A stretch of DNA of 64,000 bases from Legionella bononiensis. Lineage in GTDB: Bacteria; Pseudomonadota; Gammaproteobacteria; Legionellales; Legionellaceae. Location: contig NZ_JADOBG010000007.1 in the NCBI RefSeq assembly GCF_016786215.1, forward strand, positions 1 to 64,000, in the 5' to 3' direction. The notes beneath the pieces were generated by a model, which was not told the DNA's origin, made no database searches, and saw only the letters and a program-made list of their open reading frames with translations. Shown here piece by piece: positions 1-64,000 of the stretch; within the stretch, counting starts at the first letter, position 1, and every line of letters starts with the position of its first letter. Both the position numbers and the translations under genes were made by a program.

Positions 1-355
1 CTAATTTTATCAAAATACCAACGTTCTCCCCTCTCCCTCGCGCGCAGCGTGGGGGAGAGGGATCAAGGGTGAGGGGGTTAAATTCGTCGCGTAAGCGACT
101 CCATTCCATTACCCAGGGCAACTATTATAGGCCATCATTTGTAAGAAAAATTCAATATTTTTCTACACCACGAATTACCTTGCGTTTAAAGCGATGCAAG
201 TTTTGTCGCAATTTTAATGTACCGACCAGATTAAACATATTTAATTGTATTTTAAGGAGTCGCTTACGCGATAAATTGACCCCCCTCACCCTTGATCCCT
301 CTCCCCCACGCTGCGCGTGGGGGAGAGGGGAGAACTTTGGTATTTTGATAAAATT
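1..355. repeat. Long inverted-repeat, MITE-like element
   Basis: The left arm (about 1-98) begins ctaattttatcaaaatacca and the right arm (about 256-355) ends with its near-perfect reverse complement. Each arm carries the core ctctcccccacgctgcgcg with a gatcaagggtgaggggg-type flank and the gtcgc-taagcgac motif near its inner end. The roughly 155-base centre has no convincing gene. Long arms around a short non-coding centre suggest a non-autonomous mobile element or a very large stem-loop. The element reaches base 1, so a target-site duplication on the left cannot be checked. The same core recurs in the array at 5690-5910. Confidence 0.75.
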
Positions 356-369
356 AGAAACGATTAGTT

Positions 370-464
370 TTTTATTACAATTAATGTGTTTTATTATAAT
401 TAATTTGTTTTATTGTAATTAATTTGTTTTATTGTAATTAATTTGTTTTATTGTAATTAATTTG
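370..464. repeat. 19-bp tandem repeat, five copies
   Basis: The unit ttttattgtaattaatttg starts at 370, 389, 408, 427 and 446. The first two copies are slightly diverged and the last three are identical. The array is extremely AT-rich and lies between the inverted-repeat element and the 3' end of the P-type ATPase gene. It is probably a slippage-prone minisatellite. No function is evident. Confidence 0.85.
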
Positions 465-503
465 TCCCACAGCCTCGAAAGGTAAAGGACAGCTGAGTCC
501 ATT

Positions 504-2717
504 TTACTTGATTCGTAATCTTAGTGCATTAACGATGACCGAGACAGAACTAAGCGACATGGCCGCGGCTGCTATCATGGGGTTAAGCAGCAGGCCGGTA
601 AATGGATAGAAAATACCTGCGGCAATCGGGATACCCAAGGCATTGTAGATAAAAGCAAAAAATAAATTCTGGCGAATATTGTTCAGAGTGGCTTTTGACA
701 AATCCAATGCGGTAATTATACCACTCAAATCCCCACGTAACAGGGTAATACCCGCACTTTCAATGGCAACGTCACTGCCTGTTCCCATCGCAATACCAAT
801 ATCCGCCTGAGTTAATGCAATCGCGTCATTAATCCCGTCACCGGCCATAGCCACCTTTGCTCCTTGAGATTGCAAATCGATAATGACTTGTTTTTTATCT
901 TCCGGGAGGACTTCAGCAATACAATTCGTGATCCCCAATTGTGTTGCGACTGCTTCAGCCGTTTTTATTGTGTCGCCGGTCAGCATCACTACTTTTATTC
1001 CCCTTTTTTCCAGAATTTCCAGAGTAGATCGACTCATTGTTTTGATGGGATCTTCAACGATTAAGAGACCTGCCAATTTGCGGTCTATAGCCATGTAGAG
1101 AACTGTAGCACCTTTATTTTGCTGATTATTAGCTTCTTCCGCCAGTTCTGAATGATCTGTGGTTAATTCTTTTAAAAAACGAGCATTCCCAAGCGCTACA
1201 TGACGTGAACCAATGATGGCGCTTACTCCCAGTCCTATGCTGGCTTTAAATTCTTTGACGGCAGCGATTTTTATTGTTCCGCCCTTAGCTGCTGCCATGA
1301 TGGCTTTAGCCAGAGGATGCTCACTGTTACTTTCAATACTCGCTGCCAGAGCCAATAGTTCTTCTTCGTTATAGCCTTTTGCGGTTATAATTCTGGTTAA
1401 CACAGGATGACCCTCTGTTAACGTCCCGGTTTTATCCAGAACCAGAGTATCTATTTGTTCCATCATTTCAAGAGATTCTGCATTCTTAATAAGTACCCCG
1501 TGTCGTGCTCCCTGGCCAATGCCAACAGTAATGGAAACCGGGGTAGCCAGACCGAGTGCGCAGGGGCAGGCTATAATCAGCACTGAAACCGCGGCAACGA
1601 ATCCGTAGGTAAATGCAGGGACAGGTCCAACCAGCAACCAGAAAACAAATGAGATTATAGCGATAAGGATCACCAAAGGAACGAACCAGCCCGACACGGT
1701 ATCTGCAAGGCGTTGAATCGGGGCTCTGCTTCGTTGTGCTTCACTTACTGAACGGACGATGCGCGCTAATAGGGTATCATGACCTATATGATGAGCCTGC
1801 ATTATAAAACTGCCCGTTTGGTTTATTGTAGCGCCGATGACCTGACTTCCGGGTTCTTTATGTACAGGCATGGGTTCGCCAGTAATCATTGATTCATCAA
1901 CATAACTTTGGCCGCTGGTGATCGTGCCATCTACCGGGATTTTTTCACCGGGTTTAACACGCAAGAGATCATTCAGTTGCACCTTATCCAGAGAAATTTC
2001 TTCCTCAGCTCCATCAGCCAACAGGCGATGAGCACGAGTGGGGTTTAAATTTAATAATGCCCTGATAGCACCTCCAGTTTGTTCACGTGCTTTAAGCTCC
2101 AACACTTGACCGAGCAATACCAATGTAGTGATTACCGCGGCTGCCTCAAAGTAAAGCCCAGGTAAACCCGATGCTTCAATAAGTTGCGGTGGAAATACAT
2201 AGGGAAACAAAAGACCAAAAAGACTATATCCCCATGCAGCACCAGTGCCTATGGCAATCAAAGTGAACATATTCAAGCGACGGGTTTTGAGCGATTGCCA
2301 GGCTCTTTGAAAAAAGGGCCATCCACAGCCAATGACCACTGGCGTGGCCAGAACAGCCTGAATCCAGGCCGATACTTTTAATGAGATTATAGAAGAAAAA
2401 TAATGAGAACCCATGGCCAGAATAAATACTGGCACCGTTGCAATTAATGCGAGAATGAATCGTCTTCGCATTTCTTTATATTCAGGATTTTCGGTTTGTT
2501 CCAAGGAGACCATTTCTGGTTCTAGAGCCATACCGCAAATGGGGCAACTGCCTGGATTTGTCTGGCGGATTTCTGGATGCATGGGGCAGGTGTAGATTTG
2601 CCCTGGTTGCTGATCCCCAGCTGATATTGGAGGTGAATGGACTTTGGAATTCTTATGGTGACAGCAGGTATGGCCACCTGATTCTGGATGTTTCTGCTCC
2701 TGTTCATGTTGGTTCAT
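504..2717 (-). CDS. copA: Copper-type P1B heavy-metal-transporting ATPase
   Basis: This 737-residue protein is an inner-membrane metal-export pump driven by ATP. The N-terminus is His/Cys-rich (CCHH near residue 18) and is followed by a short Cys-containing metal-binding module with CPMHPEI and [10 protein letters not shown] (about 43-70) instead of a classical HMA domain. The core has the TGEP actuator motif, the CPC metal-site motif in [12 protein letters not shown] (about 384), the DKTGTLTEG phosphorylation site (about 429) and GDGINDA (about 627). The CPC motif and the N-terminal module favour Cu(I), but Ag or another metal is possible. It stands alone, 119 bases from the next gene, and no metal-sensor operator was recognised. 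Confidence 0.9.
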
Positions 2718-2836
2718 GATTCATCATCTCGTAATTTTTGATAAGTGCGTGGATATCTCTGTTCTTGATTTAATATAATGACCAAAGTGCTTTAAAACTG
2801 TTATGTCGCTATAGTTTATTTTAGTCCAGTATTTTT

Positions 2837-4150
2837 TTATTCTTTCGACTTGGGAATTATTTTAATTTTTACTATTGAGGAATCCTGAACTTTTTCAACC
2901 AGTGCGTCGAATTCATGAAACTGGATTATTTCTCCTTCTTTGGGCAATTTACCATGACGCGTAATGAGAAGACCATATAAGGTATTCAGCTCCTCCTCTT
3001 CAGAAGACAGGGTGATATCGCAATCCAAGGCTCTTTCCAGCGAATACAGCGAGCAATCTCCTTTGGTGCTTATCGAGCCGTCCGCATTTTTTACCCAATC
3101 ATCATGTGTTTTATGAAACTCATCTTTAATACGACCAATCATTACATGCAACAGATTATCCAAAGTTACAAATCCGAGTAAGGTCGTTTTATTTTTGTAA
3201 ACCAGGGCAAAATGCGGCATACCCGCTCGAAATTTACGCAGTAAATCCATGGCAGGCAGTTTATGTGATACTTTTAAAACGGGTCGTATATAAGGGGTTA
3301 CATTGTTTATTTCTTTTTGCATTAATAAATCTGCGAATAAATCTTTTACATGGATTACTCCGACCATTTCCTTTTTTGTCGTGTCATATACAGGATAACG
3401 GCTGAATCTGTTTTTCAGAATTTTTTGGGAAATGATCTTAAAAGGCTCATCATGATTAAGCACCATCATTTCATCGGCTGGTCGCATGACTTCTGTTACA
3501 TTAAGTTCCGCTAAATCCAGAGTATGTTCGAGGATTTCACGTTCATCTTTATCCAATTCGCCATGGAGGTGACTGCCGCTCAAGATTAATTTAAGCTCAT
3601 CACTCGAGTAAATTCCTTCATGATGGCTCGAACTGTTCAATCCCAGAATTGAAAGAAATAAATTGGAACAGCTGTTTAACGCCCAGATTGCTGGATACAT
3701 GATCCAGTAAAATGCGTATAAGGGAATTGCCGTCCAGATTGAAATAATCACTGATTGTCTGATGGCAAGTGATTTTGGCATTAATTCACCAACAACAATA
3801 TGCAGAAAAGAGATAATGCTAAAGGCAACCAGGAATGAAGTGAAGGTAATGATTTTGGGTGATGTGATTCCTGCAAGCAGGAATAAAGGTTCTAATAATT
3901 GAGCGAACGCGGGTTCCCCAATCCAACCCAGCCCTAATGAGGCAAGGGTTATCCCTAGTTGACAGGCAGATAAATAAGCATCTAATTGATTATGGACTTG
4001 TTCTAAAATGCGTCCGCGTAGCCCATAGCGATCTTTTATGGCCTGTATTTTAGTAGCTCTTATTTTTACCATTCCAAATTCTGCAGCTACAAAGAACGCA
4101 TTAAGCAGAACCAGGAGGAACGCTAAAAAAATTAACATCAAATCATGCAT
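2837..4150 (-). CDS. CNNM/CorC-HlyC family membrane protein with CBS pair
   Basis: This 437-residue protein has the layout of the UPF0053/CNNM family. It starts with a DUF21 membrane domain (about 1-190, several hydrophobic helices with the GLGWIGEPAFA motif), then a CBS pair (about 205-335, including VTEVMRPADEM and YPVYDTTK) and a C-terminal CorC_HlyC domain. Family members are linked to Mg2+/Co2+ efflux or sodium-dependent magnesium transport, and the CBS domains bind adenine nucleotides. The exact substrate cannot be read from sequence. The gene appears to be transcribed alone. Confidence 0.85.
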   Translation of the reverse strand: MHDLMLIFLAFLLVLLNAFFVAAEFGMVKIRATKIQAIKDRYGLRGRILEQVHNQLDAYLSACQLGITLASLGLGWIGEPAFAQLLEPLFLLAGITSPKIITFTSFLVAFSIISFLHIVVGELMPKSLAIRQSVIISIWTAIPLYAFYWIMYPAIWALNSCSNLFLSILGLNSSSHHEGIYSSDELKLILSGSHLHGELDKDEREILEHTLDLAELNVTEVMRPADEMMVLNHDEPFKIISQKILKNRFSRYPVYDTTKKEMVGVIHVKDLFADLLMQKEINNVTPYIRPVLKVSHKLPAMDLLRKFRAGMPHFALVYKNKTTLLGFVTLDNLLHVMIGRIKDEFHKTHDDWVKNADGSISTKGDCSLYSLERALDCDITLSSEEEELNTLYGLLITRHGKLPKEGEIIQFHEFDALVEKVQDSSIVKIKIIPKSKE

Positions 4151-4259
4151 TGATGAGTTCCATAATGGGTTTATATCCTTTAACGATTCAATTGGCTTTA
4201 GTTCAATGATATCAGAAACCGAAACAATGTAGGAATTAATGTATACCTGCTACTATGAT

Positions 4260-5465
4260 TCAGATGTCACAATGCTCATCAAGCCAATCAAAAATAATTC
4301 GTTCAAATTGAGCACTGGCATCTACCTCACAATGAGAACCTGCGCCTGTTTTGGCTGAAAATACAACGTAGGTTTTTTCACAGGAAAGAGCCTCATAAAA
4401 AGATTTACTGGAACTTGCAATGCTGTCATGCGGATTATCGCAAACAAGGGTTGGGCATTGAATCCCTTCAATACGATCCTCAAAAGTATATTCGTGAAGG
4501 CAGTGCAGATAATCGAAGACAGAATGTAATCCATGAGCAGACATTCGTGAATAAAAGTAGAATGATTTCATCGGATCTTTGCTGAATTGTTCAGAAAAAA
4601 AGAGATCAATTCGCTCTTTATTGCCATCGTTCAGCCACTCAAGAAGTTCAGGATTTAATATCTTTCGAAGATTGGCGCCCAGGTTCATCTGACCAGGATC
4701 GCAGATTAATCCAGAAAATCGTCTGTCGCTACATGCAGCACGAGGTACCAGATAACCGCCAAAACTGCGTCCAACACCAATGTATTGGTGATTGCGGGCA
4801 TTGTTATCCATCCAGTCCAGGATTGGGGAACATGCTTTTTCAAAATCCGGGCGCATGGTTAATCCATATCTTCTTAAGACTTGTCCTTGCCCAGGACCGT
4901 CAAAGGTCAGAACATCATAACCCCTTGATAAGGCAGCATAGACTAAGGGGTATTGTTCCTCAACTGAACTGTCATAACCTCCGGGTATCATCAGAGTGGC
5001 TTTAGGTGCGATTGGTGTTGTGAAGTAATAGCCATCCAAACTGTGCTGTTCAAAAGGGACTTTTACTTTTATCGTGTTGGGATGTAGGTATTGTAGGGCA
5101 CGCTCATAACATGATCGCAGTTGATCATAGATAACGATGATTCGAGGATCTTCCAGGTTGGCTCTTAAAAAGAACTCACTGTTACGATGATATTCGGCGG
5201 CACGGAGAAAGGCTTTGCCCGCACTGTAAAAATGCCCCGAGTGTTCACTTTCACTACCCATATCAGCTACTGTTTCAGCCATATCATGCCATGCCTTGTA
5301 CCAGCTGTTAAAATCATTATTTTTTATCTGGTGCAAAGTAACAAAACATTCCCCAATATCTGCGCATTGTGCATGTGTTTTCCCCAGGGTTCTTAAAAAC
5401 TGGCTGTAAAATTCAGTCGAAAAAACGGGATTTTTTTGATAAAGATCATAGTAATTAGCAGTCAT
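4260..5465 (-). CDS. Alpha/beta hydrolase (FrsA/acyl-peptidase-like)
   Basis: The start is placed at 5465 (MTANYYDLYQ) because a strong GGAGG lies about 10 bases upstream of that ATG. The frame stays open to 5501, but that start lacks a comparable site. The 401-residue protein has a helical N-terminal region followed by an alpha/beta-hydrolase core. The nucleophile elbow is GRSFGGY (Ser about 234), a probable acid is in CDNPHDS (about 344) and the His is in GSHCEVD (about 378). An oxyanion-type GGYD precedes the elbow. This resembles single-domain esterases/acyl hydrolases related to FrsA and 2,6-dihydroxypseudooxynicotine hydrolase. The natural substrate is unknown. Confidence 0.8.
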   Translation of the reverse strand: MTANYYDLYQKNPVFSTEFYSQFLRTLGKTHAQCADIGECFVTLHQIKNNDFNSWYKAWHDMAETVADMGSESEHSGHFYSAGKAFLRAAEYHRNSEFFLRANLEDPRIIVIYDQLRSCYERALQYLHPNTIKVKVPFEQHSLDGYYFTTPIAPKATLMIPGGYDSSVEEQYPLVYAALSRGYDVLTFDGPGQGQVLRRYGLTMRPDFEKACSPILDWMDNNARNHQYIGVGRSFGGYLVPRAACSDRRFSGLICDPGQMNLGANLRKILNPELLEWLNDGNKERIDLFFSEQFSKDPMKSFYFYSRMSAHGLHSVFDYLHCLHEYTFEDRIEGIQCPTLVCDNPHDSIASSSKSFYEALSCEKTYVVFSAKTGAGSHCEVDASAQFERIIFDWLDEHCDI

Positions 5466-5689
5466 TGCTGGAATTCCTCCGGTGCGTAATCCCGATTGCA
5501 AAGAATAATAGGGTTAATTTATCTTAGCCTCTATTGGTTAAAAGAAAAAGGATGAAACTCGTTCACGGAGAGTGTATTTAAAAGAATTCAATAGATGCAA
5601 GGAACAGAGCCGCGATTGTCAGATGCTGTGGAACATATCAATTTAATGAAAAGTAACCATTCGCCACTTATTTTATAAAAACCCAAAGT

Positions 5690-5910
5690 TCACCCCTCTC
5701 CCCCACGCTGCGCGCGGTGGAGAGGGGTTATCATTTTTATTTGAATAAAAAATAACCCCCTCACCCTTGATCCCTCTCCCCCACGCTGTGCGAGTTGGAG
5801 AGGGGTGATCATTTTTATTTGAATAAAAAATAACCCCCTCACCCTTGATCCCTCTCTCCCACGCTGTGCGAGGTGGAGAGGGGAGATCATTTTATTTGGA
5901 TAAAAATTTA
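5690..5910. repeat. 78-bp tandem repeat array, about three copies
   Basis: Units of about 78 bases each contain the core ctctcccccacgctg, then a gagaggggt/a block, then atttttatttgaataaaaa. For example, the taaccccctcaccc block recurs at 5753 and 5831. The core matches the arms of the element at 1-355, so the array is probably built from the same repeat family. An open frame runs through it on the minus strand, but it translates into the repeat itself and is not considered a gene. The stretch 5502-5689 shows nothing else recognisable. Confidence 0.8.
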
Positions 5911-5950
5911 ACTCTCTTACCCTTTTCCTCTTGAGTAACAACAAAACACA

Positions 5951-6307
5951 TCAAGCTTTGGATTTCAGATTGAATTGTTCATTTAAATAAAAGAAGCACA
6001 ACATGATTCCAAAATAGATAAAAAGAGGTTTAATAATAAAGTTGATGATGAGGATAAAACGTAAAAACATATCGTTAGAGAGCCACAGATAATGACATAG
6101 GGATAAAAGAGTGAATTGCTGCTTCACAGAACCTAGATATAATAGGATTGTTAGCTTTTTGATAAAATAGATACCCAATAACATGCTTCCAATGGCAATA
6201 ACATGTCGTAGTGAATAAATGCATGAGAATAGTTTACATTTCTTAATCATACCATGGGTTAATCTCATTCTAATTGATGCCAGGAACGAGTGAGCTGGTT
6301 CCTTCAT
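5951..6307 (-). CDS. Hypothetical small membrane protein
   Basis: This 118-residue frame encodes a basic N-terminus and three hydrophobic stretches (about 34-50, 52-75 and 80-108), ending in a short polar tail. No family was recognised. No good ribosome binding site precedes the first ATG; an AAGGG lies about 20 bases upstream, too far to be convincing. Internal ATGs at residues 14 and 20 are alternatives. The composition could come from AT-rich non-coding DNA, so this is a tentative gene. Confidence 0.35.
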   Translation of the reverse strand: MKEPAHSFLASIRMRLTHGMIKKCKLFSCIYSLRHVIAIGSMLLGIYFIKKLTILLYLGSVKQQFTLLSLCHYLWLSNDMFLRFILIINFIIKPLFIYFGIMLCFFYLNEQFNLKSKA

Positions 6308-6430
6308 CAGTGTTTATGACATCCCTTGATTGATTATAACTTTAAAAATGATCAAGCACTAATTAGTGTTTTTCCTAAGTCATGTTGCATTGGAGTTCTT
6401 CTGATATTTCGGTGTTTAGCTGTATTCTAG

Positions 6431-7318
6431 TTACAGCGCAGGAGCTGAGGCTAATTGATTGGATTCTACCAATCGTTTATCAAGTCCTGTCTTTAGGGCA
6501 GTCAAACATTCCCAGGCTTGTTTAATACCGGGTAATGCCCCTTTATCCTTGCCTAGTGGTGAATTGATCAATGCAACTAATAAGGTTTTCATGCTCTTCA
6601 GATCCGCATATAAATCAGAATCGTTATTGATTTTTATCTTGAAAAAGGGGAGTAGTTCAGGATCAATCTGTGATCGGTTTTTGAACTCTTCCGCTTCAGA
6701 TTGATTTTTTACGCCATATCGAATCGACAGGTCACCGGCAAGATAAAAAGGAGGTAACTCTTCGCCAAATTCTTTATAAATTTCAGGATTATAATGATTG
6801 TATTGGTTTAGTGTCTGTTTTGCTCTGAATTGAGAAACAGGGTAGATCATGTTCGCCCAGGGATCACATATTAGAGCTTCATCGCCCCAGGTGGAGATGT
6901 CTGCTGGATCGGAGTCAGATTTTCTACCAAGAACAAGTAATGCATGACGACCGACAGTGGTATAGCACATATCAACTGGAGCTATTCCCTTATCAATCAG
7001 GTGGATAAAGACAGCTTGAGCTAATTCGCCACAATGCCCATAACCGTATTTTTTTAATGCGAGTAAATAAATTCTGGAAAATACGTGATGTGATGGGTTA
7101 ATTCCATACAACGCGTTTTGCAAAGCAATTATTGGGACTGCTGCACGTATTGCATTTCCTCTTTGGAAATCAACGTAATTCCGATCGGATATGTGATTTG
7201 AGCCGCAGCTTAACAATGCACGAATGGTTCTAATCGCTGAAAGGGCTTCGGTTTCATAGAGTTTTGATGATTCGGAAAAGAAGGTTGGCATAGTGTTGAT
7301 CGGTTCAGCATAGGTCAA
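6431..7318 (-). CDS. Papain/transglutaminase-fold cysteine protease-like protein, effector candidate
   Basis: This 295-residue protein has no signal peptide or membrane segment. The central region carries a probable Cys-His-Asp triad: Cys in YGHCGELAQ (about 95), His in VGRHALLVLG (about 124) and Asp in ICDPWANM (about 150). The spacing and the 'CGE ... H ... DPWA' pattern are typical of papain-like or transglutaminase-like enzymes in intracellular pathogens. The last third (about 200-295) is helical with no recognised domain. It sits alone among accessory genes next to a LuxR-type regulator. A Dot/Icm substrate role is inferred from genus and architecture, and activity is unproven. Confidence 0.6.
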   Translation of the reverse strand: MTYAEPINTMPTFFSESSKLYETEALSAIRTIRALLSCGSNHISDRNYVDFQRGNAIRAAVPIIALQNALYGINPSHHVFSRIYLLALKKYGYGHCGELAQAVFIHLIDKGIAPVDMCYTTVGRHALLVLGRKSDSDPADISTWGDEALICDPWANMIYPVSQFRAKQTLNQYNHYNPEIYKEFGEELPPFYLAGDLSIRYGVKNQSEAEEFKNRSQIDPELLPFFKIKINNDSDLYADLKSMKTLLVALINSPLGKDKGALPGIKQAWECLTALKTGLDKRLVESNQLASAPAL

Positions 7319-7451
7319 TAATCCCTCAATTGTACATTATTTGATCTTATGGTGCAAATAAAGAAGCCCTTAGCCTAAAACACCTAAGTTCAACATGAGA
7401 TTCCACAGAATAAGGATGTACCGGCAGGTTGGAGAGAACATGTATTAAACG

Positions 7452-8294
7452 TTATGAATCAATGGGAACGGTAGTGTGACTGAGCAAACCTGATTCTATT
7501 AAATGCCGAACCAATTGAATTTTATTTTTGCTGCCAAATCGATTTTTCAGTCGATTAAAATAGACTTCCACTGTTCTGGGTGAGAGGTTCAGCAAAAGCG
7601 CTATCTCCATGGATGTTTTGCCTTCAAGTAAATATAAAGCACATTGCAGTTCACGTCGTGATAATTCTGAAACGGGTTTATTTGTACTTGACTTTATCTG
7701 AATACTGTCCAGGTAGTCTTTAATAGTGACTGGAGTGAGTGAACTGGAAAAATCCACCTTTATGATGTGTGAGCCGATAGTGTTCTTAATTTTATAAGGC
7801 AATTTATATGCCCGATTCAGCCCGTCGTTAAGGAGCATGGAGTGTTTGTAGTAGGCAATAAATTGTTCTAATAAATCGATATGCCTGAAGTAAAAATCAT
7901 TCATATAATCTTTATGTGATTTTGCGGCAAAATGATAATAATTCTGTTCAGTCAGGGAGCGTTCAATTATGGTGAAAATATAAAACAGGCCATATTCTAT
8001 CCCTGATTGGTAGAGTTCTTCAGCCTTTCCTTCTCTTTTGACCAAATGCCAGAGGACATACCGTTGCGGTATGTCAAACTTTGCGGTATGAAGATCGGAT
8101 TGATGGAATCCTTGTTCAAAATAAAAGCGAAAGTACTCGGGATTACTTGCATTGGCTGTCATTTCATTGTTTGAATTAATCATAACATGACTGAAATAAT
8201 CGATGCCTAATTTAAATAATGGTTGGCAAATAGTTCTCATGTCTTCAGCAAAGATCAGGGTAGGGTGATTTTTTAAGAACGAGTTGAGATCCAT
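7452..8294 (-). CDS. LuxR-type transcriptional regulator
   Basis: This 280-residue protein has a C-terminal GerE/LuxR helix-turn-helix (about 215-275), visible as SELSRRELQCALYLLEGKTS followed by LNLSPRTVEVYFNRLK. The N-terminal 200 residues match neither a receiver domain nor a clear autoinducer-binding domain and may be a divergent sensor. Legionella carry several regulators of this build (the LpnR type). The gene faces away from the ankyrin gene at 8389, leaving a 94-base divergent region that could hold promoters for both. A second regulator of the same type lies at 28672-29433. Confidence 0.8.
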   Translation of the reverse strand: MDLNSFLKNHPTLIFAEDMRTICQPLFKLGIDYFSHVMINSNNEMTANASNPEYFRFYFEQGFHQSDLHTAKFDIPQRYVLWHLVKREGKAEELYQSGIEYGLFYIFTIIERSLTEQNYYHFAAKSHKDYMNDFYFRHIDLLEQFIAYYKHSMLLNDGLNRAYKLPYKIKNTIGSHIIKVDFSSSLTPVTIKDYLDSIQIKSSTNKPVSELSRRELQCALYLLEGKTSMEIALLLNLSPRTVEVYFNRLKNRFGSKNKIQLVRHLIESGLLSHTTVPIDS

Positions 8295-8388
8295 TATAAT
8301 AAAGGTTGTTAGGTTGATAATTGATTGAAAATTGAATCAGTGATAATATTTTGTCCATTTTTTAGGGGGATTCTATAGTGCCCTCGAA

Positions 8389-10923
8389 ATGGAGTCAAAT
8401 AGTATGTCTGTTCCTGGTGGTTTATTGCGTGGACTCATTAGTTCGTTTAAAAATGTACGTTACAGTAGTAGTTCCGCAAGTGAGCGCACTATCTGGGAAT
8501 ATAGCCGACTTAGAAATTCCACAAATTACTTAAACAATATAGCACTTCCAAATAATGAAGCAGTGGAATTAAGAAGAACACCATCATGGATTATCCATTT
8601 TAATAATTTACTTTTTCGCTCACCATTAAAAGAATTGGTCTTTGCTTATCATCCTGAAGGTTATTTATCCTCTATAGTTTATCCACGTCCGCTCGTTTCA
8701 AGACAGGTATATACCCATTTTAAAGGTAAAGGACCTCATTTTATTTTTTTTGACCGGCGTGTTGATGCTAGTCCGCGATTGGGAATTACCAAAGATTTAA
8801 ATCATCCTGAGGAACAGGCGCAAGCAAGACGATTTATAGAAACTATTGATAGTCTGGCTCCATTTAGTGCATCGGAGCGGTCTCTATTTGAATTAATGCT
8901 CCATCCAACTCCAGAAAATCTGCAGAAAATAAATGAGCTTGAGTGTGATAAAACCAAAGACAGACCTTATTTTGGATCGCTCAATGCTTTGGCTTTTGGT
9001 GGTGCAATTCAACAGTATGACGATCGTTACGATCGTGTTGTTCCTGACTGCATTCCGGAAATACATCAAGCAATTCTTAACGTTGATGAAGTACGAGTAC
9101 GTCGTCTATTAGAGCACGATCCCCATCTGGCGAATTTTAAAGATCCGAAAGGGATGGCAGCACATGAACTAGCAGCTCATCTTGGTGTATTAAGTATTGA
9201 AAAACTCTGTTTTGAGGCTCGGCAACATGAAGGCGTGATGACGGGTAAGATGGATTTTAATCAACAGAAAAAATATGAGTTTATTTTAAATGTTGCGGAG
9301 CGTGATGGAATTTTACAATTACCGTGGATAGAACAAGTAAGACAGATCAGTTACTCCATGATTATTTGTATCCCCAGGAAGGTTCTTGATGATCCCATGG
9401 CTCACTTTCAAGCCTTGCGTGGACAGTATCTTACCGAAGTAGATCAGGCGCTGAAATACCCTCGGACAGTAATGCATCGGAGCTGTATTGAGGGTAATTT
9501 GGATTTAGTACAGACTGAGTTGCAGAAAAATCCGACTCTTCTAGAAAGTAAAGATCCTTTTGGATTTACTCCGTTATTATTAGCTATGGCTAATGGTCAT
9601 GTTGCCATTACAGAGTATTTAATAAGCCAGGGCGCTTCTTTGAAAAACTACTCCCATGATTATGGGAATGGTTCCTTATACTTCAGACCTATTGATAACG
9701 CTAAAACTCCTGAAATAATGGAAATGCTCCTTTATCGAGGTGTCTCACTAGAAGAGGTGAACAGTCGTTTGGCTGATGCAGTACGAATGAATGATTTTGC
9801 CATGGTGCGTATTATTTTGTTTTATCTGAAAACATTACCAGAAAATAAAGTAGGTCTTACACCTTTTGATCTGGCCGTCAAATGGGCCAAACCCGATGAC
9901 TTGAGAATATTGGAGTTCTTCTTAAAATATTGGACCTGGCATGTTCCTGATGGTCCTTATGATAAAGAACGATTTCCAGAAGTGCCTACTGATCCAGTGG
10001 TTACATCGGAAATGGAAGCCTTATTCACAGCCCATAACAAGCGTTTGGATGCCAGGGCGCAGCGTAAGCGAGTTGGGCAAACAGTTATCGCGAAACCGAC
10101 TTTCTCATTTGATAGTGCAGTGATTGAAACTCCGATTGTCCTGGAAGGGCAAAAGTATCGTTCATTCATAAAGCCGGCTCATTTATTAACTCAGGAAGAA
10201 TTGGCTGAGTTGATAAAAAAACCGGATATTTTCAAGTTTTTAGGCGGAGAACACGCCAGAAATCAGGCTGATTATTTCAGCGCCATGTTATTGCCGCAAC
10301 AAACGGATGCAGATCGTCAGTTCTATGTGGATATTTGGAAGTCAGAAGACAATGCAATAACGAATTTTTTTGCTTTTGATGTGGAACGCATTACCCATCC
10401 CAAATTCGGTGATTTAATTTTGTTTCATGGAAAGCTGGCCTGTAACTTTAGTCCAATTGGTATTGCTGATCTGAATTTTCATAGAATTTCGCTAAGTCTG
10501 GCTGAGAATAATCCTGAAGCAAAAGTTTTTGTATTTTTCAGAGCCATACCTCCAGGTTATGGAATGAGTTATGTTCCTCCGGGTATGACGTTCTATCCTA
10601 AAAATCATTTACCTGAAGATCTGGTAACCAGTATTTTTGCAACCAAGGGGATTAAAATCCAGCATCGGATAGTAGGTACTGATGTCAACGCAAAAACACT
10701 GCCTCCTTTTTTTCAGCTTCCTCAAGAATATCATCGCTATCTGACGGGTGGAGCCTCTGATAAAGCATTACCGGTATGCTATCGTCTAGGCAGTGATAAC
10801 GTTCATTTGGTCTATGCTAAATTGGCAAGTTATGGCTTTACTGATAATGAGGATTTTGCTCAGTGTTGGGACGAGTTGGAATCGCTGGAATTGACAGAGC
10901 ATCCACAGTGCCGCGTTCAATGA
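8389..10923 (+). CDS. Ankyrin-repeat protein, Dot/Icm effector candidate
   Basis: This 844-residue soluble protein contains ankyrin-type repeats: one around residues 218-270 (ILNVDEVRVRRLLEHDP, then KGMAAHELAAHLGV) and a clear pair around 360-415 (LESKDPFGFTPLLLAMANGH). Further degenerate repeats run to about 520. The C-terminal 300 residues form an unrecognised domain with FKFLGGEHARNQADYFSAML. The extreme C-terminus is acidic (CWDELESLELTEHP), resembling the E-block signal of Dot/Icm substrates. The start is uncertain: AGGGGG lies about 18 bases upstream of ATG 8389, and MSVPGG at 8404 is an alternative. The host target is unknown. Confidence 0.7.
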   Translation: MESNSMSVPGGLLRGLISSFKNVRYSSSSASERTIWEYSRLRNSTNYLNNIALPNNEAVELRRTPSWIIHFNNLLFRSPLKELVFAYHPEGYLSSIVYPRPLVSRQVYTHFKGKGPHFIFFDRRVDASPRLGITKDLNHPEEQAQARRFIETIDSLAPFSASERSLFELMLHPTPENLQKINELECDKTKDRPYFGSLNALAFGGAIQQYDDRYDRVVPDCIPEIHQAILNVDEVRVRRLLEHDPHLANFKDPKGMAAHELAAHLGVLSIEKLCFEARQHEGVMTGKMDFNQQKKYEFILNVAERDGILQLPWIEQVRQISYSMIICIPRKVLDDPMAHFQALRGQYLTEVDQALKYPRTVMHRSCIEGNLDLVQTELQKNPTLLESKDPFGFTPLLLAMANGHVAITEYLISQGASLKNYSHDYGNGSLYFRPIDNAKTPEIMEMLLYRGVSLEEVNSRLADAVRMNDFAMVRIILFYLKTLPENKVGLTPFDLAVKWAKPDDLRILEFFLKYWTWHVPDGPYDKERFPEVPTDPVVTSEMEALFTAHNKRLDARAQRKRVGQTVIAKPTFSFDSAVIETPIVLEGQKYRSFIKPAHLLTQEELAELIKKPDIFKFLGGEHARNQADYFSAMLLPQQTDADRQFYVDIWKSEDNAITNFFAFDVERITHPKFGDLILFHGKLACNFSPIGIADLNFHRISLSLAENNPEAKVFVFFRAIPPGYGMSYVPPGMTFYPKNHLPEDLVTSIFATKGIKIQHRIVGTDVNAKTLPPFFQLPQEYHRYLTGGASDKALPVCYRLGSDNVHLVYAKLASYGFTDNEDFAQCWDELESLELTEHPQCRVQ

Positions 10924-10963
10924 TCCAATTACAATGTGCCAGGTATCATGATTAATATCTGGA

Positions 10964-12412
10964 TTAGATGATTTCAAAACAATACCAAAAAGGAATGGAC
11001 GACAACAAAATGCCTAGTTTCAGAAGTGCTAAACACGAATTAAAGCGTAAAAGAGATTTAAGCTGGAAATTTTTTTTCTTGTTGAGTAACTCTTCAAAGC
11101 AAAGAAAATAATTGGATTGATAGGGAAATACCCAGGCTTCAGTAGCCATCAGGATAATAAAGGCAACAAGCCAACTGTTAATCCCTGCTTTTTGAGTAAC
11201 TGGCACGATCACGGTAAACAACAAGGCAGGAGCAGTCATTGTTCCCAGTATTAAACCGCACAACCAGCTTATCAAATAAATACTGACGATGATTAGAACG
11301 ATGTTGCCATCAGCAAAATCCGTGATCCAGCCCAATTTATTGCCGAGCCATAAATCAATACCGATATTTTGAATGTAGCGCATAATCCCAATGATCGCTC
11401 CGAGGTAGAATAAAAAAGACCAGTTAATCCCTGTTTTAAACTCATGAATTTCTATAGCACCAGTAAGGAAAAGAACAAAGAAAACAGCACTACAGATCAA
11501 AAAGCCAGGAATGTGATGCCATGATGTTAAAAAGAGTCCGATGAGTAAGGTGCATATTCCAATAATTGCCGCCCATTCTTCGATAGTGATTTTACCTAAA
11601 GAGATTAATTCTTTTTTGAGTCTGAATTTATTGATACTTACTGAGTGATTCATTTTAAAAAATCGGGATTGAACGATAAAATATAATCCAGTTAATAATG
11701 CTCCGGGAAAAGATGCAGCAAAAAACCAATCAAACCAACTAAAGTCCCTCATATGATGCTGGGAAAGCATGGCATAGAGTACTGAATTGCTTGATTTTCC
11801 AGTAAGAAAAATTGTTGATAATAAAATACACCCATTAAATCCGGCACAAGCTAATGCATTCGCAGAAGTACTCCGCGGATTAATTTTGCTGCTGGTCACC
11901 AGATCATCGAGTAAGGGCGCCATGAGAGTAACCCGAGCGCTTTGAACACTGATAACAGGGGTCATTAGTGCTCCAATGGCAAAAAGTGTTTTTTGTAACA
12001 GAGATTGGCTGGGGGGCAGACGGTACAGCAAAAATAAGGAAAATCTATAAAATAATTGAGATTTGATTAACACACAGCTTATACCGAATAAACTTAGAGT
12101 TAGAAAAAAACTATCAGACATAAAACCAGAAAGAATAATATGTTGCGGGTTAAAATTAAAAAATAATGTTGATAAAATAATAAAAACAGCTGGGATACTT
12201 TCGGGAACAAGACGAAAAACCCACATCCCCAACGCTGCAGAAAAAATGACTATAAAATGAGCGAAGGTGGCATTTAACAAAGTATTTTGAACTAGTATCT
12301 GCATAACAAGAGTGCAGATGATCGTGGTGATCCATCCAAAAATGGTGCGAAAAACCGCCTTGTCATTGACGTATGACAGCAATTGCATTCGTTGAATTTG
12401 TTTAGAATACAT
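10964..12412 (-). CDS. DASS/SLC13-type anion transporter
   Basis: This 482-residue inner-membrane protein has about 11-12 hydrophobic helices. The pattern fits the divalent anion:sodium symporter family: a re-entrant region with ISVQSARVTLMAPLLDDL after the first helices, and a second pseudo-repeat ending with TMTAPALLFTVIVPV and ATEAWVFPYQSNY. Family members carry sulfate, dicarboxylates or citrate. The residues seen do not fix the substrate. The gene converges with the ankyrin gene, with only 40 bases between their stops. The start lacks a strong ribosome binding site, and Met9 is a possible alternative. Confidence 0.8.
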   Translation of the reverse strand: MYSKQIQRMQLLSYVNDKAVFRTIFGWITTIICTLVMQILVQNTLLNATFAHFIVIFSAALGMWVFRLVPESIPAVFIILSTLFFNFNPQHIILSGFMSDSFFLTLSLFGISCVLIKSQLFYRFSLFLLYRLPPSQSLLQKTLFAIGALMTPVISVQSARVTLMAPLLDDLVTSSKINPRSTSANALACAGFNGCILLSTIFLTGKSSNSVLYAMLSQHHMRDFSWFDWFFAASFPGALLTGLYFIVQSRFFKMNHSVSINKFRLKKELISLGKITIEEWAAIIGICTLLIGLFLTSWHHIPGFLICSAVFFVLFLTGAIEIHEFKTGINWSFLFYLGAIIGIMRYIQNIGIDLWLGNKLGWITDFADGNIVLIIVSIYLISWLCGLILGTMTAPALLFTVIVPVTQKAGINSWLVAFIILMATEAWVFPYQSNYFLCFEELLNKKKNFQLKSLLRFNSCLALLKLGILLSSIPFWYCFEII

Positions 12413-12614
12413 CCTGATGTTCCATAATTAAACCATTGAAGAGAGCGGCGATTATTCTCTAAAGGAACTTATCTGTCATGTCAGTAAAATTACCTATTTT
12501 GCAATGGTGATATGAATTCATTAGGCTCTTCATCTTATTAATGCACGAGTTCAAGGCTTGGCAAACACACTATAGCTGTGAAGATAAGGAATTGGTGTAC
12601 CTTCTCAATAACTA

Positions 12615-12722
12615 CGTAAAGTTCGTCATCCTGAACCTTGTGAAGGATCTTCGAAAGCAGGTACTATGCCTGTTTCAGGAGATCTCTCACTGCGCTCAGG
12701 TTGTCGTTTATCGAAATGATTG
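12615..12722. repeat. Dispersed palindromic repeat (cgtcatcctgaa type)
   Basis: The stretch holds cgtcatcctgaac, gaaggatct, caggtactatgcctg and caggagatctctcactgcg. These are pieces of the same hairpin family found three times at 30075-30370 and in degenerate form at 34399-34450 and 36488-36524. An open frame across it is not coding. The rest of the gap from 12413 to 12750 shows nothing recognisable. Confidence 0.6.
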
Positions 12723-12750
12723 AGCAGTATCTTTGATCATTATATTTAGC

Positions 12751-13329
12751 TTAGGCATCCATGGCACGAAAACAATCAACAGTATGATCGTTAACCAGAC
12801 CAACAGCCTGCATATAGGCGTACATAATAGTTGAGCCTACAAAGGTCATTCCTCTTTTTTTGAGATCTTTGGATAAGGCATCAGACTCAGCCGTGTTGGC
12901 TGGGATATCCTGTAGACTTTTTGGGCGATTGATTTTAGGTGAGCCATCAACGAAGCGCCATATATAAGCGTCAAAGGAACCGAACTCTTGTTGAATTGCT
13001 AAAAATACACGAGCATTTTTTCGCGTTGAGTAGATCTTAAGACGGTTGCGGATAATTTGGGGATTGGTTAATTGAATCTCCAGTTCTTCATCCGTCATTT
13101 GAGCAACATGGCCTGGATTGAATTGTTTAAATGCTTCTCGATAACCTTCACGTCTTTTTAATATGGTTTCCCAGTTCAGGCCAGCTTGTGCTCCTTCAAG
13201 AAGAATCATTTCAAAATGCTTTTGATCATCATGTACTGGAACACCCCATTCGGTATCATGATAGTGTTCATAATGAGGTTTGTTGAGTCCTACCCAGCCA
13301 CAACGGTTTATTGGGGTTGTTTTGTTCAT
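12751..13329 (-). CDS. tag: DNA-3-methyladenine glycosylase I
   Basis: This is the base-excision repair enzyme that removes 3-methyladenine from DNA. The start is set at 13329 (MNKTTPINRCGWVG), preceded by AAGGG four bases upstream, giving 192 residues, close to the usual Tag length. The frame stays open to 13380 without a better site. The zinc-site residues are present: Cys in RCGWVG, His in YHDTEWG, and the distal His/Cys in NDHTVDCFRA. The catalytic-region Glu lies in LLEGAQAGLNWETILKRR. The gene stands alone and is divergent from the MscS gene. Confidence 0.93.
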   Translation of the reverse strand: MNKTTPINRCGWVGLNKPHYEHYHDTEWGVPVHDDQKHFEMILLEGAQAGLNWETILKRREGYREAFKQFNPGHVAQMTDEELEIQLTNPQIIRNRLKIYSTRKNARVFLAIQQEFGSFDAYIWRFVDGSPKINRPKSLQDIPANTAESDALSKDLKKRGMTFVGSTIMYAYMQAVGLVNDHTVDCFRAMDA

Positions 13330-13477
13330 AGAGCCCTTATTAATCGTAAAAAAATCAAAGTGCACTTCGTGTGACTTCAATGTCTATATAATTAAGACAA
13401 TTATAATGTAACGATATGGTTTTAAAATAAAATCCTGTCATAATTATAATCAACAAATGGGATGAGGTCGATTATTC

Positions 13478-14290
13478 GTGGAACAATGGATACATAAAAG
13501 TTATTTAAGCTATTTCGTCCATCCAGACAAGATGGTCAATATTGTCTTTGCATTATGTTTATTTGTTATTGGCTATTTTTTTGCAAAACGATTAGGCATA
13601 TTAGCTGAACGAGCATTAATTAAGCGGTTTTCCCGTCATCAGACCATGCTCATCAGAAGGGTGGTCTTTTATGCTGTTTTCACCATTTTTGCAGTGACGA
13701 GTTTACAACATATTGGATTCAAGCTTAGTGTATTACTGGGGGCCGCTGGTGTTTTTACCGTTGCTATCAGTTTTGCTTCTCAAACAGCAGCTTCGAATTT
13801 AATCAGTGGTATATTTTTATTATTTGAACATCCTTTTAAAGTGGGCGATACCGTTGAGGTAAAGGGGATAACAGGCGTTGTGGATTCAATAGATTTACTT
13901 TCTACGAAACTGAAAACATCGGATAATAAATTAGTCAGAATACCTAATGAAGCAATGATAAAATCCGAGATTACCAATCTGAGTTATTTCTCAACTCGAC
14001 GTCTTGATATTATCGTAGCGGTTGCTTATGACTGCGATATTAGTCTGGTCAAATCAATGTTAATGGATATAGCGCAACACTGTGAACAGGTATTAAAAGA
14101 TCCGGAACCTGTTGTTAGTATTAATAACTTTGCCAATTCAGCTGTAGAACTCAAGTTTATGGTATGGGTCAGTACGACTGAATTATCAGTAACACGGAAT
14201 GTTTTGCAGGAACGTATCAAACAGCACTTTGATCGCGCAGGAATCGAAACGCCCGTACCTCAATATATGGTACAGAGAGTATTGTCTTAA
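13478..14290 (+). CDS. MscS-family mechanosensitive channel
   Basis: The gene starts with GTG at 13478, preceded by GATGAGG about 10 bases upstream. The 270-residue product has three N-terminal membrane helices (about 17-37, 60-80 and 82-112). The pore helix and beta-domain junction follow (LLGAAGVFTVAISFASQTA, then HPFKVGDTVEVKGITG, about 122-140). A C-terminal cytoplasmic domain completes the MscS fold. The size is near that of E. coli MscS. The channel releases osmolytes on hypo-osmotic shock. It is a single-gene unit followed by a repeat-rich gap. Confidence 0.92.
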   Translation: MEQWIHKSYLSYFVHPDKMVNIVFALCLFVIGYFFAKRLGILAERALIKRFSRHQTMLIRRVVFYAVFTIFAVTSLQHIGFKLSVLLGAAGVFTVAISFASQTAASNLISGIFLLFEHPFKVGDTVEVKGITGVVDSIDLLSTKLKTSDNKLVRIPNEAMIKSEITNLSYFSTRRLDIIVAVAYDCDISLVKSMLMDIAQHCEQVLKDPEPVVSINNFANSAVELKFMVWVSTTELSVTRNVLQERIKQHFDRAGIETPVPQYMVQRVLS

Positions 14291-14394
14291 GCTCAAACGA
14301 TCTCCTGATACGAGCATTGTGACTGCGTCTGGAGATGCTTCTTTGCGTTAAGGATGATGAACTTCCCAGGGAATACCATCATGCCTCAGTGGGT

Positions 14395-14576
14395 GTAGCC
14401 TGTATTAGACGAAGTCGTAATACAGGATCAACCTCTTCAACAATCGCAAGATCATATAAGTTTGGTACAGTTAATGTACTCTATATCGTGGTTACACGTA
14501 GAACGATTGCTGATTATTGGGGAGCATGGCTTTGTCCAAACTACCCTGTATTACGACTTCGTCTAATACAGGCTAC
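14395..14576. repeat. Paired palindromes forming an inverted repeat
   Basis: The arm 14395-14426 (gtagcctgtattagacgaag and onward) is repeated as its reverse complement at 14545-14576. Each arm is itself a hairpin with stem cctgtatta/taatacagg. Outside the arms, cttctttgcgtt-aggatgatgaac occurs as a direct repeat near 14340 and 14600, bracketing the unit. A diverged, shorter copy of the arm pair is at 27006-27088. The whole 14291-14678 gap is occupied by this repeat and no gene is supported. Confidence 0.75.
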
Positions 14577-14678
14577 CTTTACTTTGTTTGAAGACGCTTC
14601 TTTGCGTTCAGGATGATGAACGTTCAGGGGGTATTGAACAGTGACGCACTCAATCAGTTTCTATTGATGGTCTATGCA

Positions 14679-15599
14679 TTACGGTTGTAAACGATGTTCT
14701 GAAGATGGATCATCATTCTGTTTCATGGGAGCATGAGTTATTATGTAGTCTAAACTTCCATGACGGCTGACCAGATCCCCTAATCGTCCTTCTTTCAGCG
14801 CTTTTATCTCAGCTGCATTTAATGGTTCGGGTTTAGGTTGATCGGGATCAAGAATTTGTTCCAGTTTTGATGCCGCGCTTATTTTTATTTCCCGATTTTT
14901 GGTATTGAAATGATCGGTCCCAAACAGACTATCCTGGATAAAATACAGTACAGAGATAATTCCTAAAAAATTATAATGAAATTCCCATTCATTTTTTCTG
15001 ATATTTTTATATTCCGCCAACTCATGACTTAGGGTAGATGTCCTGGGTTTTGCATGACGACTCGGTTCATGCGGTGTCAGTACAACAGATGCATGAGTAT
15101 TGTTGTATTTAATATTTTGTCCAGGTTTATTCAAAACAGCAAGAGTCGATTCGCATGGGAAATAACCTTGGTTTGAGATGAGATCAAAAATCTGGGCGCA
15201 TCTTTTTTCAAGAACCGCATAATCATTTTGTGTTCGGTGGTTTGCGGTACTCAGAAAAGCTGCTGCTGCTTGAAACAGAGTTAAGCTGGAGACCAGTTTA
15301 CGAGCATCAACAGAGCCACCCATAAGTGTTTCAACGGGAATCGTTTGTAATTTCTTCTCAACAAGTTTAACGAGTTCATCGTAACGTTTAAAAAGTACGG
15401 GATCTCTTAAATAATCACAGGCTTCTTTAAAATCGGTAATACCATAAAGTTTGGCTTGCGAGCTATATCCCAGAGATTGGTGTTGTGGAAAAATATACCA
15501 AATCCAATGGTTGATTTTTCTTCCATTTTGAATTTCCGAATGTGCTTGGTTATAACCTGGCTGTCCTTTTTGGGCTTCATGAAATCGTTTCAGGCTCAT
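14679..15599 (-). CDS. DUF1810 protein with C-terminal extension
   Basis: Residues 1-145 of this 306-residue protein match the DUF1810 pattern: RFHEAQKGQPGYNQAHSEI, then INHWIWYIFPQHQSLGYSSQ, YGITDFKEACDYLRDPVL and the TLFQAAA region. Stand-alone family members are about 140 residues. The second half (about 150-306) has no recognised domain, is helical and charged, and holds a short hydrophobic patch near 215-225. The family's biochemical function is not established to my knowledge. The extension and the accessory neighbourhood make a translocated effector possible but unproven. Confidence 0.7.
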   Translation of the reverse strand: MSLKRFHEAQKGQPGYNQAHSEIQNGRKINHWIWYIFPQHQSLGYSSQAKLYGITDFKEACDYLRDPVLFKRYDELVKLVEKKLQTIPVETLMGGSVDARKLVSSLTLFQAAAAFLSTANHRTQNDYAVLEKRCAQIFDLISNQGYFPCESTLAVLNKPGQNIKYNNTHASVVLTPHEPSRHAKPRTSTLSHELAEYKNIRKNEWEFHYNFLGIISVLYFIQDSLFGTDHFNTKNREIKISAASKLEQILDPDQPKPEPLNAAEIKALKEGRLGDLVSRHGSLDYIITHAPMKQNDDPSSEHRLQP

Positions 15600-15676
15600 A
15601 GATACTCTCTTTCGATAAACACATCTTATGTATTATAAATGGACAGCGACTTTTTGTCATATACAGTATAGGATCG

Positions 15677-17095
15677 CTATGGAGTCATATTTTCATTAAC
15701 TAGGGGAACACCATCTACCTGATGACTGTCTTCAGGATGCTTAGCGGAGTCATCTTTTTTAGATCCAAAGAACGTAAGCTGTTCATTTGGTTTGAGGGAG
15801 CTCGTTTCTGCCGGTTCTTTTTCAGTTTCGATGGTATTTTTCTGTTCCAGTAAATCCTGCATGTACTTGGAGTGACTTGAATCTACTATTGAAGCAGAAT
15901 GATTCTTATAACGAGTGTGTTCATAGGCATAGAGGGATTCTTCCAGAATGGTAACTTTTTGATGTTCTTCTTTTTTTGCTAGATAGTTTCGTTCTGTCTG
16001 CTGCGTTATTTTTTCAGCGATCCATTTCACTAAACCGACAACAGCCAGGCTTATGCCAATACCAAGCATTACTGGAACCAGAGTTGGAGGAGCTACCACG
16101 ACTCCTACGCCCACGAGTAGCCCGAGAATAGAAACAATAGCAGCGGCAGCTGATAATGCGAAGTTGCTAAAGGATAAGCCAAGCTTGTCGGTTGCCATCT
16201 CATTTTCAAATAAAAGTTCATTGATTGGTTTAGTAATATAAGCAATGTCTTCTTCTGTAGTTAAAATCGCTTTTTGAATTTTCTGGATTTCGTCAAGAAT
16301 CTCGTTGTGTCCTTCCAGTTTGGTTTCTTCAGTAATTAATGACAATTTTTCAGTCAGTTCTTGCAATTGTTCCTTATGAATTTTATACAATTCTGAAAGC
16401 TGAGACGCTGTACTCTCTGGATTTTCTCCAATGACTATTCCCTTTTTATTGAGAACCCCATTGATGAAACCTAGTTCATCTTCTATTTTTCTTTTTTTAT
16501 CCTTGCTCAATCCATTTCCCGCAAGAGCATGTTTAAGCTCCACAGCGCGAATTTCTAATTGATCATTGTATTTATCATCTTCAGGATATCTGCGCTCTTC
16601 TATCAGAGTCATGAATTCGTTACGTTCATTATAACGTTTTGATTTTTGAAATTTATCAATGACTCTGTAGGTAAAATAATAACCCTCCAGAAGGGTTAAG
16701 ACAGAGGAAAGCACGGTTCCAAATATCAGGGTCGCTACACTCCCAAGAAGAAACGCAGTAAGGGCGATGCCGCCGACCACAGCAAGTAGTAAGCCACTGA
16801 TCGCTTTTTGAGCGAGTGTAATTTTTGGATCAGAAATGAAAGAAATTGCTTGTGGAATTGCCGCGATGCCTTGAAATATACCGCCAATAATAGGTATCGA
16901 TTGAAACGAGCTTAGAAATGAAGCAATCACATTAAATACATTACTGATCCCTGTGGTAATTATGGTCGCAAAGCGGCTGCCTTCGTAGACCTTTTCCATA
17001 AGTGATTTTCTTTCTAAAAGCAGAGCAAGAATATTATTTTTCAATCTCTGCATTTTTTCTGATAACCTGGATTGCTGTTTTAAATCTTTGGCCAT
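15677..17095 (-). CDS. Coiled-coil protein with membrane hairpins, effector candidate
   Basis: No family was recognised for this 472-residue protein. After a charged N-terminus, residues about 45-145 contain two long Gly/Ala/Ile-rich hydrophobic stretches (around SIPIIGGIFQGIAAIPQAI and LLLAVVGGIALTAFLLGSVA). Residues 165-295 are strongly charged and helical, consistent with coiled coil. Another hydrophobic block lies at about 305-360 (AAAAIVSILGLLVGVGVVVA), and the last 100 residues are polar and disordered-looking. A soluble centre between paired membrane hairpins is common in Legionella proteins that insert into host membranes. That role is inference. The ATG lacks a strong ribosome binding site. 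Confidence 0.65.
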   Translation of the reverse strand: MAKDLKQQSRLSEKMQRLKNNILALLLERKSLMEKVYEGSRFATIITTGISNVFNVIASFLSSFQSIPIIGGIFQGIAAIPQAISFISDPKITLAQKAISGLLLAVVGGIALTAFLLGSVATLIFGTVLSSVLTLLEGYYFTYRVIDKFQKSKRYNERNEFMTLIEERRYPEDDKYNDQLEIRAVELKHALAGNGLSKDKKRKIEDELGFINGVLNKKGIVIGENPESTASQLSELYKIHKEQLQELTEKLSLITEETKLEGHNEILDEIQKIQKAILTTEEDIAYITKPINELLFENEMATDKLGLSFSNFALSAAAAIVSILGLLVGVGVVVAPPTLVPVMLGIGISLAVVGLVKWIAEKITQQTERNYLAKKEEHQKVTILEESLYAYEHTRYKNHSASIVDSSHSKYMQDLLEQKNTIETEKEPAETSSLKPNEQLTFFGSKKDDSAKHPEDSHQVDGVPLVNENMTP

Positions 17096-17302
17096 AAAAA
17101 ATATTCTTGTGTTAATGAATTAATCATAAGCTCTATTTTACTACATTATTTGCTTAAATAAATCTTTTTTTTCTATTTTTAAACAAATAGGTGGTCTTTT
17201 TATAAAAATAGCATCAATTTAAGAGTATTGAATAGTTTATAAAGGAGTATCAATATGAGTATTTGGAATCATTCAATCTTTTTAAGATAAGGACAGCAAC
17301 GG

Positions 17303-17971
17303 TTGTTTCATTTTATCTTTCGTATAGTATTCATCATATGTGGAGTTATGTTGGGATTAACATCAATTATGGCTATGGACATTGTTACAATCGAGCAAGC
17401 AGAGCATTATCAGGTACTAAAATCTAAAGCAGCAACGGTTCAATTTCCGTTAAGTGAGGATGACGCCAAGTTGATCCACGCCATGAAAATCAAATTAAAG
17501 GCTCTGGGTGGTGTTGGTTTAGCTGCGCCACAAGTGAATCATGCGAAGCAGATAATAGCCCTTTATATACCTGAGGAAGCAGGCCTTTTACGTGAAAATG
17601 TGCAGGTTTATCCAATGCATATTATGATTAACCCCTCTTATGAACCCACATCTGACGTCACTGTAATCTATGATTTTGAAGGGTGTTATTCAGTTTCCAG
17701 TAAAGCTGGAAAAGTACCGAGATATAAACACATTAAACTGACTTATTTTGATGAAACGGGACAACAACACCAACGGATTGAAAGCGATTTTTATGCTCGC
17801 GTTTTGCAACATGAAATCGATCATTTAAATGGAATTTTAATAATTGATCGATTGACTCCTGATTGTGTGCAGGGCACTGTACAGGAAATGATGACCTTGC
17901 GGCGCTCGGAATTATCAGAAGAAAAGAAAAAATTATTTGATGAAGTGATGGCAAGAAAATTAAAAAATTAA
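17303..17971 (+). CDS. def: Peptide deformylase with N-terminal signal-like segment
   Basis: All three deformylase motifs are present: GGVGLAAPQ (motif 1), EGCYS (motif 2, with Tyr in place of the usual Leu) and HEIDHLNG (motif 3). These supply the Cys and two His metal ligands and the catalytic Glu. The TTG start at 17303 has AAGGA nine bases upstream and gives 222 residues. The first 25 residues (MFHFIFRIVFIICGVMLGLT) look like a signal peptide or anchor, which cytoplasmic deformylases lack. An ATG at 17348 would remove most of it but has no clear binding site. The gene stands alone, not next to fmt. It may be a secreted or membrane-anchored paralog. Confidence 0.85.
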   Translation: MFHFIFRIVFIICGVMLGLTSIMAMDIVTIEQAEHYQVLKSKAATVQFPLSEDDAKLIHAMKIKLKALGGVGLAAPQVNHAKQIIALYIPEEAGLLRENVQVYPMHIMINPSYEPTSDVTVIYDFEGCYSVSSKAGKVPRYKHIKLTYFDETGQQHQRIESDFYARVLQHEIDHLNGILIIDRLTPDCVQGTVQEMMTLRRSELSEEKKKLFDEVMARKLKN

Positions 17972-18018
17972 CAAGTACTCTGTTCCTCTGTGAAGAGGTA
18001 CTTAAGAAGCTAGAACAG

Positions 18019-19947
18019 TTAAATCTGATGCGGTACGGTATTAAGGCGTTTAAAAAGGATAGTATATTCGTTATTCCATTGATTTGAATGTTTTTGACTG
18101 GAAGACAGGGTTAATGATTTAACTTTTTTATTATCCAAAAAATGATTCCTGCTGTACAACAATCCAAATTCAGCAGTTTCCTCAATTAACGGTGAGATTA
18201 GGAAACCGGATCTTGCCATATTGGCAATAATACGGAATTGTCTTTTAGTGCCATTATTCAATTCAATAGTGACTTCAAGTTGATGTGGTTTAAATAATGC
18301 GGTCGCCAGTACTCCCCACAGGGTGGGTCTTATAATTATCTCCGCAAATATGGGTTGGTTTGATTCAGGCACCTGGACAATATCTCCAAAAACATGCTGC
18401 TCCTTGTTCACCAGTTGGGGTGGTTCAGTGATGCTACTAGTTCCATTCTTTTTTAGAATTAAAAAATCATTAATTAATTGAACGGGATGATAATTGTTCA
18501 ACAATTCAGGCCAACTGGCGCCATCGTCAAGGGAGGGTATGCGTTCGTCTATTGCCTGTATTTTAAAAATAATATTATCTGGACTGTGCTGATTTAACAG
18601 GTGATTTTTATTTTTTTCAGCCATGAGTGGAGTAAAAACAGAATAGCTTTGAAATATAGGGCGCGGAGACCAGTTTGTTTCTGAGGCAAATAAATAACTT
18701 TGATCATAAGAATAAATGTCTGTAGTGCCTTCTAAAGCAGGAAAAGGAAATTGATGATGCAGATAGCTCATGCTGACTTGATAATTTTCTTTTACCCATT
18801 GAGGATCTTTAACCCGATTTTTCAGACCATACCATGAAGCCGAATAAGTAGAGATAAAATTATTGAGCAGAGAAATTTTAGTATGCTGACCGTCAATATA
18901 ACTGGTTGTATATATTGAGAAAACAAGTGCGGGAATAACCCATTTTGTATGAAATAAAAAGGGGAGAAGCAGTGCTGCAATCAAAATAGATGTACCGGTA
19001 ATAAATGAGTGACCAAAATGTCGTGTAAATCCGGCCTTAAATGATAGAAAAAGAAAAATAATAAAAATACTGAAGTACAATATTCGGGTAAGGGCAGATG
19101 TTTGTTTTTGTCCAATAATAGTGAAGAGAATGAGAACGGAAGAAATCAAATAAAGCGTTATTTCCTTATTATCTCCATCAACAGCCATAGCTTCAGTAAA
19201 ACCTGCGGCCAGAAGGATTGAATTAAGGACGTAGGAAGGGAGATGAAGAATCGATTGGCCTGCGATAGTCCAGAACAAAATAACTGAAATCAGTGGGGAA
19301 AGCAGGCAGATAACAGACAAGTTTTTTTGTTTATGCAGGGCAAAAAATAAGGAACATAGAATTGAAACAACCCCGCTTATGATTAACAGCGAGCCTTTGA
19401 TTAAGGCTAATAAGCCTAGTGGAGCAAACAATAAGCTGAGTAAAACGTATGTGTTTTTATCTGAATAAGAATTAATGGTACGAGAGCTCAGGTTTTTGAA
19501 GCAAACCAGACTTATTATTAATGGATATGAGAAGAATAATGAATCTCTGGCATAGATCATCCCGAAAATAAGAACAGCAAAAGCAAAACACCATCGCCAT
19601 TTAATGCCTTGCATCAGTAATATAATACTGAGCCAGAACGACAGCGCCAGATAGATACTTCCCCCCATCATCATCAGATCGGTGGATGGGTGATAAAATT
19701 TGGTGTATATCGAAGAATAAGGGCCTAAGGTAAAAATAATTTCCTTACCAAATGAAAGTCCCTGGGCGACAGCCTGGTTTAGTCCCAAGGCCCAGGATGC
19801 ATCAAGTCCAGGTGCCGGCATTTTGGGGGAGAAAGGAACGATGACCAGAAGCAGGATGATTAGAAAAGCGAGTTTGATAAACCAGTCCATGAGGTGGTGA
19901 AGACTGGAGAATTCAAAGTCATCTTGTGTATTACTCGTTAAGAACAT
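18019..19947 (-). CDS. Multi-pass membrane protein, possibly GT-C-like
   Basis: This 642-residue protein has about 11-12 membrane helices in residues 20-400 and a soluble C-terminal domain of about 240 residues. The loop after the first helix carries PGLDASWALGLNQ and FTLGPYSS, an acidic loop of the type seen in GT-C glycosyltransferases and related polyprenyl-sugar enzymes. No family assignment could be made. The gene has no obvious operon partner. A role in envelope glycan modification is only a guess from topology. Confidence 0.65.
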   Translation of the reverse strand: MFLTSNTQDDFEFSSLHHLMDWFIKLAFLIILLLVIVPFSPKMPAPGLDASWALGLNQAVAQGLSFGKEIIFTLGPYSSIYTKFYHPSTDLMMMGGSIYLALSFWLSIILLMQGIKWRWCFAFAVLIFGMIYARDSLFFSYPLIISLVCFKNLSSRTINSYSDKNTYVLLSLLFAPLGLLALIKGSLLIISGVVSILCSLFFALHKQKNLSVICLLSPLISVILFWTIAGQSILHLPSYVLNSILLAAGFTEAMAVDGDNKEITLYLISSVLILFTIIGQKQTSALTRILYFSIFIIFLFLSFKAGFTRHFGHSFITGTSILIAALLLPFLFHTKWVIPALVFSIYTTSYIDGQHTKISLLNNFISTYSASWYGLKNRVKDPQWVKENYQVSMSYLHHQFPFPALEGTTDIYSYDQSYLFASETNWSPRPIFQSYSVFTPLMAEKNKNHLLNQHSPDNIIFKIQAIDERIPSLDDGASWPELLNNYHPVQLINDFLILKKNGTSSITEPPQLVNKEQHVFGDIVQVPESNQPIFAEIIIRPTLWGVLATALFKPHQLEVTIELNNGTKRQFRIIANMARSGFLISPLIEETAEFGLLYSRNHFLDNKKVKSLTLSSSQKHSNQWNNEYTILFKRLNTVPHQI

Positions 19948-20117
19948 CCTGAATTCCTGAATCCATATTTGTTATTAGCGGGCCATGCATAACTTTTGAA
20001 TCGATTATGAGTGATCCTGATTTATTGAAAGCGCCCCTGTTTCGACACGCTATAATACCTTATCTCTGGATTAAGTCATTCATTTTAATTTTGATCCGTT
20101 CTATTTTGAATAGAATA

Positions 20118-20144
20118 AAGCCGTGATTTGAATCATCACGGCTT
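20118..20144 (-). terminator. Intrinsic terminator of the 20158-20547 gene
   Basis: A perfect 10-bp stem (aagccgtgat / atcacggctt) with a 7-base loop lies 14 bases beyond the stop of the minus-strand gene. On the minus strand it is followed by a T-rich tail (tttattct). This fits a Rho-independent terminator. Confidence 0.75.
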
Positions 20145-20157
20145 AAATCAAATGTCC

Positions 20158-20547
20158 TTAAATTAGGGGGTAATATACTTGAAATAATAAGAACAGGCCT
20201 AACAAGAGGAATACAACAGCAGCAATTTTCATTTTTATTGGATTATCCATGAAGGATTGCCTCATTTTATTCGCTGTATCAGGGCAGAACATGCGAATTA
20301 TACCACTGATTAAGACCATCCAGCTAATGACAGTAATCACTACAGGCCAACCCGTGACCCATATATTATGGCTTGTAACCATAAGTAAACCTAAAATTAA
20401 AGTAATAATGGCTAGAACGAAAAACACTCCACGCTGTCCCATAATTTCAGCAGCATTTGCTTTTAACTGTTCGTATTGAAATAAAGAATAAAGGCTAACG
20501 ATGACCAGATACCACCCAATCACTGTTGCCAAAAACAGGGTAGTCAT
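20158..20547 (-). CDS. Small four-helix membrane protein
   Basis: The start is set at 20547 (MTTLFLATVIGWYL) because AGGAG lies about 7 bases upstream. The frame is open to 20565. The 129-residue product has four hydrophobic segments (about 3-24, 41-60, 64-86 and 104-126) with short polar loops, and resembles small uncharacterised integral membrane proteins. No catalytic motif is visible. A clear terminator follows, so it is a monocistronic unit. Confidence 0.75.
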   Translation of the reverse strand: MTTLFLATVIGWYLVIVSLYSLFQYEQLKANAAEIMGQRGVFFVLAIITLILGLLMVTSHNIWVTGWPVVITVISWMVLISGIIRMFCPDTANKMRQSFMDNPIKMKIAAVVFLLLGLFLLFQVYYPLI

Positions 20548-20711
20548 GATAAATCTCCTAAACATCTTCCTTATTTTAATTATAGTGCTTTTACCAATAT
20601 ATTATTGATTAACCCAATGTTTCTTTTTAATTTTTTTCAGGATCAATAAAGGTAAAATTCAAATTTAACTGGTGCTATAATGGCCATACTTTAATTTCTG
20701 GAACTATCCCA

Positions 20712-21077
20712 ATGAAAAGATATTTTATGACTGTTTTGATCGGATTATTGATGAATCCGGTCACTGTTCTGTATGCAGAAGTGCAAGCAACAAAAAGAAT
20801 CGAACAATTCACCAATAGTAAAGTTAAGGTATGGCAAACCATTATATATCCTACCTCCGCCAAAGTGCTCCCTATGCACAGACACGATCATGAGCGTGTT
20901 CTTGTAGCTCTGACTGATGGTGTACTAAAAATAACGAATAATAAGGGCGCAGTGCACTATCTGAAACTGAAAAAGAATAAGGCTTATTACCTTACCAAAG
21001 ATGTACCCGGTGAGTTACACAACGATGAAAATGTGAGTGATCATCCTATTAAAGTAATGGTGATTGAATTAAATTAG
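20712..21077 (+). CDS. Secreted cupin-domain protein
   Basis: This 121-residue protein begins with a typical signal peptide (MKRYFMTVLIGLLMNP, cleavage likely after LYA). The mature part is a single small cupin barrel, with LPMHRHDHERVLVALTDGV providing the first metal-binding His cluster and a second half ending GELHNDENVSDHPIKVMVIE. It is probably periplasmic. Small cupins of this type may bind metal or a small ligand, and no reaction can be assigned. The gene is followed by a strong hairpin at 21091-21127. Confidence 0.75.
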   Translation: MKRYFMTVLIGLLMNPVTVLYAEVQATKRIEQFTNSKVKVWQTIIYPTSAKVLPMHRHDHERVLVALTDGVLKITNNKGAVHYLKLKKNKAYYLTKDVPGELHNDENVSDHPIKVMVIELN

Positions 21078-21090
21078 CTGGTTTTTTTCA

Positions 21091-21127
21091 GGTAAGAGAG
21101 AACGAAGACACACTTCGTTCTCTTACC
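21091..21127. other. Stem-loop after the cupin gene
   Basis: The sequence ggtaagagagaacgaag pairs with cttcgttctcttacc across a five-base loop, with one 2-base bulge. There is no T-run on either side, so it is a stable stem-loop that could stop transcription weakly or protect the mRNA end. It is not a textbook terminator. Confidence 0.55.
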
Positions 21128-21188
21128 GGTTACTTGGGCTTACCTGTGCTATCATTTGACTAAGGGGTTATACATTTTCGGGTCGGTT

Positions 21189-22481
21189 ATGTATACGCAC
21201 AGAGGGTTGGCAGTTACAACGCAGTCCAGTGAAGTGATTGATTGTATTAACTCCTATCATCAAAACATCCTGGGGGCAGGCACTGATGCAGGTTTAATCA
21301 TTGATGCTGCAAAAAAACATCCCGAGAATGTGCTGATCCAAATTTATGCGGCTTCATATTATCTGTTTGCGCAAGAGGATGTGGCAAATGCGATTGCCAA
21401 AACCTACCTGCAGGCAGCAGAACGGTATTTATCAGGCGCAAATACTCGTGAACAGCTCTTATATAAAGCAATGCTCCGCTGGTCCAATTTAAAACACCAT
21501 GAGGCGATCAGAATATTAGAAGAGGTGATGCAACTTTATCCTCGCGATACCTTGGCCATGAAATTGATGGAGTGGCTTTTTTACTGTACGGGCCAAGCAT
21601 ATCAGGCTGAATATTTTTTACGTGTATGCACTAGGTGTGCTGCAGAGAATCAGGATGAGTCACATTTTTTGGCGATTCATTCTTTTGCTCTGGAGCTATG
21701 CGGTCATTATGAAAGAGCCAGGGAAATGGCTGAAGCAGCAATCAATATGGAATTAATTACTCCATGGGCACATCATACTTTGGCTCATGTGGCATTGTTG
21801 ACTCATGATTTTGATGGTGGGATTAAGCGGTTAAGCAGTTTACAAGACAGTTGGCAAACTATTAATCCATTATTAAAGGGGCATAATACCTGGCATTTGG
21901 CCTTATTTTATCTGGCTCATCGCAATGAGAGCGATATACTCAAACTGTATCCGAGTATATCAGGTACTATGCCTGATACAGTGCTTGAGCAAATTGATTC
22001 GGTATCTTTGTTATGGCAAATGGATATGGCAGGTCTGCCTCAATATGGGAAATTAAATGTAATCGCGGAACATTTAGGTAACCATCCTACAGAATATTAT
22101 ATCGGGTTTAACAACGCGCGCTTTATTTATTGTCTTGTCCGATCCGGGCTAAAAATGAAAGCAATTGATTCTTTGAAAAAAATGGAGCAATACGCTAATT
22201 CAACTGATGACGCTTTATGGGCCAAGGTGATTTTACCTCTATGTCAGGGTATTTATTCCTTTGCAGAAGAGGACTATGATAAGGCTGATTTCCTTCTGAC
22301 GCCAGTAATTGACAAATCCTCGCAGTTAGGAGGCAGTGATGCTCAGGCAGAATTATTTAAGCAAACTTATTTTCAGACGTTACTGCATACGAAACAAAGG
22401 AACAAAGCACATCATTATTTTTCACATTATCTCTCTCATTATAAAAATACTCCTTTAGCGGATTTCTGGTTCATGAACTGA
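21189..22481 (+). CDS. TTC38-like tetratricopeptide protein
   Basis: The product of about 430 residues follows the TTC38 family layout: an N-terminal THRGLAVTTQSSE segment, then helical repeats including LYKAMLRWSNLKHHEAIRIL, ALELCGHYERAREMAEAAI and TPWAHHTLAHVALL. KGHNTWHLALFYLAHR matches the family's conserved WHLALF segment. The ATG at 21189 is preferred because homology appears to begin just after it. A TTG at 21156 in the same frame lacks a ribosome binding site. TTC38 proteins are conserved from bacteria to animals without a settled function. No signal peptide is seen, so it is probably cytoplasmic. Confidence 0.7.
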   Translation: MYTHRGLAVTTQSSEVIDCINSYHQNILGAGTDAGLIIDAAKKHPENVLIQIYAASYYLFAQEDVANAIAKTYLQAAERYLSGANTREQLLYKAMLRWSNLKHHEAIRILEEVMQLYPRDTLAMKLMEWLFYCTGQAYQAEYFLRVCTRCAAENQDESHFLAIHSFALELCGHYERAREMAEAAINMELITPWAHHTLAHVALLTHDFDGGIKRLSSLQDSWQTINPLLKGHNTWHLALFYLAHRNESDILKLYPSISGTMPDTVLEQIDSVSLLWQMDMAGLPQYGKLNVIAEHLGNHPTEYYIGFNNARFIYCLVRSGLKMKAIDSLKKMEQYANSTDDALWAKVILPLCQGIYSFAEEDYDKADFLLTPVIDKSSQLGGSDAQAELFKQTYFQTLLHTKQRNKAHHYFSHYLSHYKNTPLADFWFMN

Positions 22482-22587
22482 AAGGGAGAACATCTAACTG
22501 ATTCAAAGGCATTCTTTCTTTTCAAACTAAGGAGTATCTATATATTGTTCTGTTTTCAGAGATGTTGGCAATTCCGATGCCAATGTT

Positions 22588-22796
22588 CTAAGACTTTTCT
22601 CTGAATACTCCTCACTTTTTAAACGTCATCCTCGCGAAAGAGGGGATCCTTGCAACAATGTGGCATGGCGCTTATTTTGAGAATGGATCCCTGCATTCGC
22701 GAGGATGACGACTTGATAAGGAGTGCCAATTCAGATGAATCACTATGCATTTTAAAAAGTGAAGAACGTTCAGAAAAAGTCGCGGGACGTTTTGAC
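22588..22796. repeat. Nested palindromic element
   Basis: The inner palindrome pairs cgtcatcctcgcgaa (22624-22638) with ttcgcgaggatgacg (22696-22710) and has ggatcc on both sides of its centre. Outside it, cactttttaaa (about 22612-22622) pairs with tttaaaaagtg (about 22752-22763), extending imperfectly through agacttttctctgaa and gttcagaaaaagtc. The outer arms look like one element into which the inner repeat was inserted. The gap 22482-22965 contains no supported gene. Confidence 0.65.
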
Positions 22797-22965
22797 TAAA
22801 TTGATGAATTATCAACACACCCTGAAATACTCCAAATTGTAATTATAAATGAGCTATAATAATTAGATAGTTCAAAATATGGACATAATGATATTCGGTT
22901 TTTGCATTAAATTCGTAATTTTAGCGTTAATGGTAGGTAAATTGTTTTAAAAGGAAGTAATCAGG

Positions 22966-24687
22966 ATGAACGATCCTTACATCTTTCTGCTTGATCAAAT
23001 GTTTGATGGTGTCTTTATTTATGATGATAGGGGAAATGTCAGGTATGCTAATGCTAATTTATGCAGCATGCTTGAATACAGGAAAGATGAGATAAAAAAA
23101 CTCAATATTAAAAATATCTTTCATGATTCAGAAGCAGAACAGATAGAGCTAAATCAACATAAATACACCAAAAATAATAACATTATTTATGAATATCATT
23201 TAATACCTAAAAATGGGAAGTATTTTCAGGCACATATAAAATTTTTGGTTGCAGATAACAATTCAATTTTGGCTTTGGTCTCCGATCTTCGAGAATTAAA
23301 CAAAACACAAAAAAAATTGAGTCAAAGCGAAGCTCTTTTTCGACAGATGGCTGAATCTATTAATGATGTCTTTTTTCTTATAGAAAACAGCACTGGGAAT
23401 TATTTATATATTAGTCCTGCTTACGAACAGATTTGGGGACGACCTTTATCTGAACTGTATACCACATCTGATGCCTGGATTAAATCAGTGCATCCTGAGG
23501 ATAAAGAACGCATCTACTTGAAGTATTTCAAGCAGTTAGAGACAGGGTATTTTGATGATGTTTTTAGAATAGTGCGTCCGGATGGTGAAACAAAATGGAT
23601 CCATGCGCGAACGTTTCCCATTTTTAATGAATCCAATCAGTTGGTTCGTACTTCTGGAGTAGCAGAGGATATCAGTATTAGGCATGAAGCATTGGAACAA
23701 TTGCGCGAAAGCGAGCGGCGATTTTCCCATATGTTGCATAATGTTGAGCTAATTTCAGTAATATTGGATCGTCAGGCTACCATTTTGGATTGTAATGATT
23801 TTTTATTAAAATTATCCGGATGGTCGTATGACGAAATAATAGGCAAAAACTGGTTTGATTTGTTCATTCCCAAAGAACAAACCACGTCTATTTTGGAAGT
23901 ATTTAATAAATTAATTAAAAATGAAGAAATTGTATCTCATTATGAAAATGAAATTCTTACCAGGAATGGCGAGCGTTTATTAATTCACTGGAATAATTCG
24001 TTGTTGATGTCGCCCTCCGGTGCCGTTATTGGTTCAGCATCTATTGGAGAAGACATCACTGAGCGCAAAAAAATTGAGATTGAGCGGAAAAATCATGCGC
24101 AAGAAATGTTACGAGGTATCAGCGAATTGGCTGTGGCTCTAACCATTGCTATGAAACAAAGTGATCCTTATACCGCAGAACATCAACGACGGGTTGCTTG
24201 TCTGGCCGCTGTGATAGCTCATGAATTAGGTCTATCCGAAGACCAGATCTACGGTCTTCGACTTGCTGCAGAAATGCATGATATTGGTAAAATGGGCATC
24301 CCGATTTCCATTCTTAATAAACCTGGTCAATTAACTCAGCTTGAGTTTGAACTGGTTAAAACACACAGTACTGTAGGGTATGAGATTTTAAAAAATGTAC
24401 ACTTCCCCTGGCCTATTGCAGAAATTATTTTACAGCATCATGAGCGATTGGATGGTAGTGGTTATCCTCGAGGGTTAAAAGGAGATGAAATTCTTCTAGA
24501 GGCCAAAATTCTGGCTGTAGCGGATGTAGTTGAGGCGGTTACATCTCACCGTCCCTATAGACCTGCATTTGGGATTGAGGTTGCTTTTGAACAGTTACGA
24601 AAGGGTCGAGGCATTCTTTTTTCTGAGGAAATAGTAGATGCCTGCATTAAAGTATTTAATGATAATCACTCAGTTTATGACGTATAA
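22966..24687 (+). CDS. PAS-PAS-PAS-HD-GYP cyclic-di-GMP phosphodiesterase
   Basis: The ATG has AAGGA about nine bases upstream. The 573-residue protein has three PAS sensor domains (about 5-115, 125-240 and 248-368), the last two ending in PAC-type segments (VRTSGVAEDIS and SASIGEDITERKK). A C-terminal HD-GYP domain (about 375-570) follows, with MHDIGKMGIP (His/Asp near 439) and HHERLDGSGYPRGLKG (near 490-500), an intact HD plus GYP signature. The predicted reaction is hydrolysis of c-di-GMP. No membrane helices are seen, so sensing is cytoplasmic. The dipeptidase gene follows after 39 bases and may be co-transcribed. Confidence 0.9.
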   Translation: MNDPYIFLLDQMFDGVFIYDDRGNVRYANANLCSMLEYRKDEIKKLNIKNIFHDSEAEQIELNQHKYTKNNNIIYEYHLIPKNGKYFQAHIKFLVADNNSILALVSDLRELNKTQKKLSQSEALFRQMAESINDVFFLIENSTGNYLYISPAYEQIWGRPLSELYTTSDAWIKSVHPEDKERIYLKYFKQLETGYFDDVFRIVRPDGETKWIHARTFPIFNESNQLVRTSGVAEDISIRHEALEQLRESERRFSHMLHNVELISVILDRQATILDCNDFLLKLSGWSYDEIIGKNWFDLFIPKEQTTSILEVFNKLIKNEEIVSHYENEILTRNGERLLIHWNNSLLMSPSGAVIGSASIGEDITERKKIEIERKNHAQEMLRGISELAVALTIAMKQSDPYTAEHQRRVACLAAVIAHELGLSEDQIYGLRLAAEMHDIGKMGIPISILNKPGQLTQLEFELVKTHSTVGYEILKNVHFPWPIAEIILQHHERLDGSGYPRGLKGDEILLEAKILAVADVVEAVTSHRPYRPAFGIEVAFEQLRKGRGILFSEEIVDACIKVFNDNHSVYDV

Positions 24688-24726
24688 TCATGTATATTGA
24701 GTACACTGTTTAATTAAATAATCGAC

Positions 24727-25404
24727 ATGAATAAGAATCAATTTGATACACATGATTTTGAATCGGTTGAATTTCATAATCAACTTCATCCTCGTCTTAA
24801 AGTGGAGCCAGTCTATTTTAACTCTGGATTTAGTCCCCAACCTTATATATACGGCAGATCAATAGTACTCAGCAGCATCATTAAGGTTCTTGAACATTTG
24901 CCTTCAGGATATGGCATCCTTGTCTGGGATGTTTATAGGTCAAGGGCCACTCAGGCCGCACTTTTTGATTGGATGCGTGAAGAAATAAAGAAGAAAATGC
25001 CGCACTTAAGTGATGAAGAGAATTTTGCGGAAACTCGCAAATTTGTGGCTCTCCCGTCTGCACTGGGTGATGATTATTGTGCTCCTCATTTGAGTGGGGG
25101 AGCAATAGACCTGACTTTATTTGATGTGGAAACCGGCCTGCCATTGGACATGGGAACCCCATTTGATGAATGTTCTGACAGAGCACACAGGGACTATTTT
25201 GATCTGTTGGAAGAGTTAACCCCTGAAGATAAATTAATCAGGGATAATCGAAGGATCCTTCGATTGGCAATGGAGGGGGTGGGGTTTACCTCATATCAAT
25301 ATGAATGGTGGCATTATGATATGGGTAATTTCTTCTGGAGTCTCAGTTTGAATCAACCTGCCGTCTTTGGTCCTTTGTTTGGGGATAAAGAGTGGCCTGA
25401 ATAA
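24727..25404 (+). CDS. ddpX: D-alanyl-D-alanine dipeptidase (VanX/DdpX family)
   Basis: This 225-residue zinc peptidase of family M15D has the conserved metal and catalytic segments: PHLSGGAIDLTLFD (His about 119 and Asp seven residues on) and YEWWHYD (Glu/His about 191-195). The upstream YRSRATQ segment carries the substrate-binding Arg. Family members split D-Ala-D-Ala, recycling cell-wall material. There is no export signal, so it acts in the cytoplasm. No vanH/vanA genes are nearby, so glycopeptide resistance is not implied. Confidence 0.88.
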   Translation: MNKNQFDTHDFESVEFHNQLHPRLKVEPVYFNSGFSPQPYIYGRSIVLSSIIKVLEHLPSGYGILVWDVYRSRATQAALFDWMREEIKKKMPHLSDEENFAETRKFVALPSALGDDYCAPHLSGGAIDLTLFDVETGLPLDMGTPFDECSDRAHRDYFDLLEELTPEDKLIRDNRRILRLAMEGVGFTSYQYEWWHYDMGNFFWSLSLNQPAVFGPLFGDKEWPE

Positions 25405-25422
25405 TAAACAGAATCCGGTTTT

Positions 25423-26841
25423 TTATTTGATGGTTCTTGCAGAAATTCTGCGTCCTTTTAATGTACCATTTTTTAAATATGCCAGCGCCTTATCTGCTTG
25501 ACTGCGATGAATTGCGACGTACGAGTTAAATAGTGAAATATCAATTTTTCCTACTGTACTGCCATCCAGCCCTGCATCTTTTGTGAGTGCTCCTAAAATA
25601 TCCCCAGGCCGAATTTTATCTTTTTTTCCAGAAGCGATACATAAGGTGATCATTTCAGGAGCGATTATGGCTCCTTTACTATTTAATAATTCAGTGATGT
25701 TGCCCCAGGTTAAAGGATGGTTTAATTGGTCTTCTATAGCGCCAATACGTTGCGCATCTGCTGGAGTGGTAATACTTAGCGCCAGACCTTTATTTCCTGC
25801 TCTTCCAGTTCGCCCTATACGATGAACATGTACATCATGATCAAAAGCCAGATCAAAATTTATTACAGCCGGTAATTCTTTTATATCAAGCCCACGGGCA
25901 GCAACATCTGTAGCAACTAAAAAGGAGCAACTTTGATTCGCAAAGCGCAGGACCGCCAGATCGCGATCTACCTGTTCCATATCACCATTTAAGGCTACAG
26001 CACTAAAACCTTCCTGAATGAGCTGATCGGTTACATCAGCGGTTTGTTGCTTGGTATTACAGAAAATCAAGGCAGAGCCTGGCTTGTAATGTAACAGCAT
26101 GGATTTTAATAAGGGGAATTTATTTGCTTGTTTGCTTACTTCATAAAATCGCTGCTCAATATCAAATTCAGCGTGGGGTGTTTCAATCAGTACTTCTTGC
26201 GGATTTCGCATGAATTGTTTTGAGATTAATTTGATTTCTTCAGGGTATGTTGCTGAGAACAGCAGAGTTTGTCGATGTCCTGGGCAGGCTGAAATGATGG
26301 TTTTAATGTCATCCAGGAAACCCATATCAAGCATTCTATCGGCTTCGTCTAAAACCAATGTTTTTATCTTTGATAGATTAAGCGATTCTTTGTTTAAATG
26401 TTTTAAAATTCGACCGGGTGTACCTACAATAATATGAGCTCCATGCCTTAAGGAATCCAGTTGGGGTTTCATGGGGATTCCACCGGATAGATTAATGATT
26501 TTTACATTGGGCATCATACAGGCAATTCTTCTTAAAGCCTGGCTTACTTGCTCTGCCAGCTCACGGGTTGGACAAAGAATAAGTGCTTGTGCGCCAAAAA
26601 ATTCAATTTTTAAATTATTGAGCAGCGCCAATCCAAAAGCAGCTGTCTTTCCACTGCCGGTCTTAGCCTGTGCAATGACGTCTCCATTGTTGAGCATGAT
26701 GGGCAGAGTGTGCATCTGAATGGGGGTCATGATTTCATAATTCAGGGTCGCTATACTTTTCAGCAATTCTTCTCGTATAGGTAATTGAGAGAATGATTGC
26801 GGTAATGCGTTATCTTGGTTCACGGACTGGTTTGATTTCAT
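25423..26841 (-). CDS. dbpA: DEAD-box RNA helicase DbpA
   Basis: This 472-residue protein has the full DEAD-box core: the Q motif near PIQMHTLPIM, AKTGSGKTAAFG (Walker A, about 57-69), PTRELAEQ, DEAD (about 164), SAT, and VHRIGRTGRAG. The C-terminal 75 residues form the DbpA-type RNA-binding domain (KIRPGDILGALTKDAGLDG), which recognises 23S rRNA hairpin 92 in known members. The role is 50S ribosome assembly. The gene is monocistronic and converges with the dipeptidase gene. Confidence 0.93.
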   Translation of the reverse strand: MKSNQSVNQDNALPQSFSQLPIREELLKSIATLNYEIMTPIQMHTLPIMLNNGDVIAQAKTGSGKTAAFGLALLNNLKIEFFGAQALILCPTRELAEQVSQALRRIACMMPNVKIINLSGGIPMKPQLDSLRHGAHIIVGTPGRILKHLNKESLNLSKIKTLVLDEADRMLDMGFLDDIKTIISACPGHRQTLLFSATYPEEIKLISKQFMRNPQEVLIETPHAEFDIEQRFYEVSKQANKFPLLKSMLLHYKPGSALIFCNTKQQTADVTDQLIQEGFSAVALNGDMEQVDRDLAVLRFANQSCSFLVATDVAARGLDIKELPAVINFDLAFDHDVHVHRIGRTGRAGNKGLALSITTPADAQRIGAIEDQLNHPLTWGNITELLNSKGAIIAPEMITLCIASGKKDKIRPGDILGALTKDAGLDGSTVGKIDISLFNSYVAIHRSQADKALAYLKNGTLKGRRISARTIK

Positions 26842-27005
26842 TGCGTCGCTTAGGCTTAAAAAATAGAGGGTAGGTTAACATGAATTAGTTCAAATTTAAA
26901 TCAGTTTTATTGATATATAAACCCAAATCCATGCCAAAAGTAACTATACATGAAAATAATCCCTCTTAAAGCCCAACTTGCATAATAGATGATCTAATAA
27001 ACTGC

Positions 27006-27088
27006 GTAGCCCGTATTAGGCGAAGCCGTAATACGGGGGATTTCAGAGCCCTAAGTCCCGTAGTGCGGCTGCGCCTAATATAGGCTAC
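27006..27088. repeat. Paired palindromes, diverged copy of the 14395 repeat
   Basis: The arm gtagcccgtattaggcgaag (27006-27037) is mirrored at 27057-27088 with several mismatches. Each arm is a small hairpin, like those at 14395-14576. It lies just after the stop of the GNAT gene and may act as a 3' hairpin for it. The rest of 26842-27100 shows nothing recognisable. Confidence 0.65.
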
Positions 27089-27100
27089 TGAGGTTATCAT

Positions 27101-27913
27101 TCATTGAGGTTCATAGTAATAATTCTTGAATAACTCTTTAAAACCGATACGTTGATATATGGAGAGGCCAGAACTTGAAGCCTCCAGATAACAGTGATTA
27201 ATATCTAATTGCTTCAAATAATTTAGGGCTGCATGGATAATTTGGGTGGCATAACCTCTATTTTGATATTCCGGCATGGTCGCTACATCATCAATTCGCG
27301 CTGAATCTGCTGATATTGAGATCGTCAAAGAACAGACGACTGTACTGTCTATAAATCCGGATAAATGATGAATTTTTGCTCCTTGCTGGGTTGCCAGTTT
27401 ATGGCGTTCTGTATAAACACCGGTTACTTCGGGTGTTGACTCAAAGCCATGAATTAAAGGAATACTCCAGGTATCCAGATCTCCATTGATTTCTTGTATT
27501 GTTAATGATGATTGATGAGTGGGGATAGGAATGTCATTAGCTGAACGAACCATGGCAACTCCCGTATCAGATAAACTCATCATATGCTGTTCTAAAAACA
27601 GTTGTACGCGATCCGAATAAAAATAGTCCGGTAGAATTAATGCCCAGGGCAATTCCTGTTCTTTGTAAAATGAGTGGCAATCAGTCAGATTCGCTGAAAA
27701 AGAGGCATCGATTTGCTGCACCAGTGCCGGATTTAAACCACTGGCCTGAACCCCAGTGGCAAAAAGAGTCAAATCCGTCAATTTTACCTGATTACAACTG
27801 ATTAAAGAGAAAAAATGATGCTCAACATGATGAAACGCAGCAATATGTTGACGCAGATCGGGTTTTAAATTGGCAAGAACTTCAGAACGTGAACGTGTAT
27901 CCTGTAGCATCAT
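27101..27913 (-). CDS. GNAT-family N-acetyltransferase
   Basis: The start is placed at 27913 (MMLQDTRSRSEVLANLKPD) because AAGGA lies about 8 bases upstream. The open frame extends to 27982 but runs into a hairpin element. The 270-residue product has an N-terminal half with no clear motif and a C-terminal GNAT domain. The acetyl-CoA-binding segment is around IDDVATMPEYQNRGYATQII, followed by CYLEASSSGLSIYQRIGFKE. The substrate is unknown. Confidence 0.8.
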   Translation of the reverse strand: MMLQDTRSRSEVLANLKPDLRQHIAAFHHVEHHFFSLISCNQVKLTDLTLFATGVQASGLNPALVQQIDASFSANLTDCHSFYKEQELPWALILPDYFYSDRVQLFLEQHMMSLSDTGVAMVRSANDIPIPTHQSSLTIQEINGDLDTWSIPLIHGFESTPEVTGVYTERHKLATQQGAKIHHLSGFIDSTVVCSLTISISADSARIDDVATMPEYQNRGYATQIIHAALNYLKQLDINHCYLEASSSGLSIYQRIGFKELFKNYYYEPQ

Positions 27914-27936
27914 AGTACAAGTCCTTAATGATAATA

Positions 27937-28074
27937 GACCTCTTGAAGAGTTCGTCTTTTGTTGTATTAACGCCTTAGGCAAGGTTTTGGAGTGTTCATT
28001 TACGGATGTAAATTTCGTTCTTCAAAACTTTTTGCATTGCATTAAATCAAAATTCACCGGTAATGCAAGAGGTC
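27937..28074. mobile_element. Small hairpin MITE-like element
   Basis: The 138-bp unit has matching ends gacctcttg (27937-27945) and caagaggtc (28066-28074). Its interior folds: caaggttttggagtgttcat and onward pairs with the stretch ending cgttcttcaaaactt. No transposase frame is present. It sits directly upstream of the GNAT gene's ribosome binding site and has probably replaced the native promoter region. A lone gacctcttt end, preceded by the same taata, occurs near 52693. Confidence 0.6.
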
Positions 28075-28139
28075 TCATGTTTTTGTTTCTGAATTTTAGA
28101 GCCTGGCCAACTTTATTTTATAGTTCCATAAACACTTAA

Positions 28140-28565
28140 TCATTTTATTGGAAAGGAGTTGTTTTCGGCATTTCTGTAATCTGGAAATGAGGCATGCATA
28201 TGAGCGATTTTCCATGTTCCATTTTCTTCTGACAGCACTATGGAACCACGTAATTGTTCGAATACATGTTGCGTGCCTTCAATCACTATACGGGCTTTAC
28301 ACAGAGCGGCAGCCCATAGTAAATCGTTGGATCCGGGAATGAATGATACAATTTCTATTTCGCCTTGTTCCGATTGATTCCAGTCACGCTCTAGTTGTTG
28401 TTGTATTTCCGTTAATCCAACTCGATATTCATCCATTCCAGAACCCCACATCGTTGCATTGTCGGTAAATAGATTCAACAACAGGGGTAAGTCGCGCTTG
28501 TTATAGCCCAGACAAAATTGTTTTAAAAGGTGTGTTGCTGATTGAGGCTGATTTTTGATGTGCAT
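28140..28565 (-). CDS. SnoaL-like/NTF2-fold protein
   Basis: This 141-residue protein has the cone-fold pattern of NTF2-like proteins: an N-terminal helix with CLGYNKRDLPLLLNLFTDNA, a central strand region with MWGSGMDEYRVG, and a C-terminal sheet ending NGTWKIAHMHASFPDY. Members act as isomerases, cyclases, dehydratases or non-catalytic binders. The motifs do not select one. No signal peptide is present. The gene stands between a MITE-like element and the LuxR regulator, which lies on the same strand after a gap. Confidence 0.7.
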   Translation of the reverse strand: MHIKNQPQSATHLLKQFCLGYNKRDLPLLLNLFTDNATMWGSGMDEYRVGLTEIQQQLERDWNQSEQGEIEIVSFIPGSNDLLWAAALCKARIVIEGTQHVFEQLRGSIVLSEENGTWKIAHMHASFPDYRNAENNSFPIK

Positions 28566-28671
28566 GATTTCTCCAGTGTTATTATATTATGGAGATTTTA
28601 GCGATTTGAGTTAAGAAGTATGTCCGGGTTGGTTACGGACAGTGAATTAAACTGGACTTTCAAATAACCAC

Positions 28672-29433
28672 TTAAAACATAATCATGTGTTCCATTTCAT
28701 GAAGGGTACCGAACCCAGTTCTCAGTTTAACTCGTTGAAGATAGGTTTCTACAGTTCTTGGAGACAGCTCTAATAGGCGTCCGATTTGTTTGTGCGACTT
28801 ACCCTGAATCAATAATCTTAAACAGGCTAATTCCTGGACGGTAATATGGCTGGGTCCGGTTTTACCCATTACAGATAGGGTCCCTTGGGAGAGACATAAA
28901 CTCTGATAATTAATATCTCTGTATGGTTCAGGTAATGCGATAGGGTTTTTATTCATTATCTCTATTAATTCTTTATTGGCTGTTTCAAAGTCAATTATAA
29001 AATGCTCAATGGGTTTTAATTTGTTGAGATAAAATGCCCCGGCATGTTCAGGATCAACAGGAGATGCTACTGCGATCATGTCGTAATAGTTTTTTGATCT
29101 TCTGACCAGAGTAATGCCATTGCGAATATTCAATTGTTCTCTGGCGAATTGAACGGGCATTTCAGGGAGCTCTTCATCCCACAGAAACCAAAATGATGAA
29201 GCGGATTGATGCTCATTTGCAAATGAAGAAAAAACTACTGGTTCATTATCTACATGCTGGAACTGCTCAATAAGACCGGTATTATTGGTTAAGAGTCCTA
29301 TAGAACCGTTATCATAACATCTTAAAAATTGGAAATAATTAAGTCCATTGCGTTTTAGGAAGTCAGCACATAATTCGTTTATTTTTGCTTTAAGCGCTAA
29401 AGTCGGATGGTCTGAATTGATTTTTATTCCCAT
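28672..29433 (-). CDS. LuxR-type transcriptional regulator
   Basis: This 253-residue protein has a C-terminal LuxR/GerE helix-turn-helix (about 190-250): ITVQELACLRLLIQGKSHKQ then LELSPRTVETYLQRVK. The N-terminal region (about 1-180) has no receiver motif and only loosely resembles an autoinducer-binding fold. It is related in layout to the regulator at 7452-8294. No LuxI homolog is in the window. The 5' side borders a large repeat cluster, which may contain its promoter. Confidence 0.8.
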   Translation of the reverse strand: MGIKINSDHPTLALKAKINELCADFLKRNGLNYFQFLRCYDNGSIGLLTNNTGLIEQFQHVDNEPVVFSSFANEHQSASSFWFLWDEELPEMPVQFAREQLNIRNGITLVRRSKNYYDMIAVASPVDPEHAGAFYLNKLKPIEHFIIDFETANKELIEIMNKNPIALPEPYRDINYQSLCLSQGTLSVMGKTGPSHITVQELACLRLLIQGKSHKQIGRLLELSPRTVETYLQRVKLRTGFGTLHEMEHMIMF

Positions 29434-29590
29434 TGGATTTGCATCTACTCATGTACACAAAATGGGCACATTATATCATGCCATCAAAATGTACTGGAAG
29501 TAGGGCGTGTTGACCATTCCGATTTCGACGTCCCGCGACACGTTCTTGGACGATCTATATTTTTTATATATCACCCTCCGCTATTCCCCT

Positions 29591-29729
29591 CCACCCTCTG
29601 CATCCCATCTACGCCACCCTCTGCATCCCATCTACGCCACCCTTTGCATCCCATCTACGTCACCCTCTGCGTCCCATCTACACCACCCTTTGCATCTCAT
29701 CTACGTCACCCTCCGCGAAGGCGGAGGGT
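29591..29729. repeat. 23-bp tandem repeat ending in a GC-rich hairpin
   Basis: The unit cca-ccctctgcatcccatctacg recurs every 23 bases, starting at 29591, 29614, 29637, 29660, 29683 and 29706, with small changes. The array ends in the palindrome accctccgcgaaggcggagg at 29708-29729. A shorter array of the same unit lies at about 29921-29980, ending in an identical hairpin at 29981-30002. An inverted copy of the hairpin is at 29862-29883. There are no unique spacers, so this is not a CRISPR array. Confidence 0.85.
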
Positions 29730-30074
29730 CCATGTATGGTAAGTCCGATACAGAAACACTATAAAAAATATTCATATCAGTACATTGAATCTCATTAAAA
29801 GGGTCTGGGTACACACGAATAATGCGGTTATGTGAATCACAAACACAATGATAAAGAATGGACCCTCCGCCTTCGCGGAGGGTGACGGAAGACAGCGAAG
29901 AGTGTCCGTCAACCCTCCGAATCCCATGCTCGTCACCCTCCGAATCCCATCTACGTCACCCTCCGAATCCCATCTACGTCACCCTCCGCGAAGGCGGAGG
30001 GTCCATGTATGGTAAGTCCGATACCGAAACACTATAAAAAATATTCATATCAGTACATTGAATCTCATTAAAAG
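29698..30074. repeat. 104-bp direct repeat pair
   Basis: Bases 29698-29801 and 29971-30074 are nearly identical. I saw one difference, gatacag versus gataccg. Each includes the GC-rich hairpin, ccatgtatggtaagtccgat and an AT-rich tail ending ctcattaaaag. The 273-base spacing holds an inverted hairpin copy. The similarity implies a recent duplication. Confidence 0.85.
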
Positions 30075-30370
30075 CCTGAATGTGGCACTGTGCCTACATT
30101 AGGAGATCCTTCGCTGCACTCAGGATGACGAAACTCTCAAAAGAACGTCATCCCGAACGGAGTGAGCGATACCTTAAATCCGGCACAGTGCTAGCATCGG
30201 GAGATCCTTCACTGCGTTCAGGATGACGAAACTCAACCGTCATCCCGAATGCAATGAGGGATCTCCTGAATGTGGCACTGTGCCTGCATTAGGAGATCCT
30301 TCGCTGCACTCAGGATGACGAAACTCTCAAAAGAACGTCATCCCGAACGAAGTGAGGGATCTCCTGAAAC
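30075..30370. repeat. Three copies of a dispersed hairpin repeat
   Basis: Two long copies, about 30075-30170 and 30265-30360, begin cctgaatgtggcactgtgcc and continue through aggagatccttcgctgcact and caggatgacgaaactctc. A shorter, diverged copy lies between them. Each forms a hairpin pairing gatccttc...caggatgacg with cgtcatcccgaa...gggatctcctg. Fragments of the same family occur at 12615, 34399 and 36488. The repeats end just beyond the stop of pilD. Confidence 0.8.
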
Positions 30371-30389
30371 CGGCAGGGTGCTGATAGAC

Positions 30390-31253
30390 TTAAAGCCAAA
30401 AATGCAAATACCAGGAAATAATTGCATGTCCCCAAAACATGGAAACGAGGCCAGCGACACATAGAAAAGGGCCGAAAGGTATCGTTGTATCTCTTGATTG
30501 TTTACTTAAATGCAAATAGATCATACCAATAATTGCACCACTAATTGATGATAACAAGAGAATTAAGGGTAAATATACCCAACCGAACCAGGCTCCAAAC
30601 GCTGCGAATAATTTAAAATCACCATGTCCCATCCCAATTTTACCGGTAATTAAATAGAACAACTGGATAAACAGCCAAAGCCCGATATATGCCCCGGCAC
30701 AACTCAAAACAGCAACGGGAAGCGGTACAAATAAATTCTGAGTGTTGGCGATAAGACCAATCCATAAAAAACCTAGCGTCAGGCTGTCTGGTAATAACTG
30801 ATGATCCAGATCAATAAAGATTAATGAAATTAACGTCCAAATTCCTAATAAAACAAAAAGCAATTGTAACGTAAATCCAAAATGCCAACTTGCAAATAAG
30901 GACAACAGCATCGTTAGCAATTCTATGAAGGGATAACGCAGAGAGATGGGATGCTTACAGGAAAAACAGCGGCCTCTTAATAACAAATAACTGAGAATAG
31001 GGATGTTCTGCCAGGCCTTAACCTGAGTTTTACATTCAGGACAAAAAGATCTGGGCAAAAATAAATTGAGGGTCGGCTGTTTCTTTTTATCCTTAATATC
31101 CAACAACTCACAGCATTGTTCTCTCCATTCAGCCTGTAACATGATTGGCAGACGGTAGATGATTACATTGAGCAAGCTTCCTATGGCCAGGGAAATAATG
31201 ATGATGATCAGATACATCAATGCAGGATTATAGTTTAATAATTCGTATATCAT
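30390..31253 (-). CDS. pilD: Prepilin peptidase/N-methyltransferase PilD
   Basis: This 287-residue polytopic inner-membrane enzyme cleaves and N-methylates type IV prepilins and type II pseudopilins. It has two CxxC pairs in the first cytoplasmic loop (CPEC and CFSC, about residues 73-99), where the methyltransferase domain sits. The aspartyl-protease residues are the Asp in IDLDHQLLPD and the GxGD motif in GMGHGDFKLFAAFG. It is the last gene of the pilB-pilC-pilD run, 41 bases after pilC. In Legionella, PilD serves both type IV pili and Lsp type II secretion. Confidence 0.95.
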   Translation of the reverse strand: MIYELLNYNPALMYLIIIIISLAIGSLLNVIIYRLPIMLQAEWREQCCELLDIKDKKKQPTLNLFLPRSFCPECKTQVKAWQNIPILSYLLLRGRCFSCKHPISLRYPFIELLTMLLSLFASWHFGFTLQLLFVLLGIWTLISLIFIDLDHQLLPDSLTLGFLWIGLIANTQNLFVPLPVAVLSCAGAYIGLWLFIQLFYLITGKIGMGHGDFKLFAAFGAWFGWVYLPLILLLSSISGAIIGMIYLHLSKQSRDTTIPFGPFLCVAGLVSMFWGHAIISWYLHFWL

Positions 31254-31294
31254 TTATAGTTCAAGTCCTTTTATGTTCTGAAACATTCTTTTGT

Positions 31295-32527
31295 TTAGAC
31301 GGCGGATCCCAGTTTAAAGATAGGCAGGTACATAGCAACTACTAGACCGCCAACCAGAATTCCCAATATTGACATAATTATAGGTTCCAATAAACTACTT
31401 AAAGCATCCACTGCATTATCAACATCTTCTTCATAAAAATCCGCTACTTTCCCTAGCATCTTTTCTAATGCGCCCGATTCCTCACCAATTGCAACCATTT
31501 GAATGACCATATTAGGAAAAAGATGAGTATTTTCCATTGCGATATTCATTTGTTGCCCGGTAGACACTTCTTCGCGAATTTGTTCCGTGGCGTTGGCAAA
31601 TATGATATTACCTGTTGCTCCAGCAACAGATTTTAAGGCTTCAACCAGTGGTAGTCCTGCAGCAAAAGTAATGGATAAAGTTCGTGTAAATCGTGCTATA
31701 GCTGCTTTTTCAAGAATAGGTCCGATTACAGGAACTTTTAATAACATTCTATCCATATTTTGCGCGAAATTAGGCGAGTGATTTTTTGCATAGAGTAAAG
31801 CATAAATAACAGCGCCCAAAGTGCCGAATACATAATACCAATAAGCCTGCATAAATTTCGACATTTTAACTACGGCGGCGGTCAATGCAGGTAAATCAGC
31901 CCCAAAACCTTTAAATAAGGATTCAAATTGTGGGACAACAAAGATCAATAATCCCGCTGTTACAATTAGGGCAACAACCATAACAGCTATTGGATAGGTG
32001 AGCGCTTTTTTAATTTTCTTTTTTATGGTTTCAATTTTTTCTTTATAAGTTGCTACTTTATCCAACATTACATCCAAAGAACCTGATTTTTCACCCGCAT
32101 CAACAAGATTACAAAATAATTCATTGAAAAAAGCAGGATGCTTGGCTAAAGCTTCAGATAAGGTAAGACCTGTTTCAACATCATGCTTTATCGTTTCAAT
32201 CAAATCCTTAAGTCGTTTATTGGACTGTCCCTTCGCTACTATATCAAATGATTGTACCAGAGGAATTCCTGCCTCAATCATGGTAGCTAACTGACGACTG
32301 AATACAGTAATATCACCGGGTTTAATTTTTCTATTTTTTCTATCAAAAAATGGTTTTCTTTTCTTTACTACCTTATTGGCGACTATACCTTGCTTTCTCA
32401 GGTCAGCTTTAGCAATGGCCAAGCTTCTGGCCTCAATTTCGCCAATCATTTTTTGACCCGATTTATTAATCCCTTCATAATGAAATGTAAGTACCGGATT
32501 AGCTTTTTTATCCATGAAATTAATCAA
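31295..32527 (-). CDS. pilC: Type IV pilus inner-membrane platform protein PilC
   Basis: This 410-residue protein has two GspF/PilC domains (about 70-195 and 275-395). Signs are FSRQLATMIEAGIPLVQSFD in the first, ARFTRTLSITFAAGLPLVEA in the second, and three membrane helices near 175-200, 225-245 and 380-405. It anchors the PilB motor to the pilus base. The start codon overlaps the 3' end of pilB by 8 bases, indicating translational coupling. Confidence 0.95.
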   Translation of the reverse strand: MINFMDKKANPVLTFHYEGINKSGQKMIGEIEARSLAIAKADLRKQGIVANKVVKKRKPFFDRKNRKIKPGDITVFSRQLATMIEAGIPLVQSFDIVAKGQSNKRLKDLIETIKHDVETGLTLSEALAKHPAFFNELFCNLVDAGEKSGSLDVMLDKVATYKEKIETIKKKIKKALTYPIAVMVVALIVTAGLLIFVVPQFESLFKGFGADLPALTAAVVKMSKFMQAYWYYVFGTLGAVIYALLYAKNHSPNFAQNMDRMLLKVPVIGPILEKAAIARFTRTLSITFAAGLPLVEALKSVAGATGNIIFANATEQIREEVSTGQQMNIAMENTHLFPNMVIQMVAIGEESGALEKMLGKVADFYEEDVDNAVDALSSLLEPIIMSILGILVGGLVVAMYLPIFKLGSAV

Positions 32528-34244
32528 CGGTTACCCGATTGACCTCCTCTATGGTGGTAATTCCTTGTCTCACCTTTTCCAAACCGGATTCAAAAATAGT
32601 AAGCATACCTTCTGATTGGGCTATTTTTAAAATTTCCAAAGAATTTCCTCCAGACATAATGAGTTGACCTATTGTTTTAGTCATGGGAAGCACTTCAAAC
32701 AGTCCAACACGTCCACGATAACCATTAGTACATTGATTGCAGCCCACAGATTTATATAATTTAATATCCAACAAATCACTTTCTTTAAAACCGAGCTCTA
32801 ATAAACCCTGATTGGTGAAATCATCTCTAACTACTTTACAATGTTCACATAATTTCCTTGCCAGACGTTGGGCTATTATAATCGTCACTGAACTGGCAAT
32901 ATTAAAAGTCGGGATGCCCATATTAACTAATCGGTTTAAGGTTTCTGCAGCACTATTTGTATGTAGGGTTGATAGGACTAAATGGCCTGTTTGCGCGGCT
33001 TTAATTGCGATTTCAGCCGTTTCAAAGTCTCTAATCTCCCCAACCATTATAATATCTGGATCTTGGCGTAGAAAGGAGCGTAGGGCTCCTGAGAAGGTTA
33101 AACCGGCTTTGGGATTAATATTAACCTGATTAATCCCTGGAACTTTAATTTCAACGGGATCTTCAGCTGTTGATATATTTACTTCAATGGTGTTGAGTAT
33201 ATTCAGTGCCGTATATAATGTAACTGTCTTACCACTTCCAGTAGGCCCTGTTACCAGAATCATGCCCTGAGGACGCTCAATGGCTTTAACGAAATGTGAT
33301 CGTTGAATAGGGCTAAAGCCAAGAGCTTCAATCCCTAATTTGGCTGTTCCAGGATCAAGTATCCTCATGACAACCTTTTCTCCACCCGAAGTAGGGCAGG
33401 TACTGACCCTGAAATCAATGGATCGTGCTTTAGATATTTTCATTTTAAAGCCGCCATCTTGTGGAATTCTTCGTTCCGAAATATCAAGACAGGACATTAC
33501 CTTTATTCGTGCCGTGATGCGAGATGCCAAACTAACGGGTGGTGTCGCTACCTCATGTAGAATACCGTCTTGTCTGTAACGAATGCGATATTCGCGCTCA
33601 TAGGGTTCGAAATGGATATCAGACGCACCTTGTTTAATGGCATCCAGTAATATTTTATTAACAAATTTTACAATAGGGGCGTCATCAGTAACCGAAGTAG
33701 ATACTTCACCTTCATGTTCCTCATCATCAGCGCTGATTTCCAGGCCTTCCAGGTCATTGGAGTCATCAACATATTCAGATAAACCTTGACTTTCTTTTGC
33801 TGTCAGTAACCGTTCAATCAATACAGACAACTTATCGGTTTCAACAACAATTGCATTAGTATTCAATCCCGTATGAAACTGTATTTCTTTAAGTGACGAT
33901 TGTTTACTGGGGTCATCCGTTGCAAGGTATAAATTACTGCCCCTTGTAAATAAAGGGATCATTGAATGGCGTCGGATCAATTTTTCGTTAACTAAGTTCG
34001 CTGGAATGGCCTCTACATCAATACAATTAAGATCAATCATTGGCACACCAAAATTTTGTGCCGCAGTTAAAGCAATTTGTTCAGCACTCAATATATTATT
34101 TTTTACTAAATATTGGATTAAAGAAATTTTTTCAGAAGCCGCAGATTTATAATATTCAATTGCCTTAGATTTTTCTAATAGCTTTTCAAGGACAAGAAGT
34201 TGCCCGATTCCCTGCAGTCTCTGTTCATCCGTTATTAGGACCAT
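32520..34244 (-). CDS. pilB: Type IV pilus extension ATPase PilB
   Basis: This 574-residue secretion ATPase has an N-terminal MshEN-type domain (about 1-150) followed by the GspE/PilB core. Walker A is GPTGSGKTVTLY, the Asp box covers STAEDPVEIKVPG, Walker B is DPDIIMVGEIRD, and the His box is GHLVLSTLHTNSA. A zinc-binding Cys set (CEHC ... CNQC) follows at about 470-510. It powers pilus assembly for twitching, adhesion and DNA uptake. The gene leads the pilBCD operon and is divergent from the methyltransferase gene. Confidence 0.95.
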   Translation of the reverse strand: MVLITDEQRLQGIGQLLVLEKLLEKSKAIEYYKSAASEKISLIQYLVKNNILSAEQIALTAAQNFGVPMIDLNCIDVEAIPANLVNEKLIRRHSMIPLFTRGSNLYLATDDPSKQSSLKEIQFHTGLNTNAIVVETDKLSVLIERLLTAKESQGLSEYVDDSNDLEGLEISADDEEHEGEVSTSVTDDAPIVKFVNKILLDAIKQGASDIHFEPYEREYRIRYRQDGILHEVATPPVSLASRITARIKVMSCLDISERRIPQDGGFKMKISKARSIDFRVSTCPTSGGEKVVMRILDPGTAKLGIEALGFSPIQRSHFVKAIERPQGMILVTGPTGSGKTVTLYTALNILNTIEVNISTAEDPVEIKVPGINQVNINPKAGLTFSGALRSFLRQDPDIIMVGEIRDFETAEIAIKAAQTGHLVLSTLHTNSAAETLNRLVNMGIPTFNIASSVTIIIAQRLARKLCEHCKVVRDDFTNQGLLELGFKESDLLDIKLYKSVGCNQCTNGYRGRVGLFEVLPMTKTIGQLIMSGGNSLEILKIAQSEGMLTIFESGLEKVRQGITTIEEVNRVTVD

Positions 34245-34639
34245 ATTTAATATTCAAAGTGTATATTATTTCTAACTATAGTTAAAAACTCATTTAATTT
34301 CACGAATTTTACTCGCAAATTAACATTTAATCCTATAGTTAACCTATATAATTGGTATCGTTCACAAAAGCCTGGGAAACGTCATCCAAAACAGAGATTC
34401 GTATGGTGCAGTTCTCTCATGTGACGCCGGCTCCTTAAGTTCCGAATGATGAAATACCCGTATTTATTGAGAAATAATGATATTGAAGTGGCTTAAACAT
34501 GAAGTAAATTATGCATTAATGAACTTTTGTAATAATAATTTATAGAGATTAATATAAATCTACAAAATGAATTGTTTGCATCTGAATCTCGTTGTATTGT
34601 AGATCAATGAATATATAACTATTAGAAACAGGTACTATT
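34245..34639. other. Divergent intergenic region, pilB/methyltransferase
   Basis: This 395-base gap should hold the pilBCD promoter and the promoter for 34640. The motif ctatagttaa occurs twice (about 34276 and 34333), near the pilB side, and the first copy sits in the palindrome taactatagtta. A degenerate dispersed hairpin repeat (gaaacgtcatcc, ctctcatgtgacg) covers about 34378-34460. No small gene or RNA was recognised. Confidence 0.4.
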
Positions 34640-35383
34640 TTGTTGATTACTCAGCAGTTAAAACATTATCAAGCCTTAAACCTGTGGTTTCAATCACCAC
34701 TTGGCTTGTCTGTTGTGCACGAGTTTGCCAATCAATTAGAACCTCTGACAGACTGTTTGAAAGGGGATACTCTGTTACAACTGGGTAATTGTGGTGATAA
34801 TCCCTGGATGGATTCATTACGTTATAACAACAAATGGTTAGCTTCTCCATTTGATCTTCATAAAAAATTCAGCCTGGAATGCTCATTTAGCCAAATACCA
34901 TTTAATAGAAACAGTCTTGACTGTGTGATTGCGCCCTTGGTTTTAGAACCATTTGATAACAGTTATACCCTAATCGATGAAATTGATCGAATTCTAAAAC
35001 CAATGGGTCTTGTCGTATTATTAAACATAAATCCCTGGAGTTTATGGGGTGCCGCTATGAAATGCGGATTATTACATTGTTATGATAATCGAAAAATTAA
35101 AATGCGTACTGCTTTTAATCTTAATAGAATTTTTTTGCAAAGAGGATATAGGCAATGCTCATTAAACAATTTTGGTTATATTCCTCCTATTAATAATAAA
35201 TCCATTCTCAATAAACTGACCTTTTTTGATGAGGTTGGTAAGATGATTTGGCCATTCCCATCCGGCTTTTATTGTTATATTGCCCAAAAATATGAATACA
35301 TAAGCCCCTCTTTATTAACTCAACCGGTGGAGCAACCTCTTGTTAAAGAGTATAAATCACCCTTGCAACCAGCAACGAATTAA
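34640..35383 (+). CDS. SAM-dependent methyltransferase-like protein
   Basis: The gene starts with TTG at 34640, with CAGG about 9 bases upstream. The 247-residue protein follows the class I methyltransferase fold: a degraded motif I region (LLQLGNCGDNPWMD), motif II/III around NSLDCVIAPLVLEPFDN, and a post-I segment DEIDRILKPMGLVVLLNINP. The glycine-rich SAM loop is weak, so it may be a divergent or non-catalytic member. The substrate is unknown. It is followed by the DUF1820 gene on the same strand after a 77-base gap. Confidence 0.75.
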   Translation: MLITQQLKHYQALNLWFQSPLGLSVVHEFANQLEPLTDCLKGDTLLQLGNCGDNPWMDSLRYNNKWLASPFDLHKKFSLECSFSQIPFNRNSLDCVIAPLVLEPFDNSYTLIDEIDRILKPMGLVVLLNINPWSLWGAAMKCGLLHCYDNRKIKMRTAFNLNRIFLQRGYRQCSLNNFGYIPPINNKSILNKLTFFDEVGKMIWPFPSGFYCYIAQKYEYISPSLLTQPVEQPLVKEYKSPLQPATN

Positions 35384-35460
35384 TTATTAATGTATAATTA
35401 TTTGAACAATGCACTCATATTTTTGTATACTTCAGTTTGCTTTAAGAAAAGGTTAAATTC

Positions 35461-35787
35461 ATGACGAAAAAAACATTGTTTAAAATCACTTTTGCTAATC
35501 AAGAAGCAATTTATGAGATATATGCACGATCTATTAAAGAAAGTGAAATGTTTGGGTTTCTTGAAGTTGAGGAATTGGTATTTGGTGAACAAACCGCTTT
35601 AGTTGTAGATCCTTCTGAAGAAAAGCTGAAAATGGAATTTAATGGAGTTAAGCGTACATATATACCCATGCATTCAATCTTTCGAATTGATGAAGTAACA
35701 AAACAAGGTACCGCTAAAGTCAAGGACAATCTGGGTTATGGAAACAAAGTCAGTCCATTTCCAGGAACAGGCAAAATAAAAGATTAA
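35461..35787 (+). CDS. DUF1820 family protein
   Basis: This 108-residue soluble protein matches DUF1820, a small family of gammaproteobacteria. The diagnostic segments are YEIYARSIKESEMFGFLEVE, VVDPSEEKLKMEF and RTYIPMHSIFRIDEV. The C-terminus is Gly/Pro/Lys-rich and probably flexible. No function is established for the family to my knowledge. The gene lies between the methyltransferase and hpt genes on the same strand. Confidence 0.88.
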   Translation: MTKKTLFKITFANQEAIYEIYARSIKESEMFGFLEVEELVFGEQTALVVDPSEEKLKMEFNGVKRTYIPMHSIFRIDEVTKQGTAKVKDNLGYGNKVSPFPGTGKIKD

Positions 35788-35851
35788 TTAATTTTTGAGT
35801 TACACCATTCATGTTCTATAACAAATCAGTCTCTATATCGAAGGAAACTAA

Positions 35852-36412
35852 ATGACTATCCCTAATAAAATAAAGGAAGTTTATGAAAAATCAACCTGTT
35901 TATTTACTACCAATGAAGTAGAAGCAGCCCTTGATCGAATGGCCATTAAAATCCATGAAAAATTACAGGATCAAAATCCGGTCATTTTATGTGTCATGAT
36001 TGGCGGATTGGTTCCCTTAGGCAACTTGCTGCATCGTCTGGATTTTCCTTTAGAAGTGGATTATGTGCATGCAACTCGCTATAGAGGAGATATCACCGGA
36101 GGAGAAATTCATTGGAAGGTTAAACCGTCTGTTAATTTAGAAGGTCGAACTGTTTTAATAGTAGATGACATACTTGATGGTGGAGTTACCCTGGCTGCAA
36201 TTATTGATGAAATTAAGTCCATGGGTGCAAAACAAGTTTACAGTGCCGTATTAGTAGATAAATATCGCAAAAGAGTGACTAACGGTCTGCAAAAGGCTGA
36301 CTTTGTAGGACTTGAGGTAGAAGATCATTACATCTTTGGGTATGGCATGGATTACCATGAATACCTACGCAATGCCCCAGGTATTTTTGTTGTGCATCCT
36401 GATCACGAATAA
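35852..36412 (+). CDS. hpt: Hypoxanthine phosphoribosyltransferase
   Basis: This 186-residue purine-salvage enzyme converts hypoxanthine, and probably guanine, with PRPP to IMP/GMP. The PRPP-binding motif is [14 protein letters not shown] (about 107-120), the PPi loop is in [10 protein letters not shown], and the base-binding Lys segment is [15 protein letters not shown] lies about 7 bases before the ATG. It is cytoplasmic. Confidence 0.92.
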
Positions 36413-36487
36413 GTACTGTTCTGCTAATTGTGTAGAATCGTTACACATCGTGTAACTTCTCAATTATCTCGAAAATTACTCATCATG

Positions 36488-36524
36488 ATCTCCTGGAGCA
36501 GGCATCAAGCCAGCTTCAGGAGAT
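36488..36524. repeat. Short hairpin repeat after hpt
   Basis: The sequence atctcctg (36488-36495) pairs with caggagat (36517-36524), with gcaggcat in the loop. It belongs to the dispersed repeat family seen at 30075-30370. There is no T-run. It may act as the 3' end hairpin of hpt. Confidence 0.5.
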
Positions 36525-36631
36525 GCAGATAGCTCAGCCTCATTAGCCTACAAAATCTAGTTTAATTGTTGAGAATTGATCAATTTTTGTGCTAAAATGC
36601 CTTAAGCCATTTGTATTTAGGTAGCTTTTAT

Positions 36632-39034
36632 ATGCTAAAAATCCAAGAAGTTGTCATTACCAGTGAACATTCTGGAGAAACTCATTTTTCCCCATCTAAG
36701 AGCAATTTTAAGACACGTCCAGTGATTGTCTATGCGGGAATAAGTGATCCTCAACGGACCAACAGGATGTTACAGTATATATCAAATTTGATGGAAAACG
36801 CAGCATTACAACATATATCAAATTTAAAAGAAAATGAAAAACTTCACGATAACAGTGAATTAATTACGCGTATTTCATTAGATGAGTTTAGTTTTTATAC
36901 TCAAGATTCGCCACTAACTATCGATGAATATAAGTATCTCATCAATGAAGTACATAAATTAGCGCGAAGATTACCTCCAAATGTGCATCTTCAACTGGCT
37001 ACCTTTCCAGTCTGCTGGCCGAATCAGGTAATGCAAAATTGTAGTTTATATGTCCAAGCGCCAAAAAAAATTGGTGAACAACCCTTGGTCCACCATATGT
37101 CTAAAGTGCTCTCCTCAAATATAGATTTTCAATATGCTAGAAATGGATCTCTAATTCCACTGTCAGGTGATCAATATGACCGCGATAAACTGTATGAACT
37201 CGGACAATCTTGTAATCCTAATTTAGTTTTGGCAGGTACTTATGCAGCATTAAATGATGTGAATCAATATAAAAATGCACTTCGAATTACATCAGCAAAT
37301 GGACAAATGGTCCTTCAAGCCTTCGATATTTGTTTAGATCATGCTTATGGTAAAGGAAAAGAGCATTTAGAAGGCTTAATTGTTCAATTAGGAAGTAGGA
37401 AGGAACATGTTCCTGTTCTCGCAAGTCACATTATTAGCTCTAAAACAATTGAGGAAATGGAAGCTAATGCGACAGCTACAATTACTCATGCAGATCGGCT
37501 GCTCGCAAAAGTAGGAAAACACAAGCCGGTTGTTTTTAAAGAAACGCTTCCAATTAACATTAAAGTTGGAGGGTTTGGAGCAAATGCTAGATACAGTACA
37601 TACCCTGCTAAAACCATTGGGTTTTTATCTGGAGCGCTATTTGATCGAGCTATAACCTATAATTTTCAAGGCTCTGCTGTTGATGTGAATGTTCTTTATA
37701 ATGGTCATAATGGTCGTACAACAATTCTACATGATATCGTTAACGGGATCACACCAGAAATTAATTTGGATAGAACTCTTCAGCGTATTAGAACTTTAAA
37801 AAAATATAAACTTTCAATTGATATTGAGAATGGCCAAGGATTTTCCGTAAGAACTATACTCTGTCAGCACATAGTAGATGCAATCAACTTAAAGGATGCG
37901 GATCTTGTAAGCATCAATACAAGAATTGCCAAAGAACTTGGTATTACTACGAAAGAAATTCTTCAATTTCGTAATGCTCAAGGAACTACTGTCAAAAGAA
38001 TGGTTACTCAGAATATAATCAAAGCATTTGACACGAAATCCAATCTAGGCATAGATAAACAAATTGCCGACCAACTTGATATTACTACTAATGAGATTCT
38101 TATTGACTTTATGAAGAATCCATCTTCACCGGTGCCAGCGCCAGTGGCATCGGTGCCACAACCACTACCGCCCTCGAAGCCCTCATCACTTGAAGTAGAT
38201 GGCGAAATATTAATGGGTTTTGTTGATAAAACCGCTGTTAAATATGCCTGTGTAAATAAGACAACTATTCAAGATGCTCTAAACGAAATAGAAAAGAACT
38301 TGTTTGACTTTTATTACGGCAGAATCAATACAGAACAACTTCTTCAATGCAATGGTTTACGACAACAATTTATTGACGGTATTTACACCAAACCAATGAT
38401 CTTTGAAGCATTCAAAGATCGTAAAGAATTCATGGAACTACCCAAAGAAACAATAGAAACTAAAATTCCTATTTCATCGAGTAGCGAGTCTGAGCATGAC
38501 AACTCTCGTATTTTGGAATTTAATAAGAATAAAGAAAAGATTCAATATGAATTTAATAGAGCCTTAGATGCTTTGAACACTACACTTGATTCACTTAATG
38601 AAAATGATGAGGAGCTTAAAGATCGTGGTGTTAAGCTATTTGATCAGTTAACTAAGGAGCAAGAAACATTTTTCAAAAACTTAAAACCAACCTCTAAAAA
38701 AGATGAAATAGAAAGAGAAATAAATAATTTTCGTAAAATGTGTGCCGATGAAGTAAAAATTGCGGATAAAATTATGGGGCATGGCTGGCTTTATCGTACT
38801 GTGGAAATTTTAATTAAAGCAATAGGTGTTTTGTTTGCAGGCATTGGTATGATTCTCGGTTCTGTGTTGGGGCAAGGGTTAGTTAGACCAGAGCATCGTG
38901 AAAAATTTGTAAATACCTTTTTTACGCTTCATCAAACTAAGCAGTCAAAAGCTTTAGCTGAATTTTCAAGTGTGACCTTAGGTGATAGTGAGCTAGAGCA
39001 AGGCTTGCTTGCATCTAAAAATTTTGATAATTAG
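36632..39034 (+). CDS. Large unknown protein, Dot/Icm effector candidate
   Basis: The start is at 36632 (MLKIQEVVITSEH), with TTAGG about 10 bases upstream. A TTG at 36611 is less likely. The product of about 800 residues matches no recognised family. Residues about 405-500 contain an internal duplication: RIAKELGITTKEIL then QIADQLDITTNEIL. A Pro-rich linker (about 505-525) follows, then charged helical sequence (about 610-700) and a hydrophobic Gly-rich stretch (IGVLFAGIGMILGSVLG, about 735-752). The C-terminus (TLGDSELEQGLLASKN) is acidic like an E-block signal. A translocated effector is inferred, not shown. Confidence 0.65.
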   Translation: MLKIQEVVITSEHSGETHFSPSKSNFKTRPVIVYAGISDPQRTNRMLQYISNLMENAALQHISNLKENEKLHDNSELITRISLDEFSFYTQDSPLTIDEYKYLINEVHKLARRLPPNVHLQLATFPVCWPNQVMQNCSLYVQAPKKIGEQPLVHHMSKVLSSNIDFQYARNGSLIPLSGDQYDRDKLYELGQSCNPNLVLAGTYAALNDVNQYKNALRITSANGQMVLQAFDICLDHAYGKGKEHLEGLIVQLGSRKEHVPVLASHIISSKTIEEMEANATATITHADRLLAKVGKHKPVVFKETLPINIKVGGFGANARYSTYPAKTIGFLSGALFDRAITYNFQGSAVDVNVLYNGHNGRTTILHDIVNGITPEINLDRTLQRIRTLKKYKLSIDIENGQGFSVRTILCQHIVDAINLKDADLVSINTRIAKELGITTKEILQFRNAQGTTVKRMVTQNIIKAFDTKSNLGIDKQIADQLDITTNEILIDFMKNPSSPVPAPVASVPQPLPPSKPSSLEVDGEILMGFVDKTAVKYACVNKTTIQDALNEIEKNLFDFYYGRINTEQLLQCNGLRQQFIDGIYTKPMIFEAFKDRKEFMELPKETIETKIPISSSSESEHDNSRILEFNKNKEKIQYEFNRALDALNTTLDSLNENDEELKDRGVKLFDQLTKEQETFFKNLKPTSKKDEIEREINNFRKMCADEVKIADKIMGHGWLYRTVEILIKAIGVLFAGIGMILGSVLGQGLVRPEHREKFVNTFFTLHQTKQSKALAEFSSVTLGDSELEQGLLASKNFDN

Positions 39035-39063
39035 CATTAAACGCTTTTAGCTGGGAAACTTCC

Positions 39064-39098
39064 TATCAAAACACGCGCTATCGCGCGTTGTTTTGATA
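39064..39098. other. Stem-loop after the 36632-39034 gene
   Basis: The arms tatcaaaacacgcg and cgcgttgttttgata pair across a tatcgcg-type centre with one bulge. It lies 30 bases after the stop and has no T-run. A second small hairpin, gggacga-aagaa-tcgtccc, is at about 39300-39319. The 39035-39370 gap contains an open frame from TTG 39112, but its composition and lack of a binding site do not support a gene. Confidence 0.5.
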
Positions 39099-39370
39099 TC
39101 TACATAACTCTTTGGACTTTAGTTTTTCCACTGATGAAAAGGATATAACAGCCATTGCTCCCCAAAGGCCGGGTGTTCTGGGAAATTTCGTACCTGCCTG
39201 CAAAGAACCCCTACTTGTGTTGGGTAGGCATACGATCAAGTCCTGTATATTCAGGCTTATGCAATTTCAATCCAGATTAGAAAAGTCAGCTGATTCAATA
39301 GGGACGAAAGAATCGTCCCCAAAATTCATTTGAAACAATTGACTGTTTACTAAGTTTTTTCAAGGAAAAC

Positions 39371-40588
39371 CTATATGACATAGTCTTTAAGTTTAATTCC
39401 GTTTGATGCCATAAGAAATTGTTGTCGTAGTTTTTTAATCGCATAATCTTTTGGCAATACCCAGGATTTCAATTTATTTATCCATCCAGAAATTCGGGAA
39501 GTGTTTTTCGGAAGAATAAACTGCATTACGGTTTCTCCTAAAGCCTGATTCAGTTTCACATAATTGCTCATGAGTTGTTCATAAGATCTAAAAGCGGTTT
39601 CATAATTTCCACCAGCTGCAAACAACTCTCCGGCCAACACATAGGCCCCTACAATTGCAATACTACTTCCTTGGCCTGATGTTAAAGCAGGGCTATAAGC
39701 TGCATCACCGACCAGTACGACTCGTCCTTTAGACCAGCTCTGCATGCGCACTTGTCTCACAGCGTCAAAATAAAAATCAGAAGCGCTGTCCATGGCTTTC
39801 AATAAAGCGGGAGTCTCCCATTTACCATTTTGGTACTGTTTAATCAGCGTTTCCTTGTGCTGTTCAACATCTCGATAATTAAACATTAATTGGGTATCTT
39901 GAAAGAGATAAATTACTTTAAAAGCATCATGTTTATTAGTAAAAGACAGGTTAATCTGCTTATTATTTTTCGAGTAAAAAACCTCTTCATTGGCGAAATT
40001 CAAATAATTTTCAACACTGTAAATACCATAATAATAGTGTCCGAGATCATATAAAAAATTCTGCTCATCACCAAAAATTAGGCTGCGCACATTTGAATGA
40101 ATACCATCAGCCCCGACAAGCAGATCAAATGTTCTGGGTTGTCCATGTACCAATTGAACTTCAATTTCATCACCAGTTTGACTTATGGATTTTATAGAGT
40201 CGCCAAAAATATAGTCACAGTTATCCCGAGATGCTTCATAAAGAAGATTTGATAAATCGCCTCTTAAAAGTTCTATATCTTCTTTTTCTCTCATTCCTAA
40301 TTCTGTAGCGGGCATTTCCATAACGGTGTTTCCTTCATCATCAACGAAAATCGCGGATTTTGTATGAACATGAAATTTCTTGACTTGTTCATATATTCCC
40401 ATCGATTTAAGAACATCGATGCATGTTCCTCGAGTATCAACTTTATATCCCCCCGTTCTTAATTGCGGAGACTGTTCGATAACAGTAACTGTAAATCCAT
40501 AGCGTTGCAGCCAATAGGCAAGTGCTGGCCCAGCAATGCTTGCGCCAGAAATCAGGATTCGTGTATTTTTTAATGGTTTAGTTATCAT
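39371..40588 (-). CDS. FAD-dependent aromatic-type monooxygenase
   Basis: This 405-residue protein has the PHBH/TetX-type FAD_binding_3 layout. An N-terminal Rossmann motif (ISGASIAGPALAYWLQRYG, about 11-29) is followed by the acidic ribose-binding Glu in VTVIEQS. A central segment, VGADGIHSNVR, corresponds to the family's DG motif, and VLVGDAAYSPALTSGQGSS (about 290-308) to the GD motif. Such enzymes hydroxylate aromatic or polyketide substrates using NAD(P)H and O2. The substrate is unknown, and the resemblance to TetX does not by itself imply tetracycline resistance. The gene lies in the accessory block and faces the opposite way to its neighbours. Confidence 0.85.
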   Translation of the reverse strand: MITKPLKNTRILISGASIAGPALAYWLQRYGFTVTVIEQSPQLRTGGYKVDTRGTCIDVLKSMGIYEQVKKFHVHTKSAIFVDDEGNTVMEMPATELGMREKEDIELLRGDLSNLLYEASRDNCDYIFGDSIKSISQTGDEIEVQLVHGQPRTFDLLVGADGIHSNVRSLIFGDEQNFLYDLGHYYYGIYSVENYLNFANEEVFYSKNNKQINLSFTNKHDAFKVIYLFQDTQLMFNYRDVEQHKETLIKQYQNGKWETPALLKAMDSASDFYFDAVRQVRMQSWSKGRVVLVGDAAYSPALTSGQGSSIAIVGAYVLAGELFAAGGNYETAFRSYEQLMSNYVKLNQALGETVMQFILPKNTSRISGWINKLKSWVLPKDYAIKKLRQQFLMASNGIKLKDYVI

Positions 40589-40864
40589 ATTTGCTTCTTA
40601 TACCTATTATTATCAAAGGTTTATTTGTACATTCAGTGCGTGTAGGAGCTTTTTTTATTTAAGAGATACCGCAGGGATTTCAATTAAGGAAGTTTATATA
40701 AAAAAATCGAAAAATTATGAGTTAGGTAACTTAATGGCTCAACTAATAGTACCACATCCCATACTAACTCAACAATAATGCGATATGATCTGAATCAAGC
40801 CAAGGGTATGTTTTTCTGACACAATTCTCTTATGAGCTATACTCAATACAGAAGGGTACAGCTT

Positions 40865-41977
40865 ATGAACTTTAAAAAACAGTACAATAGAACAGCATTG
40901 GGTGTCTATTTGCCTTTACTGATGGGGTTGGCTTTTCCACTTTATGGAGATGATGTCCCACAGACGACTGCGGAGCAATCCATTTTACCAGAGGTAATAG
41001 ATCCTGAAGAAAATGGCTGGCTGCCAGATATTATTGGTTTACCTGATGAGGATCAGGTTGAACGCCTAACCGAACATGTTGCTGAGGTGATGGCAGAAGA
41101 GCAAGACGAGAAATGTAATGCGATAGACTATAACCTCAGGATGCTTGTTTTTCAAAACTTTGTTATATATCAGCATATGGCCAATGCTCAAGACCATTAT
41201 TTCAATGAAAATTTGCCTTTAAAATATGCCCATATTCTAGCCATGATTCTGAAAGAAAGCAGCGGTGATCCAACCAATGTCACTGACATGAATGGCCACT
41301 CAATATCCACAAGCAAACCTGATACTAATTTGCAACGCTGGTATAATTTGTTAAAAATAACAATGAACAATGGAGTTAGATTTAATTATCAAACTAACTT
41401 TGGCTTAACTCAACTGTCAGTAGACCGGTTGTTTGTTGCCTTCAAGTTAGCTCATGGAGCGACTCATAGTAAGGATTTTCTAGAGGGGAAATATGGTGAT
41501 GCAACTCCTGGCAGAGTAACTTTGAATACTGCTATCGCCATTCGCCGTTTGATTTGGTTTTATCAGGATATTGCTCAAGGACGATTAACGCAAAAGGATG
41601 AACGTATTCCTCAAGAAGATATTTACAAAGCTGAATTTAATTCACGATACCAAAATGGGTTAAAGATGGCCCTTTTATATTGTGGTACTCGATTTTTGTT
41701 TCATGTAGATAAACAATATATTTGGGCCAATCAAAACTCAACCTTTGAACATGCGATTGCATCTATTGCTTATTGCAAACTGGGTAATGTACAAACTGGA
41801 TATGGTAAATATGAAATGAATGAACAGTGTTTTGCAGAGTGGGTAACACTATGCCCGGCTTTAAATATGAATATAGCGCTACTTACACCACTCAGATATT
41901 TTCAAACCAGAGATGACAAACCCGTCTGTCTGGATACATTTAATCGCCTGCTTAATAAAAAACCTCAAAACCAATAG
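40865..41977 (+). CDS. Exported lytic transglycosylase-like protein
   Basis: The start is at 40865 (MNFKKQYNRTALGVYLPLLM), with AAGGG about 8 bases upstream. An upstream ATG at 40832 lacks a site. The product of about 370 residues begins with a signal peptide. After an acidic linker, residues about 120-200 resemble an SLT/lysozyme-like core: YAHILAMILKESSGDPTNV supplies a candidate catalytic Glu (about 130), and TNFGLTQLS resembles the family's G-L/I-TQ segment. Four or more Cys in the second half may form disulfides. The match is partial, so the muralytic assignment is tentative. Confidence 0.55.
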   Translation: MNFKKQYNRTALGVYLPLLMGLAFPLYGDDVPQTTAEQSILPEVIDPEENGWLPDIIGLPDEDQVERLTEHVAEVMAEEQDEKCNAIDYNLRMLVFQNFVIYQHMANAQDHYFNENLPLKYAHILAMILKESSGDPTNVTDMNGHSISTSKPDTNLQRWYNLLKITMNNGVRFNYQTNFGLTQLSVDRLFVAFKLAHGATHSKDFLEGKYGDATPGRVTLNTAIAIRRLIWFYQDIAQGRLTQKDERIPQEDIYKAEFNSRYQNGLKMALLYCGTRFLFHVDKQYIWANQNSTFEHAIASIAYCKLGNVQTGYGKYEMNEQCFAEWVTLCPALNMNIALLTPLRYFQTRDDKPVCLDTFNRLLNKKPQNQ

Positions 41978-42580
41978 TCTGTAAAATCTCACATACATCA
42001 TATTAACTCCTGTCTGAGCGAACATGTTAGCTACAGAATCTCACGAGGTTTGAGTAGAGAAACAAAAGATAATAATGGGGGCATTGTTTGTATACAGAGC
42101 CTAGCAATGAGGAAGTGCTTAAATAGATATAATAGATAAAACTCAGAGGAGAGTTATTTAATGATGATCAGCTGATTTTACACCTTGAATAGATAGCGTT
42201 ATTAAATGGCCCCCCTTTAATGACAACTACTGGATTGAAGTGGGAGATAATATTGGCGAAAAATAGGGTTGGCCTAAAGCCAGGCCAAACTGGATAAAAA
42301 AATAATCAGTTTATTTGTTTATTATCATTAAAAGAGCATCTAAGGTCGATTAGTGTCTTGAAAAAGAGCACAACATGGTCAACACTTAGGGTAGTTTAAT
42401 AGTTTTTCGAGGATTCAAATATCCACTTTGAGAGACTAATTTGGTGCTCCTTATAGAGTAATAAATGACACGAATTACGGATCAATGAAATAAAAAAATA
42501 AGTCAAAACATTACAGGTGTTGAATGATCAGTGTTAGTACAAAAAATCCATGATTAGTGCCTTTTATCAAGAGGTGTTCA
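41978..42580 (+). other. 603-base gap before the biosynthetic cluster
   Basis: No intact gene is seen. At 42160-42267 there are short coding-like stretches (for example NDNYWIEVGDNIGEK) broken by stops and probably a frameshift. These are followed by a hairpin, ttggcct-aaagcc-aggccaa, at 42269-42288 with an A-rich tail. This could be the decayed end of a gene. The 200 bases before 42581 are AT-rich and presumably carry the cluster promoter, but no unambiguous -35/-10 pair was identified. Confidence 0.35.
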
Positions 42581-43720
42581 ATGAATGATATGAAACAAGT
42601 CCAACTTAACCCTGACTGCCGATTTATTTGTTTAAAATGTGGCAAAGAGGATTCTTTAAGCCTCAACTTTCATTGTAAAGCGTGCAGTGGATTAATCGCC
42701 TGCGACTATCCAGGCACAGAATTTTCCATAGATATGCGCTATTCCGGGATCTGGCGTTTTCATAAAATTTTACCTATTTTATTTCATCCGTTTTATGATT
42801 GTACAGAAACTCCTTTGATTCCATTAGAAGAGGGTGAGAGCATCTTGTATGGGAAAAACGAAGGAGTATTGCCCAGTATCAGTACCAAATACAGGCAATG
42901 TGTTATGTCTGTTCCCAGTTTAATTGCACTGGGTTGCAAAGAAGTAGCTTTGGTGTCTTCGGGAAACACAGGTTCAAGCTACATGTATTGGGCCAATCTA
43001 GTTCAGGGGGCCTTACGAGTTCATATTTTTGCATCAACGCTTCATGCACAAAGACTTTATTTTACCAATCCCTATGCAACAGTCCATGTAGCAGAAAATA
43101 GCCTCTCTGCTGCAGATGAAGCCTGTATGGAATTTTCTAAAAAAGAACATATCTTTTATGAAGGAGGGTTCTTTAATCCCTTTAGACGTGAAGGTTTAAA
43201 AACCTCATACCTTGAAAGTTTATTACGAATGGATTGGGATGTGGATGTGTTTATTCAAGCGGTATCGAGTGGTATGGGCATTATTGGCTTTCACAGTCTC
43301 GTAAAATTGCTTTATAAACAAGGTTTTATAAAGAAAATCCCCAAAATTGTCTGTGTGCAACAAGATACCTGCCAACCTATGTGTCTCTCTTATAATGAAG
43401 GGGCGGCGGAGATCATTGAATCGTATATTCCAGAAGATCCCGTGGGTTCTGCCAAAGCAATTTTACGCAGCAATCCTAAAAAATCATATCCTTATGTCAA
43501 ACAGGTGGTCGATGAAACGAATGGGTGTTTTTGCATGGTAACCCAGGACGAGATAGAGCACAGTTTTAATGTTTTGGCAAAAAAATACGTCAATGCATGT
43601 CATACTTCTGCCGCTACCGTGGCTGCATATGAGAAATTAAAAAACACTGGCTGGATTCAACCTGGCGATAGATGTGTCGCAATGTTGACTGGGGGATTAT
43701 ATCATGGACAGGATCTCTAA
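42581..43720 (+). CDS. Threonine-synthase-like PLP enzyme with zinc ribbon
   Basis: The start is at 42581, with AAGAGG six bases upstream. A GTG at 42557 is less likely. The 379-residue fold-type II PLP enzyme begins with a zinc ribbon (CLKCGKED ... CKAC, about 14-38) as in short-type threonine synthases. The PLP Lys is probably in ISTKYRQ (about 102), where the usual SFKDR is altered. The phosphate-binding segment follows as VSSGNTGSS (about 126). The C-terminal MLTGGLYH segment matches the family. The modified Lys region suggests a substrate other than O-phosphohomoserine. The gene overlaps the next by 17 bases, so the two are translated together. Confidence 0.8.
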   Translation: MNDMKQVQLNPDCRFICLKCGKEDSLSLNFHCKACSGLIACDYPGTEFSIDMRYSGIWRFHKILPILFHPFYDCTETPLIPLEEGESILYGKNEGVLPSISTKYRQCVMSVPSLIALGCKEVALVSSGNTGSSYMYWANLVQGALRVHIFASTLHAQRLYFTNPYATVHVAENSLSAADEACMEFSKKEHIFYEGGFFNPFRREGLKTSYLESLLRMDWDVDVFIQAVSSGMGIIGFHSLVKLLYKQGFIKKIPKIVCVQQDTCQPMCLSYNEGAAEIIESYIPEDPVGSAKAILRSNPKKSYPYVKQVVDETNGCFCMVTQDEIEHSFNVLAKKYVNACHTSAATVAAYEKLKNTGWIQPGDRCVAMLTGGLYHGQDL

Positions 43721-44579
43721 TGACGAATACTATGAAGGTGTAGCTTACGCTCATTTCGGAGAGCTTGTGCAAGGCTGGTTGCCTTCCAATACTCCCTTTT
43801 TAGTGTCTTGCCCAATCACGGTGCGCTGTATTTGTCGTATTTTCAAACACATATTCGTTCAAGACCAAAATCTCGAATTCAAGAAAGCTCAATTTTTAGA
43901 GTTATTTAATAACCTGACGCACACATCAATCGACAATAAAATAATGTTTGAAAGTGTAATACCACGCGGTGTTGGCCTCGGAAGTTCTACTTGTGATCTG
44001 GTTGCCTTATTTCGTGCCTTAAATCTGATGGCTGGAAATCAGTATTCGAATGAACTATGTGGACAAATTTTATCGAAAATAGAACCCTCTGACAGTACAT
44101 TATACCAAGGACTATTGGTGTTTAATCATTATACTTCCGAACCGATTTATTTTATTAAAAACATTATTTCCGACATGGTGATTGTGGGGGTATTTGATGA
44201 CAAAATCGTCGATACAATTCAATACAATAAGACTGTATATTATTCTAAACGTGAACAAGACCGCTATGTCAACTTATTGAACGATTTTATCTACTCCTGC
44301 GAGCATGGGGATGAGGAATTATTTGGTTCTATCACCACCACAAGTTTCATAATGAATCAAAAACGCAATCCAAATCGATATGTGAAGCAATTAAAACAAC
44401 TGATGGATGACAAAATTGTCTATGGATTAATTGGTTCTCATAGTGGTTCTTGCGCTGGAGTATATATATCCCTTCAAGACCATGAGCTACAAAACAAAAT
44501 TGAATATATTAAAAGTTATTTGATCAAACAAGGGTTAAAGCCGCTGATCTTTCGAACCGATTTTGGGATGAACTCTTAG
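43704..44579 (+). CDS. PduX-like GHMP-family amino acid kinase
   Basis: GGGGGA lies about 7 bases before the ATG, inside the end of the preceding gene. The 291-residue protein has the PduX-type N-terminus (HFGELVQGWLPSNTPFLVSC, about 12-31), the GHMP ATP loop PRGVGLGSSTCD (about 87-98) and the C-terminal HSGSCAGVYIS (about 246-256). PduX makes O-phospho-L-threonine for cobalamin assembly, but no cobalamin genes are here. Coupling to a threonine-synthase-like enzyme suggests it phosphorylates a hydroxy amino acid consumed by that partner. Homoserine kinase activity is the main alternative. Confidence 0.75.
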   Translation: MDRISNDEYYEGVAYAHFGELVQGWLPSNTPFLVSCPITVRCICRIFKHIFVQDQNLEFKKAQFLELFNNLTHTSIDNKIMFESVIPRGVGLGSSTCDLVALFRALNLMAGNQYSNELCGQILSKIEPSDSTLYQGLLVFNHYTSEPIYFIKNIISDMVIVGVFDDKIVDTIQYNKTVYYSKREQDRYVNLLNDFIYSCEHGDEELFGSITTTSFIMNQKRNPNRYVKQLKQLMDDKIVYGLIGSHSGSCAGVYISLQDHELQNKIEYIKSYLIKQGLKPLIFRTDFGMNS

Positions 44580-44649
44580 GTACTTGTTGGACCTATGCCC
44601 GACAGGGTGCTCACACTGATTTTTTATGGATTATATAGGTGAGAAGTCC

Positions 44650-45783
44650 ATGCACGATATCATTATCATTGGCGGGGGTATAGCCGGGCTTTCATTAGCC
44701 TATCGATGCATGCAATCTCACAAAGTACTTTTGATTGAACAAAATGATTTTTTTAGCGGAACAACCTCGCAATCGCTAGCAGGGTTTTCATCGTCTTATT
44801 CTTCAGGACTCTTTACACCCTATCTGCAAGAGTGCATCAATTTCTACACTAACTTAAATCCAAACATCATCAAAGCACGTGGCCGCTTGATTTCCTCTTT
44901 GTTACCCGCCGGACACATGAAAGATCCTAGCTACAAAGACCTCATCACTCTATCTTCAGTTACTGATCTAACAAACTACGGTTTTGCATCCGAAACCATT
45001 GAAGCCACAAAGCATTTAATTGATTTTAATCAATTCAAAACCCTGTATTTTGAAAAAAACTATTTCGATCTGAACATAGAGAGCATTAAAAACGAACTCT
45101 TAACAGCTCTTCAGGCTTGTAAAAAAATAGCACTTCATCCATTTGAAACCGTCCTGAGCATTCAGAAGCAACACAATCTCTGGCAGATAAAAACTGCATT
45201 AACCACCTACAGAGCACCCATAGTGGTCAATGCATCCGGACCATGGACCACTCAATTGTTTAAAAATCAGCATGTTCATCTACAAAGAGAAGACTGTGCT
45301 TTGATTGGTTTTGAAGCTTTACCTGAGGAAGTCAACACTATCCCAGCCATCACTGACGATGTGATGAGTTTTTTCATAAAACCCAAGTTGCACCAGAACA
45401 ATGAATTTATTTTGGCCTCCAACATCACAAAAAAGCCAATCAACGATCTCAGCACCTCTTCAGTGCCTGATAATAAAGCTATCGAACACATGCTTGATGT
45501 ACTGAAACAAGTCATAGTTCCAATGCCTATCTTAAGATCGACCTGGGTCGGCATAAAAACTAGTACTGAAGATTCACTTCCCTTGATTGGTTTTGATGCG
45601 AACAAAGCAGGATTATTTTGGTACACTGGCTTTGCAGGATATGGCAATAAACTCGCTCCATTTTTCTCACAGATGGCCTTTGATCTAATCAATGAATCGA
45701 GTTCAATTAAGAATGAAATTGTAAATAAATTGTCACCCAAAAGATATTCTGACTCTCAAGAAGATCCCAGGATTGGATGCTAG
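44650..45783 (+). CDS. DAO-family FAD-dependent amine/amino acid oxidoreductase
   Basis: The start is at 44650 (MHDIIIIGGGIAGLSL), preceded by AGGTGAG. The ATG at 44626 is a weaker choice. The 377-residue protein has a GxGxxG dinucleotide motif (residues 7-12), followed by the FAD-binding Glu in LLIEQND. A DAO-type substrate domain follows, and the C-terminal STEDSLPLIGF...GLFWYTGFAGYG segment (about 308-335) is typical of glycine oxidase/D-amino acid dehydrogenase relatives. It would oxidise a C-N bond of an amine or secondary amino acid. It follows the kinase after 70 bases on the same strand and is probably part of the operon. Confidence 0.8.
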   Translation: MHDIIIIGGGIAGLSLAYRCMQSHKVLLIEQNDFFSGTTSQSLAGFSSSYSSGLFTPYLQECINFYTNLNPNIIKARGRLISSLLPAGHMKDPSYKDLITLSSVTDLTNYGFASETIEATKHLIDFNQFKTLYFEKNYFDLNIESIKNELLTALQACKKIALHPFETVLSIQKQHNLWQIKTALTTYRAPIVVNASGPWTTQLFKNQHVHLQREDCALIGFEALPEEVNTIPAITDDVMSFFIKPKLHQNNEFILASNITKKPINDLSTSSVPDNKAIEHMLDVLKQVIVPMPILRSTWVGIKTSTEDSLPLIGFDANKAGLFWYTGFAGYGNKLAPFFSQMAFDLINESSSIKNEIVNKLSPKRYSDSQEDPRIGC

Positions 45784-45897
45784 TATTAATTCAGGAGTAG
45801 TTTTTTGTATCATTTTCAATTTTCAATCGAGGATACTATACTCAATTTAGGCATGTACCGCAAAGACACGTAGAGCCAATTTTTATAGAGTAGGCTA

Positions 45898-48800
45898 ATG
45901 GAAACTACACTAAGTTGTATTGAGCTTATTGAACAATATTGTATAAATTATGAATCAAAACCTGCGTTTGGTTTTCGTAAAACAGAACTCATAAAATTTA
46001 ATCATAGAAATAAAATACACTATTTACCTGAGTTTGAAACACTAAATTATAAGCAAGTCTGGCAACGAATATCATCCATTGCTACTGGATGGAATCATTC
46101 TAATTTTGTGGGCCCAAATGATTTTGTGGGTATTTGCGGATTCGGCAGTCCGGAGTTTGTTTTAGTTGAACTGTCCTGCCTCTATCTCTGTGCTATATCT
46201 GTTCCCTTGCAAACAAATATGAGAGAACAAGAACTGACAAAAATTGTTATAGATACGAATATGAGATGTTTAGTTGCTAGTTTAAAGCAATTACATTTGA
46301 TTTGTAATGCAGTGACTCATTGCCCATCTGTGAAAAGCATTATTGTTATTGACTGTCATTTAGAAGATGAAGAACAATCCGATCTGCTCAATACCATGCG
46401 AGGGATGTTTAGACATAAAAAAATAAATTGTGACCTACTGACATTAGAGGATTTAGAGCGTTTGGGAAAACGACATGTAGTTTTGGAAAAAATCCTTCCT
46501 CAAAAAGGATCTGATCAACTTGTAACATTGGTTTACACTTCAGGAAGTACCGGTTTACCCAAAGGTGCTATGATCACTGAAAAAGCATGGAGGGAATTAT
46601 GGAGTAAGCCCGGGTATTATAAACATGATCCGGATACCCCTTTAATCACACTCAACTTTATGCCGTTAAGCCATATGTTTGGACGCATGATTGTTATAAA
46701 TTCTTTTATGCAGGGTGGAACTACCTACTTTGCTTTAGAATCAGATTTGTCCACTATTTTTGAAGACTTTCTCCTTGTAAGACCTACAGTTTTATATCTC
46801 GTCCCACGAATTTCTGAACTGATTTACCAGAATTTTCAAATAGCTGTAGTGAATCGTTTGCAAGCAAATAAAAATTCCAAAAGGTCAGATATAGAAAATG
46901 AAATCATATCTGAAATGAAATACAGAACTTTAGGGGATCGACTTTCTTATGCCATTACAGCATCAGCACCAACCTCACCTGAAGTAATGAGTTTTTTAAA
47001 ACGTTGTTTTAATATACCCGTGATTGATGTCTATGGTTCTACGGAACTCGGCGTGTTGTTATTAAATAATCAAACATCACCACAAAATGTAATAGATTAT
47101 AAGCTGGTTAGTATACCTGAGCTCAATTATTTCACTACGGATAAACCTTATCCCCGAGGTGAATTATATATGAAAACCAATCGTGCAATTATTGGCTACT
47201 ATAAAGATCCGAGTGCAACTGCAGATTTATTTGATGCAGATGGATATATTAAAACAGGTGATATTGTTGAGGAACACGCGCCAAACACACTATTTTTGAT
47301 TGATAGGGTAAAGAATGTTATTAAATTAGGAAGCGGCGAATTTGTTACTTTGTTGCGGTTAGAGCATCTTTTTTCAAGTGGCAGCAGATTAATTAAACAA
47401 ATTTTCCTCTATGGAAGCAGTCAGCGCTCCTATCTTTTATCTGTCATAGTTCCCAATATTAGCCTTATAAATGAGAAGCTAGCTGAACAAGGTTTGCCCA
47501 CAGATCCAATTCATGTGAAACAACTCTTGCTTCAGGAGATTCATTCAATTGCAAAATCAGAACAATTACGATCTTACGAAATTCCATTGGACATTATCAT
47601 TGAAATGGAGCCATTTTCACAAGAAAATCAATTGGTCACTGAAAGTAATAAATTAGCACGAAACAATTTAAAGAAGAAGTATGAACAATCCTTAGAAAAA
47701 CTGTATGAACAAATTGAACAAAAACAACTCGGGGATCTCGCCAACTTAGGACATACTGATCCAAGTACAGAGCATATAATCCGCGCCATTCTTGGAGTAC
47801 CCAATGTTGAGTTTGGCAATTCCAGTTTTGTTGATTTAGGTGGCGATTCTTTGGATGCCGTACGATTAACGAATATGATTCAAAGTATTTATTCGATTTC
47901 AATACCCGTTAGTCTCATTTTAAATCCTACTTACAGCATAAGAAATTTAATCAAAGATGTGAACAATAAACGTCATGGCAAAACAGAGCGTATCAGAGCC
48001 CATGCTATTTCATTTACAGATGTACACCCATATAAAGCAAACACACCAGAAGAAATTAAACTGTTTGCTAGTGATTTAAAATTGTCGACATTTTTTAGTA
48101 CCCATGAAATAGAACATGCCAAAACATTAGCTCAAGTAAAAAAAGGGGAAAAAAGTTCCAAAATATTATTAACTGGAGCAAATGGTTATCTGGGAAGATT
48201 TTTAGCATTGGCTTTATTAGAAAGATTATCGATTAATCATGGAACATTAGTATGTTTCGTTAGAGCACAAAATAACTCCCAGGCCCGTAATCGAATGTTA
48301 AATTGTTTTCAACACAGTGAATCAGCGCTTAAGGATCGTTTTATTCAACTAGCCCAAAAACATCTTGTTGTCTATGCCGCAGATTTAACCTCTCCTAACT
48401 TTGGTTTAAACGATGAAATTTATAATTTACTGGCAACTGAGGTTGATATGATTTTACATAATGGAGCACTTGTAAATCATGTTTTTTCCTATGAGCAATT
48501 ATTTGAAACTAATGTAATGGGAACTGTGGAGGTCATCCGTTTTGCATTTAAAAATAAATTGAAACCAATAAGTTTTATTTCAACTGTAGCAGTTTCGAGG
48601 GGATTACAACATCGTTCTATTGTTTTAGAAACAGAAGATATTCGCGAACAATGGCCAATTCGTTATAACGGCAAAGGTTATGCAGAGGGTTATGCAACCA
48701 GCAAATGGGCAGGGGAGGTTTTGCTAAAAAATTTCAGTGAGGAATTTAATCTTCCTGTACATATATTTCGTTGTGGAATGATTCTCGCTCATAGTAACTA

Positions 48801-49362
48801 TTCCGGTGAAATAAATACCGAGGATTTCTTTACCCGATTAATTGCTGGAATAATACAAACAAGAATAGCGCCAAAATCATTTTATAGAGTCGACAATGAA
48901 ACCAGCTTCAAACCCTCATTTGATGGCCTCCCAGTCGACTTTATAGCTGACACAATAGCAGATGATGCATTAATAGCAGCGACGGGGCATGCTACCTACG
49001 TTGTTACTAATCCAACAGGAAATAGTACAGTCAACTTTGATGTCATCATAAATTGGATAGAACAATTAGGCTATAAATTAGATAAAATTGAACATTATGA
49101 AGAATGGTATCATGAATTTACCAAACGCTTAAAACGATTAACAAAAATACAAAAAAAATACTCACCATTGCATATCATATACAAATGGGAAAAACCCGGT
49201 GAGATTGAGCAGGAAATAAAACTAGATAATTCACAATTTTATAACTTGGTAAAACTGCACTCAGGTTCCGATCTACCAGTTATCAATAAGGCATTTATTA
49301 ATAAATGTTTGATGGATATGTACACACTAAAAATAATCGGGTTACCGAAAAAGGGGAGGTAA
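45898..49362 (+). CDS. Carboxylic acid reductase-type enzyme (A-T-R)
   Basis: This 1154-residue enzyme has the full CAR layout. The adenylation domain (about 1-630) contains LVYTSGSTGLPKGAM (about 210-224) and NFMPLSHMFGR. The carrier domain contains FVDLGGDSLDAVRL, with the phosphopantetheine Ser at about 651. The thioester reductase domain has the NAD(P)H motif LLTGANGYLGRF (about 758) and the catalytic YATSK (about 931). CARs activate an acid with ATP, load it on the carrier and release an aldehyde. The length matches known CARs. A phosphopantetheinyl transferase must act in trans; none is in the window. A 114-base gap separates it from the flavoenzyme gene, so it may have its own promoter. 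Confidence 0.9.
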   Translation: METTLSCIELIEQYCINYESKPAFGFRKTELIKFNHRNKIHYLPEFETLNYKQVWQRISSIATGWNHSNFVGPNDFVGICGFGSPEFVLVELSCLYLCAISVPLQTNMREQELTKIVIDTNMRCLVASLKQLHLICNAVTHCPSVKSIIVIDCHLEDEEQSDLLNTMRGMFRHKKINCDLLTLEDLERLGKRHVVLEKILPQKGSDQLVTLVYTSGSTGLPKGAMITEKAWRELWSKPGYYKHDPDTPLITLNFMPLSHMFGRMIVINSFMQGGTTYFALESDLSTIFEDFLLVRPTVLYLVPRISELIYQNFQIAVVNRLQANKNSKRSDIENEIISEMKYRTLGDRLSYAITASAPTSPEVMSFLKRCFNIPVIDVYGSTELGVLLLNNQTSPQNVIDYKLVSIPELNYFTTDKPYPRGELYMKTNRAIIGYYKDPSATADLFDADGYIKTGDIVEEHAPNTLFLIDRVKNVIKLGSGEFVTLLRLEHLFSSGSRLIKQIFLYGSSQRSYLLSVIVPNISLINEKLAEQGLPTDPIHVKQLLLQEIHSIAKSEQLRSYEIPLDIIIEMEPFSQENQLVTESNKLARNNLKKKYEQSLEKLYEQIEQKQLGDLANLGHTDPSTEHIIRAILGVPNVEFGNSSFVDLGGDSLDAVRLTNMIQSIYSISIPVSLILNPTYSIRNLIKDVNNKRHGKTERIRAHAISFTDVHPYKANTPEEIKLFASDLKLSTFFSTHEIEHAKTLAQVKKGEKSSKILLTGANGYLGRFLALALLERLSINHGTLVCFVRAQNNSQARNRMLNCFQHSESALKDRFIQLAQKHLVVYAADLTSPNFGLNDEIYNLLATEVDMILHNGALVNHVFSYEQLFETNVMGTVEVIRFAFKNKLKPISFISTVAVSRGLQHRSIVLETEDIREQWPIRYNGKGYAEGYATSKWAGEVLLKNFSEEFNLPVHIFRCGMILAHSNYSGEINTEDFFTRLIAGIIQTRIAPKSFYRVDNETSFKPSFDGLPVDFIADTIADDALIAATGHATYVVTNPTGNSTVNFDVIINWIEQLGYKLDKIEHYEEWYHEFTKRLKRLTKIQKKYSPLHIIYKWEKPGEIEQEIKLDNSQFYNLVKLHSGSDLPVINKAFINKCLMDMYTLKIIGLPKKGR

Positions 49363-49467
49363 GGATAAGGATTAGGATGCGCCATCAAAATCACATCTGC
49401 CTTAATATTATGTTAATACGAAACCAGTATAATTTAATTCAATTAAGGGCTCTATAGAGATACTTTC

Positions 49468-50835
49468 ATGGCATTACTCAAAAAATCAGCAGGTTATTGT
49501 GCACTAGAGAATACCCTTTTAAGAGGGATGAATGATTATAATGAACTTACTTTTAATGAACAGAAGATTACTCCAATCATTTACAGGCGCAATAATCCAT
49601 CTTTTCAAAATGTCCATCTAATAAATCTGGAAGCTGATTTATCAATTTGGAATAATGGGGCATGGTTCATCCTTAAACCACGTTTTTATAATCAAATAAT
49701 ACAAACTAATAGAGAAGACTTAAATCTCTTAATTAGTTCTTTTTTAGGTTTAAACGAAACAATAAATATAGATAAGGCATTATTAAATGAGGCACTCATT
49801 TTAAATACGAATAATGATGTCGTTTTTGACGCATTCATCATGATGAAAATCATGATGGAAAAGCTCAATCGGGTTTGTCCACAAAGGGCCACGGACTTTG
49901 AAGACTATCAAACAAAGAATTGGTTAAAACAATTAAGCCACCATGAACAAACCCTTGCAAGTTCCCTCTGGCCGGGCATTAAAGATAAAACCCTATGGCA
50001 GCAGAGCTTCAACTTAAATCTTGATGAAACAGTAGGGATGGTTTTTGCGTGTTTACAAGAAATGATTGCTCAAATTGCAATTAACAGCTGTTTACAAAGT
50101 ATTGCTTTGAATGCAGGTTTAAAACATAAAAATCTGGGTGATTATAAGGATTCATTAAAGAAACAGGGGATATGTGATTTAACTACCCAAGACCTGGATA
50201 CTCTAGCTGACTTTCTTTGTAGTTTGCCAGAAACCCAGAGAGTTTATGAATGGCTTGTTACGCAGGACAGTCAGATAGCTCGCACTTTATCGCAATTATT
50301 AGAGGCACTATTAGAACAACCTAAAAATGTGCAAAAATTTCTTCAAACTTTAAATTTACAACAAGGAACAGCCCAGTTAGAGCTTGAAAAAATTGAAGAA
50401 AAAGACAAATTAAAACTTCAAATAATCAAAGAAAACACAGTCTGTGCTAATCAGGTTTCATTATTGCTTGATAAATTATCACAAGAAATCCAAAATGAAG
50501 GATCTGCTGAGCAGATTTCAGCGATATCTGGGTTGAGGGAACAACTAAGGCCACATTTAGAAACACTTAAAACAGCCCAACTCGATAGAAATGCTTTTAA
50601 AGATCTCGCTACTGGTGCAATCAAAAGTATCCAGCCTCTCTTTAAAGAAGAGCCGAGCTGGTATAATTATTTTTCACAGCTTGCAAAACTAATAGCTAAT
50701 TTTTTCATCGGTTTAGTAAATGACCGTGAAAAAGACCCAAATCGTTTTTTCAAATTAAATAAGGAAGAGGATATTATAAAATTTGAAATGAATATTGAGG
50801 CAGTTTGTGGCATTTGTTCCAATCCGGTAATTTAG
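49468..50835 (+). CDS. Unknown helical protein, effector candidate
   Basis: No family was recognised for this 455-residue protein. It has no signal peptide. The N-terminal 130 residues look globular and mixed (SFQNVHLINLEADLS). Residues 160-400 are strongly helical, Leu/Gln/Lys-rich and probably coiled coil in part (LELEKIEEKDKLKLQIIKEN, about 306-325). A moderate hydrophobic helix (FSQLAKLIANFFIGLV) lies at about 408-424. It follows the CAR gene by 105 bases on the same strand, but composition suggests a lineage-specific protein rather than a pathway enzyme. Confidence 0.6.
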   Translation: MALLKKSAGYCALENTLLRGMNDYNELTFNEQKITPIIYRRNNPSFQNVHLINLEADLSIWNNGAWFILKPRFYNQIIQTNREDLNLLISSFLGLNETINIDKALLNEALILNTNNDVVFDAFIMMKIMMEKLNRVCPQRATDFEDYQTKNWLKQLSHHEQTLASSLWPGIKDKTLWQQSFNLNLDETVGMVFACLQEMIAQIAINSCLQSIALNAGLKHKNLGDYKDSLKKQGICDLTTQDLDTLADFLCSLPETQRVYEWLVTQDSQIARTLSQLLEALLEQPKNVQKFLQTLNLQQGTAQLELEKIEEKDKLKLQIIKENTVCANQVSLLLDKLSQEIQNEGSAEQISAISGLREQLRPHLETLKTAQLDRNAFKDLATGAIKSIQPLFKEEPSWYNYFSQLAKLIANFFIGLVNDREKDPNRFFKLNKEEDIIKFEMNIEAVCGICSNPVI

Positions 50836-51255
50836 CAGCACATCTCATCCAAGCCTTCAACCCTTTATTCCAAAAGCTCTTAGAGAAGATGTTTCGCTAT
50901 GGTCATGTAGCAAATGCCTTGAATCAAATTAGTGGATTGGGTTTAATTATCGAAATATGTCATGTGTGGGTTTGGGTATCTAGTGACACTAAAAGATAGA
51001 AAGGGATTGTGAAGGATACTGGTTTTAAATTGGGGACTTAATTTGCTAAAATATAGTGTAAGGCACTGATAGTTAATACATTTATTCAATCATTGTCAGT
51101 TTGGGCTGGATATATGGAAAACCCGGATTAGGCTCTTTTTGCCAAAATCTAAAAACATCGGCCAACCGAGGAATGGATCGAAACCGAACAAACAAAAATT
51201 TCTGAAGTTTGCATTTTGAATCCCTAGTCGAAGAATAGAAAGAGGAACAAAAAGA
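50836..51255. other. 420-base gap with no supported gene
   Basis: Two short frames cross this gap on each strand, but none has a binding site or protein-like pattern beyond a few residues. On the minus strand, 51082-51180 reads FWQKEPNPGFPYIQPKL, which could be a decayed remnant. The last 60 bases hold the ribosome binding site (AGAGGAAC) for the gene at 51256. Confidence 0.35.
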
Positions 51256-52527
51256 GTGGCCAATAAACACATTAAAAGAATCATTCAATTAAAAGAAGAT
51301 GGTCTCTTCGTGGGAGACTCCCTCCTCGAGTTAATGCAACTTTCAGCTGATGAATTTATCGCCCGTCTTAAATATTATCAATTGAAGGAGCGAATTTTGC
51401 CAGCACTGGGTGTAGAGGAAAATACGATTCTTTCCAACCCCGATGAATTTTTTGAACAATTAAAATCCGACGTACGACAATGTCATGATAATATTTGTGC
51501 TGATGTTATGGCTTTAGATGCAGCAATCCAAGAAAAACTAGTCGAGCCACTGCTACAAAATTCTTCGACAGAAGGGAATACGGTGACCTCTATTAATGGT
51601 GTAATTTCCAGCATTGCAAATTATCTCAACAACATGCCTAAAGAGTTGCTTTTTGCAGATGACAAGCAAATAGATGATCTTAAAGCCACCTATGTAGAAA
51701 TAGTAGTGAACGAATGGTTTTCCATCAAAGATGATTTACTTTCAAACTACCGTTCACACGTAATTGATTGGTTGTATTTGAGCAAAGCAATATATCATCT
51801 GCTAAAAGCAATCATTCCAATTAGAAATCAAACCCCGATCAATCTTGATATGGTTTTTGAAAGTTGCAAGCAATGTCAAAATGAAGTGGATAAACTTCTT
51901 ACCTCCACTATTGTCCTAAAGTATTTCCATGTTCTATTTGCTTTAAATGCAGCTCGTGCTGAACTGATTTGCAAGCAACCCGTGTTTAAATCTCAAAGAT
52001 TCCCAGTAAATGAATTTGGCAAGTTAGTTGAAGAATTAATTATCGTAGAAAATAAACTAAAAACTCTACTTATAGATCAAGGTGACGTGGCGGGGGCTAC
52101 TAAACTGGATAATGTCACGGATGATATTAATAATAGAAAAATAACAGTTGCACTTGACAGCATAAATAAAAATATTGGAATAATTATCGCCAATATCCGC
52201 CGCCAATTATTCAAGGTTCAAAATAATGAATTAATTAAGGATAAAGTTAATCCAGATACGAACTTATATTTCCAAGTTGGTTTATGTTTTCTGGTTGAAA
52301 ATGTATCGATGTATCGACCAAGTTTCACTTACAAGATTTCCAAAAATGTCACCTTCGCTATACCCTATGAAGTTGAAAAGGAAATGCCTAAAATATTTTC
52401 AACTGGTCTTATCCATAAAATGAAAGCAAACAAACTTTTACCTTTTATGTTTTTTTCCGGAGAGACTTTTCCAGGTAATCATGAAACCACTTCTTTTCCT
52501 AGTGAAAGCAATATCCCTCGGTTATAA
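51256..52527 (+). CDS. Unknown helical protein, effector candidate
   Basis: The gene starts with GTG at 51256, with AGAGGA about 9 bases upstream. The 423-residue product matches no recognised family. It is almost wholly helical and charged, without signal peptide or clear membrane helix, apart from a hydrophobic patch near 172-195 (WLYLSKAIYHLLKAIIPI). The C-terminal 40 residues are polar and Ser/Pro-rich (GNHETTSFPSESN). Neighbours and composition suggest a lineage-specific accessory protein, possibly translocated. Confidence 0.6.
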   Translation: MANKHIKRIIQLKEDGLFVGDSLLELMQLSADEFIARLKYYQLKERILPALGVEENTILSNPDEFFEQLKSDVRQCHDNICADVMALDAAIQEKLVEPLLQNSSTEGNTVTSINGVISSIANYLNNMPKELLFADDKQIDDLKATYVEIVVNEWFSIKDDLLSNYRSHVIDWLYLSKAIYHLLKAIIPIRNQTPINLDMVFESCKQCQNEVDKLLTSTIVLKYFHVLFALNAARAELICKQPVFKSQRFPVNEFGKLVEELIIVENKLKTLLIDQGDVAGATKLDNVTDDINNRKITVALDSINKNIGIIIANIRRQLFKVQNNELIKDKVNPDTNLYFQVGLCFLVENVSMYRPSFTYKISKNVTFAIPYEVEKEMPKIFSTGLIHKMKANKLLPFMFFSGETFPGNHETTSFPSESNIPRL

Positions 52528-52848
52528 AAGCAAGGGTTTTACCCCATATCGGCCTAAAAGGAGTGCTGATAGTTTAAGACGGATAACACGAAAAATTTGC
52601 GTTCTTTAGGTAACTATTGAATGAACGCTATTCGAGAAAAGTACGACAGTGTGCAGTTTTCAGGAAAAGTTCAGCTCCAACTTGCTTAATAATAGACCTC
52701 TTTCACAGGACGATATTGCATACTCGAGAGTCAGTAGCATCATGATTTAATTAAAAGTAGATCTGAAACAAATAGTCAATTTAATTGACTTGATTGAGAA
52801 TAAATTGCTCAATATCTTTCCCTTGTTTCGTCAGAGTTATCAACTGGC
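52528..52848. other. Gap with repeat fragment before lssD
   Basis: The 321-base gap contains an isolated taatagacctcttt near 52688, matching the end of the MITE-like element at 27937. It also holds a small palindrome, gtcaat-tta-attgac (52775-52789), which may be part of the 3' end of lssD. No gene is seen. Confidence 0.4.
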
Positions 52849-53982
52849 TTAACGTTCACGCAGGGCGGAATGTTTGGCTTTTATTATGGGTTTAAGTATG
52901 TACTCTAAAACTGATTTCTTACCCGTGAGTATATCAACTGTAGCGAGCATACCTGGAATGATGGGCAATGGTTTTTGAGCCGTTCCCAAGTGATTTTTAT
53001 AAGTACGAACCCGTATTACGTAATAACTTTCATTTTTTTTATCATTTTCATCAATAATAGTATCAGCACTAATTTGCTCTACTTCACCTTCTAGTCCACC
53101 ATAGATTGAAAAATCATAAGCTGTAATCTTTACAACTGCTTTTTGCCCTGGATGGATAAACCCAATATCAGCTGGTCTTATTTTAGCCTCTATCAGGAGT
53201 GTATCATCAAGGGGGACGACTTCAATAATATCACTTCCGGGTTGAACCACACCGCCGATAGTGGTTGTTTTAATTTGCTTTATAATCCCGTAAACCGGGG
53301 ATCTTACTGTAGTGCGAGTTAAACGATCCTTATCTGCTTTATTCGCTTCAATTAAGGCCGATAGGTCGCCTCGGGCTTTATTTAATTTATCCAACTCATC
53401 GGATTTAAATTTATCAATGTTTCCTTTTATTTCGTTTACAGTCCTATCCAGACGGATTACTTCAACTTCAGAAACAGAGCCATTTTTTAATAAAGGACGA
53501 GTCATATCTAATTCTTTTTGTGCTAATTCAAGAGACTTTATCAGTTGCACTAATTCTCTCATTCGTGATTCGTAGAGTGATTGCTGGTCTTTAACAAGGC
53601 TAGGATAACTCTTTTTAAGATCCTCCGGAAAGGCAGGTTCAGTCTGACTTATTTCCGCATTAATCCTTATAATTTCCAATTTCAGAGCATCAATTTTTTT
53701 CTCTGCTTCTGCATAACTTGACATAAATCGAGTATTGTCAATTTGCATCAATATTTGATCTTTCTTAACTATTTCCCCTTCTTTAACAAAGATCTTCTGT
53801 ATGATACCCCCTTCAAGATTTTGGATAACCTGTATCTCACTGGATGGTATGACCTTGCCTTCACCAGTCGTCACCTCATCAAGTATTGCGTAATTAGCCC
53901 ATATTATAGCAACTAAAATGAATACTGCTGATGTCCATAAAATAATATGGGCAAAAGCTCGAGACTTGTGAGTTTTACTCAT
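52849..53982 (-). CDS. lssD: Type I secretion membrane-fusion protein LssD
   Basis: This 377-residue HlyD-family adaptor has one N-terminal membrane helix (about 12-30) after a short cytoplasmic tail. A lipoyl/barrel-sandwich half follows (VIQNLEGGIIQKIFVKEGEI, about 47-66), then a periplasmic coiled coil (about 75-205), the second lipoyl half (TTVRSPVYGIIKQIKT) and a C-terminal beta domain. It bridges the LssB ABC exporter to an outer-membrane channel of the TolC type, which is not in the window. The gene lies one base after lssB, so the two are co-translated. Confidence 0.92.
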   Translation of the reverse strand: MSKTHKSRAFAHIILWTSAVFILVAIIWANYAILDEVTTGEGKVIPSSEIQVIQNLEGGIIQKIFVKEGEIVKKDQILMQIDNTRFMSSYAEAEKKIDALKLEIIRINAEISQTEPAFPEDLKKSYPSLVKDQQSLYESRMRELVQLIKSLELAQKELDMTRPLLKNGSVSEVEVIRLDRTVNEIKGNIDKFKSDELDKLNKARGDLSALIEANKADKDRLTRTTVRSPVYGIIKQIKTTTIGGVVQPGSDIIEVVPLDDTLLIEAKIRPADIGFIHPGQKAVVKITAYDFSIYGGLEGEVEQISADTIIDENDKKNESYYVIRVRTYKNHLGTAQKPLPIIPGMLATVDILTGKKSVLEYILKPIIKAKHSALRER

Positions 53983-53983
53983 G

Positions 53984-56152
53984 TTATTGTTTCCTTATAG
54001 TCACGCCGGCTTTAAGGGCATTGAGTACTGCTTCTTTAGATCCATCAGCAATTACTTTACCATTTTCTAGGACTATTATTCTATTGACCAACTCAAGCAT
54101 GGACAATTTATGGGTAATTAAAATTAGAGTATGATTATCATCGAGATACTCATGTAACCTTTTTTTAATTTGCCGTTCATTATTATCATCCATGGCAGAA
54201 GTAGGCTCATCCAAAAGCAAAATATTTGGACCCATAATTAAGGACCGGGCAACAGCAATGGATTGCCTTTGGCCTCCAGATAATTCGGAGCCTTTTTCAC
54301 CGACAGGTCGATCAAAGCCTTTCGGATGATTGTTAGTAAATTGGGTAACTCCGGCAATGTCAGCTGCGTTTAAAAGGGCGCTATCATGTATAAAGGGCGC
54401 ACCAACACATATATTATCTCTAATGCTTCCGTAAAATAAAATAACATCCTGAGGCACATAACCAATTTGTTGACGCAAATCATCCGGATTAATTTGTTTA
54501 TAGTCTGTACCATCCATAAGAATGGTACCTTCTGTAGGTGTGTATAATTTTAACAATAATTTACCTAATGTTGATTTACCAGAGCCAACACGTCCTATTA
54601 TTGCAACGCGCTCTCCAGTTTTTATTTTAAAATTAATGTTTTCAAGGACATTCACATCGTCATCTTTGTAATGAAATGAAACATGTTTAAATTCGATGTC
54701 GCCTTTTAGTGCTGGTCGGTGAAGAAAACGAGCATCCTCACTAATATCAGTCTCCAGCTGCATGATATTATTTAATGATTCCAAAGCGTTCATTGATTGG
54801 AAATAGCGTGTGAATAGAGTTGAAACCTGCGCCATAGGCGCCAAGGCGCGACCTGTTAATATGGTACAAGCAATTAAGCCCCCTGTGGTTAACTCATTAT
54901 TTGAAATCATATACACACCAGCAATAACAATTGCTATAGTAGCTACTTGCGTAGCAAGATTGGTGATACTGATACTCGTATTCGATACAAGTCTTAGACG
55001 CATAGCATTTTTCGAAGCCTCATTAACAATTCTCTCCCATCGGGATTGGAGAATGGATTCAGCACCCGTTGTTTTAACAGTTTCTATTGTTGATAAGGAT
55101 TCAAATAAGGTAGCTTGTTTTTCAGAGGCATATTGATAAGCCTTTCTTGTTAACCGAATCAATGGCCATTGAAGAAGGAGGCCAATAATTAAAATTATGG
55201 GTATTACAAGAAAGGGTATCCAAAATAGACTGCCGCCAATCAAATAAACAACAAATAAAAAGATACATACGAAAGGAAGATCGACCAAGATGGTCATTGT
55301 GCTTGACGTGATGAAATCTCGGAACATCTCAAACGATTGCACCGTGTTTGCCAATGAACCAACAGAACGTGGCCTGTTAGACATACTTAATCCAAGAACC
55401 TGCTGAAAAATAACAGCCGATAACTCGAGATCACTGTGTTTATTTGCTACATCAATGAAATAAGATCGTAAGGTTTTTAGTAGCATATCGAAAATAAAGA
55501 CAACAGCAACACCACTGGCTAAAACCCACATCGTATCAATTGCATGATTAGGTACAACCCGGTCGTACACATTCATGGTGAATAAGGGAATAACTAAAGC
55601 GAAAATGTTAACTAACAAAGAAGCAAGCAACACTTCAGAATAAAGTGGCCATGATTTAATCATTACACTCCAAAACCAGTTTTTAGACTCTTTTTTTAAT
55701 GTTTCCTGAGATCGGTGTGAATGCTTAAATTGTTGGGACACCAAAATAACCTGCCCACTTAGCTCCGGCGCAACATCGTTAAGTTCAACACGAGTATCTG
55801 GAGTCTTTGGATCAAGAACTGTTTTCTTTCCTTCGTCATCCAATATCAATAAAACAGCACCACCATCATTTTTAAGCAATACAAGTGGAACATCTTCGTC
55901 ATCAATATCGTCAGGTTTAATTGTTTTTAATTCAGCATCAAGTGAGGCTCGTCCAGCAGATCTTGGAAACAACTCAACGGTTAGTTTATTATCAACCAAG
56001 GGTAGACGTGCCACAAGGGAGAGTGGAGAGAATGGGTTTTGATAATACCTTGTAAGTAAAACAAGGCATGCTAAAAGCGGATCGTTTTCGGCAGTGTCGC
56101 CAAGATCAACGTGAGACCATGATTGCCTTCGTGGAGTTGTCATAGTATCCAT
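53984..56152 (-). CDS. lssB: Type I secretion ABC transporter LssB
   Basis: This 722-residue exporter has an N-terminal C39-like domain (about 15-130), a six-helix membrane domain (about 165-440) and an ATPase domain with Walker A GRVGSGKSTLGK, signature LSGGQRQS and Walker B ILLLDEPTSAMD. In the C39-like domain the region of the catalytic DCG reads NDPLLACLVLL, so the protease Cys is lost, as in LapB/HlyB-type exporters of RTX adhesins. In L. pneumophila LssB/LssD export the RtxA adhesin. The RTX substrate is not in this window. Confidence 0.92.
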   Translation of the reverse strand: MDTMTTPRRQSWSHVDLGDTAENDPLLACLVLLTRYYQNPFSPLSLVARLPLVDNKLTVELFPRSAGRASLDAELKTIKPDDIDDEDVPLVLLKNDGGAVLLILDDEGKKTVLDPKTPDTRVELNDVAPELSGQVILVSQQFKHSHRSQETLKKESKNWFWSVMIKSWPLYSEVLLASLLVNIFALVIPLFTMNVYDRVVPNHAIDTMWVLASGVAVVFIFDMLLKTLRSYFIDVANKHSDLELSAVIFQQVLGLSMSNRPRSVGSLANTVQSFEMFRDFITSSTMTILVDLPFVCIFLFVVYLIGGSLFWIPFLVIPIILIIGLLLQWPLIRLTRKAYQYASEKQATLFESLSTIETVKTTGAESILQSRWERIVNEASKNAMRLRLVSNTSISITNLATQVATIAIVIAGVYMISNNELTTGGLIACTILTGRALAPMAQVSTLFTRYFQSMNALESLNNIMQLETDISEDARFLHRPALKGDIEFKHVSFHYKDDDVNVLENINFKIKTGERVAIIGRVGSGKSTLGKLLLKLYTPTEGTILMDGTDYKQINPDDLRQQIGYVPQDVILFYGSIRDNICVGAPFIHDSALLNAADIAGVTQFTNNHPKGFDRPVGEKGSELSGGQRQSIAVARSLIMGPNILLLDEPTSAMDDNNERQIKKRLHEYLDDNHTLILITHKLSMLELVNRIIVLENGKVIADGSKEAVLNALKAGVTIRKQ

Positions 56153-56208
56153 AATTTATTGTTTTAAATAAGTATATACTTAAATCAAATAAATTGTGAT
56201 TTTTAAAC

Positions 56209-56910
56209 TCAAACAGTATATTTAGGTTTGTTAAAAGGCTTTAACGATTCAGATATCTGTTTATAGAGTTCAGGCAACCATCTTGGTTGAGCAAATGTAG
56301 AAGTTGATGGTTTTTGATGGCGCAAATCGTTTGGAGCGATAATGAGTTGTATATTATTTAATCCAACACGTCTGGCCAATATAAACAACTGATCAATAGC
56401 CAGATCACCTATTGCCAGACAGCCTACGGATAAATTACGTCCATGGATAAAAATATTATTCCCTAATTCCCTGCGACCATCCAAATATCCCTTTTCACGA
56501 TCAAAACTATTAGGATAATTAATCATCATAGATAAATGCATGCTGCTGAATGGGTTGAAATTAACCAGTTTATAAACGCCTTCAGGAATTTGCTTATCAT
56601 TTTCGCGCAATTTAGGACCTAAACGACCACTAAATCCAGTTAAAGGATAGTTATGTATGTGTGTCCAGTCCTGATTTGGATTTTTTGCCCACAGCTCTAC
56701 CTTACGTTCAGATTTGAATGCAAGCAATGCTATCTCGCGTGGAGGATAGCTAACTCCCGCTTTGGAAAAAAATGAAATCAACTGGGGTTCTGCTCTCAAT
56801 CCATAACGTTTTATTGCATGATCTATAGCTTCATCCCAATTCAACTTTGGCGCCATTGAATAGGCGCTTAGGGATAGGAATATAAAAACTATAAAAATCA
56901 AACGTCTCAT
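56209..56910 (-). CDS. YkuD-type L,D-transpeptidase
   Basis: The start is set at 56910 (MRRLIFIVFIFLSLSAYSMA) because the signal peptide begins there. The frame is open to 56967 through a TTG and an in-frame ATG, none with a strong binding site. The protein of about 233 residues has a YkuD domain of the YafK type. The active-site region is NNIFIHGRNLSVGCLAIGD, with catalytic Cys and upstream His. It would cross-link or trim peptidoglycan in the periplasm. It precedes lssB on the same strand by 56 bases. Confidence 0.85.
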   Translation of the reverse strand: MRRLIFIVFIFLSLSAYSMAPKLNWDEAIDHAIKRYGLRAEPQLISFFSKAGVSYPPREIALLAFKSERKVELWAKNPNQDWTHIHNYPLTGFSGRLGPKLRENDKQIPEGVYKLVNFNPFSSMHLSMMINYPNSFDREKGYLDGRRELGNNIFIHGRNLSVGCLAIGDLAIDQLFILARRVGLNNIQLIIAPNDLRHQKPSTSTFAQPRWLPELYKQISESLKPFNKPKYTV

Positions 56911-56984
56911 GTAAGTACTGGATTCGTAAATTATAGGCATAGTATCAAATAATAATCTTAAGAACAATTTGCAAAATTAATTCT

Positions 56985-57599
56985 CTAATTCGTTTCTACT
57001 CTTTTTTTTTGTAACAATAACATTTGCTTTTTACTCGGTACAGATAATTGTGTCGTAATAAAATCAGGACTTATTTCCAAACGTCCTATGGAAGGTACTA
57101 ATCCATAATGATTAGGACATAGATAAAGCACTGAACCATCAGCTGCAACCTTATAAAATATGTATCTATAGGAACAATACTCAGGCTTTTGTAGCAAAGC
57201 AACCTGCATGACAGGAGTACCTGTCATTCTATTTTCAATAAAATAAGCATTAATCCAAAGATTCGTTATGAGCAGGAGGCTTCCAATAACAATAACTGAT
57301 TGAATAAGCGTACTAACGTATCGGAACAGGGAGCTATCGCTGCTTAAATGATCAATTACCTTAACTAAGGAAACAAAAAGGATGATTAAATTGGCAGAAT
57401 AGATTGCAGCATTCACATAATTAAAATAAGTGCCTAGAATTTCTCCGCCAGAACTTTGGAAATGAATTACTAATGCGATAAGACTTAACCATAATGCAGA
57501 AATAACATAATAGATTGCTTTTCTTTTGATTCCAATAATTAAAAGTACTAAAGCCATTAATGGAAAAAGAGAGTGAATAACTTTAGCTAAGTTGTACAT
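56985..57599 (-). CDS. Unknown membrane protein in the lss region
   Basis: This 204-residue protein has four to five hydrophobic helices (about 10-25, 29-48, 60-83 and 98-120). It ends in a soluble tail with EYCSYRYIFYK and LYLCPNHYGLVPS, where two Cys may pair. No family was recognised. It is on the same strand as the L,D-transpeptidase and lssB. It could be an accessory membrane component, but nothing in the sequence proves it. Confidence 0.65.
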   Translation of the reverse strand: MYNLAKVIHSLFPLMALVLLIIGIKRKAIYYVISALWLSLIALVIHFQSSGGEILGTYFNYVNAAIYSANLIILFVSLVKVIDHLSSDSSLFRYVSTLIQSVIVIGSLLLITNLWINAYFIENRMTGTPVMQVALLQKPEYCSYRYIFYKVAADGSVLYLCPNHYGLVPSIGRLEISPDFITTQLSVPSKKQMLLLQKKRVETN

Positions 57600-57798
57600 T
57601 GATCCATTCCCTTGTTATACGATGGTTATTTTATAAAAGTTCTATATTTATATCAGTAATTTAATTTCATAGCTAGTAGCATATTCTGCTCTGCTTCATT
57701 TAAATAGGCACAAACAACTAATCCCATCCATCATTTATCCTTTTTCACAAAACTGAAGAATAAATGGAATAAATCGAATTCTACACAAGAAGCCATAT

Positions 57799-59847
57799 TC
57801 AATTCGAAGAGCTAGGATTTCTAATTAACAGTATGTAGGGAGTGGTTGGATAGGAGCTGGGTCTAATCATGTCATGAGGTACTTCTATTCGTCGCAGGGT
57901 AAATTGATTTAATGCAGGAAGTATAAAAGGAATGGGGTTTATCAGTTGATTTAAAGCATTGTGATTGTTCTTTTGCTTTTCCTTAATATGGATGTTTTGA
58001 TGAACTGTGCCTATCCATATAGGATGCTCAAAATTATTGATAAAGTAATTTGACTCCCATAAAGTCAACTCCAGAATCAACTTTGATTTATTATCCTGAT
58101 AAGTCATCAGCAGTGCCGGGCGTTTGTTTTCGAATAACTGGGCTAGTAAAGGTAGCTTGATTGTTTCATTTGATTTGTTCATTCTTAAAAGTAGTTTTGT
58201 AAAGAAGGACTCAGTATGAGACTTCCATCCATGCTGTTCCAAACTGGCTACCAACAAATCCAGATTACCGTAATATTGTAGATTTAACAGACTAATTCTG
58301 TGACCTATCCGGTTTAATCTGTATAAAGGTAAAACAGGATTTAATTGGTTCCACCATGCACTCTCTGTCAATGTATACTCTTTATGATAAGGAGCATGAT
58401 TATGGACGAGAATCTTATAATTCATGTTGGTTGAAACGGCGGTGAAAACTATGATGGTAACCAGTACCGTTAATATTTTTTCTACAGACTCTCCTTTTCT
58501 CGAGGCTATATAATTTGATTTTCGATAGATAATCCAATGAATTAAACATACGATAATACCGAGCAGATAAGCTGCGACTACATCTGTAAGCCAATAGTCT
58601 CCTAAATAAATTACCGCAAAACCGCTTAATCCGAGAAATATTAATATAATGGTTCTGAATGTGTTGGTCAGTAGTGAATGGTTGTTGTTGATGTAAAATA
58701 AAATAAATCCATACAATGCTGTGGCGAGAACGAGATTCGTTACCGGAAATGAAGAACCTGACATAGTGATCAGCAACCCCTGTGGTCTTGGGGTGTTATG
58801 GACATAAGATAATAAAACAATAATCACCACACTAAAAAATAAGACGCTGCTTAAATAGGCTATTATTTTATAATTGCGATGACAGAACGCCCATATACAG
58901 CAAACCAGAAATAATCCTGTTAAAGTGAGTGTACTGGTTAATTGCGCACAAATAATAAATACGGACTCCAATAAGGATGTATGTAAACTTTGAGTGAACA
59001 GATGTATTGGAATATCAATGGCTTGGAGCCATTGTGTCGTCATACCTAATATGAGTAAGACTAAAAAAAACAATAAAAAAAACGCCGTTAACAACAATAA
59101 TCCTGCGGTAGAATAATGATCTTTTTCTTCTTCAGGAGTTATAGCATTAAATACTCTGAATAATTTTGAATTATTTTTTGAATGGAGCCAAAAATCATGT
59201 AAATTCTTTTTTAAAAATAAATTAATTTTGAGAAAGGCTGATTTTATAAAAACACTGGCGAACCAAACTCCAGCCAGGATAACCAAAATTAGAAGAAATA
59301 AGCGTGTAGCCCCTTCAGTAGATAGTTCATGTCCTGCTGTGCCAATTAAAACTCCTGGCATAACATATAAAAAAGACCATCCAATTGCGGATAATACATT
59401 CGCAATCAAAAATCGCCATTGTTTCATATGCATTATTCCAGCTATAACAGGAATAATGGATCTCAAAGGTCCAACAAAACGACCAATCAAAACACTTTTG
59501 CCACCATGTTTTGAAAAGAAATCTTTACCATATTTAAGTAAATTAGGGTATTTTTTAAAGGGCCAGACTTCAAGAAGTTGATCGCTGTAAAAATAACCTA
59601 AAAAGTAACTCAAACTATCACCACAGACTGCGCCTAAAGTTGCGGCAATCAGAGTAAGATCGATGCGCATAATCCCGGAACCAGCAAGTATGCCAATCGC
59701 AGTCATGGTAACTGAACCTGGGACTATACTTCCTATTATTGCTAATGATTCAGTTAAGGCAATAATAAACGTTATAAATAAAGACCAATGAGGATTTGCC
59801 TGCAACCAGCTGGTAAGTGGATGAACATAATCAGCAAACAAATTCAT
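57799..59847 (-). CDS. lssY: DedA-PAP2-LssY_C fusion membrane protein
   Basis: This 682-residue protein fuses three modules. The N-terminal DedA/SNARE-assoc domain (about 10-205) carries VPGSVTMTAIGILAG and GRFVGPLRSIIPVIAG. A PAP2-like membrane domain spans about 245-450. A soluble C-terminal LssY_C-type domain (about 460-682) has YYGNLDLLVASLEQHGW. The PAP2 motifs are degraded: NTPRP has no upstream Lys, SSFPVTN replaces PSGH, and YLGDYWLTDVV lacks the usual His. Phosphatase activity is therefore doubtful. DedA proteins flip polyprenyl-phosphate or related lipids. It starts 6 bases after the lipB stop, so it probably shares the dacA-lipB transcript. Confidence 0.85.
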   Translation of the reverse strand: MNLFADYVHPLTSWLQANPHWSLFITFIIALTESLAIIGSIVPGSVTMTAIGILAGSGIMRIDLTLIAATLGAVCGDSLSYFLGYFYSDQLLEVWPFKKYPNLLKYGKDFFSKHGGKSVLIGRFVGPLRSIIPVIAGIMHMKQWRFLIANVLSAIGWSFLYVMPGVLIGTAGHELSTEGATRLFLLILVILAGVWFASVFIKSAFLKINLFLKKNLHDFWLHSKNNSKLFRVFNAITPEEEKDHYSTAGLLLLTAFFLLFFLVLLILGMTTQWLQAIDIPIHLFTQSLHTSLLESVFIICAQLTSTLTLTGLFLVCCIWAFCHRNYKIIAYLSSVLFFSVVIIVLLSYVHNTPRPQGLLITMSGSSFPVTNLVLATALYGFILFYINNNHSLLTNTFRTIILIFLGLSGFAVIYLGDYWLTDVVAAYLLGIIVCLIHWIIYRKSNYIASRKGESVEKILTVLVTIIVFTAVSTNMNYKILVHNHAPYHKEYTLTESAWWNQLNPVLPLYRLNRIGHRISLLNLQYYGNLDLLVASLEQHGWKSHTESFFTKLLLRMNKSNETIKLPLLAQLFENKRPALLMTYQDNKSKLILELTLWESNYFINNFEHPIWIGTVHQNIHIKEKQKNNHNALNQLINPIPFILPALNQFTLRRIEVPHDMIRPSSYPTTPYILLIRNPSSSN

Positions 59848-59853
59848 AGTATC

Positions 59854-60459
59854 TCATTGGCAAAATTGATTAATAAAACTTTGTTCAAAACGCTGACTTA
59901 CTTCTTCGAGTTGAATTTCCGGATAAAAATAACTCATTTGCGTCATTTCCATTTTTGCATAACCACAGGGATTAATTCCTGAAAATGGTGTTAAGTCCAT
60001 ATCAATGTTTAAGGCAATTCCGTGGTATGTGCAACCGTTTTTTACTCTTAAACCAATAGAAGCTATTTTTTTATCAGAAACGTAAACACCGGGCGCTCCA
60101 CATTGAGTAGTGCCTGATATTGAATAATGAGCCAAGGTAGTTATTAGAACCTGTTCCAGCTGAGAAACCAGGGTTCTTATTCCCAGGTTCCGTCTTCGTA
60201 TATCCATCATGACATAAGCTACTAACTGCCCAGGACCGTGATAAGTTACCTGTCCACCACGATCTGATTGTACAATTTTAATAGCATTGGAATTAAGAAT
60301 ATGTTCTGGTTTGCCGGCCTGTCCTTGGGTATAAACAGGAAAATGTTGTAACAACCAGAGTTCATCAGGACTGTGTTCATCCCTGTTAATAGTGAACTCT
60401 TTCATTCGATGCCAAACTTCATCGTAATCTTGTATGCCTAAGCTGTGAATATTCATCAT
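59854..60459 (-). CDS. lipB: Lipoyl(octanoyl) transferase LipB
   Basis: This 201-residue enzyme moves octanoyl from acyl carrier protein to lipoyl domains of 2-oxoacid dehydrogenases. Diagnostic segments are [20 protein letters not shown], the Lys in KKIASIG, and the catalytic Cys in GINPCGY. The ATG overlaps the ybeD stop by 4 bases (ATGA), indicating translational coupling. Confidence 0.95.
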
Positions 60460-60719
60460 AAAACCATTTTCACATCAGGATGTTTGGTAAGATCCTGATA
60501 AAATGAATCGAGCATTTCCTGGTTTAGGGCACATACAGTTACAGTGATTGCCAAATAGCTGCTCTTTTCACTTAATTTATGAGTCAAATTATCATGATTA
60601 AAATCAGGAAAGTGCTGATTGACTATCATTCTGATTTCTTCCAGAAAAACCTCGGAATTAGCACCGATAATTTTAATGGGGAAATCACATGGAAATTCTA
60701 TAATTGATTTTTTAGTCAT
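60456..60719 (-). CDS. ybeD: YbeD/DUF493 family small protein
   Basis: This 87-residue protein has the ferredoxin-like DUF493 pattern, with [17 protein letters not shown] at the start and [20 protein letters not shown] in the second half. It is usually found just upstream of lipB, as here. It may be regulatory, but its function is not settled. It sits 3 bases after the dat stop. Confidence 0.93.
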
Positions 60720-60722
60720 AAT

Positions 60723-61559
60723 TTAATTTATTAATCGTTGATATGATTCATTTATTATACGCCAATAATCTCCAACATGACCTTGATTAATGAGCGAATC
60801 ATTAAGTCTAGTGATTGGAAAAATTTCTTTGGTAGTACTGCTGATCCAGAGTTCTTTTGCATTAAATAATTCAGAAGCCTCAATATTATCTTCAATAAAA
60901 TTCAAGTTTAAGTCATTTATTAACTCAATAGCTACTTGTCGAGTGACTCCCGGTAAACAAAAATGAGTTAATTTAGGAGTTTTAATTACATTCTCATTAG
61001 TAACAATAAATACATTGGATGTACTTCCTTCAGTAACAAGTCCATCCCGTACCAGAATTGACGTGTTAAAACCTGAAGATACAGCTTCATCATTCAGTAA
61101 TATATTGGCGAGCAGCGAGGTTGTCTTAATATCACAGCGATCCCAGCGTATGTCTTCTATCAATTTTGCATTTAGTCCTCGTTCTTTTTCCTGTTGAGTC
61201 GGGTAGGAAGTATGTAGCGTAAATGCAATAACGGAAGGTTTAATTTCAGATGGAATATCGTGCTTACGAGCGCCTTGATTACCTCGAGTAACCTGAATGT
61301 ATACCTGTAAATCACCAGCATCATTTGCAGAAATAAGCTTATGGATTAGTTTATTCCAATCGATATCTGGCGTCTCAATTTTAATTTTTTGTAAATTAGA
61401 ATTGAGACGCTCTATATGTCGCTCTACAAAATAGGGTTGGCCATGATAAACGGGTAATACTTCATAGACTGCATCCCCAAAAAGAAAACCTCGATCAAAG
61501 ATTGAAATTTTGGCTTCCGACAATTTACAGTATTCTCCGTTAACATATGCGATATTCAT
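60723..61559 (-). CDS. dat: D-amino acid aminotransferase
   Basis: This 278-residue fold-type IV PLP enzyme interconverts D-alanine and D-glutamate, supplying peptidoglycan precursors. The N-terminal FDRGFLFGDAVYEVLPVY and the PLP Lys in RCDIKTTSLLANIL (about 145) are intact, and the C-terminal phosphate cup is in ISSTTKEIFPI. D-amino acid specificity rather than branched-chain activity is favoured by the context between dacA and ybeD. Confidence 0.9.
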   Translation of the reverse strand: MNIAYVNGEYCKLSEAKISIFDRGFLFGDAVYEVLPVYHGQPYFVERHIERLNSNLQKIKIETPDIDWNKLIHKLISANDAGDLQVYIQVTRGNQGARKHDIPSEIKPSVIAFTLHTSYPTQQEKERGLNAKLIEDIRWDRCDIKTTSLLANILLNDEAVSSGFNTSILVRDGLVTEGSTSNVFIVTNENVIKTPKLTHFCLPGVTRQVAIELINDLNLNFIEDNIEASELFNAKELWISSTTKEIFPITRLNDSLINQGHVGDYWRIINESYQRLIN

Positions 61560-61571
61560 ATATCGATGACC

Positions 61572-62792
61572 CTAAGAGCCAAACCATCGTTTGAAGGCCA
61601 AGCGAATTGAATCCTTAGTACGTGTGTAAAAACCGCCGGTATCAATGGTTTGAAGTGCGTAAAGAGGTCGAGTAGAAATGATGTTATTATCAAATTGAAC
61701 TACCAAATCCCCAACTTTATCCCCTTTTTTAACAGGAGCTTGCAAATAGGCAGGTATTTTGGTTGAAATATTAAGTCTTTGGTATTGACCTGCAGGTATC
61801 GTAATAAACTGATCGTCAGTCAAACCAACAGTAACTTTATCTACTGAACCTTTATAAAGAGGAAGCTCCGTTATGGATTGACCCGATTTATAGAGTTGAT
61901 GGGTTTCAAAAAATCTAAATCCATAATTGAGTAATTTTTCACTATCATCAGCACGTGATGAATCGTTTGGCTCACCTAGTACAACTGCCAGTAAACGCAT
62001 GTTGTCACGTTTTGCTGATGAAACAAGACAAAACCCAGCTTCATTAGTATGACCAGTTTTTATTCCATCTACCTGGTTATCGCGCCATAACAATCGATTT
62101 CTATTCGGTTGACGAATACCATTATATGTAAACCATTTTTGTTTATACCATCCATAATATTGAGGAAAGTCAGAGATCAGCGCTCGACCCAAAATAGCTA
62201 AATCTTTTGCTGTAGTATATAAATTGGGGTCAGGAAGCCCGGTACTGTCAGTAAAGTGACTGTTCTTCATTCCCAGATTTTGAGCCTGTTGATTCATTAT
62301 TTCAGTAAATGCACCTTCAGTACCACCAATGTGTTCGGCCATTGCGACACAGGCATCATTTCCTGAATCAACAATAATACCTTTTAACAATTCTTCAACT
62401 GAAACCTGTTGACCTTCTTTAATAAACATGCGTGAACCGCCAATTTTCCATGCATCACGACTCACCCGTACACTATCATTTAAATGAATTTGTTCATGAT
62501 GCAGCGCATTAGAAACTACATACAAAGTCATCATTTTAGTCAGGCTTGCAGGAGGTAAACGTTCATCACTGTTTTTTTCAGCAATAATTTTTCCACTATT
62601 CACATCAATTAGAATATATGCTTTCGCGTTTAAAACAGGGGCAGCAGGAGTTACTAGTGGTTTATTGGATATAGTGGGCGAGGGTTTCACAAGATCTGTG
62701 GGTAAAGAGTCCTCGGCAACCGAATTGCTGGATTGAACAAATAATGTAATAAAAAACAGGGTCGTCAATAAAAAAGACGTGGCTTTAGTCAT
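61572..62792 (-). CDS. dacA: D-alanyl-D-alanine carboxypeptidase (PBP5 type)
   Basis: This 406-residue exported enzyme has a signal peptide (about 1-27) and the penicillin-binding motifs SLTK (in PPASLTKMM, about 84), SGN (in VDSGNDACVAMA) and KTG (in DGIKTGHT). A PBP5 C-terminal beta domain and a terminal amphipathic anchor (DSIRLAFKRWFG) follow. It trims the terminal D-Ala from peptidoglycan pentapeptides. It heads the tight run dacA-dat-ybeD-lipB-lssY. Confidence 0.95.
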   Translation of the reverse strand: MTKATSFLLTTLFFITLFVQSSNSVAEDSLPTDLVKPSPTISNKPLVTPAAPVLNAKAYILIDVNSGKIIAEKNSDERLPPASLTKMMTLYVVSNALHHEQIHLNDSVRVSRDAWKIGGSRMFIKEGQQVSVEELLKGIIVDSGNDACVAMAEHIGGTEGAFTEIMNQQAQNLGMKNSHFTDSTGLPDPNLYTTAKDLAILGRALISDFPQYYGWYKQKWFTYNGIRQPNRNRLLWRDNQVDGIKTGHTNEAGFCLVSSAKRDNMRLLAVVLGEPNDSSRADDSEKLLNYGFRFFETHQLYKSGQSITELPLYKGSVDKVTVGLTDDQFITIPAGQYQRLNISTKIPAYLQAPVKKGDKVGDLVVQFDNNIISTRPLYALQTIDTGGFYTRTKDSIRLAFKRWFGS

Positions 62793-62985
62793 GTTGTTAC
62801 CTGATGTAGTTGCAAAATGCAGTTATCTTAACACAGCCTTTTGCAGGCATCCAAATAGCATGATGAAAATATTGATATTATTTTCAGTGAATTTCCAATA
62901 TTCCAAATTAATTAAATACAAAACTACGAAATCTCTGTAAATTTAGGTATATTAGAAAAAAATAATAATTATAAATTAAGAGAAC

Positions 62986-63825
62986 ATGCGAAAAATACTG
63001 ATAGTTTTAACTGTTTTACTTTCAAGTTGTCAAACTACTAACTCACCCGATTCATCATCGACACCTTCTGGAAAGAACAATTCAAATCATTCTCGCCAAT
63101 ACCAGAAAGGTTCAGTTTATGACCGATATAAAAATAAAAATAATCGATATACCATTCAACAGGATGGAGCTCCCTCCAAACAAAAAAAACTCAGTTTTAA
63201 AGAACCTGTACCTACCAATGAACCTTTAAGCCGATATGGAAATCCCTCCGAATATTATGTTGATGGAAGGGCATACAAGGTAATGAAAAGTTCGAGTGGA
63301 TATAAAACAAGAGGTGTTGCATCGTGGTATGGTACCAAATTTCACAAACAACGAACCTCTAGTGGAGAGCCATATAATATGTACGTAATGACTGCAGCTC
63401 ATAAAACGCTTCCATTACCCACTTATGTCAAAGTAAAAAATCTGGATAATGGTCGTTCTGCTGTAGTTAAAGTAAACGATAGAGGTCCTTTTCACGCAGA
63501 TCGAGTCATTGATCTGTCTTATGCTGCAGCTCTGAAGTTGGGTGTATTTCCCAAAGGCACCGCGAATGTTGAAATTGAAACATTGAAAGGGCCTGCTGGT
63601 GTTGCACATTATTATCTTCAAGCGGGCGCATTTTCATCTGAAGCACTTGCAAAAAGACTTAAAGAAAAATTGGTTCATATTACACCATCACCAGTGTTTA
63701 TTGAGCATTATCAGCAACACTATGTGGTACGCGTAGGTCCTTTTGGTAATAAAGCCATGTCGGATAACCTCAAAGCAAAATTGGCCCAAAATGGGGTCAC
63801 AGGTTCCTTTTCGGTATTAATATAG
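62986..63825 (+). CDS. rlpA: RlpA-family septal lytic transglycosylase with SPOR domain
   Basis: This 279-residue outer-membrane lipoprotein has the signal and lipobox VLLSSCQTT, so Cys15 is the predicted lipid site. A low-complexity linker leads to the double-psi beta-barrel domain (about 105-195) with ASWYGTKFHKQRTSSGE and the catalytic Asp in KVNDRGPFH. A SPOR domain (about 205-279) binds denuded septal glycan. It is divergent from dacA, matching a shared envelope role. Confidence 0.92.
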   Translation: MRKILIVLTVLLSSCQTTNSPDSSSTPSGKNNSNHSRQYQKGSVYDRYKNKNNRYTIQQDGAPSKQKKLSFKEPVPTNEPLSRYGNPSEYYVDGRAYKVMKSSSGYKTRGVASWYGTKFHKQRTSSGEPYNMYVMTAAHKTLPLPTYVKVKNLDNGRSAVVKVNDRGPFHADRVIDLSYAAALKLGVFPKGTANVEIETLKGPAGVAHYYLQAGAFSSEALAKRLKEKLVHITPSPVFIEHYQQHYVVRVGPFGNKAMSDNLKAKLAQNGVTGSFSVLI

Positions 63826-63834
63826 TAATTCAGT

Positions 63835-63857
63835 GATCCGGGTGTACAATCCGGATC
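63835..63857 (+). other. Stem-loop after rlpA
   Basis: The sequence gatccgg pairs with ccggatc across a 9-base loop, 9 bases after the rlpA stop. It has no T-run, so it may be a weak or Rho-dependent 3' end. The rest of the window end shows no gene. Confidence 0.45.
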
Positions 63858-64000
63858 CGAAACAATTAATCTGTAGGTGCAATTCTCAGATTGAATATTA
63901 AACATTAAATCACGACAATTAATTTGTTGACTGGAATCTTGAAAACAAACTGAATGCAGCTATATTTTTTAAATATTAATAATTTAAGTCCAGAAACAGA

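What the first reader, a model, noticed from the sequence alone, without database searches (positions are those of the whole stretch)
42581..49362. Four-gene cluster resembling an undescribed small-molecule pathway
A zinc-ribbon threonine-synthase-like PLP enzyme, a PduX-like GHMP kinase overlapping it by 17 bases, a DAO-family flavoenzyme and a full-length carboxylic acid reductase lie in one direction. Seen directly: the family motifs of each and the overlap. Known: PduX phosphorylates L-threonine, fold-type II PLP enzymes can displace a phosphate from O-phospho amino acids (as SbnA does with O-phosphoserine), DAO enzymes oxidise amines, and CARs make aldehydes. Inferred: the set could make an unusual diamino acid or dehydroamino acid and then its aldehyde. 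I know of no described Legionella pathway with this combination, but I could not search for one.
Basis: partly seen in the sequence, partly recalled or inferred. Interest (0 to 1): 0.88.

Follow-up and report, generated by a model that had tools for sequence, protein, structure and literature searches.

The report
Mobile four-gene amino-acid cassette in Legionella
Three related Legionella species carry the same compact set of four enzyme genes, at two different chromosomal sites, that probably turns a common amino acid into an unusual one and also makes a reactive aldehyde; the product is unknown.

Summary
Four intact same-direction genes lie at 42581-49362: a zinc-ribbon fold-II PLP enzyme, a PduX-like GHMP kinase overlapping it by 17 bases, a DAO flavoenzyme and a carboxylic acid reductase. 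In L. moravica the cassette sits elsewhere, and each genome lacks it at the other's site, so the genes behave as one unit. All four are under purifying selection. The PLP gene was found in 3 of 143 Legionellales genomes.

The best lead is the kinase. In a plasmid collection, the five relatives most like it stand beside fold-II PLP genes and argininosuccinate-lyase-like genes; partners scanned resemble SbnA. This suggests phosphorylation of an amino acid, displacement of the phosphate by an amine, then C-N cleavage. Here a threonine-synthase-like enzyme would replace SbnA, and the flavoenzyme would replace the lyase or dehydrogenase. Substrates, nucleophile and the CAR acid are inferred; AlphaFold models failed. 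I rate it a new variant of a known kind.

The parts
42354..42580 (+). Leader DNA shared with both orthologous cassettes, with a conserved block at about 42354-42403 and a conserved GAGGTG before the ATG; likely carries the promoter (inference)
   Evidence: blastn boundary and alignment of three species; promoter-like matches in the region are not above chance (25 found, 28.8 expected)
42581..43720 (+). Zinc-ribbon, threonine-synthase-like fold-II PLP enzyme (379 aa), P0001
   Evidence: Pfam PALP 99.5 bits; NCBIfam best PRK08197 127 bits (cut-off 303), cysteate synthase 86 (cut-off 325), thrC 28 (cut-off 167); K103 and NPFR kept, NS of a true threonine synthase replaced by GF; dN/dS 0.07-0.08
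43704..44579 (+). PduX-like GHMP-family small-molecule kinase (291 aa), P0002
   Evidence: Pfam GHMP_kinases_N; GELxQG, IPxGxGLGSSTxD, EPSDS and HSG stretches shared with PduX and with kinases beside SbnA-type PLP enzymes; dN/dS 0.09
44650..45783 (+). DAO-family FAD oxidoreductase (377 aa), P0003
   Evidence: Pfam DAO 94.5 bits; phmmer best D-arginine dehydrogenase (E 2e-9), then glycine oxidase (E 3e-8); GGGIAG and G(I/V)KT..ED.LPLIG in 3 of 3 species; dN/dS 0.21-0.25
45898..49362 (+). Carboxylic acid reductase, A-PCP-R (1154 aa), P0004
   Evidence: NCBIfam NF041592 1082 bits (cut-off 1300); PDB 5msc over 15-1146, E 2e-235; core motifs intact in 3 of 3 species; dN/dS 0.20-0.24
42354..49346 (+). 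The cassette: of window 36001-57000, the only stretch that aligns with the 20.9-kb L. moravica locus; absent from this genome at the L. moravica site, and absent from L. moravica at this site

Best explanation
The four genes are one transferable biosynthetic cassette. The PduX-like kinase phosphorylates the side-chain hydroxyl of a small amino acid, most likely L-threonine or L-serine. The TS-like PLP enzyme expels the phosphate and adds a nucleophile at the beta carbon, most likely an amine (ammonia or an amino acid), giving a 2,3-diamino acid or its N-linked adduct. The DAO flavoenzyme oxidises the C-N bond of the adduct (or of a later cyclic amine), the job done by SbnB or by an argininosuccinate-lyase-like enzyme in related clusters. 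The CAR reduces a carboxylic acid to an aldehyde that can condense with the amine. Shown: the genes, their integrity, selection, co-mobility, and a kinase-PLP partnership in distant relatives. Inferred: every substrate and the order of steps.
For: Four-gene order kept in 3 of 3 species that have it, at two chromosomal sites with reciprocal empty sites. dN/dS 0.07-0.25. Kinase motifs of the PduX kind. Of 17 non-Legionella kinases compared, the five that score best (99-108 bits) are all from clusters with a fold-II PLP gene and a lyase-like gene. 9 of 17 plasmid kinase neighbourhoods that I chose to read hold a fold-II PLP gene; 7 of the 9 also a gene annotated as lyase or argininosuccinate lyase, with Pfam Lyase_1 in 3 of 3 of these scanned. 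The PLP partners match SbnA-family TIGR03945 best among PLP models in 4 of 4 scanned, below its cut-off. SbnA displaces phosphate from O-phospho-L-serine with glutamate (PMC12414870, passages). The PLP enzyme also hits the cysteate synthase model over residues 16-374; cysteate synthase evolved from a threonine synthase (title of Graham 2009, seen in the reference list of PMC12068725). CAR motifs complete; the genome has one ACPS-superfamily gene in a 256-aa frame that could charge it.
Against: The Legionella PLP enzyme is not SbnA-like: no SbnA model among its 7 NCBIfam hits and no blastp match to the relatives' PLP partners (best E 0.18; that search also missed E. coli ThrC, so it is a weak test). 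The cassette has no lyase or SbnB, and DAO as its substitute is analogy only. The kinase is only 25-27% identical to the five best relatives; the other four PLP-linked kinases (71-82 bits) score no better than the phosphatidyltransferase-linked ones (68-77), the PLP-linked kinases are not one clade, and the Legionella branch is unresolved. In genome samples the 5 non-Legionella kinase hits lie, by eye, among cobalamin or propanediol genes, as PduX does. DAO and CAR have two to three times the dN/dS of the other two, which could mean a looser link. No structure model succeeded.
Confidence: 0.4

Rival explanations
1. Elimination or sulfur chemistry: the PLP enzyme removes phosphate from O-phosphothreonine/serine to give a dehydroamino acid or keto acid, or adds sulfite or sulfide as cysteate synthase and O-phosphoserine sulfhydrylases do.
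For: Cysteate-synthase model matches 16-374 of 379 at 86 bits; zinc-ribbon TS-like scaffold as in that family; no second-substrate information.
Against: Score far below that model's cut-off (325). The kinase's best plasmid relatives are linked to SbnA-type partners. No recognisable sulfur gene among the four of the cassette.
Confidence: 0.2
2. Gamma chemistry: the kinase acts on a homoserine-like substrate and the PLP enzyme is a true threonine-synthase relative making a threonine analogue or vinylglycine-type amino acid.
For: The PLP enzyme is in the threonine-synthase-like group; the NPFR stretch aligned with the substrate-binding region of threonine synthase is kept. The kinase shares the GHMP fold with ThrB.
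Against: thrC model 28 bits against cut-off 167, and the NS pair next to that stretch is replaced by GF. Kinase-ThrB similarity is minimal (65 aa, E 1e-4).
Confidence: 0.15
3. Two neighbouring functions: kinase plus PLP is one pathway, and DAO and CAR are unrelated genes that travel with them.
For: Kinase and PLP overlap and have low dN/dS, DAO and CAR higher; the DAO-CAR gap varies from 114 to 339 bp.
Against: All four moved together; none of 45 genomes of the genus has the PLP gene without the CAR; DNA homology with L. moravica ends at the end of CAR.
Confidence: 0.12
4. Spare threonine synthesis (thrB/thrC) or spare cobalamin PduX.
For: Family resemblance only.
Against: Own hom-thrB-thrC run; ThrB 332 bits (NF002288, cut-off 194) and ThrC 252 (cut-off 167); no CobD over cut-off, 0 of 5 hits.
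Confidence: 0.03

Closest known systems
SbnA/SbnB L-2,3-diaminopropionate synthesis (staphyloferrin B)
   Same: Fold-II PLP enzyme expected to act on an O-phospho amino acid, followed by an oxidoreductase that would cut a C-N bond
   Different: TS-like zinc-ribbon enzyme instead of SbnA; DAO flavoenzyme instead of NAD-dependent SbnB (cofactor recalled); dedicated kinase; CAR added; no siderophore genes among the four
Kinase + SbnA-type PLP + argininosuccinate-lyase-like clusters (Kitasatospora L015, Streptomyces L025/L026, Sinorhizobium L016/L017, Mesorhizobium L032, Azospirillum L027)
   Same: PduX-like kinase with the same motifs near a fold-II PLP gene (next to it in all but L026, where it is 6 kb away)
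   Different: PLP enzymes not detectably similar by blastp; a lyase and often ATP-grasp or NRPS genes there, DAO and CAR here. I recall, from no call, that such genes make 2,3-diaminobutyrate for pacidamycin-type antibiotics; npsG is proposed for that residue in PMC4572928 (passage), without its family being named there
PduX L-threonine kinase of B12 salvage
   Same: Sequence motifs and similarity over most of the length
   Different: No cob or pdu genes among the neighbours; no CobD over cut-off in the genome
Cysteate synthase (methanogens)
   Same: TS-derived enzyme acting on O-phosphoserine (substrate recalled)
   Different: Far below the family cut-off; a different gene neighbourhood
Carboxylic acid reductases
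   Same: A-PCP-R architecture and motifs
   Different: 32-38% identity to the CARs of 13 plasmid records. A L. moravica CAR, listed at 36% to the Nocardia iowensis CAR in PMC11064420, was not among the eight of 17 that made vanillin, and such strains showed no CAR band, so its substrate is unknown

Membership tests
Threonine synthase ThrC (TIGR00260) | Score over the curated cut-off of 167 bits | tested here: not met
   28 bits; the genome's own ThrC scores 252
Threonine synthase-like fold-II PLP enzymes | PALP domain, PLP lysine, N-terminal zinc ribbon | tested here: met
Cysteate synthase (TIGR03844) | Score over cut-off of 325 bits | tested here: not met
   85.6 bits
SbnA family (TIGR03945) | Match to the model | tested here: not met
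   Not among the 7 families hit at E<=0.001
PduX-like GHMP kinases | GELxQG, GxGLGSST, E-P-S/T-D-S, HSG stretches along the length | tested here: met
   Alignment with two PduX from pdu/cob operons and 14 other related kinases; the exact letters vary among them
PduX (B12 threonine kinase) | Role in cobalamin synthesis with CobD | tested here: not met
   No cob genes adjacent; CobD 0 of 5 hits over cut-off
PduX-like GHMP kinases | Phosphorylates L-threonine | not testable with these tools
   needs an assay
Homoserine kinase ThrB (TIGR00191) | Score over cut-off of 168 bits | tested here: not met
   18.5 bits
DAO family flavoenzymes | Pfam DAO over cut-off, GxGxxG at N-terminus, C-terminal G..R/K..D..P..G stretch (motifs recalled) | tested here: met
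DAO: any NCBIfam equivalog (glycine oxidase, sarcosine oxidase and others) | Score over cut-off | tested here: not met
   None of the 25 shown of 30 families is over its cut-off; best 46 of 251 needed
Carboxylic acid reductase | A-PCP-R domains with core motifs | tested here: met
Carboxylic acid reductase NF041592 | Curated cut-off of 1300 bits | tested here: inconclusive
   1082 bits over 5-1146 of 1154: right family, below the equivalog line

The most novel reading that the evidence does not exclude
A new way to make and cap unusual beta-substituted amino acids: a threonine synthase remodelled to put nitrogen (or sulfur) on the beta carbon of phosphothreonine or phosphoserine. The CAR supplies an aldehyde that closes a five-membered ring with the two heteroatoms, and the DAO flavoenzyme oxidises that ring to an imidazoline or thiazoline. 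This would be azoline synthesis without a ribosome or peptide synthetase, packed in four genes that move as a unit.
Probability: 0.1. Interest if true: 0.85.

Novelty: new variant of a known kind. Interest (0 to 1): 0.6.

Why it matters
If right, this is a compact pathway in which a threonine-synthase-like enzyme and a flavin oxidase do the work of SbnA and SbnB, with a dedicated kinase and a carboxylic acid reductase. It would extend the known ways of making diamino acids and would give a few Legionella species a small molecule for which my searches found no description. The reciprocal empty sites make it a natural presence/absence experiment in metabolite profiles.

Tried and rejected
Duplicate threonine operon: rejected. 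B12 kinase: rejected. Recent transfer between the three species: not supported, because cassette dS (0.71-1.08 own-moravica) brackets that of one flanking core gene (0.845); an old presence with relocation, or two old acquisitions, fits better. Mobile-element carriage: no tRNA and only short, imperfect repeats (2 direct families, 3 inverted pairs). Viral copies: 0 relatives of the PLP enzyme confirmed among 56 pattern matches. AlphaFold2 on the PLP and DAO proteins with three-row alignments failed (mean pLDDT 31 and 32), so no fold search was run. The kinase tree did not resolve where the Legionella branch joins, and two long branches met. The fourth Legionella CAR (G023, 36%) lies in a 14-kb stretch in which I saw, by eye among frames of 150 aa or more, no kinase, PLP or DAO gene. 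Neighbourhoods of PLP-enzyme hits in plasmids (H39, H29, H23, H32, H36, H21, H24) showed no PduX-like kinase gene in their annotation (one has no annotation).
Full report
WHAT IS THERE. The window lies in a 4.21-Mb genome, of the genus Legionella by its relatives, whose cassette is closest to that of L. quateirensis (PLP protein 97% identical). Four same-direction genes stand at 42581-43720, 43704-44579, 44650-45783 and 45898-49362. They encode a zinc-ribbon PALP enzyme, a GHMP kinase, a DAO flavoenzyme and an A-PCP-R carboxylic acid reductase. The 17-base overlap of the first two is real and is kept in both relatives. Core motifs of the CAR are intact in all three species. The genome has one ACPS-superfamily gene, in a 256-aa frame, that could charge it.

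ONE UNIT, TWO SITES. The PLP gene is present in 3 of 45 genomes of the genus and in 3 of 143 genomes of the order at E<=1e-20. In a sample of 398 genomes of the phylum only the window's own has it at E<=1e-25. The CAR occurs in 4 of the 45, three of them the same genomes. A pattern scan of one genome for each of 84,980 species, which finds close relatives only, returned L. quateirensis and L. moravica; by contig coordinates these are the same two genomes, G017 and G014. In L. quateirensis the flanks match the window; in L. moravica they do not. Of window 36001-57000, only 42354-49346 aligns with the L. moravica locus. L. moravica keeps the genes that flank the cassette in the window (40832-41977 and 52849-53982) about 70 bp apart without it. 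This genome keeps the L. moravica flanks about 900 bp apart without it. At the window's site the extra DNA also includes two genes of unknown family, 49468-52527; in L. quateirensis different genes stand in that place. Further left, 36433-40821 also fails to align with that L. moravica stretch, so the neighbourhood varies beyond the cassette.

SELECTION. Pairwise dN/dS (own-quateirensis, own-moravica): PLP 0.07, 0.08; kinase 0.09, 0.09; DAO 0.25, 0.21; CAR 0.20, 0.24; a flanking HlyD gene as control 0.03, 0.04. Cassette dS is of the same size as the control's: own-moravica 0.71-1.08 against 0.845, own-quateirensis 0.23-0.45 against 0.411. The genes are maintained, and the cassette does not look like a recent exchange between these species; one control gene was used.

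NOT THREONINE SYNTHESIS, NOT B12. The genome has a hom-thrB-thrC run on contig C12 (hom read by eye). ThrC scores 252 bits (cut-off 167) and ThrB 332 (NF002288, cut-off 194). The cassette's PLP enzyme scores 28 with the thrC model and its kinase 18.5 with thrB. No CobD reaches the family cut-off, 0 of 5 hits.

THE KINASE. It keeps the GELxQG, IPxGxGLGSSTxD, EPSDS and HSG stretches that it shares, with small changes, with PduX from a Listeria pdu operon and a Peptoclostridium cobalamin operon. In a plasmid collection 70 records carry relatives; I chose 17 neighbourhoods to read, for spread and passing over near-copies. Nine hold a fold-II PLP gene (L015-L018, L025-L028, L032), four a CDP-alcohol phosphatidyltransferase set (L029, L030, L031, L033), two cob/pdu genes (L035, L036), one a fold-I aminotransferase (L034), and one has no annotation (L037). 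In one of the nine (L026) the PLP gene is 6 kb away. Seven of the nine also have a gene annotated as lyase or argininosuccinate lyase; Pfam finds Lyase_1 in 3 of 3 of these scanned, and PALP in 6 of 6 PLP partners scanned. In four of four PLP partners scanned, the best PLP-enzyme model is TIGR03945, SbnA, at 203-240 bits, below its cut-off of 350. Of 17 non-Legionella kinases compared, the five most similar are PLP-linked (99-108 bits). The other four PLP-linked ones (71-82) overlap with the phosphatidyltransferase-linked ones (68-77); the two PduX give 54-61, the Vibrio kinase 56 and E. coli ThrB 32. Also against this: identity to the best five is only 25-27%; the PLP-linked kinases need three label changes on the tree, and the Legionella branch is unresolved. 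The five non-Legionella hits in genome samples (G180 of 369 genomes at E<=1e-8; G593, G651, G688, G762 of 398 at E<=1e-10) lie, by eye, among cobalamin or propanediol genes, G688 on a 3.8-kb contig.

THE PLP ENZYME. Lysine 103 sits at the PLP position, and the NPFR-x-EG stretch of the threonine-synthase substrate region is kept. The Asn-Ser pair before it is replaced by Gly-Phe in the alignment with a plasmid threonine synthase that is over the thrC cut-off (L048). I recall, from no call, that those residues and the arginine bind the phosphate of O-phosphohomoserine. It is 24-29% identical to its matches in the 20 of 47 plasmid records shown, mostly annotated as threonine synthases. By blastp it has no significant match to the SbnA-type partners above, nor to E. 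coli ThrC, so that test is weak. So the partnership with a PduX-like kinase seems to have been made with a different PLP scaffold.

THE FLAVOENZYME AND THE CAR. DAO relatives that oxidise amines of amino acids come up at E 2e-9 (D-arginine dehydrogenase) and 3e-8 (glycine oxidase). A lysine stands where D-arginine dehydrogenase has an arginine, by my reading of the alignment; that this arginine binds the carboxylate is recalled. The CAR acid is unknown. PMC11064420 (passages and sections 14 and 15) put a CAR of L. moravica, WP_028384907.1, into Corynebacterium. It is not among the eight of 17 that made vanillin, and strains without activity showed no CAR band, so the test says nothing of its substrate. 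That this is the cassette's CAR is my inference from there being one match in that genome.

MECHANISM. SbnA replaces the phosphate of O-phospho-L-serine with glutamate (PMC12414870, passages). SbnB then oxidises the adduct (recalled). In seven clusters above a lyase-like gene stands where SbnB would be. I propose the same logic here with a TS-like enzyme and a flavin oxidase. The CAR would supply an aldehyde that condenses with the amine. The kinase-to-PLP step is the best-supported part; the last two steps are analogy.

LITERATURE. Legionella secondary metabolism was surveyed with antiSMASH in 15 species including L. moravica (PMC5126622, section 13 and passages). The terms 'carboxylic acid reductase' and 'thioester reductase' do not occur in its main text. 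Its Table S3 could not be read, so the cluster may be listed there. Searches that named parts together found no description of the set, nor did those for the diamino-acid analogues or PduX in biosynthetic clusters; these are listings, several of them capped.

VERDICT. A real, conserved, relocatable four-gene unit, most likely a pathway with an unknown product and a new variant of the phospho-amino-acid/PLP substitution kind.

Noticed in passing
39371-40588 (-): FAD monooxygenase-like gene that matches the tetracycline destructase model at 345 bits, below its cut-off of 550; present at the same place in L. quateirensis.
   Followed up: no
49468-52527 (+): Two genes of no known family directly after the cassette; at this site L. 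moravica lacks them and L. quateirensis has other genes instead: a variable site.
   Followed up: partly
L011:17707-18318: In L. quateirensis a DotI/IcmL-family gene (132 bits) sits in the variable site after the cassette, among unrelated neighbours as read by eye.
   Followed up: no
L069/L070, contig C22 of the genome: A perfect inverted duplication of at least 13.3 kb, one arm starting about 30 bp from the contig end; may be an assembly artefact. It holds a threonine/serine dehydratase beside an ornithine-cyclodeaminase-family gene.
   Followed up: partly
42354-42403: A block upstream of the PLP gene is more conserved among the three species than most of the leader; possible promoter or operator.
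   Followed up: no
L029, L030, L031, L033: PduX-like kinases beside a nucleotidyltransferase and a CDP-alcohol phosphatidyltransferase on plasmids of rhizobia and related bacteria: they may make an unusual phospholipid head group.
   Followed up: no
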